From a virus, in IMG/VR virus record IMGVR_UViG_3300045974_001005, positions 1 through 57,366 of that record: a stretch of DNA of 57,366 nucleotides. One strand, 5' to 3'. The notes under the pieces are model-generated. The model was not told the DNA's origin. It saw nothing but the letters and a program-made list of their open reading frames with translations, and searched no databases. Shown piece by piece: positions 1 to 57,366 of the stretch. Position 1 is the stretch's first letter, and every line of letters starts with the position of its first letter. The position numbers were made by a program, and so were the translations under genes.

Positions 1-768
1 ATGTATTTTTTCATGCTTAAAAATCATAGTTGGCGGATACGCCTGCAAGCCGCTTTCGCAACCTGGCTGGGGCGTGCGTTACCCGCGCCAGCAAACAACC
101 TGCCACCAACCGTTTCACCCGCCACGCCCGTAGCGCCTGCAACCCCGCTACCCGTTGCTGCGCAAGCCAGCACATCCGCATCCATCACCCCAATCACATG
201 GTTCGCCGCGCTGTCACGCGATCTTTTGCCCGTGCTTTTCATCGACACAGCATCAGGCCAGCTTATTAAAATCAACGGCATGTCGCGCAAGCAGTTGGCG
301 GAATATCTGCGCTGCCCAATTTACACCGACCACACCACCCGCTGGACTTCGCTTGGCAATGAATTGCGCCGCGAAGGTTTCACGGTTGCCACGGCATTTC
401 AGGCGCAGGAAGATGCCTTGCTCGCCATGGAAGCGCTGGAAAGCGCAAGATGGTATGCCACTGCCCAACTGGCGCATCTGGACAACGAAATCCATCAAAC
501 CTTTGTGACGCTGATCGCACCGCTGATAGAACACGGCGATGATGCCACAGCCGTTACCCCACTGATGAGCAAAGCCGCGCTGGCCAACTTTGCGCAGTTG
601 CTGGTCTGCCGCAAAACCATGAGCGAGGAACTGGCCCGGATTGACGAAGAAGCCATCCCGACCCTGCAACGGATTGGCATGGCGCTACCTGCCGAAATGG
701 TGAGCGCCCTCACTGCCACCCGCAGCCAAGCGCCAGCTTACGCCCCCACCAGCGAGTGCGCAGCATGA
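1..768 (+). CDS. Hypothetical helical protein A, first gene of the HsdM-like cluster
   Basis: 255 residues of unknown function. The first 25 residues are basic, residues 28-60 are a Pro/Ala/Thr-rich linker, and residues 140-235 are predicted long helices. The C-terminal part resembles the next gene: both have a Y-A-x3-L-A-x-L helix and, after a spacer, a helix with C-R-x(3-4)-E-E-L-A-x-I-D. I infer an old duplication. The stop overlaps the next start (ATGA), so the two are probably translated together. The start is the first base of the window, so its promoter and true N-terminus cannot be judged. Confidence 0.75.
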   Translation: MYFFMLKNHSWRIRLQAAFATWLGRALPAPANNLPPTVSPATPVAPATPLPVAAQASTSASITPITWFAALSRDLLPVLFIDTASGQLIKINGMSRKQLAEYLRCPIYTDHTTRWTSLGNELRREGFTVATAFQAQEDALLAMEALESARWYATAQLAHLDNEIHQTFVTLIAPLIEHGDDATAVTPLMSKAALANFAQLLVCRKTMSEELARIDEEAIPTLQRIGMALPAEMVSALTATRSQAPAYAPTSECAA

Positions 769-1232
769 AGCCTGACATCCGCACCCGCACCGCGTACCCG
801 CCCCTGCGCACCCAATTTGCGCAACGGCTTTGGTGCCCCAGCCCCGGATGGACGCCATGCCACGCACTGCGCGCTGCACAAGTACGCCATGCAGGCGCAT
901 TGCAGCCAGTGCACACGCAGGATTGCCAACCGGATGGCCGCGCACTGGCCAAGCTGCGTGCGCTGACACGCACCCAACGCTATGCCCAAAATGAATTGGC
1001 CCAACTTGAAGCGGAATTGGCCGCGCTGCTGAAAACCATCGGCCCGCCACCGCAAGGCTTGGCTGCATGCGCAGCCTCCGCCACCACCGCAAAGGCCCGC
1101 GCCAAGCACCGCAGATTGAAGGGGTTGCAAATCGCCTGTCGGGATATCAGGGAAGAATTGGCATGGATTGATGCCGACCTGAAAGCCGCATGGGACGAGA
1201 TCGAAGCAAGCCAATCCGCCGCCCCGGCCTGA
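765..1232 (+). CDS. Hypothetical helical protein B, paralogue of the C-terminal part of protein A
   Basis: 155 residues, taken from the ATG at 765 that overlaps the previous stop; an in-frame GTG lies nine bases upstream. The first 45 residues are Arg/Pro/Cys-rich and look disordered. Residues 60-150 form two predicted helices matching those of protein A (CRDIREELAWID here, CRKTMSEELARID there). A helical hairpin or coiled-coil adaptor would fit, but no enzymatic motif is visible. A hairpin with a U-run follows the stop, so genes A and B may form a unit separate from the HsdM-like genes. Function unknown. Confidence 0.7.
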   Translation: MKPDIRTRTAYPPLRTQFAQRLWCPSPGWTPCHALRAAQVRHAGALQPVHTQDCQPDGRALAKLRALTRTQRYAQNELAQLEAELAALLKTIGPPPQGLAACAASATTAKARAKHRRLKGLQIACRDIREELAWIDADLKAAWDEIEASQSAAPA

Positions 1233-1288
1233 ACCGTTTTCCGTGTCGATCCTCAGTCGTAGCGGCATTCTGCCAAAGCAACTGTTCA

Positions 1289-1335
1289 GGGCGGGTGGGA
1301 AGGCTGATGTTGCCGTACCCGTTCGCCCTTTTTTT
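1289..1335 (+). terminator. Terminator-like hairpin ahead of HsdM-like gene 1
   Basis: GGGCG (1289-1293) pairs with CGCCC (1324-1328), and inside it GGG pairs with CCC across a small internal loop; seven T residues follow. It lies 57 nt after gene B and ends 30 nt before the ATG of the first HsdM-like gene. It could terminate the A-B transcript or act as an attenuator for the gene behind it. Confidence 0.55.
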
Positions 1336-1364
1336 ATTTCATTTTTCATGAAGCACAGCTACCC

Positions 1365-2636
1365 ATGATATCCACCTCACCGCTTACCGACCGCAGGCTG
1401 TTACCGCTGGAACAGGTGCGCTTGCGCATGCCACAATCATGGCAAACTCCCCTTGTCGCCGATGCCCTGCTGACCTTGCTGTTCTTCCGGCTCGTATCCT
1501 GCCATTGGACTGAGGAAGCCATGCGGTTTCAGGTCGCAGGCAAGGCGAGCGAAACGCTTTTGCAAGCCATGCTGGACAGCGGCCAATTCTTGATGAGTGC
1601 CAATGCGATGTTTGCGAACTGTCGGGCGGGCAACCCGGCGCACCTTGGTGCAGCGATTCAGGAAACCATGCAGACATGGATCAACTCGCAGGTGAGCGAT
1701 ACCGCGCATAAAAAGCTGGCCGCGATTCTCCGCCCGGAACGCTTTGGCAACCTGTTCGCCGATGCCAGTGAATTGGCCAAGGCGCTCGATCTGATCGACG
1801 CCATCACCATTGACCCTGCCACCCCTTCGCCGCAACTCGGTGCATTGTTTGCGCAGGCCATGCACTTGCTGGGCAGCGGCCCCGCGCCCGCCGTGCAGGA
1901 CGCCATGGTGCGGCTGGCGCAACTGGTGCAACCGCAAGCCAACGAGATCGTGTTTGATCCGGCTTGCGGCCAAGGCAACCTGTTGCAATCGTGCGCGGCA
2001 GCGCTGGCACTGCGTGCCCCCGCCAGCACGATGCACTTGTGCGGCATGCAAGCACTGCCAGACGATTGGGCACTGGCCTGCATGCTGCTGCACCTGTCCG
2101 GTCAGCACCATTTTTCGTTGACCCTTGGCGGGCCAACCCATACCCCGATTGCCGCGCAGATATTCCAGCAAGTGACGCCTGCCGATCTGGTGGTGACCAT
2201 GTTGGTACACAAGACACCCATGGCGCAAGCCGTGACCACCCTTCGCTATGCGCTGGCCTGCATGAAACCTGACACCGGGCGCATGGGCGTGCTGGTGCCG
2301 TTGTCCCTGCTGGCATCCATTGAGGGCAAGACCATCATCCGCTTGCTGCTGGAACAGGATTTTCTTGATGCCGCAGTTGGCCCGCTGACAGACGATGCGT
2401 CACCGCTGTTGATCCTGCTGCTACGCCAACAACGCACGCGTGTCCCGGTGGCTTTCATCAGCGCCGCCCCGGATGGCGATGCGGCAGACAATGCGGCAGC
2501 GGCGCTTGCAGCCTGGCAACAGGGGCAAAGCCATGCAGCCTTGCGCGAGCTTGACCCGCAGGCCATCGCAAATCGGCAGTACACACTTGTTGCCCACAAC
2601 GAAGGCCAATCCGGCGCTGACCGGGGTGGTGGGTAA
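1365..2636 (+). CDS. HsdM-like protein 1, degenerate N6-adenine methyltransferase fold
   Basis: 423 residues. The N-terminal 150 residues match the helical domain of type I modification subunits, including LRPERFG at 122-128. Motif I, the SAM loop, is DPACGQGNLL at 198-207. The catalytic NPPF/Y expected near residue 280 is absent: the strand reads VVTMLVHKTP. A C-terminal strand region with a Met-Gly-Val-Leu-Val-Pro segment follows, as in HsdM. Seen: fold motifs kept, catalytic tetrad lost. Inferred: binds SAM or DNA, or serves as a structural subunit, without methylating. A six-codon ORF (MKHSYP) starts at 1348 and overlaps this ATG as ATGA, possibly by chance. Confidence 0.8.
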   Translation: MISTSPLTDRRLLPLEQVRLRMPQSWQTPLVADALLTLLFFRLVSCHWTEEAMRFQVAGKASETLLQAMLDSGQFLMSANAMFANCRAGNPAHLGAAIQETMQTWINSQVSDTAHKKLAAILRPERFGNLFADASELAKALDLIDAITIDPATPSPQLGALFAQAMHLLGSGPAPAVQDAMVRLAQLVQPQANEIVFDPACGQGNLLQSCAAALALRAPASTMHLCGMQALPDDWALACMLLHLSGQHHFSLTLGGPTHTPIAAQIFQQVTPADLVVTMLVHKTPMAQAVTTLRYALACMKPDTGRMGVLVPLSLLASIEGKTIIRLLLEQDFLDAAVGPLTDDASPLLILLLRQQRTRVPVAFISAAPDGDAADNAAAALAAWQQGQSHAALRELDPQAIANRQYTLVAHNEGQSGADRGGG

Positions 2637-2857
2637 GTATCCATTTTGGCGGCAACGCCAATACCGAATCTGTTGCAAGTTGAGCCGACCATGACACGGT
2701 TCGATTTGTGGCAGATGTCTCCCGCGATGTTTGTCATTCATCGCGCTTCTTGGGCTGGTGTGTGCATTTAACCCCTGTTCACTCCAAGACGTGTGTTTCC
2801 CGCACCAGCCCTTGTTTTTAGCCAACCGAATTCAACCCGTTTTATTTTTCAAAGCGC
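2637..2857 (+). other. Structured non-coding gap between HsdM-like genes 1 and 2
   Basis: This 221-nt gap has no credible ORF but holds three stem-loops in a row: TTGGCG/CGCCAA closing a GCAA tetraloop (2646-2661), CGCGATG/CATCGCG (2723-2745), and the 9-bp stem of the terminator-like hairpin (2752-2811) with its U-rich tail. The order looks like a small RNA or a regulated leader. I found no strong promoter in front of it. Confidence 0.4.
2752..2820 (+). terminator. Terminator-like hairpin ahead of HsdM-like gene 2
   Basis: GGGCTGGTG (2752-2760) and CACCAGCCC (2803-2811) form a perfect 9-bp stem around a 42-nt loop, followed by TTGTTTTT. The run ends 38 nt before the next ATG, the same placement as the hairpin before HsdM-like gene 1. 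Either a terminator or an attenuator; the long loop is unusual for a simple terminator. Confidence 0.55.
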
Positions 2858-4225
2858 ATGAACAACAATGCCGCACTCATGATCTACCGCGCCAAGGCGC
2901 TGATGCCCACCTCCATGGGCGCACACGAATGCGCAGACATGCTGGTGACCTTGTTATTTTGGAAGCTGGTTTCCGACTGGTGGCGCAGCGGCGCACCGCA
3001 CTGGTGGCAATCCTATTCCGGCAGAAACCCGGCCTGCGTCGCCATGGAACGGCAAAATGTCCTGCTGTGCGCTGACGCCGCCATTTACGAAGCCTGCCAG
3101 TGGCCGCATGGCGGCGAAACGAATGAAGCCATCGAGGCCGGCAAGGCAATTCGTGCATCGCTGTATGCCTTGGCACGGGCACAAACCAAACCCGCTGCGA
3201 TGATGGACATGTTGCGCCCGGAACGCTTTGGTGAATTGGGCGAGTTCGCCGCTTCATTCCGCTGCGCCAATACCTTGCCAAAGGTGATCGATATCATCGG
3301 TGGCATCAGCAACATCCCGCCCGAGCGAATGGGCAAGACCTTGATTGATCTGGTCGGCACGCTGGAAATGTACCCACCGTGGCCAACGGCCAGAAGCATC
3401 AGGCTGATGGCGAAGTTGCTCAATCCCTTGCGTGGTGAAACCGTGCTTGACCCGGCCTGCGGCAGCGGACAATTGTTGCTGGCCTTGGTGGCGGACATCG
3501 AAAGGCACGAGCGCGACCATGAACTGGTATTGCTTGGCCAAGAAAACCGCACCAGCCAATGGGCCATCACCAAAATGCAATTGCTGCTGCGGCCCCTGAT
3601 GCTGCATCGGGTGGACAAATCCGACGCGTTGGATTCGCCCTTGCTGGACAGCGCAACAGAGCAGTTGCAACAGGCCGACGTGGTGGTGCTGGCCGTCCCT
3701 GACGAAGCGCAGGAATGGAACCCGGCAAGCCATTCTCACGATGCGCGCTTCCCGCACGGCGTACCGGAAAGCGGCCGCATTGCCCTGATGTGGCATGCGC
3801 TGGCCTGCATGAAGGCGGACAGCGGGCGCTTGGGTCTGCTGGTGTCGGGCTCGCTCTTGGCCCTTGATGCCAGTTTGCCGCTGCGCCGCTATCTGGTGGA
3901 TAAGCAGTTGCTGGAAGCCATCATCCAGTTGCCGCGCATACGTCGCCAAACCGTGCAAAGCGCAGGGTGTTTGCTGCTGATTCGTCCGGCGCAAGCAACG
4001 ATTGCGCTCATCGGTAAGCCCTTGCCGCAAAGCGATGCGGACAAATCCAACTATTCCACCGACGACATCGAAGCGGCTTGGAACGACTTGCGCATGTGCC
4101 GTACTCACCCCTGCCTGCAAACGGTGTCGGGCGCAACCATTGCCGCGCAAGGCTACCCATTTGTTCCTCCTGCCATACCCGAACCTGCTGACCCTGCACC
4201 CCCTTGCCAGAAAGCCAAGCCATGA
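2858..4225 (+). CDS. HsdM-like protein 2, closest of the three to real HsdM
   Basis: 455 residues. The N-terminal helical domain carries LRPERFG at 119-125. Motif I is DPACGSGQLL at 198-207, and the typical HsdM segment after it is kept (LGQEN at 226-230, then WAITKMQL). Where NPPF should follow, the sequence is VVVLAVPDEA (275-284). The downstream R-F-P-H-G-V-P stretch and the GRLGLLVSG strand are again HsdM-like. So SAM binding may survive while the adenine-flipping catalytic tetrad does not. The tail (410-455) is Pro-rich. The stop overlaps the next start as ATGA. Inferred role: non-catalytic partner of the HsdS-like protein. Confidence 0.82.
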   Translation: MNNNAALMIYRAKALMPTSMGAHECADMLVTLLFWKLVSDWWRSGAPHWWQSYSGRNPACVAMERQNVLLCADAAIYEACQWPHGGETNEAIEAGKAIRASLYALARAQTKPAAMMDMLRPERFGELGEFAASFRCANTLPKVIDIIGGISNIPPERMGKTLIDLVGTLEMYPPWPTARSIRLMAKLLNPLRGETVLDPACGSGQLLLALVADIERHERDHELVLLGQENRTSQWAITKMQLLLRPLMLHRVDKSDALDSPLLDSATEQLQQADVVVLAVPDEAQEWNPASHSHDARFPHGVPESGRIALMWHALACMKADSGRLGLLVSGSLLALDASLPLRRYLVDKQLLEAIIQLPRIRRQTVQSAGCLLLIRPAQATIALIGKPLPQSDADKSNYSTDDIEAAWNDLRMCRTHPCLQTVSGATIAAQGYPFVPPAIPEPADPAPPCQKAKP

Positions 4226-5499
4226 CCTCTTTACTGTCCACCCTCGAATCCGCCCTCAGCCTGATGCCGCACGACGTTGCGGTTGGCACCCGTGCCAGCG
4301 TGTTGTTGCAATTGCTGTTGCTCAAGGCCCATTCTGACATTTGGCAACATCAGGTGACCCAGGCGGAAAAGGCAGGCACACCACTCTGCGCCTTCAACGC
4401 CAACCAAACCCAACGCAAGCAACTGTTGATGAACGACGCCTGCCTGTACGACAACTGCCTGTCCGCGCCACCCGAAGAGACGGGCAAGGCCATCCGCGAT
4501 GCCCTGCTTGCCTTTGTCACCTGTCAGGCGCACGGCGAACTCCATGGTGTATTCCAACCGGAACAGTTTTTGCGCCTTGATTCGCTATTGAGTCAGCATG
4601 GCAAAACCACGCATCTGGCCGACATGGTGCGGGCCTTGGGTGAATTGTCCTTTGCCGACATCCTGCCATCGCCTGATCTTGGGGAAGTCATTGCGCAGGC
4701 TTTCATAACGCTGGGCCTTGGCCCCGATCCGGCACAGTGCGAGGCCGCCCAATTGATGGTGCAATTATTAAAACTAAAAAACGGGCAACGGTTATTTGAT
4801 CCGGCGTGCAGTCAAGGTATGCTGCTGTATGCCGCCGCCAGCCATATGGCGCGCTTTGCCCCCGCCGAGGCAGTTGGCTTGTGTGGCATGACGGCAAACC
4901 GGAACGATTTTACGGTCGCCAGCATTTTGTTCATCCTGTGCGGCCAACCGCAAGCGCGCCTGCATCTGCGGGACTGCCTTGATGTCATGGCACAACAAAG
5001 CCCGCAATCTGATCTGGTGCAGGCCGACCGGGTTTTGACCATCATCCCCGATGCTGCCATTGCGTGGAACCATGCGCTGGCATTGCGCGATGCTGATCCG
5101 CGCTTTCCGGTACGGCCCCCGGCAGATAGCCGCGTGGCGCAGTTCTGGATTGCCTTGGCCAGTGTCAACCGCTCTGGACGCATGGCCGCATCGATTCCCG
5201 CACACCTGTTTGAGAGCGTGGACGGCAATGCCTTGCGCGCATATCTACTCAAGCACAACCTGCTGGAAGCGGTTATCGCATGGCCTGCGCCAGCCACGGA
5301 AGCAAGCCCTGTAATGAAAGGGCGCAATCTTGTTTTGCTGAATCGGCAAAACCCGCATGCCGGATCGGCTTGGATTGGCCCCGGATTGGGCAATCCGGCC
5401 AACGATAGCGGCGTACCTTATGACGCCAACAACGTTCTGTTGGCGTATGGCGCATGGCTACAGCAAAAACGCAATCCGCATTTGCTGGCCGGGTCATGA
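4222..5499 (+). CDS. HsdM-like protein 3, most diverged
   Basis: 425 residues from the ATG that overlaps the previous stop; an upstream in-frame TTG at 4204 is less likely. The layout is the same as in the two preceding paralogues, but motif I is DPACSQGMLL (193-202), with the first loop Gly changed to Ser. The catalytic site reads LTIIPDAA (272-279) instead of NPPF/Y. Conserved neighbours remain (R-F-P near 292, then a G-R-M-A-A-S strand). The LRPERFG box has weakened to FQPEQF. The ordered loss across three genes suggests the copies specialised rather than simply decayed, because all three frames are open. Confidence 0.78.
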   Translation: MTSLLSTLESALSLMPHDVAVGTRASVLLQLLLLKAHSDIWQHQVTQAEKAGTPLCAFNANQTQRKQLLMNDACLYDNCLSAPPEETGKAIRDALLAFVTCQAHGELHGVFQPEQFLRLDSLLSQHGKTTHLADMVRALGELSFADILPSPDLGEVIAQAFITLGLGPDPAQCEAAQLMVQLLKLKNGQRLFDPACSQGMLLYAAASHMARFAPAEAVGLCGMTANRNDFTVASILFILCGQPQARLHLRDCLDVMAQQSPQSDLVQADRVLTIIPDAAIAWNHALALRDADPRFPVRPPADSRVAQFWIALASVNRSGRMAASIPAHLFESVDGNALRAYLLKHNLLEAVIAWPAPATEASPVMKGRNLVLLNRQNPHAGSAWIGPGLGNPANDSGVPYDANNVLLAYGAWLQQKRNPHLLAGS

Positions 5500-5563
5500 T
5501 TGCGCCCGGTTCGTATTGCCAACTGGCTTGATCAACAAACCAAACCCCTACCGAAAGGAAACC

Positions 5564-5917
5564 ATGGAACTTTCAGATATGTCCCTCTCGCAATTGCGGG
5601 ACTTGCAAAACCAGTTGAGCGCCGAAATACAGCGGCGCAACCAAGCCGAAATTGAATGCGCCCGGCAACAGATTCTGGCCATTGCCGCCAGCGCAGGCAT
5701 GTCGCTTGCCGCTCTGCTTGCCATACCGAAACGGGCAGCATCACTAAAAGCCAAGTCCGTTCCCGTGCGCTACCGCCATCCGCACGATGCCACCCTGCAA
5801 TGGACTGGCCGTGGCCGTGCGCCCTTGTGGGTAGCCGAATGGGTCAACGAGCACGGCAACCGCGATGGACTGCGCATTGCCGACACCAATCAATCAGTGA
5901 ATGGAGGTCAAGCATGA
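5564..5917 (+). CDS. H-NS-like nucleoid-associated DNA-binding protein
   Basis: 117 residues. The N-terminal part (5-36) is a predicted coiled-coil for dimerisation, with LRDLQNQLSAEIQ. The C-terminal box at 70-89 (YRHP, then W-T-G-R-G-R-A-P-L-W) is the AT-hook-like DNA-binding motif of the H-NS family. A Shine-Dalgarno GAAAGGAA precedes the ATG. Family members silence AT-rich foreign DNA or bridge DNA; here it may regulate the cluster or form part of a DNA-bound complex with the HsdM- and HsdS-like proteins. The stop overlaps the ATPase start as ATGA, so it is probably a working member of the operon. Confidence 0.88.
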   Translation: MELSDMSLSQLRDLQNQLSAEIQRRNQAEIECARQQILAIAASAGMSLAALLAIPKRAASLKAKSVPVRYRHPHDATLQWTGRGRAPLWVAEWVNEHGNRDGLRIADTNQSVNGGQA

Positions 5918-6507
5918 AAACAGAAGTCGAATTGCATCACCGCGCCGAATTACGTCAAGCCAGTGGCACGCCAATCGCTGGCGAAAAGAACCAAGGCTTG
6001 GTGGTGGTCTTCACGGGCAAGGGCAAAGGCAAGACCACTGCCGCCATCGGCATGGCATGGCGCATGATCGCTGCACAAAAACAGGTCGCGGTGCTGCAAT
6101 TTGTCAGCGCCATGGATAACAGCGCCGAATTGCAGACCTTGGGGCAAAACCCGCTGTGCACATTCAAAGTGTATGGCAGCGCTTGCCAATGGCAAGGCAC
6201 AAGCCACAAGGCGGATGTCGGCGCGGTCAATGCCATATGGCACGATGCAAAAAACCTGATGGCCAATCCGGCCATCAGCATGCTGATTCTGGACGACATC
6301 CTGCCCGTGATCGGCAACTCCTATTTGAATCTGGATGCATTGATACAGGCGTTGAAGAACCGCCGCCCCGATTTGCATGTGGTGCTCACCGGACGCAATG
6401 CCGTGTTTGAACTGACCGATTTTGCCGATCTGGTGACCGACATGCGCTGCATGAAACATCCGTACCCGGATAAAAAGATCGCGCCACAGCCAGGTATCGA
6501 GTTTTAA
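5914..6507 (+). CDS. CobA/CobO-type P-loop ATPase
   Basis: 197 residues, start at the ATG overlapping the H-NS-like stop, with GGAGG eight bases upstream. Walker A is GKGKGKTT at 35-42. The C-terminal signature of ATP:corrinoid adenosyltransferases is present (VLTGR at 157-161, then KHP at 181-183 and PQPGIEF at the end). The usual Walker B LDE is LDD here (126-128), and the Trp/Thr/Gln/Asp segment around the corrinoid is only partly kept. No cobalamin gene is nearby and the neighbours are restriction-modification-like. I infer a repurposed ATPase or adenosyl transferase rather than vitamin B12 metabolism, but true CobA activity cannot be excluded from sequence. Confidence 0.85.
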   Translation: MKTEVELHHRAELRQASGTPIAGEKNQGLVVVFTGKGKGKTTAAIGMAWRMIAAQKQVAVLQFVSAMDNSAELQTLGQNPLCTFKVYGSACQWQGTSHKADVGAVNAIWHDAKNLMANPAISMLILDDILPVIGNSYLNLDALIQALKNRRPDLHVVLTGRNAVFELTDFADLVTDMRCMKHPYPDKKIAPQPGIEF

Positions 6508-6544
6508 AAACCTGCTGCCAACGGACAATGACAGGGGAAATGAC

Positions 6545-7702
6545 ATGACCGTTTTACATGTGCCACTGCTGGACGTGGTGCGCATCAATCCAGAGCCAGC
6601 CATGGATGGGCGAGTAGGCAAGGTGGCCTACATCAGCGCCGACCAGATCAAGCCCGATACGCTGGACGTACAAGCCGAAGTCCGGGCTGATATTGACCTG
6701 TCAGGCAAACCCGGCTGTTTTCAGGCAAACGATTTATTGCTGCCCGACCAATGGCGCAAACTGGCAGCGGGCGCGGTTTGCCAAGTTCATAGTGATCTGC
6801 CCCATGGCTACCATGACGGCGAGTTGCTGACACTGCGCGCCGATCCGCATCATTTGGACAATCGTCTTTTGTTGTACCTGTTACGCCAACCCGCGATGGC
6901 AGATCAAATCCGGGACTGGTATGCCAACCAGTCCAACAAAATAAGGAGGGTGGCGACATTTTTGCAGCAATTGCGCCTGCCGCTGCCACCGCTACGCACG
7001 CAAAGAGAGTGGCTGACGCAACTGAACCAGGCGTCAGAGCATTGCCAGCGGCAACAAGTGCAATGGCTGGCTTTGGATCAACGGCGTCGGCACCTGTTCA
7101 TGGATGTATTTGGCACAGCGGCACAGATGCAGCAACGGTGGCCTGCCGTGCCGCTGCCCAGCCTGCTGCATGGCTATCGGATGGGGGCGGAATCGACTTA
7201 TCGCGCCCTCTATCAAGGCCCGTTGATGATCCTGCCTGCCCACCTTGGTAGCCATCGTTTTAGCTGTGCCGATCCGGTTTTTCTGCACGAAGGGCGACCA
7301 CCACCCAGCAGCCTGCAAATATTCGCAGGGGACGTGCTGCTTGACACCGGCATCGGTACGGCGCATGCAACTGCGGTTCCCGCAGGGATACCAACCGCCT
7401 TTGCCGGGTCGGGCGTGGCCCTGATGCGGCCAAAACAGGTCGAGCCGGGTTTTCTGGCGGGCTACTTTTGCGCCGAGATCGCTGTCCAGGCGTTTGAAAA
7501 GCAAATCACGGATAAAAAACAGCAGGCGATCAAGCGTAGCAACCTGACGGCATTGTCGGTGCATTTGCCGCCTGCCGAATTGCAAAAGGTCTTTGTTGAA
7601 CAGAGCGCGGCCACTTTGCCCGAGATCGACGAAGCCGAGCGCCAATGGCGGCACGCCTGCAAACAGTTGGCGTTGCTGGCACGCCAGCTATTCGGCTCCT
7701 GA
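6545..7702 (+). CDS. HsdS-like DNA specificity subunit
   Basis: 385 residues. Two similar halves are visible, as in type I specificity subunits. The first target-recognition-like domain (about 1-140) is followed by the conserved region LPLPPLRTQRE (145-155) and a long helix (156-185). A second domain (about 195-345) ends in another LPP-containing segment and helix (360-385). AGGGG lies seven bases before the ATG. HsdS proteins bind a bipartite DNA site and dock two HsdM subunits. Here the three HsdM-like proteins upstream are the obvious partners. No HsdR is present, so classical restriction is not possible from this locus alone. Confidence 0.8.
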   Translation: MTVLHVPLLDVVRINPEPAMDGRVGKVAYISADQIKPDTLDVQAEVRADIDLSGKPGCFQANDLLLPDQWRKLAAGAVCQVHSDLPHGYHDGELLTLRADPHHLDNRLLLYLLRQPAMADQIRDWYANQSNKIRRVATFLQQLRLPLPPLRTQREWLTQLNQASEHCQRQQVQWLALDQRRRHLFMDVFGTAAQMQQRWPAVPLPSLLHGYRMGAESTYRALYQGPLMILPAHLGSHRFSCADPVFLHEGRPPPSSLQIFAGDVLLDTGIGTAHATAVPAGIPTAFAGSGVALMRPKQVEPGFLAGYFCAEIAVQAFEKQITDKKQQAIKRSNLTALSVHLPPAELQKVFVEQSAATLPEIDEAERQWRHACKQLALLARQLFGS

Positions 7703-7766
7703 TTGGGTAATCCGTTTTTTTGCTTTCTGTCTTTTGCCCTTTTACTCTTTTTTATTGGAAATTACC

Positions 7767-8432
7767 ATGCGCGTTTCTTCGACCATTTTCCTGTTGACCT
7801 GTCTTTTGGCAAGCGCCATCCTTCCCGCGCACGCGGCAGAAAACGAAGTCAGGGTGCCCATCCCGGCCATCGGCCTGGGATCGCCCGCCGCCACCTTGGT
7901 CAAAATCATTTGGGATTCCACCAAACCCGCGCAAATTACCTTGAACCCCACGAACGCAAAACCCATGGCAGCGGCCAGCATGCCGCCCATGGTCGGCGAA
8001 TTGTTGCGCGTGGAGCCCAGCATACCGATAGCGGGCGCACGCGCCAGTTGGTTGGCTTTTGCCCAATCCGACATCAGTCTTTGCGCCGTCAAAGCCGATT
8101 CGCCCGATCTGGTTTGCGTGCGTCTGGCGGTGCCCAACCTTGGCGCAACCTGGGTCAGTGTCGAAGCGGATGCGCCAAGCGGGCATTTTGCCCTGCGTTA
8201 CCGCTTTCGCTACGACCAGCGCTTGAACGGCATGGTCATCCATACCCCCCTGCTGGGGACGGTCGCCATTGGCCTGGCACACGCGATTGCCGGGGCCAGC
8301 GCCGCAATGGGAGACTTTTTCGTGACGGGCAATCCCGATTCCATCGCCGTGACCGCTGATACCTGCATCGCCGGGGTGCGTGACGGCGTGGCGTGGGAAC
8401 GCGGTGAAGGGTGTAGTCCACTGCCAAAATGA
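7767..8432 (+). CDS. Exported protein of unknown function
   Basis: 221 residues from the ATG at 7767. A clear signal peptide (basic start, hydrophobic 6-20, Ala-His-Ala at 25-27) predicts Sec export to the periplasm or beyond. The mature part is mostly beta-like and contains two Cys pairs (around 113-126 and 203-215) that could form disulfides. A hydrophobic Ala/Gly stretch at 165-185 might insert into a membrane. A T-rich 64-nt gap separates it from the HsdS-like gene, so it may belong to the same transcript. I do not recognise a family. Confidence 0.75.
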   Translation: MRVSSTIFLLTCLLASAILPAHAAENEVRVPIPAIGLGSPAATLVKIIWDSTKPAQITLNPTNAKPMAAASMPPMVGELLRVEPSIPIAGARASWLAFAQSDISLCAVKADSPDLVCVRLAVPNLGATWVSVEADAPSGHFALRYRFRYDQRLNGMVIHTPLLGTVAIGLAHAIAGASAAMGDFFVTGNPDSIAVTADTCIAGVRDGVAWERGEGCSPLPK

Positions 8433-8490
8433 GCGCCTGATCAACTGCGCCACACTGTCCCCGCGTGCCCATTTTGAAAGGTACAGATAC

Positions 8491-8518
8491 AAAAGTCACG
8501 ATGCAAGTGACTGTTTTT
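8491..8518 (+). terminator. Probable rho-independent terminator
   Basis: AGTCAC (8494-8499) and GTGACT (8507-8512) form a 6-bp stem with a 7-nt loop, followed by G and five T residues. It lies in the 182-nt gap after the first exported-protein gene and probably ends the cluster transcript. Nothing else is recognised in the gap. Confidence 0.5.
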
Positions 8519-8614
8519 ACGAAGCGGCACAGAGTGCATCATCAATGGGAGCGATTGGAAGCGCTTGTTTTGATATGCGATATTTACTTTAACTGTTATG
8601 CATGGAGCAGTCGT

Positions 8615-9055
8615 ATGAAATTGTTTAAAAATTCGTTATTGGGACTTGGTTTGATTGCAATGAGCCCGTTTTGCTTGGCGCAAACCCCGGTTACCGCCAA
8701 CATACAAGGGACGCAACAATGCGTCAAAGTATACGGGGCAAAAGTCACTTTGCCAGACGGCACCAATGCCCGCGTCAAAACACGCAATGGTGAAATGGCC
8801 ACCATCACCGTTACGCCGGATGGTCGGGGCATCGGCATCACGCCATCTACGTTGGATACCAAACCGGGCCTTGTCAGGCTGGAAATTTTCAATATCACCA
8901 CTGACGCAGACAAAAAGCCTGTTGCCGTACATGCTGCATTTGTGAAAGTGGCTGAACAGGGCGAAGCAACTTATGCGCAGGGTAACCTGAGCTTTAAAAT
9001 CGAAATGTTGCCCGCAGCGCCTGCGATCAGTGGTGACAAGCAATGCAAAATATGA
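8615..9055 (+). CDS. Small exported protein of unknown function
   Basis: 146 residues from ATG 8615, with GGAG eight bases upstream. The signal peptide is clear: MKLFKNSLL, a hydrophobic core, and a C-L-A | Q cleavage site near residue 23. The mature part is beta-rich with two Cys (QQCVKVYG near 33, KQCKI at the end), likely one disulfide. It could be a small periplasmic or secreted beta-sandwich. It converges with the giant phage gene, leaving only 37 bp between them. Whether it belongs to the host, the accessory cluster or the phage is open. Confidence 0.72.
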   Translation: MKLFKNSLLGLGLIAMSPFCLAQTPVTANIQGTQQCVKVYGAKVTLPDGTNARVKTRNGEMATITVTPDGRGIGITPSTLDTKPGLVRLEIFNITTDADKKPVAVHAAFVKVAEQGEATYAQGNLSFKIEMLPAAPAISGDKQCKI

Positions 9056-9092
9056 GTTATTTAAAATATACCGCCGTGGGACGATACTGACC

Positions 9093-12000
9093 TCACTGCG
9101 CCAACTCCTTCCTCACCGCCAGCTTCAACGCCTTCGGCGCGGTGTGCTGCGTGCGCAAAATCACATCCTCCCGCATCGCCCGTACCCGCTTGGCCACACC
9201 CGGCATGTCAATTTTGATCGGAGTTTCCGGGTTTTTCCGATTCCAGTCATCGCGCCATGCCCTCGCTTCCCGCTGCATCGCCACATCCCCGCTGGCAATC
9301 CCTTGCGCCAAATGCTCGGCAATTTCGGTTGATCGCATCCGGGTTTGCGCAATCATGTTCAGTGCTTGCCCTTTTGCGTCCTGAATATTGGCCGTGCTGT
9401 TTGGCTGAAAACCGACCATTTTCATGATGCCTTCCAATGGCGTCACATCGTTGACCTTGTAGCCGCGTGCATCCTTGTACTGGCCGCTGGCCATCATGTC
9501 GGCCCCCTTGGCGAGGTTGCGCACCGATTGCGGCGATACATCAAGCGCCGCTCCCACCAGATCACCATCGAGCAACTTGCCAACACCGCTAAAGGCGCGT
9601 TTGGCAATGTCACCCGCAGGCCCAGCCAATTCGCCCAGGTCTTGGGTGTAAGACATTTTCTTGGTCAACAAACCCGTGGCCGGAATCAAATTGCCCATCC
9701 CCAGCCGTCCGGCTACGTCAATCGGCATGCCAGGCAAGCTGGATATGCCCTTGATGGCGAAGTCGGCACCGCTGCTTCCCAGCACGTCCGTGAAGAAGGC
9801 TTGCTTTTGGCGTTTGGTCGAAAAGTTGTAGCCCAGCCGTTGCAGCAGACCATCCATCAAGTCTTCCAGGTTCTTTTCAAACGGCAGGCCATCCATGCCC
9901 GACATCAGGAACAGCACCGCCAACATATATAAAGCGCCGCGTCGGCCCGCTGCCCGCTGCGGTGAACCGGGGCTACCTGCAAAGGCCATGCGGGACAGCA
10001 ATTCCACGTAGGCGATGCTGTACTGCTTGAACGTCATCAACAAGCCGCCCAAACTGGAGCGCGCCCAGCGCGGCTTGTTGCCGCTGTTGTACACGCCTTG
10101 CGTTTGTGCCACCGCTTGCCGTGCAAACCCTGCCGGGTTGGCGAAGCCTTCGGCCACGGCAGTGCGCCATGCGGCAATAAAGGTAATGCGCCGATTCGAT
10201 AGCTCGGCAATGGCAAACAATTTGCCCCAGCCCACCATAACCTTGGCAATGGCATTGTTCAACTGCGCCCGCGCATCGCCCAGCGCGGTGCCATCCCCCG
10301 ATTGTAACGCGCCGCGCCCCGCTGCCTGTGCTTGCAGGTAATGCACTTCTTGCGGTGCCACGATGCCTTCATCGCTGGCCCACTGCAAGGCCGCATCGAG
10401 TTTGGCATCCCCGGTTTCGTCTTTGCGCGCATCACGCACCGCTGTCATCAAGCGTTCGCTGGCCTTGGTGATCCCGCCAAACTGGCTCAGATAAGGCAAA
10501 GTCATGGTCAGCGGTTGGGTCAGGTTGACCATGGCGGATGCCACCGAGCCACCCAAAAACTGTGCAAACATCAAGCCGCCCAGCATGGTGCCGCCCGATT
10601 CCGGGTTGCGGATGTGTTCGCGCAATTGCATCGCGGCATCAATCAGTTGCCCTTGTTCCTTCGGTATGCTGGTGACGGCTTCATCAATTTCGCCCAGGTG
10701 GACATTGCCCGCCGTTAACCGTGCATTCGAGTACACGAACGACGCCAACACGCGTCCGGCGTCTTCAGAAAACCCGGCAATCCCCTTGCGCGTGATCATC
10801 CGCTTCAAGGCGCTGCGGTTGCTCTTGGCCAGTTGCAGGTATTTCTGGTAGACCTTGGTGCTGGCGGCATCGGTCTGAGTATCGAGCCCGACCATGCTGC
10901 CGAACAATTCAATCGTTTCCGGCGAAATGCCTGCAAACAGTTTATAAGCGTCTTCCGACAAAGTGCCTTGCGAAATCTCGGCGTCGGGATGGCTGGCGCG
11001 CATAGTGCGCGCCATTTTGGCCGCTTCCATCGCGGTTTCAAACAAGCCGAAATACAGTTGCTCGCCGTTTTCCTGCACATAGACGGCAAATCGGCCAAAG
11101 CGCGACAAGGGCGCATAGCCGCGTTGCATCAATTCCTGCGCACGTCCGGCCAGATTGGCGATGGTTTGCGCGGTTTGCAGGTGTCGCTTGGCGGGGCCAC
11201 TGTTGTCAGGCCCACCGCTGGCCTCAGCCAATTGCTGAAAGTGTTCCAACAACAAGGTGGTTGCCTCTTGCAAATTGGCGGTTTTCATCGCGGCGTCCAA
11301 CAGTGGCTTGGCATCCTTGCCGCCCATTTTCACCATTTCACTGATCGTTAAATTGGTCAGGCTCTTGTCAATGGCGGCGCGAAATTCCCGATACATGCCG
11401 ATTTGGGCCTCATTCAGGCGGAACAGGTCGCGCAGTTCGGCGTTTGTCCACACGATACCCGGCACCAGTTGCGAGTCGGCGAACTTTTTTTCTATCAAGG
11501 CGGTATAGCCCGCCTCGTTCATGCGCTGCCACACCCGGTTTTGCTCGGCATCGATGACTTGCTTTTGCATCAGGATATGGAGTTTTTCTTGCAGGCTCAA
11601 GCCTTCAGCCCGGCTTTCAAGCTCACTGATCTTGATCGCCTGACCATTGTCATCCCGCGTCCACAGCAAGGTGCCCTCAAAAATCGGCGCGGCAATGGCT
11701 TGGGTGTCCGCTGCCGTTAGCGGCTTTTTGCGCTTGCTGCCCAGGATGTCGCGCATGTTTTCCAATTTGGGCAGCAAGGTTGGTGCCTCATCTGCGGCCA
11801 CAACCGCATAGCGGGACACGTCGCCCAAAAAGCGCTGGATGGTGTGGTACACACGGGCAAAGGCGGGTTGGCGGCGCGCCAGATTGTCCATGGTGCCTAT
11901 CGTCTTGTGCCACCAGTTGAGTTTGCCGGACTGATTGAACAAATCGCCCACCACAAACCCGGCGGGCAATTGCAACTCTTGCACATTGTTGGCGGCATTG

Positions 12001-15000
12001 GCCAACGATTGGGACAATGAGTGCGCCAAGCCCCGGCTATACAGAATGTGTTCGGCCTGACCTATATTGGCGTGTAGCTCTGTGCCAATACGTCCCAATA
12101 GCGCTCGCCCATCTTCGCGGCTCTCGCTGCGTAAAACGGTACCTGTGATAGCTGCTCTTTTAATCGTTGCGCTTCCAATCGCCGCAGTCGTTGCAGTTCC
12201 TGATAACGCGGATCGTTGTCGTAGTCTGTCCGTAGCTCTTGCAGCCAGTTTTTGGAAGTCAATGTCTCCGAGCAATTCGCCCCGTTCTCCGGTAAAGTCG
12301 GCATATTCGGTGAGGTGGACATGGTTAATCTCTGGCAACAAGGAAGAAACATAATCATAAGATGCCTTGAGCATTTGCGCAAGATTGTGCTGATCCAGTC
12401 CCACCGCCCAGCTCAACCCTTTCATGCCTAGCCGCTTGGCAATCGGGCCTTTGGGATCGCGTTGCAATGCGTGTGGCCGGATATGATCGGTAGTGCCGAA
12501 TTTCATGGCGGTAGAAATCATGTTTTCCAGACGACGCATTTGCGCAACCTCGCTGAACCCGGCACTGTCGCCTTCCAATACCTTGCCGGTATTGAAGGCA
12601 TAATTGGCGACAGCGGCGTACAGCGCTGACCCACGCGAACTGCCCGATAGCAGGCGCGATGCATCGATTTGCAAGTCACGGCCAAATTCATAGACAAAGG
12701 CTTGCTTGCCATCTTCCATGGTGACCACCCATTGCTTGCTGGCCGTGGTGCGGGCTTTGGCATCGGTTTCCGGCAATGGCTGTACCTTGAACTTTGGCAT
12801 GATGTCATGCATCACGGCAATCAAATTGCGGGCGTGGGATACCGGATATTGATAGGCGTCTTCGTGCCCGGCGATGGTTTTCCAAAGGGATATCAGCCAG
12901 CTTGCTTGCTCGGCCTGGCTGAATGCAACGGCTGGTGTGACGCTTTGGGTCGCGCTTTGCTTTGTCCCCGTGTCAGATTGGGCCGGATGCTGCGCCGCCA
13001 GTTTTTGCGGTGCCCGTTGCAATGCGCGCTGCGCCGCATACACCAGATCATGCGCCGACATCATGCCCACCGCACGGAACCAGCGGGCACGCGCCAGCAG
13101 CGGCAAGCTTTGGCCAAGACTGCGGATGATGGAACGGAACCAGGCAATGACTTTTTGTGCAAACGATAATTCGGGGTTCGCTTCCAGGTAATACCCGAGA
13201 GCTTCTTCATTCATCGATTCCTTGCTGCTGCCCACCTGTTCGGCACGGGCGAACGCGGCTTGTACTTTGGGATTGCCGTTTTTCATGAGCGCAAAATAGT
13301 TCAGCAATTGCTTGAATTCGCGCGTGGCCCGTCCCAGGTGCAGCGCATGGTTGGCCAACTCGTGCAGCATCAAGCCATGCAAGGCGCTGCTACTGGCTTG
13401 CCTGCTGATCGCGTCGGCAATCAGATAGGTGACGCCATCTTGCGGATTGAAGAAGGCCACCGGCGCATAGGGTGCGGCTTGCGGCGCTTGGGCACCGTCG
13501 TCATGGCCTTGCAGCAGCGTTGACGCTTGATCGCTGTCGATCAGGCGCAGCTTGCCCGTTGCCAGCAAATTGCCAAGGAAGTCAGCACCGTAAGCATGCA
13601 GGCTCGATGACAGGGCCGGAATTAGCGATTGCACGGTGTGGGTAAGCCCAGCTTGGGCCAGCTCTGGCCGCGCCGCTTGCGACAATTTTGGACTTTCTTC
13701 AACGGCAGCATCGCCACTGTTGGCGGCGTCATCGATCAATGCCGCATGTTTGCCGGTCGATAGTTCGCTGATGACTTGATTCAAGCGCGCAAACTTGGTG
13801 TCAATCTGGTCTTGCTCGGGAAAACCGCTGCCTTTCTTGGCCAGCAGTTGCGGCAATTCATCATTGGCCTGCTGTAAGCGCGACTGCATCCATGTGATGG
13901 TGGATTCACCGCGCAATCTTTCCAAGTCTCGCAGCAAATAATCCAGTGCCCCGCGCATAATCGAGGTGTGGAAGTCGCCCGCGTCACGCTGTTCCATCCT
14001 GGTACTGGCCAAGGTGGAGCCGTCAAGGCGAAGCAAGCTCAAACTGGCGTAGTAAGCAAATTCGCCGCGCTCAATGCTGATGTCGAGCGGCAAACCCAAC
14101 AATTGCCCGACGATGACACTTTCTGACGCCTGCTTATTCAGGTTGGGAATTCGGGGCTTGATGTCTTCCCACATGGCGCGTGCGGCATCCGTGCGCCCGC
14201 CAAAGCGGCGCTGCCCGATCTCGCTGGCAAACGGGTTGGCATCACCCAAGGCATCGGAAATGGCACGCATTGCGCCATCGTCCGAAGTCAGGCGACGTTT
14301 TTCGACCGAAACAGAAAACTTGGCCTTGTCGTTGCCATTTTGCTGGCGCGCAATCGAGGCCAATACCGCTTGCTGGGCGGCATGGTGCTGGTCATATTCC
14401 ACACCTTCCACCACCACCCGGCGTGACTGCACATCGGCGAGCATGGCATTGAATCCGTTGAGAAGGGACAGTCTATCTTGTTCGGCCTGTTCAATTTGGC
14501 CAGGCAGGCGAGCAATATCGCGCTCGGCCTGTTCGATTTTGTCGGTCACGCCGCGTTGCTTGCGCAAATACTGGCGTTTTAACAGTTCCAGTTTGTCCAA
14601 TTCGCTCATCAACTTGACCCGCTCCAGCAACAGCGGATCACCCGACGCCAGCGCCGCCAATTCGGCCATGCTGACCGATTCCTCATCTTCAAATTCCATC
14701 ACGAAGGCACCGTCATATTTGCGGATGCCGTTGATGGTTTTGAGTTTGGCCGCGTTCAGGCTCCACATTTTGGCGTCAATGGTGCGTTCGGTGGCATAGG
14801 CCAGAATTTCGACTTCAAATTGGTCAACGCCATATTTTTCCAGCAAGCGATTGCCTTGCCGGATAATCCGGCCTTCGCGCTGTTCGATATCGCTGGGTTT
14901 CCAGGTCACATCGACATGATGCAAGGCCACCAGCCGTTGTTGTACATTGGTACCCGCACCCATGCGCGGGGTTGAGCCGATCAGGACGCGTACCGCGCCA

Positions 15001-18000
15001 TCGTTGACCGCATCAAACAGGGCTTGCTTTTGTTCGTCGGTATTGGCTTCCTGCACAAAACGGATTTCATGCGCGGGAATGCCTCGCGCCAGCAAATTGT
15101 CCTTAATCTGCTGGTAGGCATTCCAGCCGCCGTTCTGCGCATTGCGCAGCGCTTCAATTTCAATGGCATCAAAGGCATCAAGTTTGTCGCCAATGCGGCG
15201 CAAGGTGGATTCATCGGCATGTGCTTGCAATGCTCTGGTTTGTTCCTTGCGCAAGGCATCGTATTCGCGTATCAATGCGTTGTCGCCTTTGGATTTGGCG
15301 ACGGATCGATCCAGAAACACCAATTGCGTGCCCCGGTCGTCGTCCCACTTTTTGTAAATACGCGCCACTTCATCGGCCACTCTGTCGAGTTTGCCGCCTG
15401 TCTCAAGGCTGGGGTTGGTCGGTGCAACGGCGCGCACATCAAGCGACACCTTGCGCGCCCGATCCATCAATTTCAAGCGTTCCTTATTGCGTTCATAGGG
15501 GTCTTCGATTTCCGGCAGGCTGTCAAAGCCGTTGATGATGGCTCCCAATAGCTCAATCTGGGCGTCGGTCGGTTGAATGATCACCGATTGGCGGTCGCCA
15601 TGCATGACGCGGGGAATCGGGAAGGCGGCACCGTGATTGTCTTCCGCATAGGCGCGTTTGATGGCGTCGTTGTCCACCGAATCGGTAAAACTGTAATACA
15701 AGTCCATCAGCGAGCGCATGTTCGACCAGGTGCGGCCAAGGCGCACCACTTCGGCCAGGCGTCCGGTTTCATTCGGCTCCCATCCTGCATCCGCGCTCAC
15801 ATATTGGGCACGCCAGGCGTCAAAGTGCTCCAGCCCCAATTCTTTCAATTCATTCGCCGCCAGATAGCGCATCATGGTGTACATTTCCACCGCCGAATTG
15901 GAAATTGGCGTACCGGTCATGAACATCACGCCGCCCGTGGGCGATTCGCGCAGCACGCGCACCTTGTTATACAAGTCGAGTGCTTTTTGCGAACCGAGCT
16001 TGTTGTTCATGCCGCGCACGCCCGTCAATCGACTGGAATAAAACAGGTTCTTGAATTCGTGCGCTTCGTCAATCGTCAAGTGGTCGATGCCCAATTGTTC
16101 AAAGGTCAGCAATTTGTCTTTGCGGGTTTTGACCTTTTCCAGCCGATTCGTGATTTTTTCCACCAGCCGTTCGGCTTCCTTGACGCCAAACGGCTTGCGA
16201 AAGCCGGTGTGGCCATTGGCTTGGGCCTCGTCTTCGGCTTCTTTCACCGCATCCAGCGCCTGTTTCAGTTCAACCTGCAAAAACCGCTCTTCCGTTTCCG
16301 GGGCGATGCCAATAAACCCGAATGACGAATGGGCCATGATGATCAAGTCAAAATCACCCGTGGCAATTTTGGCAAACAGGCGACGCCTGCGCTCTTTTGA
16401 CATATCGTCTTTGCTGGCGGCCAAGACCTTGGCCCCCGGATATAGCCGATAAGCATCGGCAGTAAATTGCTCAATCATGTGGTTCGGTACCACAATCAAG
16501 GGCTTTTGCGACAGCCCCATGCGGCGGCGCTCCATCGCAATCGCAATCGAGGTATAGGTTTTACCCGCTCCTACCGCATGATCGAGCATCAAAAAGCGTT
16601 CATACACCCCACGCCAAATCGCGTTTTTTTGGTGGCGGCGCATTTTGGTGACGCTATCGGGCACTTTGCCGGGTAATACCAAGTGGGAACCATCGTATTG
16701 GCGGTTGACGCGGGTGTTGAACTTGTCGTTGAACAATTCCACCAATTGATTGCGCCGCTCGCTGTTGGCAAAGGCCCATTCTTCAAATTCCTTGGCGATG
16801 GCGCGCGCCTTGAGGTTGGCCAAATCGGTTTTTTCCCGATCCAGCACTGTCGCGCCATTCGATGCTTTGTAGGTGACGCTGATCGTGTCATTGTCCAATA
16901 ATGCTTCGATCAATTCAACCGAGGAATAGCCATCCGCGCTCCATTCATCTTCGTTGGCATTCACCCGCTTATTCTGATTGTCCAGAATCCGCACATGAAA
17001 TTGATTGCTCAGTTGCGAGAATGTCACTTTGGCCGCAACGCCGGAAATGTGAAAAATGAAATCCTCATAGGTGCGTGTCGGCACCCAGGTCGAACCGAGC
17101 AAGACCGTCACATCTTCGCTAGTCCACGGTTCAGGCTGTACCGTTTCCAAGGCCGCGATATTGGATTGCAACCCGGCAGCGCGAGCGGCATTCAATTTGC
17201 GCCGCACTTCTCCCGACAGGTAATCGTTGCGTGTTTCCCAGCGCTCGCTCTCGGGATCTTGAAAAATCAACGGTTTTTCTTGCTCCTGCACACGCTGCGC
17301 CAATTCGGGCTCGGTCATGCCCAGCAATTCGGCCAGGCGCGCCATATCGACCTTGCCTTGTTCGGCCAGGGTAATCGACAAGGCGTCGGCGAACGATTGC
17401 GCCGATGCCGGGGCAATATAGGGCACGATCACCCGGCGCGACAGGATCGGGGCCGGGTTGGCGCTGGATGGGCGGGCTTGATCACCGATTTTGGCGGCGC
17501 GTGCGCTTGAGATTGCCGGGCGATAGCCAAATTCCAGCGCCAGAATCAAGGCACCATCGGGCATATCGTTCAGCAGCGCGGCATTGGCCGGATCATTGAT
17601 CAAACCATGGTCGCTGGTAAATGCCCGGTATTGGCGGGCCAGGGACTGGCGATTTTGTTCCAACACGTCAGCAGGCGAGTTATCGGCTTCACGATTGAGT
17701 TGTTCCACCAACAAATCGCGTAACCCGACCAGCTTTTGCAAGCGTTCAAAGCGCGATTGGCCCAGCAATAGCGAGGCCGGGATGTCCGCTTCGGTCGCAT
17801 ACACCTTGCGCGCCACCACATTGCGGTTGATGGTCTTGTCGCCGCGCTTTTCCTTGACTGGCTTGCCATCATCGTCCAGCACCACCTCATTGCTATACCA
17901 GCGGCCAAGGGCATCCTGAAACAGCCTGTCAGACCATGGCGAGGCGGGCGAGAGAGTACGCTTGCTCAGTTCATGCCCGCCTTCCGGGGTTTCCCGTTCG

Positions 18001-21000
18001 ATCACTTGCACCAGCACGTTACCCGGTTCCAGACGCAACGCCCCTTGTTCATCGCCCGCCAAGGCGATGTGCAAAGCGGCGCTCATGTCCTGGTGGCGAG
18101 CAACGGCGGCGGTGATGGCGTCCGGGGTGGGTACGATTACAGCTTCGGGTACGTGCTGTATGGTGGCCTGTAATTGTTCGGCTAGGTCATGATGGCTTTC
18201 CAGGCGGACTGTCACATCACTTCTGAAGCCGGTTGGGCCTGTGCGCTCCATGACGCCGATAATCATGTGAGGATTGATGGTGAAGTATTGGTTGATTTCA
18301 ATCGGCTCGCCCCCCAACGGGTCAGCGATGGTCGCCAGGTCGATCCATGCAGGTACTTGTGAAGCCAGTGTTTGCCGTTCCTGTTCTTTCTCCATATTGG
18401 GATTACGCTTGGAGGCCAACGCGGCAAACGCTGCTGCCATATCGCTTTCTTCCTGCGAGGTAAAACGCTGCAAAAACAGGATATCGGTCACCACTTCGGT
18501 GCGCGCATTTTCTTTGAAGGCGGTATCGGGCAAGCGGATTGCCGCCAGCAGACGGGCCTTTTTGGCCAGCATGGTGCGTGAACTGTTGTCTTTTTTGTCG
18601 AGCAAATAACGCGACACGACTTGCACCAGCAAGCCGCCCGGTTTCACCGCATCGAGTGAGGCCAAAAAGAATTGATTGTGGATCGAGTGGCCGTTGAGTT
18701 CCGGCTTGAACTGGAAGCGTAGCGACTGGTCGCCAAACGGGGGATTGCCAATCGCCAAATCAAACGCATCGTCCGGCAGCGGGACTTTTTGAAAGCCAGT
18801 ATTGAGAATGGTTTCTTGCGGATACAGCTTGGCAGCAATGCGCGCCGTCAGACTATCGAGTTCCACCCCGATGAAGCGGGTATGGCCGTGCAAGGCTTTG
18901 GGCAATAAACCAATAAAGTTGCCGCTGCCACTGGATGGTTCCAGTACCAGACCACCCGCAAAGCCCAAGCGCTGCACCGCTTGCCACATGGCGCTGACCA
19001 CCGTTTGCGAAGTGTAATGGGCGTCCAGTGTCGAGCGGCGCGCTTGGGCATATTCCTTGGGCGTCAACAGTTGCGCCAACTCTGGCCCGCGTGTGGCCCA
19101 GGCTGGTTTGTATTCTCCCGTTTCCGGTGCCGGAAATGCATTGGCCAAGCCACCCCAACCGACATAGCGCGCCAGTTGGGCTTGTTCCATCGGTGAGGCA
19201 CGGCGGTTTTCCAGTTCAATGGTGCGCAAGGCACGGATGGCATTCAAATTGTCATTGAATTTGGCGACTTCGCCGCCTTGACCAAGATGAATATCATCGG
19301 TAATGCGAAAATTGATGGCCGGGATGGTACTGGCAACACGCGTATCGGCTTGGGCTATTGCACTTGCTGACGTGGCTTGCTCAACCCCACCTCTTGACGC
19401 CACTTCTGAACTTCGGCTTGGCGTTCTTGCAACTCTTCCAAGTCTTCCTGTCTCCAGCGCGCCTCCATCGCTTCCTCCTCCCGGCACAGGGCTTGAAACT
19501 CGGCTTCCTTCTCGGCCATTTCGTCTTCCAGTTCTTGCTCCCACAGCGGCATGTCGTCGTAAGGCACTTTCTCCGGTTCCAGCAGGATGTACTGTTTCAA
19601 TGCCACTTCTTCCGCTTCGTGCGCCCGGTAGGACTGGTGTTGCATCAGTTCCAGAATCAGGCGATTGGCGTTCACTGCTGCCACTTGCAGCGCTTGCTCG
19701 AATTCCCCCGCTTGCTTGAGTTCGCGGGTCTTCCTGGGGAGCCAGGTCTCCCAATGGTGGCGTGCTTTGGCGCGGAACAGGGGTATGCTCATTGGTTTCT
19801 CCTTTTGCGGGTGGTTCAGGCGATATGGTAGCCGAATTGTCGGTGGGTTCCGTGGCGGCTTGGTTTTGACCGGGCAGCGCGGCTTCAATGACCTTGCGCG
19901 GGCGGTCTTGTTGAATATTGCTATACCAATCGCTAGTGCCATCGGTAAAATAAATACGGTGTTGATTCACCTCCTTGATTACGCGTGTTTTACCATTGGC
20001 TATCAGGGTATCTCCCTCATCAAAGCCAATGCGTTCAGCGGCGACAAGATCGGCCTCCGAAGTCATGCCCTTGGTATTGAAATCGGGGAAATGGCGCACG
20101 CCTTCATAAAAGCTGCGCAGGAACGGTTGCACTTCCGGCCCCAGGTCGGCCAGCATGGCACGCGAGTATTTGGCAAAGGTGCGGGCACCGGCTTCAATAT
20201 GAAACCCGGCCAGCGTAATGCCAGCGGCCAGCAATTCCGGGTCAAATACGGCCATGTTGATTTGGCGCAGCTTGGCTTTCAGAATGGCGCGGGCCTGTTC
20301 GGCAAGGTTGGCGGTAAACAGTTTGTTGTCTTGTCCCCATACAGTGGTGGCTTCGTTGGCGGGGGCGGCGGGTTCGGTTGTGGCTGGCGCTGCGGGCTCG
20401 CTGGCTACCGCTGGCGCTTCGACTATCTGGCTTTGCGCTTGTGTATTTGCGGCGAGACGGCGCAATGCGGCTTGCGCATAGGTTCTGCCGATCCTGTCCA
20501 GAACATAATATTGTTGGCTTGCCTCATTGGCAAGGACATATTTTGGCACTGCGGATTTCGAGATATTCCTGATTTCTGTAAAGCCTTCAGCGATGCGGGC
20601 ATCAATCACTTCTTTGCCGCTGATCAAGGTATCGTCCTGCTTGCTGCGCCGGAACAGTTGCCTTGCCGCTTCCCGCTCGGCCATCTCATCGTCTTCCTGC
20701 TGGCGCTTGGCGATTCTCGTCGCTTCGGCGCGGGCATTGGCTGCGGCATCGCTTGCTTCGCTGATGCCTGCCCATGTTTTAAGGGCGTTCCAGGTGCCGT
20801 TCTGGGTTCGGGGCAATTTGACGCCAGTTGCCCATTCAAACGCCTTTTTGCCCTTGTTGTTCAAGCCATTGGCCAACCACTTGAGGGCATAAGCATCCTT
20901 GGCCAGCACGGCATCGGCAAATTTTTGATAAAACGCGAGCGGATTGTTTTTGATGCCGTCCTGCGCCAGCAATTGGGCGTAGTGCGCCATGATTTGGTCA

Positions 21001-23909
21001 CGCGTTGGCATACTTGCCTCAAGCGGCGCATTGTCGGTGACGTTGGATTGGGCCGTTGGCTGGGCTGGAGCGGAATCGGTTGGGGTATTCGCTACCGATT
21101 CCGCTGCCAAATCTGCGGCTGAATCTGCTGCATTTTGGTCTGCTTCTGCCACCTCGTCCAGGCCGCGCCGCTTGATTTCTGCCTCAATCTTCGGGGCGCG
21201 GGCGTGATCCGCCAGCAAAACCCGTGCGCGCAGCAGGTCGTCATTGCTCATGTCCTTGACCGTTTTACGATTCAGCGACTGGCGTTCTTTGGTGGTATCG
21301 CTGTTGTTGGCCTGCGGCACGGGTACGGGCAGATTGAGCGCTTCGCGTGCGGCGCGAACTTCATCCTGAGTGCGAAATTCCACAACACGGTGCGCTTTGC
21401 GCTTGTTTGGCGACTCGGTAATGGCGGTGTCGCCTTCGATAACCCGGCGCTGGCCATCTTTCTCGAACAGGTCGTGACCATTCAGGTTTTGGCCCACCCA
21501 TTGCCATCCGTCCTGAGAATGGCCACGCGTTTTGATATCGTCCAGCATATGCCAATCATGGTCGATGTCGTGCGGGATCGTGATGACTGAATCGGGTTGC
21601 GCTACCTGTCCTTGTGGTGGTTCCGGTGGTGCTGGTTCAGGCTCGAATGACTTCTCAATTGCTGGTTTTACCTGCGCTTGCCCGTCGCTTTGCGGTGGAA
21701 GGTCGGATTGCGGCAAATCGGCCTGTGGCAATTCCGCTTGTGGCGCGGTTTCAAGCTGCGGGTCTGCCACTTCGGCGGCAGCAGGCTTTGCCATTTGCTT
21801 CAGGTAATAGGCTTTTTGCTCCTGACTCAGCCGAAAAATCTTGCTGCTGCCCTTTTTGTGCAACACCGCGCCATTCGTGGTACGCAAGCGCATGCCTGCG
21901 GCTATCGCATCATCCACGGCTTTCAGATTCGGAGCGCGGGCGTCGGGCTTGGGTGCTTCTTTGCGTTCCGGCACGGCATCAACCAGTTCATTCGGCAAAC
22001 CCTTGACCGGGGTAGTCGCCAGGTCGATTTCGTGATGGTCATCCGGCGTCAATTGCGGATTGATATAGCCATCGCGCCGCAAAGCAGCCAGAAAGGCGGG
22101 CTTTTTGCGCTCCGGGGCAATGGTTTGGTCGTTCAATACAGCGCTACGCAATGCGGCGCGGTTGGCTTCGGCGCGCTGGCGGTTGTCGTGTTCGACTATC
22201 GCATTGGTGATTTGCGCCTGCTGTGCTGCCTGCTGCTCTGCCTGTAGTTGTGCTTCATGTTCGGCCTGACGAGCTTGTGCGTCCCGTTGCGCCTGCTCTT
22301 CGGCCAGCATGGCGTTGAGTTGGGCATCTTCCTGCGCGGCGCGCTCTGCTGCTGCGGCTTGTTTGGCTTGTTGCCATTTTTGCTCTTGTGCGGCTTGCTC
22401 GTCCGACAGTAAAGCTTCGTATTCAGCTTGTTGCTCTGGCGGGATAGCGGTGCGGTCGGCGCGGGCCTGTTCCAACGCCTGGTATTCGGCGATTTCCTGT
22501 GGCGTCAGGCGGCGTGGGACAATCGCAGGCTGTTTGATCAGGTTGCCATCGGCATCCCAGGTCTTTTGCGCCTTTTTGCCGTGGCCGATGGCAACCAGTT
22601 CGGCCATGCGCGCATCGATTTGCGCCAGACTGAGCGGTGCCGGGGTATTTGTGGCTACGGCTGTCGTCGGCGGTATGGCGGGTGGTGTGGCTGGCGTGGC
22701 CTGCGCCTGAATCGCCGCTGCTGCCGCTTGTCCGGCGTTGGCCGCTTGCGACAAGGGGCCGCTGTTCTGCAATTGCACTGGTTCGGGCGCTGGTACGTGA
22801 ACCGGTTCGTGCGTTGGGCTGGCATGATGTGGTTGCATTACGCCCATGCCTGCACCCATTGCGCCGCCAACCAGCATGCCAGTAGCGGCAGCATTGGCGA
22901 CACCCTTGCCCAAATCCGCTTCGCCCTGTGCGATATTCGTAAAATACTGTTCCTGCGCCGATTGCGGCATTTCTTCCAGCACGCCTTCACTGAACGCTTC
23001 CTTGCCCAGCCGCGCCGCCATATTGCCCTTGACGCCGGTCGAGCGTGCGCCAGTTGCCAATCGGGTGGCCGAATCGCCCATCAGGCGTCCGGCACCGTAG
23101 CCGATGCCTGCGGTAAGAGTGCCCGCTGCCACGGCGGGCAATGCATAATCAGACCAGGCGCGGCCAGCGGCTTGCGCATCGTCGGCGATTTGCCCGGCGC
23201 TTTGTGCGCCTTCGGTGGCGGCACCGAGGCCCAGCAATTTGGCTCCGGCAGCTTCCACCGCATCGCTGGCGGCGGCTTTTCCGGCGTTGGTGCCCAAGGC
23301 GGCTTGGGTGGCGTGGGCTGCACTGCGGCCTGCGGCCAGTTCGGCGGCGCTGGCGGCAGCACCTTCGACTGTGGCCAGCGCGGCTTTGGCGGCGATGCCG
23401 CGTGCCACGGCGCTGGTGACGCCCATGCCCGCCAGCATGCCGGGGGCCGATTCTGCCACGCTGCCCAGAATCGCACGCGGGTTGTTGGCGGCAGCGGCCA
23501 GGGTATTCATGAAACCGTCGGCTTGCTGCACCTTGTCGTCGCTGGCTTTTTGGCTGTCACTCAGGTATTCGCCCAGCATGGCATTGGTGGTTTTGGGGTC
23601 ATAGCCGATGGCGCGCATGCCTTGGCCCAGCAAGCCGCCCGTGGCCAGACTGCCGAGCCCAACAGCGGATGCGCCAAGATCGACCGCGCCCTGTGCCAGC
23701 TTGATGCCGACATCGCCTGCTGTGCGCAGCAACCCGGCTTGCGGTACCGCTGGTGCGGGGGGCGCTACCGGGGTATAACCCAATCGGGAGGCCAACTGCG
23801 CCGCATCCATTTCGGGGTGATACACCTGATGATAGGTTTCAAATAAAGTTTGATCGTCCAGATTACTCAATTGCGGGAATTTGCTGCGGATGGTGCTTAA
23901 ATTTGGCAT
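9093..23909 (-). CDS. Giant polyvalent phage protein: methyltransferase, SNF2-type helicase, peptidase-like and PLxRFG parts
   Basis: 4938 residues in one open frame. Residues 55-358 are Ala/Gly-rich and partly hydrophobic; 426-590 are a Gln/Ala/Glu coiled coil. An N6-adenine methyltransferase has motif I EPSSGSGNFIG (1657-) and NPPF (1722-1725). An SNF2-like helicase has Walker A GAGKT (2447-), DEAH (2614-2617) and motif VI QREGRIIRQG (3010-). A metallopeptidase-like HELANHALH starts at 3516 with non-canonical spacing. PLSRFG at 4267 is the PLxRFG signature, and a hydrophobic stretch lies near 4660. Such proteins in Bcep22-type phages, and DarB of P1, are thought to enter the cell with the DNA and protect it. 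It sits just after the ejection-protein genes, which fits. Residues 1373-1518 and about 3863-3949 are dual-coded. Confidence 0.93.
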   Translation of the reverse strand: MPNLSTIRSKFPQLSNLDDQTLFETYHQVYHPEMDAAQLASRLGYTPVAPPAPAVPQAGLLRTAGDVGIKLAQGAVDLGASAVGLGSLATGGLLGQGMRAIGYDPKTTNAMLGEYLSDSQKASDDKVQQADGFMNTLAAAANNPRAILGSVAESAPGMLAGMGVTSAVARGIAAKAALATVEGAAASAAELAAGRSAAHATQAALGTNAGKAAASDAVEAAGAKLLGLGAATEGAQSAGQIADDAQAAGRAWSDYALPAVAAGTLTAGIGYGAGRLMGDSATRLATGARSTGVKGNMAARLGKEAFSEGVLEEMPQSAQEQYFTNIAQGEADLGKGVANAAATGMLVGGAMGAGMGVMQPHHASPTHEPVHVPAPEPVQLQNSGPLSQAANAGQAAAAAIQAQATPATPPAIPPTTAVATNTPAPLSLAQIDARMAELVAIGHGKKAQKTWDADGNLIKQPAIVPRRLTPQEIAEYQALEQARADRTAIPPEQQAEYEALLSDEQAAQEQKWQQAKQAAAAERAAQEDAQLNAMLAEEQAQRDAQARQAEHEAQLQAEQQAAQQAQITNAIVEHDNRQRAEANRAALRSAVLNDQTIAPERKKPAFLAALRRDGYINPQLTPDDHHEIDLATTPVKGLPNELVDAVPERKEAPKPDARAPNLKAVDDAIAAGMRLRTTNGAVLHKKGSSKIFRLSQEQKAYYLKQMAKPAAAEVADPQLETAPQAELPQADLPQSDLPPQSDGQAQVKPAIEKSFEPEPAPPEPPQGQVAQPDSVITIPHDIDHDWHMLDDIKTRGHSQDGWQWVGQNLNGHDLFEKDGQRRVIEGDTAITESPNKRKAHRVVEFRTQDEVRAAREALNLPVPVPQANNSDTTKERQSLNRKTVKDMSNDDLLRARVLLADHARAPKIEAEIKRRGLDEVAEADQNAADSAADLAAESVANTPTDSAPAQPTAQSNVTDNAPLEASMPTRDQIMAHYAQLLAQDGIKNNPLAFYQKFADAVLAKDAYALKWLANGLNNKGKKAFEWATGVKLPRTQNGTWNALKTWAGISEASDAAANARAEATRIAKRQQEDDEMAEREAARQLFRRSKQDDTLISGKEVIDARIAEGFTEIRNISKSAVPKYVLANEASQQYYVLDRIGRTYAQAALRRLAANTQAQSQIVEAPAVASEPAAPATTEPAAPANEATTVWGQDNKLFTANLAEQARAILKAKLRQINMAVFDPELLAAGITLAGFHIEAGARTFAKYSRAMLADLGPEVQPFLRSFYEGVRHFPDFNTKGMTSEADLVAAERIGFDEGDTLIANGKTRVIKEVNQHRIYFTDGTSDWYSNIQQDRPRKVIEAALPGQNQAATEPTDNSATISPEPPAKGETNEHTPVPRQSTPPLGDLAPQEDPRTQASGGIRASAASGSSERQSPDSGTDATPVLPGARSGRSGIETVHPAGTGESALRRHAAVGARTGRRNGREGSRVSSPVPGGGSDGGALETGRLGRVARTPSRSSEVASRGGVEQATSASAIAQADTRVASTIPAINFRITDDIHLGQGGEVAKFNDNLNAIRALRTIELENRRASPMEQAQLARYVGWGGLANAFPAPETGEYKPAWATRGPELAQLLTPKEYAQARRSTLDAHYTSQTVVSAMWQAVQRLGFAGGLVLEPSSGSGNFIGLLPKALHGHTRFIGVELDSLTARIAAKLYPQETILNTGFQKVPLPDDAFDLAIGNPPFGDQSLRFQFKPELNGHSIHNQFFLASLDAVKPGGLLVQVVSRYLLDKKDNSSRTMLAKKARLLAAIRLPDTAFKENARTEVVTDILFLQRFTSQEESDMAAAFAALASKRNPNMEKEQERQTLASQVPAWIDLATIADPLGGEPIEINQYFTINPHMIIGVMERTGPTGFRSDVTVRLESHHDLAEQLQATIQHVPEAVIVPTPDAITAAVARHQDMSAALHIALAGDEQGALRLEPGNVLVQVIERETPEGGHELSKRTLSPASPWSDRLFQDALGRWYSNEVVLDDDGKPVKEKRGDKTINRNVVARKVYATEADIPASLLLGQSRFERLQKLVGLRDLLVEQLNREADNSPADVLEQNRQSLARQYRAFTSDHGLINDPANAALLNDMPDGALILALEFGYRPAISSARAAKIGDQARPSSANPAPILSRRVIVPYIAPASAQSFADALSITLAEQGKVDMARLAELLGMTEPELAQRVQEQEKPLIFQDPESERWETRNDYLSGEVRRKLNAARAAGLQSNIAALETVQPEPWTSEDVTVLLGSTWVPTRTYEDFIFHISGVAAKVTFSQLSNQFHVRILDNQNKRVNANEDEWSADGYSSVELIEALLDNDTISVTYKASNGATVLDREKTDLANLKARAIAKEFEEWAFANSERRNQLVELFNDKFNTRVNRQYDGSHLVLPGKVPDSVTKMRRHQKNAIWRGVYERFLMLDHAVGAGKTYTSIAIAMERRRMGLSQKPLIVVPNHMIEQFTADAYRLYPGAKVLAASKDDMSKERRRRLFAKIATGDFDLIIMAHSSFGFIGIAPETEERFLQVELKQALDAVKEAEDEAQANGHTGFRKPFGVKEAERLVEKITNRLEKVKTRKDKLLTFEQLGIDHLTIDEAHEFKNLFYSSRLTGVRGMNNKLGSQKALDLYNKVRVLRESPTGGVMFMTGTPISNSAVEMYTMMRYLAANELKELGLEHFDAWRAQYVSADAGWEPNETGRLAEVVRLGRTWSNMRSLMDLYYSFTDSVDNDAIKRAYAEDNHGAAFPIPRVMHGDRQSVIIQPTDAQIELLGAIINGFDSLPEIEDPYERNKERLKLMDRARKVSLDVRAVAPTNPSLETGGKLDRVADEVARIYKKWDDDRGTQLVFLDRSVAKSKGDNALIREYDALRKEQTRALQAHADESTLRRIGDKLDAFDAIEIEALRNAQNGGWNAYQQIKDNLLARGIPAHEIRFVQEANTDEQKQALFDAVNDGAVRVLIGSTPRMGAGTNVQQRLVALHHVDVTWKPSDIEQREGRIIRQGNRLLEKYGVDQFEVEILAYATERTIDAKMWSLNAAKLKTINGIRKYDGAFVMEFEDEESVSMAELAALASGDPLLLERVKLMSELDKLELLKRQYLRKQRGVTDKIEQAERDIARLPGQIEQAEQDRLSLLNGFNAMLADVQSRRVVVEGVEYDQHHAAQQAVLASIARQQNGNDKAKFSVSVEKRRLTSDDGAMRAISDALGDANPFASEIGQRRFGGRTDAARAMWEDIKPRIPNLNKQASESVIVGQLLGLPLDISIERGEFAYYASLSLLRLDGSTLASTRMEQRDAGDFHTSIMRGALDYLLRDLERLRGESTITWMQSRLQQANDELPQLLAKKGSGFPEQDQIDTKFARLNQVISELSTGKHAALIDDAANSGDAAVEESPKLSQAARPELAQAGLTHTVQSLIPALSSSLHAYGADFLGNLLATGKLRLIDSDQASTLLQGHDDGAQAPQAAPYAPVAFFNPQDGVTYLIADAISRQASSSALHGLMLHELANHALHLGRATREFKQLLNYFALMKNGNPKVQAAFARAEQVGSSKESMNEEALGYYLEANPELSFAQKVIAWFRSIIRSLGQSLPLLARARWFRAVGMMSAHDLVYAAQRALQRAPQKLAAQHPAQSDTGTKQSATQSVTPAVAFSQAEQASWLISLWKTIAGHEDAYQYPVSHARNLIAVMHDIMPKFKVQPLPETDAKARTTASKQWVVTMEDGKQAFVYEFGRDLQIDASRLLSGSSRGSALYAAVANYAFNTGKVLEGDSAGFSEVAQMRRLENMISTAMKFGTTDHIRPHALQRDPKGPIAKRLGMKGLSWAVGLDQHNLAQMLKASYDYVSSLLPEINHVHLTEYADFTGERGELLGDIDFQKLAARATDRLRQRSALSGTATTAAIGSATIKRAAITGTVLRSESREDGRALLGRIGTELHANIGQAEHILYSRGLAHSLSQSLANAANNVQELQLPAGFVVGDLFNQSGKLNWWHKTIGTMDNLARRQPAFARVYHTIQRFLGDVSRYAVVAADEAPTLLPKLENMRDILGSKRKKPLTAADTQAIAAPIFEGTLLWTRDDNGQAIKISELESRAEGLSLQEKLHILMQKQVIDAEQNRVWQRMNEAGYTALIEKKFADSQLVPGIVWTNAELRDLFRLNEAQIGMYREFRAAIDKSLTNLTISEMVKMGGKDAKPLLDAAMKTANLQEATTLLLEHFQQLAEASGGPDNSGPAKRHLQTAQTIANLAGRAQELMQRGYAPLSRFGRFAVYVQENGEQLYFGLFETAMEAAKMARTMRASHPDAEISQGTLSEDAYKLFAGISPETIELFGSMVGLDTQTDAASTKVYQKYLQLAKSNRSALKRMITRKGIAGFSEDAGRVLASFVYSNARLTAGNVHLGEIDEAVTSIPKEQGQLIDAAMQLREHIRNPESGGTMLGGLMFAQFLGGSVASAMVNLTQPLTMTLPYLSQFGGITKASERLMTAVRDARKDETGDAKLDAALQWASDEGIVAPQEVHYLQAQAAGRGALQSGDGTALGDARAQLNNAIAKVMVGWGKLFAIAELSNRRITFIAAWRTAVAEGFANPAGFARQAVAQTQGVYNSGNKPRWARSSLGGLLMTFKQYSIAYVELLSRMAFAGSPGSPQRAAGRRGALYMLAVLFLMSGMDGLPFEKNLEDLMDGLLQRLGYNFSTKRQKQAFFTDVLGSSGADFAIKGISSLPGMPIDVAGRLGMGNLIPATGLLTKKMSYTQDLGELAGPAGDIAKRAFSGVGKLLDGDLVGAALDVSPQSVRNLAKGADMMASGQYKDARGYKVNDVTPLEGIMKMVGFQPNSTANIQDAKGQALNMIAQTRMRSTEIAEHLAQGIASGDVAMQREARAWRDDWNRKNPETPIKIDMPGVAKRVRAMREDVILRTQHTAPKALKLAVRKELAQ
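12062..12322 (-). CDS. Putative overprinted gene 2 inside the giant gene (+1 frame)
   Basis: 86 residues if it starts at the ATG at 12322; a TTG at 12262 behind GGAG is an alternative. The protein looks natural: a charged helix (DYDNDPRYQELQRLRRLEAQ) followed by PFYAARAAKMGERYWDVL. In this frame the codons are the common ones of the region (CTG CAA GAG, GAC AAC GAT CCG), whereas the giant frame over the same bases uses many rare codons (AGA, CTA, CGA, TTA, ATA). That bias is direct evidence that the +1 frame is under selection. No good Shine-Dalgarno precedes the ATG. Function unknown. Confidence 0.4.
   Translation of the reverse strand: MSTSPNMPTLPENGANCSETLTSKNWLQELRTDYDNDPRYQELQRLRRLEAQRLKEQLSQVPFYAARAAKMGERYWDVLAQSYTPI
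19355..19792 (-). CDS. Putative overprinted gene 1 inside the giant gene (+1 frame)
   Basis: 145 residues. The ATG at 19792 has AGGAG at ideal spacing. The product starts MSIPLFRAKARHHWETWLP, continues with amphipathic helices, and is rich in Glu/Gln/Trp in its second half (EEEAMEARWRQEDLEELQ). The giant protein over the same bases (about 1373-1518) is a low-complexity Ser/Gly/Arg/Pro linker, as expected where a second frame dictates the sequence. Seen: start signal, natural composition, low-complexity host frame. Inferred: a separate small protein made from the same message, perhaps a partner of the giant protein. I do not recognise its family with certainty. Confidence 0.65.
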   Translation of the reverse strand: MSIPLFRAKARHHWETWLPRKTRELKQAGEFEQALQVAAVNANRLILELMQHQSYRAHEAEEVALKQYILLEPEKVPYDDMPLWEQELEDEMAEKEAEFQALCREEEAMEARWRQEDLEELQERQAEVQKWRQEVGLSKPRQQVQ

Positions 23910-23960
23910 GAATTGCGATCCTGTTTCAATATAGGGGGTGAACCTGGTGGTATGGTGCGA

Positions 23961-25676
23961 TTACAGGCCGTAGCGCGACTTTTTAAGGTCAACCAGTTTG
24001 GCCAAGGCGTTGTTGGCGGCAACTGCACGGCCAAGACGCAAGGACGTTTGATATTGCGATTGCAGGGCGATGAGTTCGGGATCGTTGTCTGCGCGGGATT
24101 CGGCCAGACGTTTGGCTTGATCCTCTGCATCCATTTTTGCGCGCAGTGCCTCGCGCCTTGCGCTCCAGCCTGCGCCATACACGGCATCATCTTTTGCCGC
24201 TTGGGCGGCATTGGCTTCCTGTCGTGCGGCGGTAATGCCTGCCTGAACTGGAAGCATTGCGGCAGGCGGCGCTGATGTGGGGATGCCACCGACGGCCAGC
24301 CGTTTTGCGACTGGCACGGGGACAGGCGGTGAGTTGGGCGCGGTTGCGGGTGCGGGTATGGACAATCCGGTGGCTTGTCCGCTGCCCGTGCCAGCCTGAG
24401 CGGGGCCATGCAGCGAATCGATGATCTTTGCCGCTTGCATCGTCAATACCGCATTGCGCACCGCCATCTGTTTGGCCCCCGGTGAATCGGGTATCCACGA
24501 TGGATCAGTTTGCGCTTTCGCCAAGGCTTGCGAGTTTTGATCCATCTCCTTGTAGATGCTGCTCAATTGCATCTTGATAGCTGGCGGCAAGCTGTCCAGG
24601 CCAACCATGTTGGTGACTTCATCCATGGTCAGCGACCGGCCCAATACCTTTTGCAATTCGGCAATCTTGCCCGAGGGGGTGGTCAAATCCATTTGTTTTT
24701 GTGCCAAGAGCAGGTGCTGGCGTTGTATGTCCCGATTGGCTGCGGCGTCGCTGGTTTGTTGTGCCAGACGTGCGCGCTCCAATGCCAGGGTTCCGGCAAA
24801 GTGATCGCGCTGCATATCGGTTTGGCGCGCTTTATCGACATGTTGCAATTGCCTGTCCATGTCCAGCATCTGGTATTGCGCTTTGGCGACATCCATCACC
24901 GTTTGCGAACCATCGGCATTTTGTACCGTGACAAAATGCGTCGGCACGTCTTGACCATTGATTTTGGTCATGCCTTCCTTGCCGGAAACCACGCGTGCGC
25001 CGCGCATCAGGCCGGTATTGTTGTATTGCGCTACACCTTCGTCATAGCGGCCCTGTCCCATCAATGCCAAGGCATCGTGAATCCCTTCCGACTTCATGCG
25101 GTTAATTTGGCTGACTGCATTGGTGTAGTCAGTAGCGGACAAGGTGCCGCGTGCCATCTTGCTATTGAGGAAGATCAGTTGTTGATCGAGGGCCGAATTG
25201 AAATTGTACGGTTTGGGTAAGCCGGATGGTGCAGCGGTCGCTGCGGTGGCCGTCGTTGCGGCACGCGTGGCCGTTGGCAGTGCCCCCGCTGCGTAGGCAG
25301 CATCAAGCTTCCTGACTGAAGCCACTTCGGCAGGCAAGGACGCGGGAATACCGCTCGGTGTGGCAATGGGTGGCGGGCTGGACGGCTCCGGGTTGGCTGG
25401 CACCGCGCCCGTTTGCGCCGATGGGGCAGGCGCTGCCGTGGCTGTCGTTGGATCAAACTGTTGTTGAATCGCCAGGCGGTCAGCCTCATCGTCGGACAAT
25501 ATTTTGTCCGTTCTGGCCCACTCCTTGCGCTGCCGTTGCCGCGTTTCATCCTGAAAGGCGGCGTCCTGGTCAAAGCGTTGATCCGCTTTTGTGCGGCGTG
25601 CTTCTTCGTCAAGGCGTTGCTTCTCATCCATGTAGCCTTGAAATCCGGCGGCAATCCCGCTCGCATTGATGTTCAT
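23961..25676 (-). CDS. Internal virion / DNA-ejection protein candidate
   Basis: 571 residues, started at the ATG (25676) that overlaps the previous stop as ATGA. The N-terminal 75 residues are a charged coiled coil, followed by a long Ala/Pro/Thr linker (75-150). Helical segments then dominate (165-400) and a second Pro-rich linker follows (430-480). The composition, length and position between tail genes and the giant protein match ejectosome proteins of podoviruses, which leave the capsid before the DNA and help it across the envelope. There is no enzymatic motif. The assignment is from context and composition. Confidence 0.65.
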   Translation of the reverse strand: MNINASGIAAGFQGYMDEKQRLDEEARRTKADQRFDQDAAFQDETRQRQRKEWARTDKILSDDEADRLAIQQQFDPTTATAAPAPSAQTGAVPANPEPSSPPPIATPSGIPASLPAEVASVRKLDAAYAAGALPTATRAATTATAATAAPSGLPKPYNFNSALDQQLIFLNSKMARGTLSATDYTNAVSQINRMKSEGIHDALALMGQGRYDEGVAQYNNTGLMRGARVVSGKEGMTKINGQDVPTHFVTVQNADGSQTVMDVAKAQYQMLDMDRQLQHVDKARQTDMQRDHFAGTLALERARLAQQTSDAAANRDIQRQHLLLAQKQMDLTTPSGKIAELQKVLGRSLTMDEVTNMVGLDSLPPAIKMQLSSIYKEMDQNSQALAKAQTDPSWIPDSPGAKQMAVRNAVLTMQAAKIIDSLHGPAQAGTGSGQATGLSIPAPATAPNSPPVPVPVAKRLAVGGIPTSAPPAAMLPVQAGITAARQEANAAQAAKDDAVYGAGWSARREALRAKMDAEDQAKRLAESRADNDPELIALQSQYQTSLRLGRAVAANNALAKLVDLKKSRYGL

Positions 25677-26404
25677 ACGCCACCTCCTGCGCCATCCGGG
25701 TAGCCACTGGAACCAGCCAGGACTTGTGTCCACACCGGGCTACCCGTGTTATTGGTGGCCGCACCGCCACCTGTGCCGCTGCCAAAGCTGCCCCAATTGA
25801 CTTTGGATAAGCCATTGGCAACCCCACCGACCAAGGCACCGATGCCGCTGGCGGTTTGGGCGGCTTGCTGATTGCTGCTGCGGGCGATGGCTTCGGCCCC
25901 GGCGCTGGCGTTTGCCAAGCCGGAAGACGCACCGGCAATCAAACCCTTGCCCAAACCTGCCACATCAAGTGTTCGGGCAAAGGCTTTGTCTTTGACGCGC
26001 TCACGCGCCATGTTTTGTTCGACGGCACCCAAGGCTGCACCGCGCAATTCCAGATTAGTGTTGGCCGCATGCGCAGCCGCGCTGGAGGGATCAAGGCCCG
26101 GCGTGCGTGCCAGGCGTTCGCGTGCCAGGCCGATTTGATCCTGCACCGTGGCTTGCGCTTTGCCCGCTGCCTGTTCATAGGCTTGCGGGGTATCGTAGTC
26201 TTGCGCTTGCTTGACCAATTGATGTTCCAGTGGCCGATAGCTGTTTTTGTATTCGTCGTATTGATCCAGCGCGATTTGACCTTGCCAAGCATTGGCGTCA
26301 ATCGCTCGTTGGCTGGCGTCTGCCGCCTTGTTGGCGGCGCGGTTGGAGGCCACGCCCCCGATCACTGCCGCGCCTATTGTGGCTGCTGCTGCCCATGGTG
26401 GCAT
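25673..26404 (-). CDS. Small internal virion / ejection protein candidate
   Basis: 243 residues. A short hydrophobic Ala/Gly/Val segment (5-22) is followed by an Ala/Gln-rich helical body (25-130) and a Gly/Ala/Ser-rich C-terminal half with hydrophobic turns (150-215). Proteins of this type (often starting MPPWAAA) precede larger ejection proteins in many podoviruses and may insert in the membrane. The stop overlaps the next gene by four bases. Assignment by composition and gene order. Confidence 0.65.
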   Translation of the reverse strand: MPPWAAAATIGAAVIGGVASNRAANKAADASQRAIDANAWQGQIALDQYDEYKNSYRPLEHQLVKQAQDYDTPQAYEQAAGKAQATVQDQIGLARERLARTPGLDPSSAAAHAANTNLELRGAALGAVEQNMARERVKDKAFARTLDVAGLGKGLIAGASSGLANASAGAEAIARSSNQQAAQTASGIGALVGGVANGLSKVNWGSFGSGTGGGAATNNTGSPVWTQVLAGSSGYPDGAGGGV

Positions 26405-26406
26405 GG

Positions 26407-26715
26407 TTATTCTCCTTCAATCAAAGTGTGGTCGATCTGATCCGGGTCAGTCAGATCGGTGGCGTGAATGCAAAACCAAACGCTGTCGGTCAGTGCTGTA
26501 ATGGTGTGGACGGCATGGGCCTTGATCGTGATGCAACTGCCTGCGGCAACGTGGCTGGTGACGCCATCGACTTCCACCAGCGCGTCACCCACGGCCAAAA
26601 TGCTCAGGTGGTCAAACGTGTGCTTGTGCGTTTGCGCAAAGTGGCCAGCGGGCAAATGCATTTGCTTGGCATAGACTTTGTTGCCGAAGTGATGTTGAAT
26701 GCGTAAATCAAGCAT
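26407..26715 (-). CDS. Cupin-fold protein
   Basis: 102 residues from ATG 26715, overlapping the end of the upstream gene by eight bases. Cupin motif 1 is HKHTFDHLSILAVG (about 38-51) and motif 2 centres on the final His of KAHAVHTI (about 78-82), giving a three-His metal site. Single-domain cupins are often dioxygenases, isomerases or binding proteins. The tight coupling with an oxygenase-like gene suggests a joint role, perhaps modification of a virion protein or host metabolite. It is predicted to be cytoplasmic. No closer identification is possible. Confidence 0.72.
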   Translation of the reverse strand: MLDLRIQHHFGNKVYAKQMHLPAGHFAQTHKHTFDHLSILAVGDALVEVDGVTSHVAAGSCITIKAHAVHTITALTDSVWFCIHATDLTDPDQIDHTLIEGE

Positions 26716-27274
26716 GGGATGCGCCCTTGAACAAGTCGGTTTTGATGCAAACAATCAGGGCAAGGCGCTCTTGCCCGGAATCGTTGATGACGCCATGCTG
26801 AACCGCGTTGGTGAACCAGAAGCAATCACCGTCCTTGGCGGTCAAGTCGCCTTGTGGAAACCGGAAGAGTGCACCAGGCGGGTTTTGGATGGCGATGGTG
26901 AATTTTTCGTAATAGGCGGCATGCCAACCCCGGTCGATGTGGGGATAGACTTTGCCGCCAGGGGGCAGTTTGGTAATCAGGATGCCGCCCAGGCGTTCGC
27001 CTTGAACATAGCGCATCAGGTCAAACACCAGGCCATGCAGTTCCGGCAGCGCATGCCAGGCCGGATACCAGACGGAATCATGGGCATCGGCGAAATGGGG
27101 GCCGATGTTTTGCGGGGCATTGTAGCGAAGCCAAATATCGGACACTTCCCGGTGGGGCGAGTCGGGCGACGTGGTGCGCTGTGGGTGTTGCCCGAATAAT
27201 TCAGGCTGGCGGGCGAGTGCTGCCCGGAGTGGTGCAACGTCGATGTGCTGCGCAATGTGCAAAAAGTCGGGCAT
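26708..27274 (-). CDS. 2-oxoglutarate/Fe(II) oxygenase-like, aspartyl/asparaginyl beta-hydroxylase type
   Basis: 188 residues, started at ATG 27274 with GGAG seven bases upstream. The iron-binding H-x-D is in KVYPHIDRGWH (about 115-125), the distal His in NAVQHGV (about 162-168), and an Arg for 2-oxoglutarate follows nearby (QERLAL). The fold pattern matches the aspartyl/asparaginyl beta-hydroxylase group. Substrate unknown; a phage tail, capsid or host protein would be reasonable. It forms a two-gene unit with the cupin. The AT-rich gap beyond it separates it from the cargo genes. Confidence 0.75.
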   Translation of the reverse strand: MPDFLHIAQHIDVAPLRAALARQPELFGQHPQRTTSPDSPHREVSDIWLRYNAPQNIGPHFADAHDSVWYPAWHALPELHGLVFDLMRYVQGERLGGILITKLPPGGKVYPHIDRGWHAAYYEKFTIAIQNPPGALFRFPQGDLTAKDGDCFWFTNAVQHGVINDSGQERLALIVCIKTDLFKGASHA

Positions 27275-27454
27275 GGGATGCTCCTGTGTTGAAAACAGGC
27301 GCATCGTAAAATCGACTTGCAAAAAACTTGAAATTTTGTTGGTTTTTTGGATTTTTGTTGCGTTTTAGCCAGTCACAGAAGGTATGACTAAATCACCAAT
27401 TGGTTGTGGGAACCATTTATGGATTATCTCACTCCTTTTTTTGATATCAATTGT

Positions 27455-27483
27455 TTGCAGTTAAATGAACCTGATGGTAGAAT
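27455..27483 (+). promoter_or_regulatory. Sigma70-type promoter for the DUF2026-like gene
   Basis: TTGCAG (27455-27460), a 17-nt spacer and TAGAAT (27478-27483) point right toward the DUF2026-like gene, 107 nt before its chosen start. It lies in the AT-rich 315-nt gap between divergent genes; the rest of the gap shows T-runs but no gene. Confidence 0.5.
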
Positions 27484-27589
27484 GGTGTGAATGTTGCAAA
27501 TATGATGTTTTGTGCAAGCGCCCTTACTTTTCCTGTGTCCTATGCCGTCGGCCATGTCTATGGCTTGGCTTTTTAATATTTTGCAAGTC

Positions 27590-28282
27590 ATGACGGAAAA
27601 AACTAAACCCGCAAAATCGCCCCCGCTGACGCTCGCCGCCTACCAGCGCCTTCATAATGTCATTCAAAGCCTGTCAAATAACTTTGCGAATGGACCGGCA
27701 CACTCCTGCATCTTTTTCAGCATACTAGGAGCGGTGTTGATGCAAAAACACTACAATTTAAACGCGAAAGTTTTTTGTGGTGGTGCTGCTGTGATGCTTG
27801 ATGAGCAACACAAAACGACTCTTTCTTGGTTTGCCCTTGATCCAGACGGTTTTATAACCGTAGGGCCAACAGGCTTTCACGCGTGGATTTCCTGTGACGG
27901 TTGGCTGATTGATCTCACGGCTCCTAATTATCATGAAATGTTTGAGAGTCATACATCGAAAATATTAATGGAGGGATATCAATCAATCCCCTCCATTAAT
28001 GTACCGCGCATGATGTTACAAAAACCGATAGCAGAAACCGAAGGGCAATTTAACCAGATACGTAAAGTTGGGGACTGTATCTTTTTCCCCGACCAGGATT
28101 TAACAACGATGATAATTGATAATGCATTTGAACAAGTCAAGCTAACGGAACTCATTACTATTGCGAGCGCATGGCATCGCCCCCTTCCTCGCCAAATGGC
28201 ACCCACTTTTTCCATTGGTAACATTCGTGGTGAGATCGAAACAATCAGCCTCATAAACCGCGAATTGGAAGGAAAATGGTGA
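27590..28282 (+). CDS. DUF2026-family protein, Cys-His-Asp thiol-enzyme-like
   Basis: 230 residues from ATG 27590; the 26-residue upstream extension reads poorly. Conserved features of the family are visible: HSCIFFSILGAVLMQ (about 39-53) with a candidate nucleophile Cys, a central GAAVML strand, then GFHAWISCDGWLIDL (about 93-107) with candidate catalytic His and Asp, and later a P-R-M-M-L-Q-K-P segment. The order Cys-His-Asp recalls transglutaminase or arylamine acetyltransferase folds. The gene is opposite to its phage neighbours and AT-richer, with its own promoter, so it is probably cargo expressed in the lysogen. Its activity is unknown. Confidence 0.7.
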   Translation: MTEKTKPAKSPPLTLAAYQRLHNVIQSLSNNFANGPAHSCIFFSILGAVLMQKHYNLNAKVFCGGAAVMLDEQHKTTLSWFALDPDGFITVGPTGFHAWISCDGWLIDLTAPNYHEMFESHTSKILMEGYQSIPSINVPRMMLQKPIAETEGQFNQIRKVGDCIFFPDQDLTTMIIDNAFEQVKLTELITIASAWHRPLPRQMAPTFSIGNIRGEIETISLINRELEGKW

Positions 28283-28412
28283 TCGCTTTAGACTTTGTCG
28301 TAAAGCCCCAAGAGCGCAGGGGGAATTTTCATGTTTCCATCATAAATTCTGCAACGTTGTGTTATGGGCCGTTTTAATGTCATTTTTAAATATAGACGAA
28401 TTACAAAGCGAT

Positions 28413-29057
28413 TTACTTACCCCAATCATCGGCCGGCATATATCTATTGGTGACATTATTCATGAAAAGTTCCTCTTTGGTAACCTTGGCATTTCTGGAC
28501 TTGTATTTGCTTTCTCTGATCGCCAATTGACGAGAATATGACAATGCCTCATCGAAGGGCTTGTCACAACAATAAATAAGTGCCTGCTCGACAGTGCGAA
28601 TGTCACGTATTCCACCTTGAAACCCGCTTGTTACCTCAACGAATTCAATTCCAAGTTCTGCAACTGATTCCTTGAGGGTGGGGAATACTTTTTCAGCGGT
28701 TTTTGGAATGGCTATGGCATCAGGTATTCCGCCAAAAACATAGTCTGACTTTTCATCCCATGCCCGCTTTAGAAAGTGTGTTGCAGAAATCATTTCCTTT
28801 GATGTCCCCAATTCGTAATAAAATAGGCCAGAAAAATGATCTCGAATAATATAATGAATTATATGCGTTCGATCAGCATCATGAACAACCTCCAAACTAA
28901 CATCCATATCCTTCTGTTGATATTTAAGTCGCCGATCCTTCGTTACATAATAATGTCTTGAAACACTAATTGTCAGTTGGTGGACTTGATTTGGATATTC
29001 TGTTCTGTAATTTAACATGATGAAGGTCAACAGGATGGAGGTTATGGGGAACATCAT
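28413..29057 (-). CDS. Protein with degenerate integrase-core (RNase H-like) domain
   Basis: 214 residues; the first 20 are hydrophobic and the true start may be the internal Met at 14. Residues 60-165 follow the integrase-core pattern: an I-I-R-D-H-F-S-G strand, a helix of T-S-K-E-M-I-S-A type, G-I-P-D-A-I, E-L-G-I-E-F, and R-T-V-E-Q. The usual second catalytic Asp is replaced (IAIPKT). So this is more likely a domesticated or inactive relative than a working transposase. No terminal inverted repeats flank it. AT-rich like the neighbouring genes. The call rests on pattern only. Confidence 0.5.
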   Translation of the reverse strand: MMFPITSILLTFIMLNYRTEYPNQVHQLTISVSRHYYVTKDRRLKYQQKDMDVSLEVVHDADRTHIIHYIIRDHFSGLFYYELGTSKEMISATHFLKRAWDEKSDYVFGGIPDAIAIPKTAEKVFPTLKESVAELGIEFVEVTSGFQGGIRDIRTVEQALIYCCDKPFDEALSYSRQLAIRESKYKSRNAKVTKEELFMNNVTNRYMPADDWGK

Positions 29058-29128
29058 CGCAAGAACGATTTAAAAAAACTAGAAACGCTGTTGAATGGCC
29101 GGATTTTGTTTTCAGTAAGAAATCTTGC

Positions 29129-30124
29129 TTAGATTATGTCGTTAGATTTCGCTTCTGTTGTGCAATGTGGTACGTAAGCTGGATGGCTAATGAGTGTTTG
29201 CCAGTGTGGTGAGGCTTGGTCAGGTTGTGCCCCTGTCCCGGATTTCATCCAAATTTCGTTCGGAGGCTTGCCAAAAGCCAAGGCCGCAACACATACCCGA
29301 ACCTCGCGCGATCCACTTCCGGCAAATGCGCGCACTTTTGCCCCTTCATTGAAGATGGTGCCGGGAAATACAGCGTGAACCAAAGCGGGAAGTGTTTGGA
29401 AGCATCCTTCGGCATCCATTTTGCGCAATGTTTGGGAAGCGGCACTATTGGTTTTCTTGGTCTGTGCCCGGCGCTGTTCGGCGGCAAGTCGCTCGCTCTC
29501 GGCAGCGGCTTTGTAGGCTTTAAGCGTGGCTCGGTGTTCCTGCTCGCGCTGTTTTCTTTCTTTGAGGTATGGTTCGCGCCATTCAATCATTGCTGTACCG
29601 ACGTAATGGTGTCCTGCGATGTATTCGCCCCAGCGTTCAGCAGTTTTTTCAAGACTGGCTACCTGTTTTTGCGACAGCCGCCCCTTGGTGATCCAATGAT
29701 CTTTCAAGTCCTGAATAAACTTTCTTTCGCGATATTTCCCTTCTGGAATTAATTTTAGCAGTCGGTCAAATATCGGGGCAGGATTGGCGTTAGCCTCATG
29801 ACTTAGTTCTCCATCCCTTTTTTCTTTGCAATCGAGCTTACCTTGCGGTAATTCAATATCTTCCAATTCTTGCACGCCTTGGCGGGAAACTTTAAACCCA
29901 GGGCCACCACGGGGGCCGGGTGCGGATTGCAAAAGACCCTTTTCTTTAGCATCGGCCAAAATCGCCACCACTGTGTTCACAGTCTTGACCGTTAACTTCT
30001 CTTGAAATAAACCACACAGGTGCGATGTCAGTTTTGATGCATCAAAGCGATCATAACCAAATTGGGCGAAAGCCAGTGCAATTGCTTCCTCAATCGTTAT
30101 TTCATTGATTTTAATATATGTCAT
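29129..30124 (-). CDS. Hypothetical winged-helix and coiled-coil protein
   Basis: 331 residues. The N-terminal 85 residues look like a winged helix (a helix-turn-helix around 28-62, then a G-P-R-G-G-P-G-F wing). Residues 115-190 are a basic helical segment, and 180-235 are a strong coiled coil rich in Glu/Arg/Gln. The C-terminal part (240-331) is mixed, with a Gly/Ser/Arg-rich loop. It is transcribed ahead of the integrase-core-like gene with a 71-bp gap, so the two may form a cargo pair. I do not recognise the family; DNA binding is inferred. Confidence 0.6.
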   Translation of the reverse strand: MTYIKINEITIEEAIALAFAQFGYDRFDASKLTSHLCGLFQEKLTVKTVNTVVAILADAKEKGLLQSAPGPRGGPGFKVSRQGVQELEDIELPQGKLDCKEKRDGELSHEANANPAPIFDRLLKLIPEGKYRERKFIQDLKDHWITKGRLSQKQVASLEKTAERWGEYIAGHHYVGTAMIEWREPYLKERKQREQEHRATLKAYKAAAESERLAAEQRRAQTKKTNSAASQTLRKMDAEGCFQTLPALVHAVFPGTIFNEGAKVRAFAGSGSREVRVCVAALAFGKPPNEIWMKSGTGAQPDQASPHWQTLISHPAYVPHCTTEAKSNDII

Positions 30125-30432
30125 GGATGAATTTTAAAAAAGCACAAGAACAGAGTCAATATAGCATTAAACAACTTAAAAACATTGATTCAATTTTTGT
30201 TTTTATAAATATATGGCCTGAAAGTATATCTGTGCTGACTTACAGTTGTATGGCTCTCAGTAGCTATCGTATCACACCATAGGAAGCGCGACTGAAAACG
30301 AAGATGAAACCGCTTGCCGCGCATGTTGGCTTGATGAACTCGAAGAATTTTGTTCGGTTGCGCATGGCTGGCGTTCGTTATGTCAGCTATGATGTCGGAT
30401 ACTCAGCCCGCTGTAGATGAATTCTTGTTTCA
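30125..30432. other. AT-rich intergenic stretch, no gene seen
   Basis: 308 bp between the winged-helix gene and the tail gene. It is markedly AT-rich near 30130-30230 and probably holds the leftward promoter of the cargo pair, but no convincing -35/-10 pair could be fixed. It marks the right edge of the low-GC cargo island. Confidence 0.45.
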
Positions 30433-30816
30433 TTACCCAACCAGCTTTGATTTCGGATTTTTCCGCTTGACCTCGGCACAGCGCGCCATATATTCCCGCA
30501 TTTTTGATTCATCCCCCTGCATTTGCCAGTACAAGGCATCGGCTAAGTCCGCCAATGGCGGGTACGCCACACGCCTTGCCGCCGCCAGGTCTTCGATTGC
30601 CTGCAACTGGCGCTCTTCATCGCTTCGGGTATCGACCCAACATTGGTTGGCAACATGCCACTTGGCCCCGGCATTGGGCGCGGCTTGCCCATCAAACCCC
30701 GGCACAGTGCCGAGCACCACGGTTTGCCCATCCCCCGCCTGCAAGTGTTCGCAGCCATCCGGCGCAAAGCCATGCGACACCAAGAAACCCTTCTGCACCA
30801 CAAAAAATGCTGCCAT
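30433..30816 (-). CDS. Tail-associated protein, fibre-assembly-like
   Basis: 127 residues. The N-terminal part is beta-like, with VVLGTVPGFDGQ and a Trp-containing segment; the C-terminal half is a helix carrying ADALYWQMQGDESKMREYMARCAEVKRKNP, the type of tail found in small proteins next to phage tail-tip or fibre genes. The start overlaps the previous stop by one base (TGATG). Likely a structural or chaperone protein of the tail. Last gene of the tail block before the cargo island. Confidence 0.62.
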   Translation of the reverse strand: MAAFFVVQKGFLVSHGFAPDGCEHLQAGDGQTVVLGTVPGFDGQAAPNAGAKWHVANQCWVDTRSDEERQLQAIEDLAAARRVAYPPLADLADALYWQMQGDESKMREYMARCAEVKRKNPKSKLVG

Positions 30817-32609
30817 CAGCGTTTTGCTCCCATAATAAAAAGCGTAGGATTGATAATACGGGCCTTGGGTTCGGCCATGAAATTCAATTCCACCCTGACC
30901 GTGCGTGGAAACGGGCCGATATCAATATTCTTGCCACCCGAGTGGCAGGCATTGACCCATGCTTCATCGCCGCCCCCAAAACACACCTGTGTGCCATCAA
31001 TCACCAGACTGGAATTGGCCACTGTCCAGCCCGTGCCATAGGCAATCAAACCCGTGGTGGAGGCAAACACCATGCCGGGCGCATCGAGCATGATCACGCC
31101 ACTGGCAACAAGAATTGGTGTGCCGACACCGCGCCCGACCGTTTCCCCCGGAAAAGTTTGGGTGAACGGGACGGTAACGGCGTTGGCTCCGATTTTGAGA
31201 GTGTTCACCGCTGCATCGGCAATCATGGCGTTGTTGATTTGCGCATTGCCGATTTTGGCGGTGGTCACAAATAAATCATTCAAATACACACCGGGCGGCT
31301 GGCTGTATCCCCGGCTGTCTGTCCAGGTGCTGGTTTTGACGATAAACGGCACGGCTGCGGTTGGTGCGTTGGTTTGGGCCGCGTCCCCCGGCGCGGCGAT
31401 CCAGAATTGATCAGCACGCACGCCAAACGCGAATTGTGGGCCGTTCTGACTGGCGGAGCCGGTGATGCCAAACCCGGCTTGCCGATAACCGATAGCATTG
31501 CCGCCGGAATCCAGATTGAGCACCCATTTGGCTTCGATTTGTCCTTGCTTGTCCACCAGCACATCGGTACTTTGCTTGATGGCAGATGACGCAATCAGGT
31601 TGCCGTTGGCATCCTTGAGTGCGGCTTGCACCTGATTCCATTTTTGCGCTGCCGCACCGGACAGGTTCACCGAAATGCTTGAGCCGCCCTGTATCAATCC
31701 GGCATTGCCACCGAGTGCCGCCCACATGGTTTGAATCGCGCTGGCAATCGCATTGTCCTGTGACAGCCGGGTATTTTGTTCCGATGCGACACTGGCTTCG
31801 ATATTGCCCGCACGGGTGGACAGCAAGGATAGCGCCGAACCCTGTTGCGCGCTGGTGCTGCCAAGCGTGGTGAGGTTGGTTTCCACATTGCCCACGCGTG
31901 AGGTGAGCACGCTGGACGAATTGGCCATGTTGGCCGTGACCGAATTCAATTGCACAATCCCGGATTCGGCAGTCCCGACCCGTGCCGCCAGAGTGGTGCG
32001 GGCCAGCGCTTCGGCGGATATCGCATCGCTGCGGGCCGTGACTTCGGTTTGAATCGCGGCGGCATTTTGATTCGTCACTGCCGACCAGGTGGTAATCAAT
32101 TGCGCCAGCGCCGCTTCTGCGGCCATGCGCACGGTGCGTTCCTCTGTAATTGCAGTACCGCGTGCAGTTGCCTCAGCCAGCAAGGCATCGATGCGCGCAC
32201 GGGCTTCTGCGGTCACGGCAGCGGTACGGTTTTCGATTTCATGCGTGACGGCATCATCGATCAGGGCAACGTGACTGCCCAACGCCTTGAATAACGGCGA
32301 TTCGATCACCAGTGCTTGCAATTCGTTGACGATGCGGGCGATATCAAGCCGACTGATGCCTGCGCCACTGTTCCCCGCATGGGATTGGCCTTGTGCGGCC
32401 AGTCGTGCCGGGAGGCTGGAATAGCCATTCACCAGTCCCGCTTCCTTGGCCGTGATAAAGCGTTCGTCACCGCTACCTGCTTGCCCGTTGCGAACATGAT
32501 GCGCATCGACCAGGGCGCGCAGCACTTCGCGGGCATTCGGATCGCTGATCGCTTCAAGTGCAGCCAAGGGAATGCCCGGTACCGCTTTTTTGCTTTGGCT
32601 GGACGCCAT
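30816..32609 (-). CDS. Long tail-tip / central tail protein, gpJ C-terminus-like
   Basis: 597 residues, ATG 32609 with GGAG eight bases before. Residues 105-320 are a very long helical coil with Ala/Thr/Glu repeats (TAAVTAEARARIDALL; several T-R-x-G-N-x-E units), like the trimeric stalk in C-terminal regions of lambda gpJ-type host-specificity proteins. Residues 330-460 contain a beta domain, and the end (470-597) resembles a receptor-facing beta-sandwich. In a podovirus this is probably a fibre or tail needle that contacts the host. Preceded within three bases by the large tail protein. Confidence 0.72.
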   Translation of the reverse strand: MASSQSKKAVPGIPLAALEAISDPNAREVLRALVDAHHVRNGQAGSGDERFITAKEAGLVNGYSSLPARLAAQGQSHAGNSGAGISRLDIARIVNELQALVIESPLFKALGSHVALIDDAVTHEIENRTAAVTAEARARIDALLAEATARGTAITEERTVRMAAEAALAQLITTWSAVTNQNAAAIQTEVTARSDAISAEALARTTLAARVGTAESGIVQLNSVTANMANSSSVLTSRVGNVETNLTTLGSTSAQQGSALSLLSTRAGNIEASVASEQNTRLSQDNAIASAIQTMWAALGGNAGLIQGGSSISVNLSGAAAQKWNQVQAALKDANGNLIASSAIKQSTDVLVDKQGQIEAKWVLNLDSGGNAIGYRQAGFGITGSASQNGPQFAFGVRADQFWIAAPGDAAQTNAPTAAVPFIVKTSTWTDSRGYSQPPGVYLNDLFVTTAKIGNAQINNAMIADAAVNTLKIGANAVTVPFTQTFPGETVGRGVGTPILVASGVIMLDAPGMVFASTTGLIAYGTGWTVANSSLVIDGTQVCFGGGDEAWVNACHSGGKNIDIGPFPRTVRVELNFMAEPKARIINPTLFIMGAKR

Positions 32610-32611
32610 GC

Positions 32612-34606
32612 TCAAATCTCCTTCAATTCGCGTGTGGTTTCAGCGATGCGCAATTCCCGCACCGTGCCCGTGCCTTGCAGGGTGATTTTCCAGCGACTGG
32701 CTTGATAGCCACCGGGCAAACGGAAGGTAATGGAACCGCTGAGATTGGCCTGGGTATGGCGCAATACGCCGTCGGCAAATACCTTGACCGTCCATAAGCC
32801 ACTGCACACGATTTGCACGATGGCGTAGTTCAAGGGGCGCGGCAGAACAAATTCACGCGATGTCCAAGTGCATACCGCCTCGTCGCCGCCGTAAAACTGG
32901 AACAGACCATTGCCACGGGCGATATAGCATTGATCAATCAAGGGCGAGATGAACGAGCAATTGGCAAGCAAACCCGGTAATTCCGTCATCGCCCCTTGCG
33001 ATTCATCCAGCCCCAACAGAAACGCGGTGAAGGCATTGGTGGACGAATACACGATCAAGCGGCCATCCCATACCGCAAAGCGCATCGAATTCAAGGCATG
33101 GCCATAGCGTGCGCGCCAGGTGTCACGCGTAAAATAGCGTTCGGACAAGCTCAAATTGGGTTGTCCGCCGTCAAATGCCACCAGCCCGTCATGACTGGCG
33201 TACACAATCACCCCGCCCAAATCAGCAATGGCCCACTTGGAAACCCCGGCTTGCAACACATTCAAACCCGATTGGGTCATCGCATCGGGCGACACGCCCG
33301 AAATACGGCACGGTTTACCAGTGGTGGTTATCAATGCGCCCGCCCCGGCAGCAATCGCTCCCACGATATTGGCGTCGCCAAAGGTCAGCACATAGTCAGG
33401 AGGCCATGACCACGGCTTATAAGCATCCGAAAAATGCAGTTCATTGCCGCGCCAGGCCATCAGGATGCCATTGGGCAAGGCGGTCAAGCCGACCAAGGCC
33501 GGATTGGGGGGATACGCGTTGCTGGATGACAGGGGTTCATTCAACCCTGCCGCCGTCACGTCATCATTGAATTGAAACTGCGTGCCGTTCTGTGACAATA
33601 CCGGAATTGCCCCGACATAAAAATAGTCGGCCACATCCGAACCGCTCGGGGTGCGGTAAATGCGAATTTCCTTGATGGGCGCATAGTCTGCCGTTTGGCT
33701 ATCCCGCGTGACCTGCACCGCCACATCGAGCAATAGCGGAATCGTGATGGTGGCCGGAGGACTGGCCGGGCCTTCCTCATTCCAGGTATTGGCATAGGTA
33801 TACACATAGCTGCGGGTATCCTTGTCCGCTTCGTTGTTGCTGTTTGATAAGACCACGGTGTAATCATTGGCGCTGCCGGTTTTACTGATCGCCAATCGCC
33901 ATGCCGACTCGGTATTCAGCGTCGAATTATCGCTATACAGGTCAAGCGCCACGCTGTTATCCACCGCACGCTTGGCCGTCAATCGAATCACCGGCACCGC
34001 CTGCGCCGGGGTTTCCGCGACGCGTGGCGGGGGATATTCCTTGGTGTCAGGGTCGCGCACCGGCACCGTATACGCTTTGGCTGGTGGCGTGAATGTCCAT
34101 TTTTCCAATGCGCTGACCGTGGTCAGGGTCAACACCTGTTCCTGATACTTGATGCCGCCTGATTCATAGTGAAAGGTGGCGGTAAGGGTATTGCCGACCA
34201 GCGGCGACACGGTGGAGACCGACAACACCGGCGCGAGCTGGGGACGCGGCACACCGACCCGATAGCTTGACGCCGGTTCGCCGCCGTTGGCGCGCATCCC
34301 GTCACGCGATGTCACCCGAAAATCCTGTGGCGTGGTGAAATACAGGCGGTTGTACGGATCATTGGCCAGTGGCGAGCGCAGGGCATTGACATCGTCTGGC
34401 CAGGTATAAAATACCAGGCCGTTATCGGTGTAGCCGCTGCCAACCGCATTGGCCATGGTGCGGATCAGGAAATCAAGCTTGCTGCTGCGCAGTTCCCCAT
34501 ACGCAAAATCACAGTTTTGCGCGCCGGAGGCATTGTTTGGCGGCAGCAACGCATCGGGAATGCGCGGGATGATGCCGGAAAAGCGGTCGAGTTTGATCGG
34601 GTTCAT
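32612..34606 (-). CDS. Large tail tube / hub protein
   Basis: 664 residues, starting at ATG 34606, where the upstream small gene stops (ATGA overlap). It opens with KLDRFSGIIPRIPDALLP, as do many conserved tail proteins of podophages. The body is beta-rich with repeated Trp-Arg-Gly-Asn-Glu and Gly-Gly-Val-Ile-Val-Tyr type strands that look like a beta-propeller (about 380-560). There is no enzyme motif. Position between connector/fibre genes and the tip gene fits a tail nozzle or hub. Confidence 0.72.
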   Translation of the reverse strand: MNPIKLDRFSGIIPRIPDALLPPNNASGAQNCDFAYGELRSSKLDFLIRTMANAVGSGYTDNGLVFYTWPDDVNALRSPLANDPYNRLYFTTPQDFRVTSRDGMRANGGEPASSYRVGVPRPQLAPVLSVSTVSPLVGNTLTATFHYESGGIKYQEQVLTLTTVSALEKWTFTPPAKAYTVPVRDPDTKEYPPPRVAETPAQAVPVIRLTAKRAVDNSVALDLYSDNSTLNTESAWRLAISKTGSANDYTVVLSNSNNEADKDTRSYVYTYANTWNEEGPASPPATITIPLLLDVAVQVTRDSQTADYAPIKEIRIYRTPSGSDVADYFYVGAIPVLSQNGTQFQFNDDVTAAGLNEPLSSSNAYPPNPALVGLTALPNGILMAWRGNELHFSDAYKPWSWPPDYVLTFGDANIVGAIAAGAGALITTTGKPCRISGVSPDAMTQSGLNVLQAGVSKWAIADLGGVIVYASHDGLVAFDGGQPNLSLSERYFTRDTWRARYGHALNSMRFAVWDGRLIVYSSTNAFTAFLLGLDESQGAMTELPGLLANCSFISPLIDQCYIARGNGLFQFYGGDEAVCTWTSREFVLPRPLNYAIVQIVCSGLWTVKVFADGVLRHTQANLSGSITFRLPGGYQASRWKITLQGTGTVRELRIAETTRELKEI

Positions 34607-34725
34607 GGCGTGTTGCCTGCCTTGCTCCCCATGGGCGCACCGGTTTGCAACTGGCGAAGACAATTGGCGGTGGCGACGGGCGGGGTCGATGCGAGCAGGC
34701 TGGTGGTATCATTGGGTAGTGTCAT
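34603..34725 (-). CDS. Very small protein ahead of the tail hub gene
   Basis: 40 residues (MTLPNDTTSLLAST at the start). A perfect GGAGG stands five bases before the ATG at 34725, and the stop overlaps the hub gene start as ATGA. The start signal and the coupling argue for a real gene or a translational leader for the hub protein. No domain is visible. Confidence 0.55.
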   Translation of the reverse strand: MTLPNDTTSLLASTPPVATANCLRQLQTGAPMGSKAGNTP

Positions 34726-34784
34726 GGGCCTCCTTTTGATGGCGAAAATGGCTGTAGGACAACAATTAACAAGAGTCATTGCAT

Positions 34785-35465
34785 ATGAGTGTAGAAAGCA
34801 ACAATGCCCGCATGCGGGCGCAATTTGAAGACCATTTCACCGAGCGAGGGTGGGACGCCGCATTGTTTGTGCGAACCGACAAGGGTTATCGGAATGAATC
34901 CGTGCAAGTGCTTTGGACAGGGTGGCTTGCGCATGCCGTTTGCCAGCCGTTGCATGAGGCGGGCGCGTTGGAGGTGGCCACGCGCCTGCAAAATGGCGAA
35001 ATCCTTGACCTGAACACCCAGGCAGGACTGCGTGAATGGCTGTTGTCGCTGCCGTTATCGGCGCAGGCCGGGGCGCAGGTTGAACCGGAAAACATCCGTC
35101 AGCATCAACTTCTTGCAAAGTCGATTCTCTGGGTGATGGCTGTCATGGTAATGACGGTGAGCCTTTTATCATTTATGAATTCACGTCAAATGACGACCAC
35201 CGATCATTGGCAAGCCCATGCGCGTACCCGCACGCATTACCCCGATCTAAAAAATGAGTTTGAGCAATTTGATCAGTGTTACGACCACCCGGAACTCAGT
35301 GCCATTTTTGAAAACACTTTTCTCAACGCCCAATGGGAAGATTGCATGGGCAAAGTCGTGCCGAAAGATCCTGCCCGGTTTCAGGCATTTCGTGCCGAGA
35401 CTGCACGCGTTTTTGACGAAATGGAGAAACGCCACGATGGCCCACCGCCGCCCATGCAGCAATAG
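34785..35465 (+). CDS. Single-pass membrane cargo protein, opposite to tail genes
   Basis: 226 residues from the second Met (ATG near 34785). A soluble N-terminal part (1-100) precedes one hydrophobic segment (about 108-128, LWVMAVMVMTVSLLSFM). A C-terminal part with three Cys and several acidic helices follows (EQFDQCYDHPELSAIFENTF). The orientation against the late genes is typical of lysogenic-conversion cargo. An anchored protein with a C-terminal domain, likely periplasmic, could affect phage adsorption or host physiology. Family unknown. Confidence 0.65.
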   Translation: MSVESNNARMRAQFEDHFTERGWDAALFVRTDKGYRNESVQVLWTGWLAHAVCQPLHEAGALEVATRLQNGEILDLNTQAGLREWLLSLPLSAQAGAQVEPENIRQHQLLAKSILWVMAVMVMTVSLLSFMNSRQMTTTDHWQAHARTRTHYPDLKNEFEQFDQCYDHPELSAIFENTFLNAQWEDCMGKVVPKDPARFQAFRAETARVFDEMEKRHDGPPPPMQQ

Positions 35466-35490
35466 CCGGAATCTGAACCATTGAGCTGCA

Positions 35491-35829
35491 TTATCGTTTT
35501 GCGGCCTCCATAAACAATTGATCGGTTTGCAGCTCGCTCAAGTCCAGTTTGCTGCATAGAACGATCACCAGCGGATCGTAGCGATTGACGTTTTGCGCAA
35601 ATTCCCAATAGGTTCGGGCGCTGTCGCCGTCGTTGCCGGGCAGGGCCGCAATCAGGGCATTGGCGCGGTCAAGCAATCCGGCTGCAAGCAGTTGCAGGCG
35701 CGCTTGCAGCATGGTGACCGATTGCGGCACCAACGACGGTTCACGGAATTTCTGACGCGCTTCGATTTCGGCAACTTCAGCAGGATTTGCATCGCGGAGG
35801 AAACCGTTTTCCAGGACTTTGATGTTCAT
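35491..35829 (-). CDS. Small tail-fibre-associated protein
   Basis: 112 residues from ATG 35829 (AAGGG six bases upstream; a GTG two codons earlier is less likely). The central part SVTMLQARLQLLAAGLLD plus ALPGNDGDSARTYWEFA is a helical module often found next to phage tail or fibre genes in Mu-like and other phages. It may act as a chaperone or minor tail protein. Follows the fibre gene directly. Confidence 0.65.
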   Translation of the reverse strand: MNIKVLENGFLRDANPAEVAEIEARQKFREPSLVPQSVTMLQARLQLLAAGLLDRANALIAALPGNDGDSARTYWEFAQNVNRYDPLVIVLCSKLDLSELQTDQLFMEAAKR

Positions 35830-35837
35830 AGGCACCC

Positions 35838-36656
35838 TTATGTGTTTTTGTAGCCGTAAACGCGTATCGCCCCGCTAACGAAATTACTCCCGCCACCAAG
35901 GTACAAGCGAAATCCTGACAAGGTATTGGCGGCGGTGTACACAAATCGATAATTGTTGAAGCCGAATATCGCGTTGAATTGAAACGTGCCATCAAAAAAT
36001 ACCGGTTTCGTGTTGCTCGAATCGTTTGCGTTATGTACGTCGATAAAACAATGCCCTGCAAATCCGGGAGAGGCTCCTGTGGTTAGTACAATTCCATTGT
36101 TCAGGGTTGATGTGTTAAGGGCGGATGTGTAGTTATTACCCGCATCAACCACCCCGCCATTGGCAAAACGCAAATTGAGGGAATCCGTGGCGGATACTTT
36201 GAAAGCCGTGAAATTGATTCTGTACCAGTCATATGCATTGCTAAAAATCGCCAGAAAATCGATCATGGCCACGGGAGTGCCAATGGTGGCGCTGGCCAGC
36301 AGCACCGTGGTGCTGGTCGGCGCATTGGCATCCATTGCCCCCAGCGCCGCAGGCGTCAATGCGCCAGCGGTCAAGCGCATCGATACCGGGTCGGCACTGG
36401 CGAAGGCGCGGGCTGTAGTGCCTTCTTGAGCACGCACAATGGTCAGTACATCGCCCGCACGCGCCGTGCATTTCACAATCTCATGGTTGATTTCGATGTT
36501 GCCCGCCATTTGGTACAAGGTCAGCACAAAGTAATTGCCGCCTGCCGGGCTGGGAAACTTGCTGCCGCTGCCACTGGCAAGCGTGATGGTGGTACTGGCG
36601 GGGGTGATCGCCCCGGCCAGCACCGAGGCGACGTTATTGGCAAACAGTTGCGGCAT
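35838..36656 (-). CDS. Tail fibre / receptor-binding protein
   Basis: 272 residues. The N-terminal 90 residues resemble the beta-domain adaptor of short fibres (NNVASVLAGAITPASTTITL), and 95-130 are a linker. The C-terminal 140 residues are beta-rich with Asn/Gly/aromatic residues (FNAIFGFNNYRFVYTAANTL), like a trimeric receptor-binding tip. Ends in YGYKNT. Its start overlaps the adaptor-like gene. It probably recognises the host surface. Confidence 0.7.
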   Translation of the reverse strand: MPQLFANNVASVLAGAITPASTTITLASGSGSKFPSPAGGNYFVLTLYQMAGNIEINHEIVKCTARAGDVLTIVRAQEGTTARAFASADPVSMRLTAGALTPAALGAMDANAPTSTTVLLASATIGTPVAMIDFLAIFSNAYDWYRINFTAFKVSATDSLNLRFANGGVVDAGNNYTSALNTSTLNNGIVLTTGASPGFAGHCFIDVHNANDSSNTKPVFFDGTFQFNAIFGFNNYRFVYTAANTLSGFRLYLGGGSNFVSGAIRVYGYKNT

Positions 36657-36934
36657 TATGTCTCCTTGATTTTTAGAAAAAAGTGATCTACCAGCACGCG
36701 CCCGTCTTCGGTTTGGGCGGTGACGATGATTTTGTAGGTGCTACCAACTGTCCCGCCTTTGAGCCAAAGCCGGATGCGCGGATCAAACAAGAACAGGCCA
36801 TCAAGGATCAAATCCGGCGGTTCTATGGTGGCGCTGCCGCTTTTGAGGTTGTCGCCAGGCGTTAAATCATCTTCATAGGTAATCGTGTAGGATTCGCGCT
36901 CGGTGGCTTGTTGGGAATAGGTGCCTAATTTCAT
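36656..36934 (-). CDS. Small fibre-tail adaptor-like protein
   Basis: 92 residues, all-beta. The motif DLILDGLFLFDPRIRLWLKGGTVG and the end VDHFFLKIKET match a common small virion protein that sits between tail and fibre genes and is thought to link fibres to the tail. Overlaps the neighbouring gene by four bases. Confidence 0.7.
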   Translation of the reverse strand: MKLGTYSQQATERESYTITYEDDLTPGDNLKSGSATIEPPDLILDGLFLFDPRIRLWLKGGTVGSTYKIIVTAQTEDGRVLVDHFFLKIKET

Positions 36935-38106
36935 GGAATTCGCCTCATGGTTCGATCGACAAAGCCGCGCCGCATCGTGCGTTCCAGATAGGCACGGCGC
37001 ATTGTGCGTTCAGGTGGATCGAATGCGGCGATATTGGACAGGGCAAAACCTTGCACCTTGGTACCGCTGGCGACCACCGCTTGCGCAAATTGGGTGCGCA
37101 TGGCGTTGCCATTGGCAGACGCCATGCCATTGCTGATCCCGCTGCCTGAACGGATGACAATGGCATTGCCGCTGACGGTCGTACTCACTGCCAATGTTGC
37201 GCTGGCACTGGCCCAGGCTTGTGCCGCCCCGGTCACACTGGTTTGACTGGTCGTGGTAGCACTGGCAAAACGGCTTGCCACCGCCCAAGCCGAAACGGCC
37301 ATAGAGGTGCTACTGCTGCCATTGGCCACTTGCCAGCGCACCGCATTGCCGTCCAGATTGGCCGCACCATTCACCGTTGCCGCCATCGACAAGCTGCGCG
37401 TTGCATTGCCCGCTGCCGATACCATGGCGCTGCTGGCACCCGTCCCAAACCGGATAATCACCGGATTGGCGCTGATACTGACGCTGCTGTTCACCATGGC
37501 ATCAGCGCGTTGAAGCACTTGCGCATTGCCAAGCAACGATGATGGCGCGCTGACTGTGCCGTTGCCGGATTGCCGGATTTGGGCGCTGCCATTGATACCC
37601 ACCGTCACCACCGTCATACCGCTCGGGATATTGGTTTGCGCGCTGCCTGTGACAATGCTGGTCACCATCACGCTGGCACTGGCTGACTGGCGCACGGTGG
37701 CGTTGCCATCGGGATTGCTGATGGCGGGCGCGCTGCCACTTGCCGAGACCACGCGGCTGGCGCTGCCCTGCACGCTGGCCACGCCGGACACGCTGCCTGA
37801 TGCTATCTTGACGAGGGTGGCAACGCCATTGAAGCCAGTAGACGCGCTGCTTTGGCCGCTGGCGCTTTGATTGATGACGCCCGATAGCGCGGCGCTGGCC
37901 GAACCATTGACGCTGCCGCCCGCGCTACGTAGGCAAACTCCATTGCCGCTGACCGTGGTTTGGCCCTGCACGCTGCCTGTTGCGCCCACCAGGATCACGG
38001 CAGAACCGGCGAGATTGGCGGCAACCGTGATCGTTCCCGCTGCTTCGGCAACGGGAACGCCGGTATTGCCGTTCAGGGTGTCGGCGTTGAGGGCAAACAG
38101 GTTCAC
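36931..38106 (-). CDS. Repeat-rich fibre or spike protein with 16 twenty-residue repeats
   Basis: 391 residues from a GTG start behind GAGG. Residues 34-352 divide cleanly into 16 tandem units of 20 residues (one has 19), most beginning Gly-Asn-Ala or Gly-Ser-Ala followed by alternating hydrophobic and Ser/Thr/Gly residues. This periodicity is typical of a beta-solenoid. The C-terminus carries three E/D-R-T-M-R-R boxes (366-389), perhaps a docking tail. The last six-residue box is followed by only two residues. Probably an extended fibre shaft. Almost free of charged residues inside the repeats. Confidence 0.72.
   Translation of the reverse strand: MNLFALNADTLNGNTGVPVAEAAGTITVAANLAGSAVILVGATGSVQGQTTVSGNGVCLRSAGGSVNGSASAALSGVINQSASGQSSASTGFNGVATLVKIASGSVSGVASVQGSASRVVSASGSAPAISNPDGNATVRQSASASVMVTSIVTGSAQTNIPSGMTVVTVGINGSAQIRQSGNGTVSAPSSLLGNAQVLQRADAMVNSSVSISANPVIIRFGTGASSAMVSAAGNATRSLSMAATVNGAANLDGNAVRWQVANGSSSTSMAVSAWAVASRFASATTTSQTSVTGAAQAWASASATLAVSTTVSGNAIVIRSGSGISNGMASANGNAMRTQFAQAVVASGTKVQGFALSNIAAFDPPERTMRRAYLERTMRRGFVDRTMRRIP
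37051..38007 (-). repeat. Sixteen 60-bp coding repeats in the fibre gene
   Basis: The DNA encodes 16 units of 20 codons, diverged in sequence but keeping G-(N/S)-A at the start of most units. The repeats are too diverged for simple slippage, so the period is probably held by structure. Confidence 0.7.
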
Positions 38107-38116
38107 GGAACGCGCC

Positions 38117-38551
38117 TCAGTCGATCATGACCGTCAGCGAACCGACTGGCAAGGTCAGGACATCGGTTTGATTCAAGGTCTTGGCGACCGTGAGCGAAGC
38201 CCAATACAGCAAATTGCCATTGGTGGCCGCATCGTACAGGCCAAAGTGCGTGACCGTTACCGGGGTGGCCCCGGCTTGCGCCGGAAAGGTCAGAATCAAG
38301 GCGTTGCTGGTACTGCCTGCACCGTTTGCCGGTACCGTCCAACCGGTAGCGACCGCGCCACCATTCGCCGTATTTTGCCGCGCATAACCCGGCCATGCGG
38401 CGGTGGTCACTTCGGTAGAGGTGACATTGCTGTCCTGCGGGCTGGCGGTATGCAGCGACGCCCAAACGCCGGTGGGTACCGGAAACGCCACCCCGCGCAA
38501 ACTCGAATTCAATACACTGACTTCCAAAAAATCGGACATGCTGCCTGGCAT
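38117..38551 (-). CDS. Small virion protein, tail-fibre-type with LHTASPQD motif
   Basis: 144 residues; AGGAG seven bases before the ATG. The segments GVWASLHTASPQDSN and ARQNTANGG belong to a widespread small phage structural protein located near fibre genes. The rest is beta-rich (THFGLYDAATNGNLLYWASL). Likely a baseplate or fibre-attachment component. Confidence 0.68.
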   Translation of the reverse strand: MPGSMSDFLEVSVLNSSLRGVAFPVPTGVWASLHTASPQDSNVTSTEVTTAAWPGYARQNTANGGAVATGWTVPANGAGSTSNALILTFPAQAGATPVTVTHFGLYDAATNGNLLYWASLTVAKTLNQTDVLTLPVGSLTVMID

Positions 38552-38627
38552 AGATAGACTCCTGTAGGATCAACATCGAAAGAAAAGACAAAAGCGAACA
38601 GAAACGGCATATCAGGACGGGATGGCG

Positions 38628-39290
38628 TCAAGGTGGATGGCGCAGCACGTTGGGATTGCCAACCGCCATCTGGTTGGGCGAGGTACCCATTTCAGACTGC
38701 ACCTTGAGGCCCAGCGCATTGGCAAAGGCGAGGTAATACGCATTGGCGCGTGCCGGGTCGGCGGCGTATTCGGCATCCTTGCTAAAGGCCCGGTACAGGA
38801 TGTAATCCAGCAACGCTGATTGATACAGGTCATCAAGCGAAATCACACCGCCTTGCGCAGCATTGACGGGGGCGGCGCTATAGATCACTTCCACATTGCC
38901 CGTGCCGGTATTGGGCGGATACACATAGAAATGGCGCAAATCCAGTTCCGAATAACAGTAGTGCTGTACCACGGTTTGCGCCGCAGCACCATGCCAGTTG
39001 GGTAATTGCGCATCGAGGATTTCACGGGCAACGATGCGTACCACGCTGCCGGGTACGTTGCGTACCACGTCAATCAATTGCACGGCATCCGCTGGCAAGG
39101 TTTGTTTGGTGCCGCTGGCCAAGGCAAATGCGACATTCTTGACACTGGCATTGGGCTTTTTGAGGACGATGTCACGCTGGCCATCGTTGAGCCAGTCGAG
39201 TAATTCCGATAATGGCCAGCGCACATTGGTGATGTCTTGCAGCAAGACGCCAGCGCGGGCAAGGATACTGTCAACCGTGATCGTGGGCAT
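38628..39290 (-). CDS. Head-tail connector / adaptor protein (gp6-like)
   Basis: 220 residues from ATG 39290 (AAGGAA upstream); 59 further codons in frame upstream do not read like protein. The N-terminal part RWPLSELLDWLNDGQRDIVL is a helical segment found in podoviral adaptor proteins; the middle is beta, and the C-terminal part is helical (LLDYILYRAFSKDAEYA), also typical. It should stack under the portal. Confidence 0.7.
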   Translation of the reverse strand: MPTITVDSILARAGVLLQDITNVRWPLSELLDWLNDGQRDIVLKKPNASVKNVAFALASGTKQTLPADAVQLIDVVRNVPGSVVRIVAREILDAQLPNWHGAAAQTVVQHYCYSELDLRHFYVYPPNTGTGNVEVIYSAAPVNAAQGGVISLDDLYQSALLDYILYRAFSKDAEYAADPARANAYYLAFANALGLKVQSEMGTSPNQMAVGNPNVLRHPP

Positions 39291-39378
39291 GGGTTCCTTG
39301 AAAAGTGAATGCACCTTTGGGTGCGTTGGGGGAAAAATGGAAATGCAATGCGGTGGCATTGCCGATTGCTTGCTGCAC

Positions 39379-40008
39379 CTACCTGAAAGGCCGGGGCTGT
39401 ACCCGGCTGCTGCCTGCTGCAAACCCTTTGCTGGCACGGATTCTGGCGTTGGTGCGCTCGCGTTCATACAACAGGGTGTAATTGGCCGACAGCGCCGGAT
39501 TGCTAAAGGCGTGGCCCGGTATGCGCATCAGTTGCGCCACCGTGCCGTAGCCAATCGCCATCGGGTAATCCCTGAGCAGCACATCGGCCAGCATGGTGGT
39601 GTTGCGGCTAGGTTTGGTGGCAACCTGACAAACCAACCCTTGTGGAAAGTCGCGCCAGGGTGCGCGATTGAGCACAATCCGGTTGTCGGGGTTTTCCAGC
39701 AACAGCGACGGGGTGCCCGCTGGTGTGTCGGGCAACCATACTTGCCCGCTGGGCTCATGGCTGATGGCAAGCGGCTGGCCGTCGAACCAGGCTTGCAAAA
39801 TGAACGTTTTTTCCTGACCGGGTGGCGTATCGAGGTCGTATTCCCGTTGATTCATCACTGCATCCATCGGGTCAAGCATCGTTTGCACCACAGCGGCATG
39901 GCTACAAAAGTCGATGGCGCATTGACGAATGTGCAGTTCGGCCAAGGGGGTTGAACAGCCAGTGACATACGGCAGCACATATGGCAAAAAATCGGTCAAG
40001 GTCGCCAT
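39379..40008 (-). CDS. Head completion / connector protein candidate
   Basis: 209 residues. It starts TLTDFLPYVLPYVTGCSTPLAE, a pattern common in podoviral connector proteins, then a beta-rich middle and a helical C-terminus with RERTNARIRASKGFA. The start overlaps the preceding gene by one base. Order after capsid and before adaptor agrees with a connector role. No catalytic motif. Confidence 0.62.
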   Translation of the reverse strand: MATLTDFLPYVLPYVTGCSTPLAELHIRQCAIDFCSHAAVVQTMLDPMDAVMNQREYDLDTPPGQEKTFILQAWFDGQPLAISHEPSGQVWLPDTPAGTPSLLLENPDNRIVLNRAPWRDFPQGLVCQVATKPSRNTTMLADVLLRDYPMAIGYGTVAQLMRIPGHAFSNPALSANYTLLYERERTNARIRASKGFAAGSSRVQPRPFR

Positions 40009-40475
40009 CAGCTTTTCCCCTTGGCGCGGGCGCGTGCCAGCGAGCGCGCATTGTAGGCAAAACGTTTGACATCGCGGGGCACCATTTTGTCGCCGACGCG
40101 TTCGTACACGGTCATGGTCGCGTTATCGAGGATTTCAATCACTTCCTCGGGCACAATCACCGGGATTGAACGCGGAATATTGAAGCCGTGCCCGTTGATG
40201 CTCAAAAACACCGCTTGCCGCCCGATATCGCCTTCGCCCGCATGAAGTGTCAACTCCATCTTGTCGCCACTCATGTGGTTGCCGTGATCGGCGACACGCA
40301 AGGTTTCAGCACGCGGCTTGTCGGTGTCAAGTTCATCGGGTTCATCGTCAAGCGTGGTGACGCTGCTGTCTTGCCGTGGCTTGGCTTGTTTGCGGGGCGC
40401 GGCTTTGCTGCTTGCGCCGTCCTGTTGCTCGTCGTCAAGCGTGGTCACAGTGGTTTCGTTGTTGGACATAGGCAT
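40008..40475 (-). CDS. Small virion protein of the head cluster
   Basis: 155 residues from ATG 40475 with AGGA close upstream. The first 60 residues are disordered and hold two copies of VTTLDDE; the C-terminal 90 residues are conserved-looking (FNIPRSIPVIVPEEVIEILDNA). Proteins of this kind lie right after the major capsid gene in Bcep22-like phages. It may be a minor capsid or decoration protein; the function is not established. Confidence 0.62.
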   Translation of the reverse strand: MPMSNNETTVTTLDDEQQDGASSKAAPRKQAKPRQDSSVTTLDDEPDELDTDKPRAETLRVADHGNHMSGDKMELTLHAGEGDIGRQAVFLSINGHGFNIPRSIPVIVPEEVIEILDNATMTVYERVGDKMVPRDVKRFAYNARSLARARAKGKS

Positions 40476-40508
40476 TTTTCCTGTAAAAAGTGGGAGAGAA
40501 TTCAATCC

Positions 40509-40550
40509 AAAAATGCAAAGCGGCCCGCATGGTTTGCCATGGGGCCGCTT
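40509..40550 (-). terminator. Terminator after the major capsid gene
   Basis: AAGCGGCCC (40518-40526) pairs with GGGCCGCTT (40542-40550), and inside it CATGG pairs with CCATG around a TTTG loop, with one bulged G. On the minus strand TGCATTTTT follows. It would partly stop transcription behind the capsid gene and raise capsid expression over later genes. Confidence 0.7.
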
Positions 40551-40584
40551 GCTTGACTGCTTGCTTAATTGCTTGAATGGCTGG

Positions 40585-41586
40585 TTACGCGGTCACGGCA
40601 AATTCACCGCGTGCCATCCAGGCATCGTTCAAAATCACCGCGCCCTGCATGGCTTTCCAGCCGATGCGCCCGCGCTGGGCCAGTGGATCGGAGTCGGATG
40701 GCTTGGGATTGACCACCATCGGCGTCAAGGCAAACATGCCCCGCAATGCCACGATGGCATAGGCGTTGGCGGCGATGTACAAGGCGGGATAGACATCGGC
40801 ATTCGTGCCCGAAGTCGAGGTCATCACGCCTTTTGCGCCACCGGCATCAAGAAACGGTGCAAAAATGGTGGACGACAAATAGCGCACGTCTTCCACCTTG
40901 CCGATTTCGTTTTCGTAGGGAACCATCGCACCATACTTTTCCACTGGCACAAAGCAGGATTTGCCATCGGCCCCGACCATGTTGCGGATGTCCGCTTCCA
41001 TGTCAGGGTGAATCAGGCCGATATAGCTTTTGGCCACCGCTTCCGTACCCCATGCCGGGGTGGATTTGATCACCTTGGTGATTTGCATGGCGTTTTGCCG
41101 CTTCAATGCCTTGGTAATGCGGCGCTGCGCGGTCAGCGTGATCGGCGTATTGACTGCCGACCGGCTGGCCCCGTTGGCATACAGGACATTGGTACCGGCA
41201 CGCAGGATGCCAAAGCGCATCCGTTCAATCATTTGCGCCGCCTGTTCACCCAGGACTTCAATCCCTTCATTCAAAACATCGTCTTCGTGGGTGTCAAGCA
41301 CGATATCGGTAATCGTGATCAGGGAACCGTATTGCGAGAGCACACAGGAGACATCGGTGGAGGTCATGGTTTGCGAACCCGGTGTCACGCCTTCCGTCAA
41401 CACGGTCGGGGTGGGGTCAAGCGCGCTATAGCGCCGGAACGTGATGGTTTTGCTATTGCTGGCCGGGAGCGGCTTGCTTTGGCCAAAGCGCTCCAGCACC
41501 AGAAACGGGATGGCGCGTTTTAACAGTTCTTTTTCTGCATAAGCAGCGGTACGTGGGGAGATATCGCCGTAGTTGGTATTGCCCAT
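40585..41586 (-). CDS. Major capsid protein, N4-gp56 type
   Basis: 333 residues, the usual length for the N4-gp56 group of HK97-fold capsid proteins. Typical segments: an early basic helix with AAYAEKELLKRAIP, then KTITFRRYSAL, and a middle I-H-P-D-M segment. A strong terminator follows directly. A 186-bp gap without a gene separates it from the scaffold gene. Confidence 0.9.
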   Translation of the reverse strand: MGNTNYGDISPRTAAYAEKELLKRAIPFLVLERFGQSKPLPASNSKTITFRRYSALDPTPTVLTEGVTPGSQTMTSTDVSCVLSQYGSLITITDIVLDTHEDDVLNEGIEVLGEQAAQMIERMRFGILRAGTNVLYANGASRSAVNTPITLTAQRRITKALKRQNAMQITKVIKSTPAWGTEAVAKSYIGLIHPDMEADIRNMVGADGKSCFVPVEKYGAMVPYENEIGKVEDVRYLSSTIFAPFLDAGGAKGVMTSTSGTNADVYPALYIAANAYAIVALRGMFALTPMVVNPKPSDSDPLAQRGRIGWKAMQGAVILNDAWMARGEFAVTA

Positions 41587-41772
41587 GGTGTTTTTCCTTT
41601 GCGTTGAACGTGAAGAAAATCAAACCAGCCGCGTCACCGCACCTTGTCGGTGTGGCACGGGCCGGGGGAATGTGCCGGGGAGGCACGGCATGACAAGGAC
41701 TATCAGCCGGGATGCAAAACGGGAAGTTGAGAAAAAGAAAAGTGCAAAATCGGATTGAAAACAGAATTGAAT

Positions 41773-42690
41773 TTACGCAGCGTGCCAGGCGGCGGCAAAG
41801 TCATCCAGGGCGGGGGCCGGTTTGGGAAGCTGGATGCGCGACGAACGTACCCCTTCCGCCGCATCAAGGGAATCATCCATGCCGCCACCATGGCCGGATG
41901 TCGTATTCTGTGGGCGGGATTGTTTGAATTGGGTCAGCAAGGCAATGATTTCCTCGGCACTACCCGCTTCAATGACACGGGCGATGTCGGTTTGCTTTGC
42001 TGTCGGCTGTTGTGCGCGCCATGCCATGAATTCGGGCGATTGCACCACTTGCTCAAAATCGGCATGTGCGGCGGCAATCGCTTTGAAATGATGCTGCTGG
42101 CGTTCGCTGGTCAGTTGTTCAATCAACTGATCAACCTGAGCGGCAACCCCGTTGACACGCTGGCCCACCATTTGCTCGCATAGCTGTTCACACTGCTGCG
42201 TGACCAGAATCTTGACCAGGCGCACAAAATCCTCGCCGAAATCCTCGGCCAAGGATTTGGCCGGGTCACTCTCGCCCGCATTGGCCAAATCATCGCGGTT
42301 GGTGTTTGGGTCGGTGTCACCGTTCCCGGTTTGCGTTTCATTGGTGTTGGAACGCGCCATGGCCGCTTCGCGTGCGTCCAGATCACGTTGCCGTGTCTGC
42401 AATTGGGCTTCCAGATCGCTTAACCGTTGCAGTGCGTCGTGCATGGCCTTGGGGTCGGGTTCGCTGCCCGCGCCATCGTTTTCCTTGGACGCTGGCATGG
42501 TGTCGTTCTTCGCGGGCTTGGCCTTGTCGCTCATGCTGTCCGTGGTGTCGCCGGGGCCAGAGGTGGTACTCGTACCGTCGTCTGCATCGGCGCTCCCCAT
42601 GTCACCATCGGCAGGGAGGGAGTCATCACGATTGAATTCAGCGGCAAATTCATCTTCGCGGTCGGGAATGTCGGTGTCGTCTGTTTGCAT
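41773..42690 (-). CDS. Capsid scaffold protein
   Basis: 305 residues from ATG 42690. Very acidic N-terminal 60 residues, a coiled coil (residues 85-120, SDLEAQLQTRQRDLDAREAA), a helical middle with QLCEQMVGQRVNGVAAQVDQL, and a C-terminal helix that could bind the capsid shell. The composition and the place between portal and capsid genes fit a podoviral scaffold. No protease motif was found. Confidence 0.75.
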   Translation of the reverse strand: MQTDDTDIPDREDEFAAEFNRDDSLPADGDMGSADADDGTSTTSGPGDTTDSMSDKAKPAKNDTMPASKENDGAGSEPDPKAMHDALQRLSDLEAQLQTRQRDLDAREAAMARSNTNETQTGNGDTDPNTNRDDLANAGESDPAKSLAEDFGEDFVRLVKILVTQQCEQLCEQMVGQRVNGVAAQVDQLIEQLTSERQQHHFKAIAAAHADFEQVVQSPEFMAWRAQQPTAKQTDIARVIEAGSAEEIIALLTQFKQSRPQNTTSGHGGGMDDSLDAAEGVRSSRIQLPKPAPALDDFAAAWHAA

Positions 42691-42778
42691 AGGCAAAGCC
42701 TTTCAGGTAGTGGAAAAGGTGATGGCAACCGCCAGCGGCGGGCCAGAAAAACGGAAAGTGGGAAATGGGTGCAGGCGA

Positions 42779-43027
42779 TTACACCAGCGGCGACAAGTGC
42801 GGATTGTCTTGGCACAGCAGGTTGCGCAGTGCCAGCACTTGCGCCAGTGCGCCTTGGACATAGCCAAGCCGTTCGGGCTTGACGGTTGCCAGATCCGCGT
42901 AATACTGTGCCGTCAGGGCATCCAGCAGGCACAGCAGTTCCCTTGTTTGGCTGCTGCCCCGGTAGGCCAGAAATTCATGGGTTGCCGCATGCAATCGTGC
43001 GCGGCGTTCGTCGTTGGGTTCTGTCAT
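42779..43027 (-). CDS. Small conserved-looking protein of the portal-scaffold junction
   Basis: 82 residues, helical, starting at an ATG that overlaps the portal stop as ATGA. It is charged at the N-terminus (NDERRARLHAATHEFL) and has a Leu-rich middle. Probably a small head-assembly protein; no known domain. Confidence 0.6.
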   Translation of the reverse strand: MTEPNDERRARLHAATHEFLAYRGSSQTRELLCLLDALTAQYYADLATVKPERLGYVQGALAQVLALRNLLCQDNPHLSPLV

Positions 43028-45348
43028 CCATCCATCTCCGCTGTTTCAATCCCGCGTCGCTCGCCCACATTGGCCCCAACTTGCCCACCGACCGGATCGC
43101 GTTGCCGGGTATCCGGGAAAACCGGGGGCGGGGTGGCACTAATTGCTGGTTCAATGGTGGTCGGGGTGGTCGCCGTGGGCAAGTTATCAGGCGGGGCCGG
43201 ATTGACGGGGGGCGTGTTGCCTGAGACACCTTTGCCGCCCGTTTTATCGATCCAGCCAGCCGATTTCAGGATGGCATCACCAGCGGGGGCGATTTCGGGG
43301 CGCTCGGTGGCCACGCCACCGGCTTGCATCCCGGCATAAGCGGCATCGACATTGGTTTTAAGGGCAATCGCACGAATACGCTCCACCTCGGCCAGCGCTT
43401 TATCGAGTTCCGCTTGCGTTTTTTGCAGATTCAACTGTGCCGCTTGTTGCTGAAGGTCTTGCATCTGCGCCTGCATTTGCTGTTGTCGCTTATTGGACTC
43501 GGTGTTTTGTTCGGCGCTGACTTCTTCTTCGGTCTTGACGATGGAAGACAGGTCGTGTGCTTCCGCTCGTTGCCGTAGCAATTCTTCCCGCTTGATATAC
43601 GGCGCATCGTCGGGTTGAATGGTGGCGGCAAATTGATCGAGTTGTTGCGCCCGGATTTCCTTGGCCATCAAGGAAGCCGTACCGCGTGCCTTGATATCAA
43701 AATCGCCCTTGCAGCCGTTATCCGGGTTGAACTGCATATTCCAGCGGTACAGCGATTCGATGAAGGTGCGGGTCACGCCTTCATCGTAGTTGGTAATCAA
43801 ATCCTTCATCACGATACTGGCGTTGGCCATCAGCATTGACATGCCGGACGCGGTACCCGCTGCGCCCTGGGTGGCGTTTTCTCCTTGCATGTAGCGCGGG
43901 ATGGCGGTGACATCATCCGAATTGCGCTTGAACATTTCAATCAGGGGCATCAATTCTTCCAGGCCATTGGGTAAGGTGATCACGCGCACGGCGGGGCTGG
44001 CCGGGTCTTCGCCGTTTCTGGCCCAAATCTTGAACGGAAACATGTCATCGGCCTTTTCGGCGCTGGAGAGTAGCCGCATGTTGACTTCAAGCTGGGGGCC
44101 AGCGGTGAGTGCCGCGTTATCCAGTACCATGCGTGTCCCGGCGTTGATCATGGTTTGATCGTCGCGCATGATGGCGGCAAAGCCATCGCCGAACAGGCTG
44201 GTTTCATCCTTGTCGCAGTAGTACAGGTGATACGGCCAAGTCACGCCATTGATCGGTTGCAAGGCCACTTTGATAACATCACCATTGGGCAGCAACCAGA
44301 CATTGGCGAAAAAGGTTTCATGCATGCGCGCCATCGGCACCTCCACCCCGCTGCTGGCCAGCAATTCCCCATCGATCCAACCCCAGCGCTCCAGCACTTC
44401 ATAGCGGCCATCGTCTTTGCTTTGGCTGCTTGATCGTTCCCCAATGGAACGGATTTCGGCATCAAAGTGCAGCGGCGTTTGTGCGCCTCTGGGGTTGGCA
44501 AGAATATAGTCCTTGATTTTTTGCCCATTGAATGAGCGTTTCTTTGCAAGTTCCGACATATCCGAACGCGTCATCAGGTGGCGCTCAAACACATAGCGGC
44601 ACTGTGACAGTTCGGTTGCCGACATATCCGGGTAAAAGCGCCAGATTGGCACGTAATCGACAAAGGGCACCACATAGGACTCGGTTTTCATGCGCCACGC
44701 CCGGTTTTCCATGACAAACTTGACACGGGTTTTGCGTTCGACCAAGGGCGCTTTCAGGATGCCGGTACCGTACAGGTGGCCCGAATGCAAGACTTTGCGT
44801 GCCGCATCCTTGTAGCGCGATTCGTTAAGCTGGTCATCGATCACCTTGGTCATTTTCTTGGCCGCATCCTTGACCAGCTTGGCTACAGCCGCTTCCATTT
44901 CGGCGGGCGTGGGCTGGCGCGCAAGCTGCTCCGTCATGGCGTTCGCAATTTCCTGCAAGGTATCAATATCAATCGATGGTACTGGCGTGGGTTCGGCTGT
45001 CCAATTCCGGTCGGAATTGCTGGGGAACAGCAAATCGGCAACGCGGGCGTCCACCGTCTTGACTTTGACACGGGTCGCACGAACAAAGGCTTTGGAGCGG
45101 TTTTTGCCGATCAAGGATTCAATCTCGGGCTCATAGATACCGCGATACTGGCGCAAATCGGTCAGCCATCGCTCTTCTGTTTCGCGTCGATCCACTACCG
45201 CACGGGTAAATTCAGCCAGCAGCGTAGTACCAAGCGCATCCAAAGCCACATACGCGCTGTTGCCATCCTCAGTCATGCCTTGAAGGGCGGCGGCGATGTA
45301 TTCCTGTTCGGCTGCTCGAATGATGTTGTGTTCTGGATCGTCATTCAT
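43024..45348 (-). CDS. Portal protein, Bcep22-like
   Basis: 774 residues. Typical parts: the Y-E-P-E-I-E stretch and the RVKVKTVDARVADLLFP segment near residue 95-110, the wing domain, a long stem with IPRYMQGENATQGAAGTA, and a C-terminal Gln-rich coiled coil (about 600-670) that acts as barrel. A proline-rich tail (about 705-760) follows. The portal forms the dodecameric gate through which DNA is packed and ejected. Confidence 0.9.
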   Translation of the reverse strand: MNDDPEHNIIRAAEQEYIAAALQGMTEDGNSAYVALDALGTTLLAEFTRAVVDRRETEERWLTDLRQYRGIYEPEIESLIGKNRSKAFVRATRVKVKTVDARVADLLFPSNSDRNWTAEPTPVPSIDIDTLQEIANAMTEQLARQPTPAEMEAAVAKLVKDAAKKMTKVIDDQLNESRYKDAARKVLHSGHLYGTGILKAPLVERKTRVKFVMENRAWRMKTESYVVPFVDYVPIWRFYPDMSATELSQCRYVFERHLMTRSDMSELAKKRSFNGQKIKDYILANPRGAQTPLHFDAEIRSIGERSSSQSKDDGRYEVLERWGWIDGELLASSGVEVPMARMHETFFANVWLLPNGDVIKVALQPINGVTWPYHLYYCDKDETSLFGDGFAAIMRDDQTMINAGTRMVLDNAALTAGPQLEVNMRLLSSAEKADDMFPFKIWARNGEDPASPAVRVITLPNGLEELMPLIEMFKRNSDDVTAIPRYMQGENATQGAAGTASGMSMLMANASIVMKDLITNYDEGVTRTFIESLYRWNMQFNPDNGCKGDFDIKARGTASLMAKEIRAQQLDQFAATIQPDDAPYIKREELLRQRAEAHDLSSIVKTEEEVSAEQNTESNKRQQQMQAQMQDLQQQAAQLNLQKTQAELDKALAEVERIRAIALKTNVDAAYAGMQAGGVATERPEIAPAGDAILKSAGWIDKTGGKGVSGNTPPVNPAPPDNLPTATTPTTIEPAISATPPPVFPDTRQRDPVGGQVGANVGERRGIETAEMDG

Positions 45349-45398
45349 AATAGTGTGAGAGGTTCAAAAAATGATAGGAAGAAGATCAAGGGATAGTT

Positions 45399-45424
45399 CA
45401 ATAATTTCCACAAGGGAATTATTG
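45399..45424. repeat. Strong inverted repeat between the divergent portal and cargo genes
   Basis: CAATAATTTCC and GGGAATTATTG form an 11-bp stem (one wobble pair) around ACAA. It ends 35 nt before the cargo gene start. No T-run follows on either strand, so an operator or a leader hairpin is more likely than a terminator. Confidence 0.5.
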
Positions 45425-45459
45425 TGTCGATGAATTCATTTGCGCAAAGGAAGATTGAA

Positions 45460-46002
45460 ATGATGTTAAATAATTTAGAAATAGTGACGAAGTTTCTGGC
45501 CGTTTTAATTGCTTTAATTGCCCTTGTAGTGAATGCATATTATTCACGCCTCAGATTCCAACATGACCAGGCATCAAGAAGCATTTCTGCGTCCGAAGGA
45601 TTGCTTAATCAATGGACTTCAGAGGAAATGAGAATTGCAAAGACGTTTATTCTGGAAGAGCTAAGGCAAAAGTTTGCCCCTGAATTAGGCTTTTCCAAAC
45701 TCCCTGTCGATGCGCAAAATATGGTTGTTCCGGTAAGCCACCTTTGTGATCGCATTGCAATGCGCATGATTTTCGGCGAGGCAAATGAAGCCTTGTTGAT
45801 TACGATGCTTGGAGAGCGATTGGTCCATTTGTGGGATACTTTACAGCCATACATTGAACACGAACGGAAACATAGAGAGGGTAATTCGCCTGGGGAATAT
45901 CAAGTATTTTTTGAGGCAATGGCTCAAAAGATTAAAAAAATGAATATAAGCAAATTGCGGCATGATTACGTTAAAAAATATTTGAAGACACGTATTGCAT
46001 AG
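45460..46002 (+). CDS. Membrane-anchored cargo protein between portal and terminase
   Basis: 180 residues; AAGGAAG seven bases before ATG 45460 decides the start over an upstream GTG. One N-terminal membrane segment (about 10-28, FLAVLIALIALVVNAYY) is followed by a soluble helical domain with a Trp-Thr-Ser-Glu-Glu segment and a later R-I-A-M-R-M-I-F-G stretch. The layout resembles DUF4760-type single-pass proteins. It is AT-rich, points against the late genes, and is flanked by hairpins, so it is a cargo gene expressed on its own. Superinfection exclusion is a plausible role but not shown. Confidence 0.7.
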   Translation: MMLNNLEIVTKFLAVLIALIALVVNAYYSRLRFQHDQASRSISASEGLLNQWTSEEMRIAKTFILEELRQKFAPELGFSKLPVDAQNMVVPVSHLCDRIAMRMIFGEANEALLITMLGERLVHLWDTLQPYIEHERKHREGNSPGEYQVFFEAMAQKIKKMNISKLRHDYVKKYLKTRIA

Positions 46003-46010
46003 GGGAATTT

Positions 46011-46036
46011 AGCCCCATTTGTTCAAATGGGGGGCT
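46011..46036. terminator. Hairpin between convergent cargo and terminase genes
   Basis: AGCCCCATTTG and CAAATGGGG(G)GCT form a long stem with a TT loop and one bulged G. It lies just after the cargo stop and before the large terminase stop on the other strand. It lacks a U-run but is well placed as a bidirectional stop. Confidence 0.5.
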
Positions 46037-46048
46037 TGACAGCCAACT

Positions 46049-47602
46049 CTAATAACCCGCCTTGCTCGGTGCCTGTTTTGGTGCACTGCTGGCGCGGTGT
46101 TCTTCGCGCTGGTCGCGTGGTATCACGGGCTCGGCAAAGGTCAAGGCGAGTGCATCGGCACCGTCAGGGGAGCGGATGCCACGTTTTTTCATATCCTCCT
46201 TGGCTTCGACCAGGCGGGTACCGTTGGAGCGGTATTTGTAGCTCGGTGCGGACAGGTCGGCAATCAACGATGGATCGTTAGGCAATCGATTTGGCGTGTC
46301 TTCCAGCCATTCCTTCATCGTCCACCACATTTCTGCACGCCGATTGGCGTAGCGCTCAAAATCATGAGCACGTTCGGCAGAGTTGACACCGATTACTGGA
46401 ATATGGAGTTCCTTCAATCGATCCACGATGCCCGAACCAATGCCGATCTTGTCCACAAACAGCGCATCAGGGCGATGCTCGTGCCAATAGTTCGCCAGTA
46501 ACCCGGCAATCTCCATCGGCCCTTTCTTTTCGTGGTATTCCACCCGGAACACGGTGCGCCCTTGGCGGAAGACGATGGCGGTGCGGTCATCGCCATACTC
46601 GGCGGGATCGCAACCGATGACCAGGGCACCGGTTTGTGTCCGGTAGGCCGAATTGACTGCCGCCATGACCGTGGTCGGGCTGATCAACGGGTTGCTGGTG
46701 GCCGAACGGAACGCCAATGCCGGGGTGGCCGGGTATTCCTGATCAAACAGCCATTCAAACCCTGGCCCGTAGGTGATGATTTTATTGTTGCGCCACGCCA
46801 TTTGTTCCAGGTCAAGCCCGTAGGCGTTCTGGTACTTGATATCCTCGGCAGACAACGTTAAATCGCTCGGTACGGGCGTGCGGTATTCGTCCTGCCAGAA
46901 CCACGGGACAAAGATGGCGATGTATTCACCGCGTCCGGCCTCGGCGTCTTGCCACAGCGCGTGAAAGGCACCACCCACGCCGTTGGCAGTCGATTCGATG
47001 ATGACTTCCGTGCCCGGCAAATCCGATACCGTATTCCCCAAACCCGCCAGATGAAGCTGGGCGTTATCCCAAAAGGCAAATTCAGAGGCATGCAGCAGTT
47101 GCGCCGTGTTGGAGCGGCCTACGTCTTTTGTGCCCGCCGTCGCCAGCTTGTAGCCACCGTCAAGTTTGTCAAACACCAATTCCTTGGCATTGGTCGCACT
47201 GGTGGACGGGGCCAAGGGATTGTGTTCATGGTAGCGCTTGACCATCTTGAACAGGTTATCGGTGGCTTTTTGCTCATGGGCCACGATAAAGGCATTGTGT
47301 CCAAAGCGCATGCTGGTGCGGCAGTAGTAGCGCGCACCAATATAGGTACTGGCTCCTTGCTGCCGCCCTTTTAAAATCAAGGCCCGCACTTTCCCCCGCT
47401 TCTTGCGTTGGGCCTCGATTTGGCGGTGAATGTGGCGCTGGGCACGATTGAAGATAAACGGAATGCGCTTGCCTTGTTTGTCCAGCACCACCATGCAGGT
47501 TTCGCAGTGCAGTTCCATGTCACGCTGCAACGCGGCAATCGTGCGTTCCAGCTCGGCATCGCGTTCTTGCTTGGACTTGGGGCGCGCTTTACTCTTCGCC
47601 AT
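46049..47602 (-). CDS. terL: Large terminase subunit (ATPase-nuclease)
   Basis: 517 residues. A Walker A-like loop KGRQQGAST is at 79-87, Walker B is in TEVIIESTANG (about 203-213), and the C-terminal RNase H-fold nuclease shows Asp residues in IGCDPAEYGDDRTA, LFVDKIGIG and PDGADALAL. It powers DNA packaging and cuts concatemers. The start overlaps the small subunit by 14 bases. Its stop faces the convergent cargo gene. Confidence 0.93.
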   Translation of the reverse strand: MAKSKARPKSKQERDAELERTIAALQRDMELHCETCMVVLDKQGKRIPFIFNRAQRHIHRQIEAQRKKRGKVRALILKGRQQGASTYIGARYYCRTSMRFGHNAFIVAHEQKATDNLFKMVKRYHEHNPLAPSTSATNAKELVFDKLDGGYKLATAGTKDVGRSNTAQLLHASEFAFWDNAQLHLAGLGNTVSDLPGTEVIIESTANGVGGAFHALWQDAEAGRGEYIAIFVPWFWQDEYRTPVPSDLTLSAEDIKYQNAYGLDLEQMAWRNNKIITYGPGFEWLFDQEYPATPALAFRSATSNPLISPTTVMAAVNSAYRTQTGALVIGCDPAEYGDDRTAIVFRQGRTVFRVEYHEKKGPMEIAGLLANYWHEHRPDALFVDKIGIGSGIVDRLKELHIPVIGVNSAERAHDFERYANRRAEMWWTMKEWLEDTPNRLPNDPSLIADLSAPSYKYRSNGTRLVEAKEDMKKRGIRSPDGADALALTFAEPVIPRDQREEHRASSAPKQAPSKAGY

Positions 47603-48206
47603 GCTTTTCCATCACGCGGGCAATCACCGATTCCACACCGGTGTTGTTGTTTTCTTCCAGGGTGTCCAGGCCAAAGGCTTGCCGCTCCAGGCCAATCAGG
47701 GTCTTCAAGGCGTCGGCCATGGTTTTCATGGACGATGCGCGGGAAGGCAGGCTGATGATCTTGCGGTAGAGTTCGTTGCGCCTGTCTTGACCCTTTTCAT
47801 CCGGGTCGGCCATGATGGTGGCGAACTGTTCCAGCAATTCAATCTGATCGGTTTGCCATTCGAGTTCCCGCATGAGCGTCATCGCCAGCTTGCGGCTACG
47901 CTGGATGTCGGTGCGATGCGCCAGCACGATATCGGTTTGCACTTGCGCGTTCACCTCAACTAGTACGCGCTCCGAAACCGCACTTTCCGTGCGTACCACC
48001 GTGCGTACCGTGGCTTTGCGTACCAGCTCATCGGCACGGGCTTTGATGCGTTCTGCCAGATCGCGTTCCCAACCATCGCGCTTGGCACGTTTGCGAATCG
48101 CGCCTTCTGTAACCAAGTTTTTCGCCGCAATCGAACGCAAGGATTTCAGTCCGGCGCGATAGTCTTTTTCTATTGCGGCCCAATCGATCACTTTTTCTTC
48201 TGTCAT
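47589..48206 (-). CDS. terS: Small terminase subunit
   Basis: 205 residues from ATG 48206, overlapping the previous stop as ATGA with GGAGG upstream. The N-terminal helix-turn-helix (YRAGLKSLRSIAAKNLVTE, then AIRKRAKRDGWERDL) is the DNA-recognition domain of this family, and a helical oligomerisation region follows (65-150). It recognises the packaging site and loads the large subunit. Confidence 0.85.
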   Translation of the reverse strand: MTEEKVIDWAAIEKDYRAGLKSLRSIAAKNLVTEGAIRKRAKRDGWERDLAERIKARADELVRKATVRTVVRTESAVSERVLVEVNAQVQTDIVLAHRTDIQRSRKLAMTLMRELEWQTDQIELLEQFATIMADPDEKGQDRRNELYRKIISLPSRASSMKTMADALKTLIGLERQAFGLDTLEENNNTGVESVIARVMEKHGEE

Positions 48207-48445
48207 TCGTTCCTCCGCACGGCATCCGGCTGTAAATCCGATCTTGCATCCCAAAGTGCATCCCATTTTTCCTGCAACGCCTCGATCATTTCCAGATCGG
48301 GGTTGGGTGGTGGGGATTCAATGCGGTAGGATTGGGACAGGCCAATGGTGCTACAGCTAAACTGTTGCAGGCGATGGCTATCCCGTTGCAGCAAGGCCAA
48401 TTGAATAGCCATCCGCAACCATAGGGTGTGGGCTTGTTCCGTCAT
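48203..48445 (-). CDS. Small protein ahead of the terminase genes
   Basis: 80 residues from ATG 48445, the only start that does not cross the upstream terminator. It begins with a helix (HTLWLRMAIQLALLQRD), has a Pro-rich middle and an acidic C-terminal helix with Trp (EKWDALWDAR). It is coupled to the small terminase by an ATGA overlap. First gene of the late operon. No known domain. Confidence 0.6.
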   Translation of the reverse strand: MTEQAHTLWLRMAIQLALLQRDSHRLQQFSCSTIGLSQSYRIESPPPNPDLEMIEALQEKWDALWDARSDLQPDAVRRNE

Positions 48446-48503
48446 GGGATTATTGGGTAGCAGGTACCGGGCAGGTACAGCATTGCCCGGTGCGGCACAA
48501 CGC

Positions 48504-48540
48504 AAAAAGCCCGCCTTGACGTGAATCAGGCGGGCTTTTT
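48504..48540. terminator. Strong terminator, tR'-like, before the late genes
   Basis: AAAAAGCCCGCC (48504-48515) and GGCGGGCTTTTT (48529-48540) form a perfect 12-bp stem with a 13-nt loop and U-runs on both strands. It stands between the late promoter candidate and the first late gene, so late transcription must read through it, as at lambda tR'. Confidence 0.8.
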
Positions 48541-48585
48541 GGGGTGCGCGGGTGATGCGCAAACATCGCGCAAAAAAGGGTGTTT

Positions 48586-48614
48586 TTTAAAGTGACAGTT
48601 TTCGACACTATCAA
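48586..48614 (-). promoter_or_regulatory. Late promoter candidate, PR'-like
   Basis: On the minus strand TTGATA (48609-48614), a 17-nt spacer and TTTAAA (48586-48591). Transcription would begin near 48579 and meet the terminator about 40 nt later. The arrangement with the Q-like gene just upstream matches lambdoid late control. Confidence 0.5.
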
Positions 48615-48657
48615 ATTAAGCGCAATTTTAGCCCATTTTGTACGGGCTATTCCAGTG

Positions 48658-49203
48658 CTATTTTGTACGGGTTTTTCCGTACACGGGGGGTGCGGTTGTA
48701 CGGGTTTTTCCGTACAGTGTCGGCATGACAAGGTTGCGCGGCTGGCCCCATGCGGCCAATCCGGCCTTTGGCCCATAGTTGGCGCACGGCGTTGGCTCAG
48801 TGGATTTGGCTGGTTCGTCGGTGCCGTCTGGCTGCGCTGCGCGCTTCAAGGTTTTGCTCAACGCATACGCCTCTTGCGCAAACTTGTTTTTGCGGTCATA
48901 CAGCGTTTGCCGCCCAATACCAAGCCGATCCGCAACGCGCTTGGTGACTTCATCATCGCCCAGGTAAAAAGCAACGAATGCGGCGTAGCGGGTTTCATGT
49001 TCGGGCATATCGCCCAAGGCGTGGATCGCCATATTGAAATAAGTCATGTCAGGGTGGTTGCGCGCATTCGGTTCGCGTCCGCCCTTTCCGGGCAACAAGC
49101 GCGCCAGAATGTTTTTGGCGGGCGCATCGGTGTAGTAGCGCCGTGTTCGACTCCACTGCACCCATTCACGGCAATATTCATCCAGAAAATCATTTTTCTT
49201 CAT
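48658..49203 (-). CDS. Q-like late antiterminator candidate
   Basis: 181 residues, with AAGGT eight bases before the ATG. The N-terminal 60 residues are basic and aromatic (DEYCREWVQWSRTRRYY). A clear helix-turn-helix lies at about 83-112 (VTKRVADRLGIGRQTLYDR). The C-terminal 45 residues are disordered and end in two YGKTRT units encoded by the hairpin repeats. Seen: DNA-binding motif and position last among early genes. Inferred: antiterminator, because a promoter and a strong terminator follow at once. Confidence 0.65.
   Translation of the reverse strand: MKKNDFLDEYCREWVQWSRTRRYYTDAPAKNILARLLPGKGGREPNARNHPDMTYFNMAIHALGDMPEHETRYAAFVAFYLGDDEVTKRVADRLGIGRQTLYDRKNKFAQEAYALSKTLKRAAQPDGTDEPAKSTEPTPCANYGPKAGLAAWGQPRNLVMPTLYGKTRTTAPPVYGKTRTK
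48665..48715. repeat. Two identical hairpins GTACGG-GTTTTT-CCGTAC
   Basis: Copies at 48665-48682 and 48698-48715, 33 bp apart, with a third half-site TTGTACGGG at 48638-48646. They overlap the 3' end of the Q-like gene and precede the late promoter. They may be binding sites for a regulator or RNA hairpins. Confidence 0.65.
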
Positions 49204-49225
49204 CGTTCGTACCTTGTAAAAAGGG

Positions 49226-49612
49226 TCATACGCCAGTGTTCAAATGCGCTGGCACCAGTTTGAAATTGAGTTGGCGGTAGCGCCCGGTGCGCTCGTGCGG
49301 ATGGGCGGACGATTTGGGGGAATCGGCTTCACGCCGCGTGGCGGTCGAAGTGCCTGTCGGTGGATTGTCCAGCATCGCCAGCCGATGCGCGGCGGCAAAA
49401 GTGAGCCGATAGCGAATGCCATCGCGCACCATGCAACCGCGATCAATCAATTGGCAATACAGGTACAACACGTCCTCAAACGCCAGCCCCTCGGGCCGGG
49501 CGGGCGTCGCAAGGTTGCCATGCCGCTCGATGCCCTGCCAGATCGTCAGTGCCCCGGCGCGTAAGGTTTGCAAAATCAGCCTGCCGCGTGAATTTTTCTG
49601 CGGGAATTTCAT
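49226..49612 (-). CDS. Hypothetical early protein
   Basis: 128 residues, 22 bp ahead of the Q-like gene. The basic N-terminus (1-45) and the helical segment EDVLYLYCQLIDRGCMVRDGIRYRLT recall a winged-helix fold in which the last strands form a wing. The C-terminal 40 residues are disordered. It could be a small regulator or ninX-type protein. Not recognised. Confidence 0.6.
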   Translation of the reverse strand: MKFPQKNSRGRLILQTLRAGALTIWQGIERHGNLATPARPEGLAFEDVLYLYCQLIDRGCMVRDGIRYRLTFAAAHRLAMLDNPPTGTSTATRREADSPKSSAHPHERTGRYRQLNFKLVPAHLNTGV

Positions 49613-49642
49613 GATGGTTTCTCCTGTGGTTGGATTCGGTAC

Positions 49643-49906
49643 TTACGCTGCCAATATTTCTCTGGCCAATTCCAGTGCGGTTTGGCCCAATTGCTGGCGC
49701 TGTTCGCGCCTGATTTTTGCCAGCCGGGCTTTTTCCTGCGCGAGGGCGACCTTGAACGCCTGGGTGGCTTGCCACCCTTCGCGCATGACTCTGGACTCCG
49801 CCGCGAACACGACGTGGGGCGGTGCGTTGGCCAAAAAACGCAATTCGCAGCAGGCCAGCCCCTTGGTCATTCGTCCGGCATTGATTTGGCAGTGCGCGCA
49901 TTTCAC
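49643..49906 (-). CDS. Small Cys-rich early protein
   Basis: 87 residues. It starts MKCAHCQ, with a second pair LACCEL near residue 18-20, so a small zinc site is possible. The C-terminal half is a basic helix (EKARLAKIRREQRQQLGQ). The ATG overlaps the P-like stop as ATGA. Possibly a replication or nuclease accessory factor. Family unknown. Confidence 0.6.
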   Translation of the reverse strand: MKCAHCQINAGRMTKGLACCELRFLANAPPHVVFAAESRVMREGWQATQAFKVALAQEKARLAKIRREQRQQLGQTALELAREILAA

Positions 49907-50613
49907 AGCGGCATCCCCAGCGCGGCTTTGGCCATTTCGACCACGGCCAAGGTGGTGTAGGCATCACCGCCTTGTTTCACGCGCTCCAAAATCTTGTGTG
50001 CCCAGCGGCGCTCGTCACGCGGTGCGCTGGCATGGGGCGAGCGGGTAATGCCCTGCGCACCCAATGCCTGCAACATGCGTGCGGCGTGGGCGTTGGTCTG
50101 GGGCGGTTTGGTTTCATGCGCGAGCGCCAATGCCGGTGTTGGAATCGGTTCCCACCGTTCTTGCGCCAACTGATGCGTCAGTTGCGCCTGCCAGCGCGGT
50201 TGCACTTGCGCCCAGGTCTGCGATTCCAGATCAAATGCCATCGGCGTTGCGGCCCAAAAGATGGCCGGATGCGACCATTGCCCCAGCTTGCCTTGCCGCC
50301 GTGCCTGCAAACCGCGAATGGCTTCGTAGTACGCGCTCAAGGCATTGAGCGGTGGTCGGCACATTTTTTTGAATTCCGGCAGAGAAGGAGGCCAGTCCCT
50401 GCCGGACAACCCCGTCACCCCGGTTTGAATTTCGCTTGGCGTGAATTCGCCCAGTTGGGTTGCCCAATGGGTGACCATGGTGCGGGCATCGACCTGGTCC
50501 CATTGGTCTACAAACTTCTTGCCATATTCCAATAACATCAAATCAAATAGTTCCTGTACCCACTTGTGTTTTTGTGGTGTGTCAATGCGCATTGCTGACG
50601 AATTGAAAGTCAT
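49903..50613 (-). CDS. Replication protein, lambda P-like helicase loader
   Basis: 236 residues. The middle segment FTPSEIQTGVTGLSGRDWPPSLPEFKKMCRP (about 57-87) is the signature of the phage P family, which recruits and opens the host DnaB helicase at the origin. The C-terminal half is a linker and helices. No Shine-Dalgarno is visible before the ATG. The gene begins exactly where a duplicated, iteron-bearing block ends. Confidence 0.75.
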   Translation of the reverse strand: MTFNSSAMRIDTPQKHKWVQELFDLMLLEYGKKFVDQWDQVDARTMVTHWATQLGEFTPSEIQTGVTGLSGRDWPPSLPEFKKMCRPPLNALSAYYEAIRGLQARRQGKLGQWSHPAIFWAATPMAFDLESQTWAQVQPRWQAQLTHQLAQERWEPIPTPALALAHETKPPQTNAHAARMLQALGAQGITRSPHASAPRDERRWAHKILERVKQGGDAYTTLAVVEMAKAALGMPL

Positions 50614-50781
50614 GGTGTGGTTCTCGCATTCATGGCTGGGTTAGTCGTGGCAAACCAATGGCCGCATCAATCGCTGCATCCGTCTTGCTTGGCAGCGAGA
50701 GGTCAGGCAATCGCTGTGCGATTGCATCTCTGCTCTATGCTGGTTATTGGTTTACCGTTCTTGGTTCTTGGTTCTTGGTTG

Positions 50782-50844
50782 GCATTGCGTTCGCATTGCG
50801 GGCGCATTGCGTCGGCATTGCGTTGGCATTGCGTCCGCATTGTC
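50782..50844. repeat. Iteron array 1: six GCATTGCG units, 11-bp period
   Basis: GCATTGCG (the last unit truncated to GCATTG) begins at 50782, 50793, 50804, 50815, 50826 and 50837, each exactly 11 bp apart. One turn of DNA per unit puts all sites on one face, as for an initiator protein. Confidence 0.8.
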
Positions 50845-51125
50845 AGCACCTTGCGCCAGGGTGGTACGGTAGTAAGTCAATCAACATCGAATCGAACCGT
50901 ACTCATTTGGCTTATGGTGGTGCGTCGATACGCTTTGCTGGCAGGTTGAGGGGCATGGTGTGGTTCTCGCATTCATGGCTGGGTCAGTCGTGGCAAATCA
51001 ATGGGCGCATTAATCGGTGCGCACCGTGGTGTCGGACAACGAGAGGTCAGGCAATCGCGGTGCGATTGCATCTCTGCTCTTTGCTGGTTCTTGGTTTACC
51101 GTTCTTGGTTCCTGGTTCCTGGTTG

Positions 51126-51188
51126 GCATTGCTGGTGCATTGCGTTGGCATTGCGTTGGCATTGCGTTCGCATTGCGACCGCATGGTC
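51126..51188. repeat. Iteron array 2: six GCATTGCG-type units, 11-bp period
   Basis: Units start at 51126, 51137, 51148, 51159, 51170 and 51181, again exactly 11 bp apart; some have one base changed (the second reads GCATTGCG, the first GCATTGCT, the last GCATGGTC). Same register as array 1 at +344 bp. Confidence 0.8.
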
Positions 51189-51199
51189 AGCGCGTTGCG

Positions 51200-52081
51200 C
51201 TAGTGCGGCATGTCATTTAAGTCAATCATCGTTGGCGTGGGGGCGTGCTGATTTCTGCCGGTCAGCGCATCAGCAAAGGCTTGCCGCCTCTCTTGATTGC
51301 TTTGGTACGCAGAAGGTGTGCGTACCGGTGGCGTACCGCGCTCGTTGCGTACCCAATTGCGCCAGGTGGCCGACCAATCGGCCTTTTTGCCAGTGACGCC
51401 AGGTTGAGCAATCCAATAGTCGCGGAATTGGCTGGCAACGGCCATCGGCTGCAAGTCCGGGCGGTGCGTGCGACAAAATGCGATATCGACATCGCTTGGT
51501 TGCCAGTCCGCTGGCAAGCGCGTGGCCTGTGATGCGTTGGCATCGGCATTCCTTTCTGACCGGGATGCGGATACAGCGCGCTTGCCTGGTTTGCTGGCCG
51601 CATCGGTGGCCGCATCGGTGGCCGCATCGGCGGCAGCGTTGGTGGCCGAGCCGCTGGCAGATTTGGTAGCGCGGGGCGAAACGCCTTCCCGGATCGGTTC
51701 GGACTGGCGTGGTGCGTCTGGTTTGGATGGGCGGCGGCGGGGTGCGGCATCCTGCTGATCGGTTTTTTGCCAGCGCCGATTGGCCGCTTCGGTCGATTTC
51801 GCGCTTTTTTCTTTGAATGCCGTGATGTCTTGCTCACAGCGGGTATGTCGCCATCCGCTATCCGAGCGGGTGAAGAACTCGTTCAGCATGGTACGCACTG
51901 CATTGCGCTCATCGTCGGTATGCACCCGCATGACGCGAAACAGCATGGCTTCATCCAGGCACAACGGTAATTCGGTCGCATAGTAGCGATCCATCAAGCG
52001 CCGATAAATGCCGTCTTCGAGGGCCGATAAATGGGCGGTGGCAATCAGGTGGTCGCCAATATGGTGTTGGTAGTAGTTCAT
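51200..52081 (-). CDS. DUF1376/YdaU-like protein with DnaT-like C-terminus
   Basis: 293 residues. The N-terminal 90 residues (MNYYQHHIGDHLIATAHLS, then EDGIYRRLMDRYY) are DUF1376, a winged-helix of phage replication proteins. Residues 95-185 are a disordered Ala/Lys/Arg linker containing a short Ala-Ala-Thr-Asp repeat (12-bp DNA repeats near 51600). Residues 190-255 (ADWQPSDVDIAFCRTH, then DYWIAQPGVTGKKADW) match the DnaT-like C-terminal domain that engages single-stranded DNA and primosome. A lambda O-like initiator role at the neighbouring iterons is likely. Confidence 0.8.
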   Translation of the reverse strand: MNYYQHHIGDHLIATAHLSALEDGIYRRLMDRYYATELPLCLDEAMLFRVMRVHTDDERNAVRTMLNEFFTRSDSGWRHTRCEQDITAFKEKSAKSTEAANRRWQKTDQQDAAPRRRPSKPDAPRQSEPIREGVSPRATKSASGSATNAAADAATDAATDAASKPGKRAVSASRSERNADANASQATRLPADWQPSDVDIAFCRTHRPDLQPMAVASQFRDYWIAQPGVTGKKADWSATWRNWVRNERGTPPVRTPSAYQSNQERRQAFADALTGRNQHAPTPTMIDLNDMPH

Positions 52082-52140
52082 GCAGTCGTTCTTTCCTTCG
52101 GTAAAACAAATTGATTCAAAAAAGCAAATAGGTGATCAGG

Positions 52141-53106
52141 TCATTCGCATAAGCCATAGCTGGATGAGCAAGCGCTGGCATCATGCAAGGCGGTGAGTAA
52201 AGAAAATTGCCTGCCGCCATGCGCGGTTTGCGACCAGCGCACCATTTGATGGATATTGGCTTTGGCAAAAATGGCTTGATCGGTGTCGCCATCGCGGGTT
52301 TCGCCCGGCCCTTTGTGCAACATGGTGGAATAGCCGCGCTTGGCGGCGCTGGAGACAAGACGTTCCCAGGCCGCAATGCGGGCAATGTGCTCTGGAAAGC
52401 GCAACCCGATTTCCTTGAGTTCGCCTTTGCTGACATTGACGCAGGGCATACAACCGACCCGCGACATGCCTTGCCGATAAAGTGGATTGGGTTCAATTCC
52501 ACACGTCTTGCACCAAGCGAACACCTCCTGCGCCGACCAATCAACCAGTGGCCGATAGACATGCAAGCCCGCGCCCAGGTATTCATAGCGCTTGGCGGCG
52601 CGGCGGCTAATGGATTCATCGCGGCGCACCCCTTGCCAACTGACCACCGTATAACCGGCATCAACCAGGGACAATTGATACTGGACGGCCAAATCGCGTT
52701 TCAGGTGCTGGGTACAGAATTGCGCCATGCGACTTGGGAAGCGGCCTTTCCATAAACAGACATCCAGAAATGGAATCCCGGTGGGGTGCAAGATTGCCAA
52801 TGCGCGCCGCTTCGCTTTGTTGCTCCAGCGCAGGCGACGGCCATTGACGCGCTGGTGGCGGTTATCGCGTGCGATGAACATCCGCTTGGCGGCGATCTCT
52901 GCCGAAAAGTCGGCCTTTAATCGGACAATCGTGATGCCTGTCGCCGCTTCAAGATAGTCGAGGTAGTCGTACACCGCCACATGTTCATTGCCAGTGTCGC
53001 AAAAGATGGCGCGTACCCGGTGCTTGCCAAAGCGGGCAATCGCCAGCAACAAGGTGGCGGCGCTGTCTTTGCCGCCAGAAACCGATACAACGTGAACAAT
53101 ACTCAA
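52141..53106 (-). CDS. PAPS reductase-family (ATP pyrophosphatase) protein
   Basis: 321 residues from a TTG at 53106 with GGGAG five bases upstream; another TTG lies four codons earlier. The PP-loop SGGKDSAAT follows within 15 residues. Later conserved segments are IFCDTGNEH and a putative zinc site made of CKTCG and GCMPC (about 200-225). The family uses ATP to activate phosphosulfate or thiolation chemistry; phage members may take part in sulfur modification of nucleic acids or sulfate metabolism. It follows cro after a terminator, in the early operon. Substrate unknown. Confidence 0.8.
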   Translation of the reverse strand: MSIVHVVSVSGGKDSAATLLLAIARFGKHRVRAIFCDTGNEHVAVYDYLDYLEAATGITIVRLKADFSAEIAAKRMFIARDNRHQRVNGRRLRWSNKAKRRALAILHPTGIPFLDVCLWKGRFPSRMAQFCTQHLKRDLAVQYQLSLVDAGYTVVSWQGVRRDESISRRAAKRYEYLGAGLHVYRPLVDWSAQEVFAWCKTCGIEPNPLYRQGMSRVGCMPCVNVSKGELKEIGLRFPEHIARIAAWERLVSSAAKRGYSTMLHKGPGETRDGDTDQAIFAKANIHQMVRWSQTAHGGRQFSLLTALHDASACSSSYGLCE

Positions 53107-53180
53107 AGCGACTCCCAAATTTTGGGTAATGGAATCCCCTTGGCAATCGGGTTGCCAATCTCATGTCAAACAAGGGGAGG

Positions 53181-53204
53181 TAAAAAGTCAGTGCAAGACT
53201 GACT
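53181..53204 (-). terminator. Terminator behind cro, tR1-like
   Basis: AGTCAGT and ACTGACT form a perfect 7-bp stem with a 5-nt loop, followed on the minus strand by TTTTT. It stands between the Cro-like gene and the rest of the early operon, so early expression may need read-through. Confidence 0.65.
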
Positions 53205-53249
53205 CAGGCATCAAGTGCCTTCAGGAAGAATTGAGCGTGCTCATTTTGT

Positions 53250-53471
53250 TCACCTCGTTGAACGAATGAATTGCCAGTCAGCGAGCGGGCAAAGCGTTTC
53301 ACAAAGCAGCACGCCGCCCGATTCGCGTTCAAGATTAATGGCCATGTCGATTTTGCAAGTGCGGTTGTGGTAGCCGATTTGGCGCAGGTAGGCAAAGCTG
53401 GTGCCGCAGCGTTCTCCAAAGGCTTGCCGCTCATGGGGCGGCAGAGAATTGAGGTATGTTTTGAGATTCAT
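53250..53471 (-). CDS. Cro/YdaS-like repressor
   Basis: 73 residues from ATG 53471; the longer in-frame start would run through the promoter. The helix-turn-helix is in ERQAFGERCGTSFAYLRQIGY (residues about 14-34), followed by a recognition segment, and the C-terminus LADWQF resembles Cro-type small repressors of many prophages. It faces the CI-like gene across a 95-bp control region. It is likely to switch the phage toward the lytic programme. Confidence 0.8.
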   Translation of the reverse strand: MNLKTYLNSLPPHERQAFGERCGTSFAYLRQIGYHNRTCKIDMAINLERESGGVLLCETLCPLADWQFIRSTR

Positions 53472-53478
53472 ACGTAAG

Positions 53479-53507
53479 ACTATATCAAATGATACGTGTT
53501 GCGTCAA
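53479..53507 (-). promoter_or_regulatory. Promoter of cro (early, PR-like)
   Basis: On the minus strand TTGACG (53502-53507), a 17-nt spacer and TATAGT (53479-53484). The operator TATCAAATGATA (53483-53494) overlaps the -10 box, so a bound repressor would block it. Confidence 0.75.
53483..53494. promoter_or_regulatory. Operator half of a pair, TATCAAATGATA
   Basis: Inverted repeat TATCA-AA-TGATA over the cro -10 box. The same ATCAAATGATA recurs at 53536-53546, 52 bp away (about five helical turns), inside the CI promoter. Likely sites of the CI/Cro proteins. Confidence 0.65.
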
Positions 53508-53530
53508 CCTAACGCCGCAATTAAAATATG

Positions 53531-53560
53531 TTTACATCAAATGATAAAGTGTGATTTAAT
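53531..53560 (+). promoter_or_regulatory. Promoter of the CI-like gene with second operator
   Basis: TTTACA (53531-53536), an 18-nt spacer and TTTAAT (53555-53560). The second operator ATCAAATGATA (53536-53546) lies just behind the -35. Transcription should start close to the ATG at 53567, giving a leaderless or nearly leaderless message as for lambda cI from PRM. Confidence 0.6.
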
Positions 53561-53566
53561 AGCGGC

Positions 53567-54328
53567 ATGGATATGCACTCACATCGGCGACAACGCCTAC
53601 ACAATTTAATCAACCGCGATTTTGGCGGTAGTACTGCGGCCATGGGCCGGGCAATTGACTTCAGCAGTGCCCGCATGGGGCAGTTGCTTTCGCCAACTTT
53701 TCGGGATGGCCAGAATTTTGGCGAGAAGGTGGCGCGCAAGATCGAGGGCTTACTGGGGCTCGATCACCTTTACCTCGACCAGAATACCCCTGTTCAACTT
53801 GATGAATCTGGCGCGCAAGCGCCTGATAATGCAAAACCGACAACGCCCAGCACCAAATCGGCGGCGCTGGACGAGCATGAAATGAACATCATTCAAACCT
53901 ATCGGCATGCTGATCCTGCTACCCAGGCGGCAATTCGCAAGATATTGCGCGTGCTGAATGTCGCTGACGAGGCATTGATTGCCGAACAGGCGCATACGTT
54001 TTGTCGCGCCGTGAATGATCAGGTGCAGTTGCGCCTGGTGGTTACGCCATCTATCAATGCGGCAGCTTTCAATGAATTGGAAACCATGTTGCTGGGTAGT
54101 TTTCGGGCCAGCGACCCACGTAGCAGGCGGCTCATTCTCACCGGGGGCGATTGCATTGAGCCGCGTGACGATGACGAAGAGCTCGACCCCGAAACGGGTT
54201 GCACCTTGCTTGAATTGCGACTTGTCAAAAATTTTCGTGATGGATCGCTACCTTTCCGGCGCACACTCTTGCGTTTGGCTGAGGTTGAGACTGAGAGAAA
54301 TACCACAGAACAACATCAAGCCATTTGA
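53567..54328 (+). CDS. CI-like phage repressor without peptidase domain
   Basis: 253 residues. The N-terminal 65 residues contain a helix-turn-helix (TAAMGRAIDFSSARMGQLL) of the type seen in prophage repressors. A disordered linker (75-100) is followed by a helical part (100-145) and an acidic end (DDDEELDPETG). I see no LexA/CI S24 signature (no Ser/Lys pair in the usual frame), so RecA-driven self-cleavage is unlikely. It probably keeps lysogeny by binding the two operators beside it. No Shine-Dalgarno precedes the ATG, which fits a leaderless message. Confidence 0.78.
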   Translation: MDMHSHRRQRLHNLINRDFGGSTAAMGRAIDFSSARMGQLLSPTFRDGQNFGEKVARKIEGLLGLDHLYLDQNTPVQLDESGAQAPDNAKPTTPSTKSAALDEHEMNIIQTYRHADPATQAAIRKILRVLNVADEALIAEQAHTFCRAVNDQVQLRLVVTPSINAAAFNELETMLLGSFRASDPRSRRLILTGGDCIEPRDDDEELDPETGCTLLELRLVKNFRDGSLPFRRTLLRLAEVETERNTTEQHQAI

Positions 54329-54382
54329 CAAACACGGGTCATTCGGTATAATCCACTTCCCTTTGTTGATTTGGAGCAATTT

Positions 54383-54541
54383 ATGCCCTTTTTGAATGAC
54401 CTTTCCCCCGCTGCCGGGGTTTTGCCTGTTTACGCTGAGTCCGTGCATTCGCCTGCAATCCATGCTGACTATGTCATGCTGGCTTCAGGCATTGCAGCAC
54501 CGCCGCCGCCGCCGCCCATGAAAAAGCCGGTTATCGAGTAG
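54383..54541 (+). CDS. Very small proline-ended protein
   Basis: 52 residues starting MPFLNDLSPAAGV, with GGAG eight bases upstream. The C-terminus contains six consecutive Pro and a Lys-Lys-Pro. It lies between the repressor and the membrane protein genes on the same strand. It may be a real small gene of the lysogeny operon or a by-product; the start signal is the only support. Confidence 0.4.
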   Translation: MPFLNDLSPAAGVLPVYAESVHSPAIHADYVMLASGIAAPPPPPPMKKPVIE

Positions 54542-54581
54542 TCATTTTAAGTAGTCGTACTTTTGAAGTCGTTTTTCATTC

Positions 54582-55538
54582 ATGTCCAGTAATAAGATTT
54601 TATCAAGCAAATCCGCCATTGCCATTGAAGCGTTTTACAGGCTATTGGTTTGGGGTTTGTTTTTGGCGGTTGGCGAAAGCTTTTGTGAGGCTTACGTTGG
54701 GCGGTATGCCGCCGGAAGTTGCTGGTATTACATCTTGTTGTTTTTGTTCTCTGTCTTGCTTTTTGTGACATTGAAGCGTTTCAGGAATAATGACCTGACG
54801 CGTGACATGCGTGAACTCTACTTCTATGATGGCCTGGTTCAGCTTGTGGGGCTTGGCCTGTATTTTGCAAGACAAACCGCGTTCATTTGGATCGTGCTGA
54901 ATCTGGCCATCCTGTTGGTCAAGACCTTGCGCCTTCTATGGCCTGGGAAAAAACCGGATGGCACGGCGTTTGCCGGTTGGCCTGTGTTTGGCGTGCTTGG
55001 CATCATTGCGGCGCTGCGGGGTAAGACGGACTTACGAACAGTCCCGGCCAGCATGCGTCATGACCTGAGCGTTTATGCCGGTTGTGCTGCAACCTTGCCT
55101 GCTGCCTACCTGTTAGCGTCGTATGGGCCGGATGATGCGGCGCTACGCCTGATTTACCTGCCGTTTTCATTTGTGCTGCTGTATGGCAAGCTGCTGGTTG
55201 ACCACGTCATCCGTTTTTTCAGGAAATATGCCGAACTGAAAAGGATGGTGGCGGCAAACAGGCAAGCACCACACCCGCCACAACTTGAGGCCCGGATTCT
55301 TCATAAGGAAAATGAATTGGCATCGCTACTGACGCCTGAAATCATTGGCATTTTGCACCTGGTGACACGTTTGAATCCAGACATGCGGGCCATGTTCAAG
55401 CGCTTGATGGAGCAGGCGCATGCCGACCAGAAGGAAGATGAGCAGAATGCGAGCGCCCCCAAGCGCCAGCGCCCCAATCTGACCATCGTACCCAATCAAG
55501 TCAGGGGTGAGTCGCCGGATTCACATCAAGGCAAGTAG
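54582..55538 (+). CDS. Multi-pass membrane protein of the lysogeny operon
   Basis: 318 residues. About five or six hydrophobic segments (roughly 14-33, 46-64, 84-112, 130-148, 168-184, 192-212) are followed by a cytoplasmic-looking C-terminal helix region (215-290) and a disordered basic tail. No transporter signature is visible. Located behind the CI-like gene and before the AlpA-like gene, it is likely to be expressed in the lysogen, where membrane proteins often exclude superinfecting phages. Function inferred from position only. Confidence 0.65.
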   Translation: MSSNKILSSKSAIAIEAFYRLLVWGLFLAVGESFCEAYVGRYAAGSCWYYILLFLFSVLLFVTLKRFRNNDLTRDMRELYFYDGLVQLVGLGLYFARQTAFIWIVLNLAILLVKTLRLLWPGKKPDGTAFAGWPVFGVLGIIAALRGKTDLRTVPASMRHDLSVYAGCAATLPAAYLLASYGPDDAALRLIYLPFSFVLLYGKLLVDHVIRFFRKYAELKRMVAANRQAPHPPQLEARILHKENELASLLTPEIIGILHLVTRLNPDMRAMFKRLMEQAHADQKEDEQNASAPKRQRPNLTIVPNQVRGESPDSHQGK

Positions 55539-55602
55539 TGGCTTGGCCCCGCCCGAGGGTAAAAAGGCGTCCGTAGCAGGTGAAATGCTGGAATTATCGT
55601 TT

Positions 55603-55633
55603 GTTTGATCATTGATCAAACAGGTGATATAAT
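55603..55633 (+). promoter_or_regulatory. Promoter with palindromic operator for the AlpA-like gene
   Basis: TTGATC (55605-55610), a 17-nt spacer and TATAAT (55628-55633) lie 94 nt ahead of the gene. The perfect palindrome GTTTGATC-ATT-GATCAAAC (55603-55621) covers the -35 box and the spacer, so a repressor bound there would shut the promoter. The sequence differs from the CI/Cro operators. Confidence 0.7.
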
Positions 55634-55726
55634 CCGGTTTTTCGTCCATACGCCCTTTGCGGCGACCAATATGACCCATTCCGTTACTGGCTCCACATCC
55701 ATGATTTCGCACAAGGCGGTGTCCTG

Positions 55727-55996
55727 ATGGTGAAACCCTTATACATTGAATTGAACGAATTGCCGGAAATAATCAAACTGGCTCCGGCCACGGTGCAGCG
55801 TCTGGTGCGTTTGGGGCAATTCCCGGCACCACGTCAATTATCACCCCACCGCGTCGCCTGGCTCTTCCGGGAACTGGAAGACTGGAGCGAATCGCGCCCG
55901 GTATCGAACTTGCCACCGCCACCCAATACCGGCAAAGGCAAAGGCAGCAAGGTTGCTACCGCACTGCCAATGGCTCAAGACGAGCATCCAGTTTAG
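55727..55996 (+). CDS. AlpA-like / excisionase-type HTH protein
   Basis: 89 residues. The core IIKLAPATVQRLVRLGQFPAPRQ, followed by VAWLFRELEDW, is the winged-helix of AlpA/Xis-type proteins, small regulators of integrase-driven excision. The C-terminal 30 residues are Pro/Gly/Lys-rich. It converges with the integrase gene across 65 bp. It likely directs excision or integrase expression. Confidence 0.85.
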   Translation: MVKPLYIELNELPEIIKLAPATVQRLVRLGQFPAPRQLSPHRVAWLFRELEDWSESRPVSNLPPPPNTGKGKGSKVATALPMAQDEHPV

Positions 55997-56022
55997 CCCA
56001 TTCCCGGCCTGCCTCCAATTTG

Positions 56023-56052
56023 CCCTTGCCACCCAATACGAGGGGGCAAGGG
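56023..56052. repeat. Inverted repeat between the AlpA-like and integrase genes
   Basis: CCCTTGCC (56023-56030) and GGCAAGGG (56045-56052) with a 14-nt loop. Weak T content on both sides; may end one or both convergent transcripts. The 12-mer GCCACCCAATAC in the loop also occurs at 55918-55929, so it could instead be a recombination-related arm site. Confidence 0.35.
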
Positions 56053-56061
56053 ACAAAATCC

Positions 56062-57366
56062 TTACTCTGTCAAACCGGATTGGGCAATAGCCTCCAACTT
56101 GTTACTGAGCTTCTCAAGCCATTCCGAGCGCTCCTTGTCATAGCCGTACAGGTTGTAGACACCAGTCAATCCGGGTTGCATGTGCCCCAGCAACGCCTCT
56201 GCCACTTCCGCTACGCACCCGATGGAGGGCAACAAGGTGCGTGAAGATCGGCGCAGGTCATGCGGTGCCCAATACGTTACTGGCAGGCGCTCACGCTCGC
56301 GGGTAGGGTCTTTTTTGCAATAGGGCTGATGATAGTTCACAGCGTCACAAATGCTTGATTGAGCAAAACAACCGGTCTTGGTACGCTTGGATGGGAACAG
56401 GTAGCCGTTCGGAAAGCGCGCCAATCGGCGCAGAATAACCTCTTGCGCACGACCAAAAAGCGGGACTCGTAAATCCGTTGCGTCGGCGTGCCGGACATTT
56501 TTGGTTTTGACTTTCGGAATTGTCCACCACCACCTACCGTTCTCCTGCGTAATTTCCTTCGCTTCAATTGCGACAATTTCAGCCCCGCGTGTGCAAGTCC
56601 ACAGATACATCGTCAACAGGTCAGAAATGGCTTCGGATTGAAAGTTGGGCAACCACGCCAGCAAGGTGGCGATTTCCTTTTCTGATAAAACCCGCTTTTG
56701 TGCGCCAATGTTCTTGCCATTGATCTTCTTGCCTTTGCTTTTGAGTTTGCCCTTCAGGACTCGTTGCCACCAGTTGGGCGTTGTCTCAGGAATCAATGCC
56801 GCATCCAGTGCGTAGTTCCACGCCGCTGCCAATTCCTGGCGCAGGGTCTGCGCGTAAACCGGGGTCTCGATGCGCTCGGCAATCAAGTCAAATGCCTGCT
56901 TGCGCGTCAAGGTCGCTGCCGCGAGCTTGGCGGTCTTGTCTGGAATGGATTCCAGCAGGTACCGCATGTTCTTGGCATTGTTCTTGTTGCGGTTGCGCTC
57001 GACATGGCCCGTCAAATAGTCTTGAACCAATTCCCCCACTGTATAGGTAGCAAGTTGGTGCTCAAGCTGTTGCTTCTTTTGCTTCGCCTTGGTTTCGGTA
57101 CGCTGCTCACGTCGTTCTTTGCCCGGATCGCGCTTCATTTGCCGTTGGTCTCGCAATTTTTCCCACTCAACAATCGCGGCATTCCATGACGTGGCTGGCC
57201 AAGCGCCGATCTTGGTTTGCTTCATCAATCCAGTAAGCGGGCTTTTGTAGCGGTAAATCCAGCTTCGGGATTTCTTGCCAGCTTCAAAACGCAATCCTGG
57301 GTAAGCATCAAAAATCATGAATTCACCAGCAGGCAAGGTCTTTGCGGTTCGTGCGTCAAAAGTCAT
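56062..57366 (-). CDS. int: Tyrosine recombinase (prophage integrase)
   Basis: 434 residues, a usual length for this P4/CP4-type family. The N-terminal TFDARTAKTLPAGEF with a Y-R-Y-K-S motif is the arm-binding domain. Catalytic residues visible: Arg260 (CTRGAE), His369 and Arg372 (HDLRR), His395 (LLGH), and the Tyr404 nucleophile (GVYNLYG). The ATG is the last base of the window; the gene reads inward, so the attachment site is expected just beyond it. Confidence 0.95.
   Translation of the reverse strand: MTFDARTAKTLPAGEFMIFDAYPGLRFEAGKKSRSWIYRYKSPLTGLMKQTKIGAWPATSWNAAIVEWEKLRDQRQMKRDPGKERREQRTETKAKQKKQQLEHQLATYTVGELVQDYLTGHVERNRNKNNAKNMRYLLESIPDKTAKLAAATLTRKQAFDLIAERIETPVYAQTLRQELAAAWNYALDAALIPETTPNWWQRVLKGKLKSKGKKINGKNIGAQKRVLSEKEIATLLAWLPNFQSEAISDLLTMYLWTCTRGAEIVAIEAKEITQENGRWWWTIPKVKTKNVRHADATDLRVPLFGRAQEVILRRLARFPNGYLFPSKRTKTGCFAQSSICDAVNYHQPYCKKDPTRERERLPVTYWAPHDLRRSSRTLLPSIGCVAEVAEALLGHMQPGLTGVYNLYGYDKERSEWLEKLSNKLEAIAQSGLTE

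What the first reader, a model, noticed from the sequence alone, without database searches (positions are those of the whole stretch)
1..7702. Undescribed cluster: three degenerate HsdM paralogues, HsdS-like, CobA-like ATPase, H-NS-like and two helical proteins
Eight consecutive + strand genes, four junctions overlapping as ATGA, combine type I modification-like subunits with a P-loop ATPase of the corrinoid adenosyltransferase family and an H-NS-like protein. No restriction subunit is present. I know of no named system with this set. Plausible roles are phage or plasmid defence by site-specific DNA binding, or DNA marking; all are inference.
Basis: partly seen in the sequence, partly recalled or inferred. 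Interest (0 to 1): 0.88.

Follow-up and report, generated by a model that had tools for sequence, protein, structure and literature searches.

The report
Prophage cluster of dead HsdM-like proteins
At one end of a beta-proteobacterial prophage sits a rare gene set whose DNA-methylase-like proteins have lost both their catalytic motif and their docking tail yet have been kept since before two related phages diverged; this points to an undescribed non-catalytic module, probably used in phage-host conflict.

Summary
The gene set is real. The window is an IMG/VR prophage record: terminase, portal and capsid, a 4938-aa polyvalent virion protein and a tyrosine integrase. The cluster at 13-7702 runs convergently into the polyvalent gene. 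M1, M2 and M3 are HsdM-derived (Pfam; AlphaFold and PDB match PacII M1/M2). All lack NPP[F/Y] and also the C-terminal tail that anchors HsdM to HsdS. The cluster recurs in one relative (G001; portal 71% identical, same integrase type), in the same slot, with two dead HsdMs, a CobA-like and an H-NS-like gene. A chromosomal copy (helical protein plus dead HsdM) and a close CobA-like gene occur in genome G043. The six dead HsdMs form one clade (100/100) with two paralogue groups, so motif loss predates their split. The three CobA-like proteins form a clade (99/97) that shares corrinoid-site replacements. H-NS is carried by most relatives and is not specific. HsdS is in the window only. There is no HsdR, and no known system matches. 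This is a rare, old, non-catalytic HsdM-derived module. My best guess is interference with host type I restriction by mimicking the M subunit; prophage defence is close behind. Function is inferred, not shown.

The parts
13..768 (+). orf1, helical protein without database match (251 aa from ATG 13; the frame is also open from ATG 1)
   Evidence: No Pfam, PHROG, PADLOC or NCBIfam hit; its C-terminal half matches the helical protein directly upstream of the chromosomal dead HsdM in G043 (pairwise E 2e-6)
765..1232 (+). orf2, helical protein (155 aa), 4-bp overlap with orf1
   Evidence: No family hit; weak similarity to orf1 (pairwise E 0.005)
1365..2636 (+). M1, HsdM-derived protein, catalytic motif absent (423 aa)
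   Evidence: PF02384 1e-5; no NPPF/Y, no C-terminal tail; in the dead-HsdM clade
2858..4225 (+). M2, HsdM-derived protein, catalytic motif absent (455 aa)
   Evidence: PF02384 2e-24; AlphaFold model pLDDT 82.5, pTM 0.84; best PDB fold match PacII M1/M2 7vs4/7vru, E 4e-20
4222..5499 (+). M3, HsdM-derived protein, catalytic motif absent (425 aa), 4-bp overlap with M2
   Evidence: PF02384 6e-11; closest to M1 in the tree (98/90)
5555..5917 (+). H-NS-like DNA-binding protein (120 aa); a general gene of this phage group
   Evidence: PF00816 2e-10; homologues near the polyvalent gene in relatives L091-L094, L097, L102, L103 and G001
5914..6507 (+). CobA/BtuR-like P-loop protein (197 aa), 4-bp overlap with the H-NS-like gene
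   Evidence: PF02572 2e-46; below NCBIfam cut-offs; Cys in place of the aromatic residue 91, LDD in place of LDE
6545..7702 (+). HsdS-like protein, full length (385 aa)
   Evidence: PADLOC Specificity_I 8e-21 over residues 24-375; absent from G001
7767..9055 (+). two small ORFs with signal-peptide-like starts (7767-8432 and about 8615-9055), same strand, membership unsure
   Evidence: No family hit
9093..23909 (-). 4938-aa polyvalent protein with SF2/SNF2 helicase, adenine-methylase-like domain and LPD37; convergent neighbour that defines the slot
   Evidence: Pfam: LPD37 9e-57, SNF2 9e-6, Eco57I 0.004; C-terminal 539 aa 75% identical in G001
56062..57366 (-). tyrosine integrase at the other end of the prophage
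   Evidence: 73% identical in G001, not found at comparable identity in 20 other relatives

Best explanation
The cluster is a prophage accessory module built on non-catalytic, HsdM-derived proteins. Shown: M1-M3 keep the HsdM N-terminal domain and methylase-core fold, but all lack the catalytic NPP[F/Y] motif, the GEFYTP motif and the C-terminal tail that anchors HsdM to HsdS. With the G001 and G043 relatives they form one clade with two paralogue groups, here called alpha (M1, M3, G001 Ma) and beta (M2, G001 Mb, G043). They travel with a helical protein and a CobA-like P-loop protein whose corrinoid-site residues are replaced. Inferred: alpha and beta proteins pair through the M-M face that PacII M1 and M2 use when they close on DNA, and act as dominant-negative M mimics that block or jam host type I restriction-modification complexes. 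The HsdS-like protein of the window and the CobA-like NTPase would be targeting or remodelling partners. In short: anti-restriction by M-subunit mimicry.
For: Catalytic loss in all six family members, and one clade at 100/100 against 49 other HsdM-family sequences. C-terminal tail absent: 0-20 residues after the conserved end motif (a Ser/Gly run in G001 Mb) against 48-84 in ordinary HsdM; deleting the tails abolishes PacII M1M2S assembly, and the M1-M2 face is needed for activity (PMC9613975). Fold match to PacII M1/M2. Same slot, convergent with the polyvalent gene, in two related phages. The polyvalent protein carries a methylase-helicase pair like P1 DarB, which protects phage DNA from type I enzymes (PMC5512222). 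Some relatives carry a C5 DNA methylase in that region, which suggests that it serves DNA-level conflict.
Against: G043 carries a dead HsdM with its helical partner in an apparently chromosomal context, where an anti-restriction role has no obvious use. HsdS is present in the window only. The role of the CobA-like protein is unexplained. No target type I system is identified and no activity is tested. Fast divergence of the cluster (Ms about 30%, CobA 38-41% identity) is not special to it: the cI-like and membrane genes of the two phages have also diverged (44%, 33%).
Confidence: 0.33

Rival explanations
1. Prophage-encoded defence (superinfection exclusion). The dead HsdM assemblies with HsdS bind specific DNA sites or sense incoming DNA, and the CobA-like NTPase and helical proteins execute a block, protecting the lysogen against other phages.
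For: Accessory genes at the end of an integrated prophage, oriented away from the late genes; HsdM/HsdS parts are common in defence systems; weak mad2/mad5 (MADS) matches; presence in a chromosome as well.
Against: No nuclease, protease or other effector domain was recognised in any cluster protein; no PADLOC system is complete; HsdS is missing in G001 and not next to the G043 copy.
Confidence: 0.28
2. Regulatory or nucleoid role. The dead HsdM-like proteins, with the H-NS-like protein, act as DNA-binding regulators of the prophage or host.
For: H-NS-like gene overlaps the CobA-like gene; dead enzymes are often reused as binding proteins.
Against: H-NS-like genes occur in relatives that lack the rest, so the pairing is not specific; three distinct large subunits are much for a regulator.
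Confidence: 0.12
3. A cobalamin- or nucleotide-linked function: the CobA-like protein is a working adenosyltransferase supplied by the phage, and the HsdM-like genes are independent neighbours.
For: PF02572 2e-46, intact P-loop and Trp93; the only CobA-family match in G043 is the closest relative, so it may be that cell's enzyme.
Against: The residues at position 91 (aromatic to Cys) and LDE (to LDD) are replaced in all three members of the clade, and G001 lost the C-terminal end; no cobalamin genes nearby; the association with dead HsdMs recurs in G001.
Confidence: 0.1
4. Host chromosomal genes that flank the prophage attachment site, included in the record by imprecise provirus trimming; both phages share an integrase type and so perhaps the same site.
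For: The integrase is shared only by these two phages (73%); the cluster lies at the end opposite to the integrase; the left end of the record is trimmed at a gene start.
Against: The 38- and 43-bp gaps between the polyvalent stop and the cluster share no sequence and the window gap holds a terminator-like hairpin; no shared word longer than 18 bp between the two cluster regions; the phage-type H-NS gene is inside the cluster in the window, overlapping CobA; relatives continue with phage genes past the polyvalent gene.
Confidence: 0.09
5. A decaying type I restriction-modification locus: pseudogenes with no function.
For: Motifs lost, HsdR missing.
Against: All reading frames are intact; the loss is shared by a six-member clade at about 30% identity with two paralogue groups conserved across phages, which random decay would not keep.
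Confidence: 0.05

Closest known systems
PacII-type non-canonical type I restriction-modification M1/M2 subunits
   Same: Best sequence and fold match (7vru/7vs4); two different M families encoded side by side; N-terminal domain plus methylase core
   Different: NPPF/NPPY and GEFYTP motifs lost; C-terminal tail lost; no HsdR; an extra M copy; helical and CobA-like partners
Phage P1 DarB and the polyvalent methylase-helicase proteins
   Same: The neighbouring 4938-aa gene has a DarB-like methylase-helicase pair
   Different: The cluster proteins are separate small genes, non-catalytic, without helicase, and of the type I HsdM sort with an HsdM N-terminal domain
CobA/BtuR corrinoid adenosyltransferases
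   Same: Fold family and P-loop; 110 bits to S. enterica CobA
   Different: Below NCBIfam cut-offs; residue 91 and LDE replaced; not in a cobalamin operon
MADS (methylation-associated defence system)
   Same: Weak mad2 match of the Ms and mad5 match of HsdS
   Different: Scores far below the curated cut-off (27 against 720 bits); no other MADS component found in the cluster

Membership tests
Type I HsdM (modification subunit) | N6_Mtase domain / HsdM fold | tested here: met
   PF02384 above cut-off for M1-M3; AlphaFold model of M2 matches HsdM structures
Type I HsdM (modification subunit) | Catalytic motif IV NPP[F/Y] | tested here: not met
   Absent in M1, M2, M3 and in all three outside relatives
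Type I HsdM (modification subunit) | SAM-binding motif I (DPxCGxG) | tested here: inconclusive
   Kept in M1 and M2, altered in M3 (DPACSQG) and in G001 Mb and G043; binding not testable
Type I HsdM (modification subunit) | C-terminal tail that binds HsdS | tested here: not met
   0-20 residues after the end motif in M1-M3 against 48-84 in ordinary HsdM
Type I restriction-modification system | HsdR subunit | tested here: not met
   No cluster ORF matches HsdR in Pfam, PADLOC or NCBIfam
Type I restriction-modification system | HsdS subunit | tested here: met
   Full-length HsdS-like protein in the window; not conserved in G001
PacII-type M1M2S | Two distinct, active M subunits (NPPF and NPPY) | tested here: not met
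   Two paralogue groups exist but both lack the motif
CobA/BtuR adenosyltransferase | P-loop ATP-binding motif | tested here: met
   FTGKGKGKTTAA
CobA/BtuR adenosyltransferase | Aromatic residue at 91 with Trp93 (S. enterica numbering; Moore et al. 2012, title seen, numbering placed from memory) | tested here: not met
   Cys at 91 in window, G001 and G043; Trp93 kept; 26 genomic CobA sequences all have Tyr and the S. enterica protein Phe
CobA/BtuR adenosyltransferase | Score over the NCBIfam cut-off | tested here: not met
   169.6 against 185 and 151.6 against 167.75 bits
MADS defence system | mad2 methylase over cut-off plus the other components | tested here: not met
   27 bits against 720; only mad2/mad5-like weak matches
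Any anti-restriction or defence system | Phenotype on restriction or phage growth | not testable with these tools
   Needs bench work

The most novel reading that the evidence does not exclude
A new kind of phage-borne module in which paired non-catalytic HsdM-derived proteins, freed from HsdS by loss of the docking tail, act with a repurposed CobA-like NTPase and a helical partner as a stand-alone machine against host restriction or competing phages.
Probability: 0.35. Interest if true: 0.78.

Novelty: new variant of a known kind. Interest (0 to 1): 0.55.

Why it matters
Dead relatives of HsdM that keep the DNA-clamp domains but have lost catalysis and HsdS docking have not, as far as the libraries and papers searched here show, been described as a family. 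If they block type I enzymes by mimicking the M subunit, they would be an inhibitor type different from DNA mimics such as Ocr and ArdA. If they defend the lysogen, they would be a defence type without a recognised effector. Either way, three defined copies make the question directly testable in laboratory E. coli.

Tried and rejected
Scans of viral contigs with single proteins (M2, CobA, HsdS) found no relatives; with profiles the only close relative was G001. Plasmid hits were ordinary type I loci, as far as neighbourhoods were looked at. Tandem HsdM pairs in Burkholderiales genomes (L204, L209 and others) are PacII-like M1/M2 with intact motifs, with HsdS and HsdR in those inspected, and not relatives of the dead clade. 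The idea that orf1 or orf2 is a split-off HsdM C-terminal tail: orf2 was the top hit of a tail profile, but at E 0.5, no better than shuffled sequences. A further HsdS-type match in G043 (L242) belongs to an ordinary locus. Placing attR by integrase arm-type repeats failed: related integrases (about 50% identical) have AAAGYTACGC repeats upstream, but neither phage record contains them. AlphaFold of HsdS from a single sequence was useless (pLDDT 34).
Full report
What the window is. The record is a 57,366-base IMG/VR virus record that begins at an ATG and ends at the start codon of a tyrosine integrase. The - strand carries a 4938-aa polyvalent protein with LPD37 and SNF2-like helicase domains plus an adenine-methylase-like domain below cut-off, and genes read as portal (43024-45348), capsid (40585-41586) and terminase (46049-47602). 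The terminase and portal have phage relatives; the capsid call is from position and sequence only. Relatives of the polyvalent C-terminus lie in Janthinobacterium and Massilia genomes. The host is therefore probably in Burkholderiales.

The cluster. Eight + strand genes fill 13-7702: two helical proteins, three HsdM-derived proteins, an H-NS-like, a CobA-like and an HsdS-like protein. Three junctions overlap by 4 bp (765, 4222, 5914), not four. Two small ORFs with signal-peptide-like starts follow before the convergent polyvalent gene. Promoter and terminator scans gave no more sites than shuffles, but one terminator-like hairpin sits in the 38-bp gap between the cluster side and the polyvalent gene.

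Dead HsdM family. All three Ms lack NPP[F/Y] and the GEFYTP motif. After the conserved end motif they have 0-20 residues, where ordinary HsdMs have 48-84. In PacII that C-terminal tail forms the four-helix bundle with HsdS, and its deletion abolishes the complex; the N-terminal and catalytic domains form the M1-M2 face and contact DNA (PMC9613975). The AlphaFold model of M2 is good (pLDDT 82.5, pTM 0.84) and its best PDB matches are PacII M1/M2, as in the profile search. So the fold and the clamp domains are kept, and catalysis and the HsdS anchor are lost.

Recurrence. Of 28 related phage records only G001 (57,983 bases, portal 71% identical) has separate HsdM- and CobA-family genes; the three other PF02384 matches lie inside polyvalent proteins. 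In G001 the order, read on the opposite strand, is helical-like protein, M, M, CobA-like, a protein with a signal-peptide-like start, H-NS-like, then the convergent polyvalent gene. Absence elsewhere is soft, because many records are fragments. In about 1,100 Gammaproteobacteria species genomes (overlapping samples, CobA in 394 of them only) one genome, G043, stood out twice: the best CobA match of 394 genomes (228 bits, next 193) and the best M match (353 bits with the first profile, next 185). Its M gene is preceded by a 133-aa helical protein that matches window orf1 (E 2e-6); its CobA-like gene is on another contig.

Trees. The six dead HsdMs form one clade against 49 other HsdM-family sequences (100/100). 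It splits into M1, M3 and G001 Ma (94/71) and M2, G001 Mb and G043 (96/78), so an ancestral pair is likely and M1/M3 look like a later duplication (98/90). Branches are long, so the inner order is tentative. The three CobA-like proteins form a clade (99/97) and share Cys at the aromatic position 91 and LDD for LDE. Long branches are flagged there too, but the shared replacements are independent of the tree method.

Is it phage DNA? The two phages share an integrase (73%) that 19 of 20 other relatives lack, the last having only a 26% match, so a common attachment-site flank had to be considered. The gaps between polyvalent stop and cluster share no sequence between the phages, and no shared word exceeds 18 bp. 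The H-NS-like gene, a general gene of this phage group, lies inside the cluster in the window. In larger relatives the same region goes on with phage or phage-plasmid genes, including C5 DNA methylase and ParA/ParB. I take the cluster as phage DNA, but attR was not found.

Function. Nothing here shows activity. The best-supported mechanism is by anatomy: proteins that keep the M-M and DNA-contact domains, lack catalysis and lack the HsdS anchor are suited to act as dominant-negative M mimics or as DNA-clamping scaffolds. The neighbouring polyvalent protein belongs to the kind that includes the anti-restriction protein DarB (PMC5512222), and some relatives use the region for a DNA methylase. 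This favours anti-restriction slightly over defence. The chromosomal copy in G043, and the lack of HsdS in G001, count against a simple HsdS decoy. The CobA-like protein is probably an NTPase with altered substrate; its role is open.

Literature. Searches for phage-borne inactive HsdM, CobA with defence or restriction, and related terms returned nothing describing such a set in the titles and abstracts listed; the library holds open-licence papers only.

Noticed in passing
window 52141-53118 (-): PAPS-reductase-like / PP-loop protein next to the early genes; such phage proteins could relate to DNA or RNA modification. Named from sequence by eye.
   Followed up: no
window about 27000-31000: Low-GC stretch (0.44-0.49 against about 0.57 for most of the window) with ORFs 27512-28282(+), 28413-29057(-), 29129-30124(-) of unknown function, likely a recent insertion.
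   Followed up: no
L247, L250, L253, L257, L279, L292, L293, L296 just upstream of the integrase start: Integrases of this family are preceded by several copies of AAAGYTACGC in both orientations, probably arm-type or regulatory sites; the two phages here lack that motif.
   Followed up: partly
L238 (G006) 15887-17889 (-), L094 10502-11608, L096 6009-6965: Relatives of this prophage carry ParA/ParB-like genes downstream of the polyvalent gene, suggesting phage-plasmids in the group.
   Followed up: partly
L207 (G051) 6364-7875 (-): HsdM-like protein in a short HsdS / HsdM locus in which NPPF has become HLPF; an independent motif loss outside the dead clade.
   Followed up: partly
L204, L205, L206, L209, L213: Tandem HsdM genes with NPPF and NPPY motifs, in L204 and L209 next to HsdS- and HsdR-like genes: PacII-like systems recur in Burkholderiales.
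   Followed up: partly

What the first reader, a model, noticed from the sequence alone, without database searches (positions are those of the whole stretch)
50611..51228. Duplicated iteron blocks with exact 11-bp phasing: probable replication origin
Twelve GCATTGCG-type units in two arrays of six, each in perfect helical phase, with a conserved hairpin whose loop alone varies, lie between a DnaT/DUF1376-like and a P-like gene. The block was duplicated with its start codon, leaving a 14-codon relic ORF behind one copy.
Basis: partly seen in the sequence, partly recalled or inferred. Interest (0 to 1): 0.75.

Follow-up and report, generated by a model that had tools for sequence, protein, structure and literature searches.

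The report
Relocated, duplicated phage replication origin
A bacterial virus carries two side-by-side copies of what is very probably its DNA start-of-copying signal, in a gap between two replication genes; in relatives the same signal is hidden inside the neighbouring DUF1376 gene, which points to what that 'unknown function' protein family does.

Summary
On the minus strand, two arrays of six 11-bp units (GCAATGC+4) and a 19-bp hairpin lie between a DUF1376/DnaT-like gene and a P-like helicase-loader gene. They form two tandem ~343-bp copies (82% identical) and leave a 14-codon relic of the loader gene.

Each array is followed by a 7-bp tract (AACCAAG/AACCAAT). The same composite, 11-bp iterons then 7-bp tract, sits inside the DUF1376 gene of many phages, in the linker after the N-terminal domain. 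A DNA-only motif scan gave 119 viral loci, 110 of them in that spot. Synonymous-codon resampling shows selection on DNA. Iteron sequence tracks the residues ending the DUF1376 domain: GCAATGC iterons in 34/47 'RW'-type genes, 0/95 others. The window protein is RW-type but its own linker has lost the array; the matching signals lie outside the gene, twice. Between copies the GCAATGC cores differ at 1/42 bases, the spacers at 10/24.

Best reading: a lambda-O-type origin moved out of its initiator gene and duplicated. Origin activity is untested. I found no paper linking DUF1376 to an origin.

The parts
51200..52081 (-). DUF1376 gene, proposed origin-binding initiator (293 aa): N-domain 1-112, disordered linker about 113-180, DnaT-like domain about 184-250
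   Evidence: Pfam DUF1376 97.7 bits over a cut-off of 30.1; DnaT below cut-off; phrog_3992 primosomal protein; AF2 model
51533..51745 (-). Linker segment of the DUF1376 gene, where relatives carry the origin; here without an iteron array or 7-bp array
   Evidence: 0 iteron words and 2 scattered AACCAxx words
51126..51187 (-). Iteron array, copy next to the DUF1376 gene: six 11-bp units GCAATGC+4 (the first a variant, ACCATGC)
51084..51124 (-). 7-bp tract of that copy (AACCAGGAACCAGGAACCAAGAACGGTAAACCAAGAACCAG), proposed melting site
   Evidence: sequence; same tract in other phages
51051..51069 (.). Hairpin GCAATCGC-GGT-GCGATTGC
50912..50956 (-). Relic start of the P-like gene (14 codons and stop)
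50873..50884 (-). Relic of the 3' end of the DUF1376 gene, near the duplication joint
50782..50843 (-). Iteron array, copy next to the P-like gene: six 11-bp units (the first a variant, ACAATGC)
50740..50780 (-). 7-bp tract of that copy (AACCAAGAACCAAGAACCAAGAACGGTAAACCAATAACCAG)
50707..50725 (.). Hairpin GCAATCGC-TGT-GCGATTGC
49903..50613 (-). P-like helicase loader gene (236 aa)
   Evidence: phrog_109, E 6e-15; no Pfam family

Best explanation
It is a theta-type phage replication origin of the lambda O/P kind, present twice. The DUF1376 protein (51200-52081) binds the GCAATGC core of the six 11-bp iterons through its N-terminal domain and the basic end of its last helix. The roughly helically spaced array assembles a nucleoprotein complex that melts the adjacent G-poor 7-bp AACCAAG/AACCAAT tract. 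The DnaT-like C-terminal domain and the P-like loader then bring in the host helicase. In relatives this origin lies inside the DUF1376 gene, in the segment coding the disordered linker. In this phage it is intergenic and a tandem duplication has doubled it. Shown here: the repeats, their duplication, DNA-level selection in relatives, matching of iteron class to protein class, and absence of the array from the window's own linker. Inferred: initiator binding, melting at the tract, helicase loading, origin activity, and that relocation preceded duplication.
For: Same composite inside DUF1376 genes of Acinetobacter, Thalassomonas, Vibrio and Paracoccus phages. Synonymous resampling: iteron words 94 observed against 14.5 +/- 3.1; tract words 428 against 134 +/- 9. 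Iteron class follows the residues ending the DUF1376 domain: 34/47 RW against 0/95, Fisher 2e-22, not corrected for kinship; all four main classes have period 11 then 7. Window protein is RW class with its array outside the gene. Between copies the cores differ at 1/42 bases, spacers at 10/24, p 8e-5. P-like loader downstream. Model: N-domain near winged-helix initiators (4pt7 Z 5.3), C-domain near DnaT bound to ssDNA (4ou6 Z 5.8).
Against: No experiment. Structure matches are weak (all Z under 8). In relatives iterons and class residues are neighbours in the gene, so their match may be joint inheritance; the tree gives too few supported independent pairs to test it (5); the window is one unlinked case. 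Classes other than RW were defined after seeing the data. 13 of 47 RW genes lack clear iterons in the linker. GC skew does not turn at the locus. The hairpin was not found in relatives.
Confidence: 0.85

Rival explanations
1. The arrays are operators: a phage regulator, perhaps the DUF1376 protein itself, binds them to control the P-like gene, without origin function.
For: They lie just upstream of the P-like gene, and the duplication doubled its leader.
Against: In relatives the same composite lies inside the DUF1376 gene, away from any promoter, with a constant 7-bp tract; no sigma-70-like promoter in the region; genes named primosomal or helicase adjoin.
Confidence: 0.07
2. The origin is real but only one of the two copies works; the other is a decaying by-product of duplication.
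For: One copy suffices in all relatives; no double junction in 119 loci.
Against: Both copies keep iteron cores, tract and hairpin while spacers and relic coding parts have diverged.
Confidence: 0.3
3. The repeats are a leftover of protein-coding low-complexity linker (RNANAM..NQEPRTKNQEP) with no DNA role.
For: In relatives the repeats are translated; the block may derive from such a gene segment.
Against: Period 11 is not a multiple of 3; synonymous resampling rejects it; in the window the block is not coding, yet its cores are conserved between copies.
Confidence: 0.02
4. It is a packaging, recombination or integration site.
For: Short repeats also occur at such sites; L382 has the composite just before terminase-like genes.
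Against: Location next to the helicase loader and, in relatives, inside the primosomal gene.
Confidence: 0.03

Closest known systems
[quoted passage not shown]
   Same: Iteron array (4 in lambda, 6 in Stx phages; 6 per copy here) beside a tract thought to melt; initiator gene next to a P-like loader; in relatives of this phage the array is inside the initiator gene.
   Different: DUF1376/DnaT-like protein instead of O; other iteron sequence at 11-bp period; 7-bp repeats instead of an AT-rich tract; here outside the gene and duplicated.
Gene-embedded composite of DUF1376 genes, e.g. Acinetobacter phage phiAC-1 (L130), Vibrio phage 1.052.A (L137), Paracoccus phage Pkon1 (L133)
   Same: GCAATGC-type iterons followed by 7-bp-type repeats in the same order; blastn 77% over the two pieces for phiAC-1.
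   Different: Single and inside the gene; annotated only as hypothetical or primosomal protein, not as an origin.
Iteron plasmid origins with winged-helix Rep initiators
   Same: Directly repeated initiator sites in a noncoding region; winged-helix-like initiator domain (weak structural match).
   Different: No Rep family match by sequence; DnaT-like C-domain and P-like loader instead.

Membership tests
Lambda-type phage origin | Array of directly repeated initiator sites | tested here: met
   Two arrays of six 11-bp units
Lambda-type phage origin | Adjacent easily melted tract | tested here: inconclusive
   41-bp 7-bp-repeat tract, about 41% GC in a 56% GC window and nearly free of G on one strand; melting not testable
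Lambda-type phage origin | Lies inside the initiator gene | tested here: not met
   Intergenic here; inside the gene in relatives
Lambda-type phage origin | Helicase loader (P) gene alongside | tested here: met
   phrog_109
Lambda-type phage origin | O-type initiator by sequence | tested here: not met
   DUF1376 and DnaT-like domains, no O family match
Lambda-type phage origin | Initiator binding and autonomous replication | not testable with these tools
   Needs cloning and binding assays
DUF1376-gene origin family (described here) | 11-bp iterons followed by 7-bp AACCA-type tract | tested here: met
DUF1376-gene origin family (described here) | Iteron class matches the residues ending the DUF1376 domain | tested here: met
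   RW-type protein, GCAATGC iterons
DUF1376-gene origin family (described here) | Located in the linker of the gene | tested here: not met
   Array and tract are outside the gene
DUF1376 (PF07120) | Over the curated cut-off | tested here: met
   97.7 bits against 30.1
DnaT DNA-binding domain (PF17948) | Over the curated cut-off | tested here: not met
   17.8 bits against 25; structural match to DnaT 4ou6 at Z 5.8
P-like helicase loader (phrog_109) | Profile match over most of the protein | tested here: met
   E 6.4e-15, residues 12-186

The most novel reading that the evidence does not exclude
DUF1376 proteins are the origin-binding initiators of a large, unrecognised group of phages with a readable specificity code: residues at the end of the DUF1376 domain choose among several 11-bp iteron classes, while a shared 7-bp tract is the melting site. 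This window is a natural separation of the origin from its coding gene, which shows the signal is DNA, and it carries two intact origins.
Probability: 0.6. Interest if true: 0.75.

Novelty: new variant of a known kind. Interest (0 to 1): 0.62.

Why it matters
It gives a concrete, testable function (origin recognition) to a protein family still named 'unknown function' and common in phages of Proteobacteria. It shows where their origins lie and suggests how iteron specificity is set. The displaced, doubled origin separates DNA signal from protein coding, which in lambda-like phages are normally entangled.

Tried and rejected
Repeat as host element: the junction motif had 0 hits in 369 bacterial genomes of one class; plasmid hits by blastn were only short 7-bp-repeat matches. 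RNA element: the only Rfam hit (mir-33, 25.1 bits) is half its gathering score, chance. Terminator or promoter: no promoter-like site, and no clear terminator at the hairpin. GC skew: no turn at the locus. Exact hairpin pattern elsewhere in viral contigs: none, so the hairpin is not part of the shared origin. Literature: no paper holds DUF1376 with 'origin of replication'; none prints the iteron. PDB sequence search with the profile: no hit; Foldseek had no match at E under 0.001. Other window-like cases: no intergenic array among the other 47 RW genes, no double junction in 119 loci. L328, L316, L391 and L406 matched the junction motif and look like chance.

Full report
The window is a 57,366-base virus record.

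Observation. Two arrays of six units spaced exactly 11 bp were confirmed. On the coding (minus) strand the constant part is GCAATGC followed by 4 variable bases. In simulations of the window no 7-mer ran more than twice at period 11; here it runs five times. The phased pair occurs nowhere else in the window. The arrays belong to two direct copies about 343 bp apart, 82% identical. The duplicated unit runs from the 3' end of the DUF1376 gene, across the intergenic region, to about codon 30 of the P-like gene; it left a 14-codon relic of the P-like gene and a short relic of the DUF1376 end. The hairpin arms are identical in both copies and the loop differs.

Beside each array is a 41-bp tract of 7-bp repeats (AACCAAG/AACCAAT). 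A blastn search with the block hit the inside of DUF1376 or 'primosomal' genes in Acinetobacter, Thalassomonas, Vibrio and Paracoccus phages. Several of those genes show the same order, GCAATGC-type iterons then AACCA-type repeats, in the linker after the DUF1376 domain; others show the tract with another iteron type or none clear.

How general it is. Loci were gathered by protein similarity, not by the repeat. Among 142 distinct linkers besides the window's, four main classes of residues end the DUF1376 domain, and each has its own iteron sequence. GCAATGC iterons are in 34 of 47 RW-class genes and 0 of 95 others. All four classes show an 11-bp period before the tract and a 7-bp period in it. 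The AACCA tract follows the DUF1376 domain rather than the DnaT-like domain: at least two words in 89 of 142 genes with DUF1376, 3 of 56 genes with only the C-domain. 110 lie in a DUF1376 gene just after its N-domain. Of the other nine, four read like fragments of such genes (L309, L314, L364, L368), one (L382) is an intergenic composite, and four look like chance. The same motif is absent from 369 bacterial genomes of one class.

DNA, not protein. An 11-bp period cannot be a codon repeat, and resampling synonymous codons gives far fewer iteron words (14.5 +/- 3.1 against 94) and tract words (134 +/- 9 against 428). The window is the cleanest case, since its copies are not in a long reading frame on that strand. 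Between the two copies the iteron cores differ at 1 of 42 positions and the spacers at 10 of 24 (Fisher 8e-5), so both copies look to have been kept by selection.

The window as exception. Its DUF1376 protein has the RW-class motif (AANRRW), which predicts GCAATGC iterons. Its own linker holds none and no 7-bp array, only two scattered AACCAxx words. The predicted iterons are outside the gene, twice. In relatives iterons and class residues are neighbours in the gene, so joint inheritance could explain the match; here they are several hundred bases apart. That is one case only. The tree of the short N-domain has too few supported independent pairs for a formal test.

Mechanism. The AF2 model has a confident domain 1-112 whose long last helix (80-112) carries the class residues, a disordered linker, and a second domain about 184-250. 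Structural comparison, at modest Z, links the first to winged-helix proteins including plasmid Rep initiators and the second to the ssDNA-binding part of DnaT. By analogy with lambda, where iterons and an AT-rich tract lie in the O gene (PMC7466680), I propose that DUF1376 binds the iterons, the tract melts, and the DnaT-like domain with the P-like loader brings the helicase. None of these steps was tested.

Known or new. A search of open papers found nothing joining DUF1376 with an origin, and no paper printing the iteron. The kind (iterons plus tract beside a P-like gene) is known from lambda. The family, its class code and the relocated duplicate appear undescribed in what could be searched; most subscription papers and all bioRxiv preprints are not held.

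Noticed in passing
L017, L025, L027, L155, L159 and others with only the DnaT-like C-domain: Initiators with a different N-domain but the same C-domain carry an analogous layout before it: other repeats (e.g. AGTAACGTGAC) then purine-rich short tandem tracts (AGAGAAGAGAAG), suggesting swappable N-domain/origin modules.
   Followed up: partly
L382 about 7010-7190 (minus strand): An intergenic GCAATGC plus AACCATA composite outside any long frame, just before terminase-like genes, on an 18-kb fragment in which no DUF1376 gene was found.
   Followed up: partly
51598-51640: The window's DUF1376 linker holds an in-frame 12-bp repeat (GATGCGGCCACC) coding an Ala/Asp/Thr-rich stretch, where relatives keep their origin.
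   Followed up: no
52141-53118: A phage phosphoadenosine phosphosulfate reductase-like gene (PF01507, phrog_424) follows the replication block.
   Followed up: no
L014 653-750, L015, L018, L019, L021: GGGTGTC repeats mostly at 22-bp spacing in the linker of initiators of another N-domain type, a likely further iteron class.
   Followed up: no
L089-L129: The plain GCATTGCG-N3 triple-repeat scan also hit genes where my ten-sequence DUF1376 search found nothing (e.g. L097, L117, L128), with tracts such as CTATAAAGGAAAGG.
   Followed up: no
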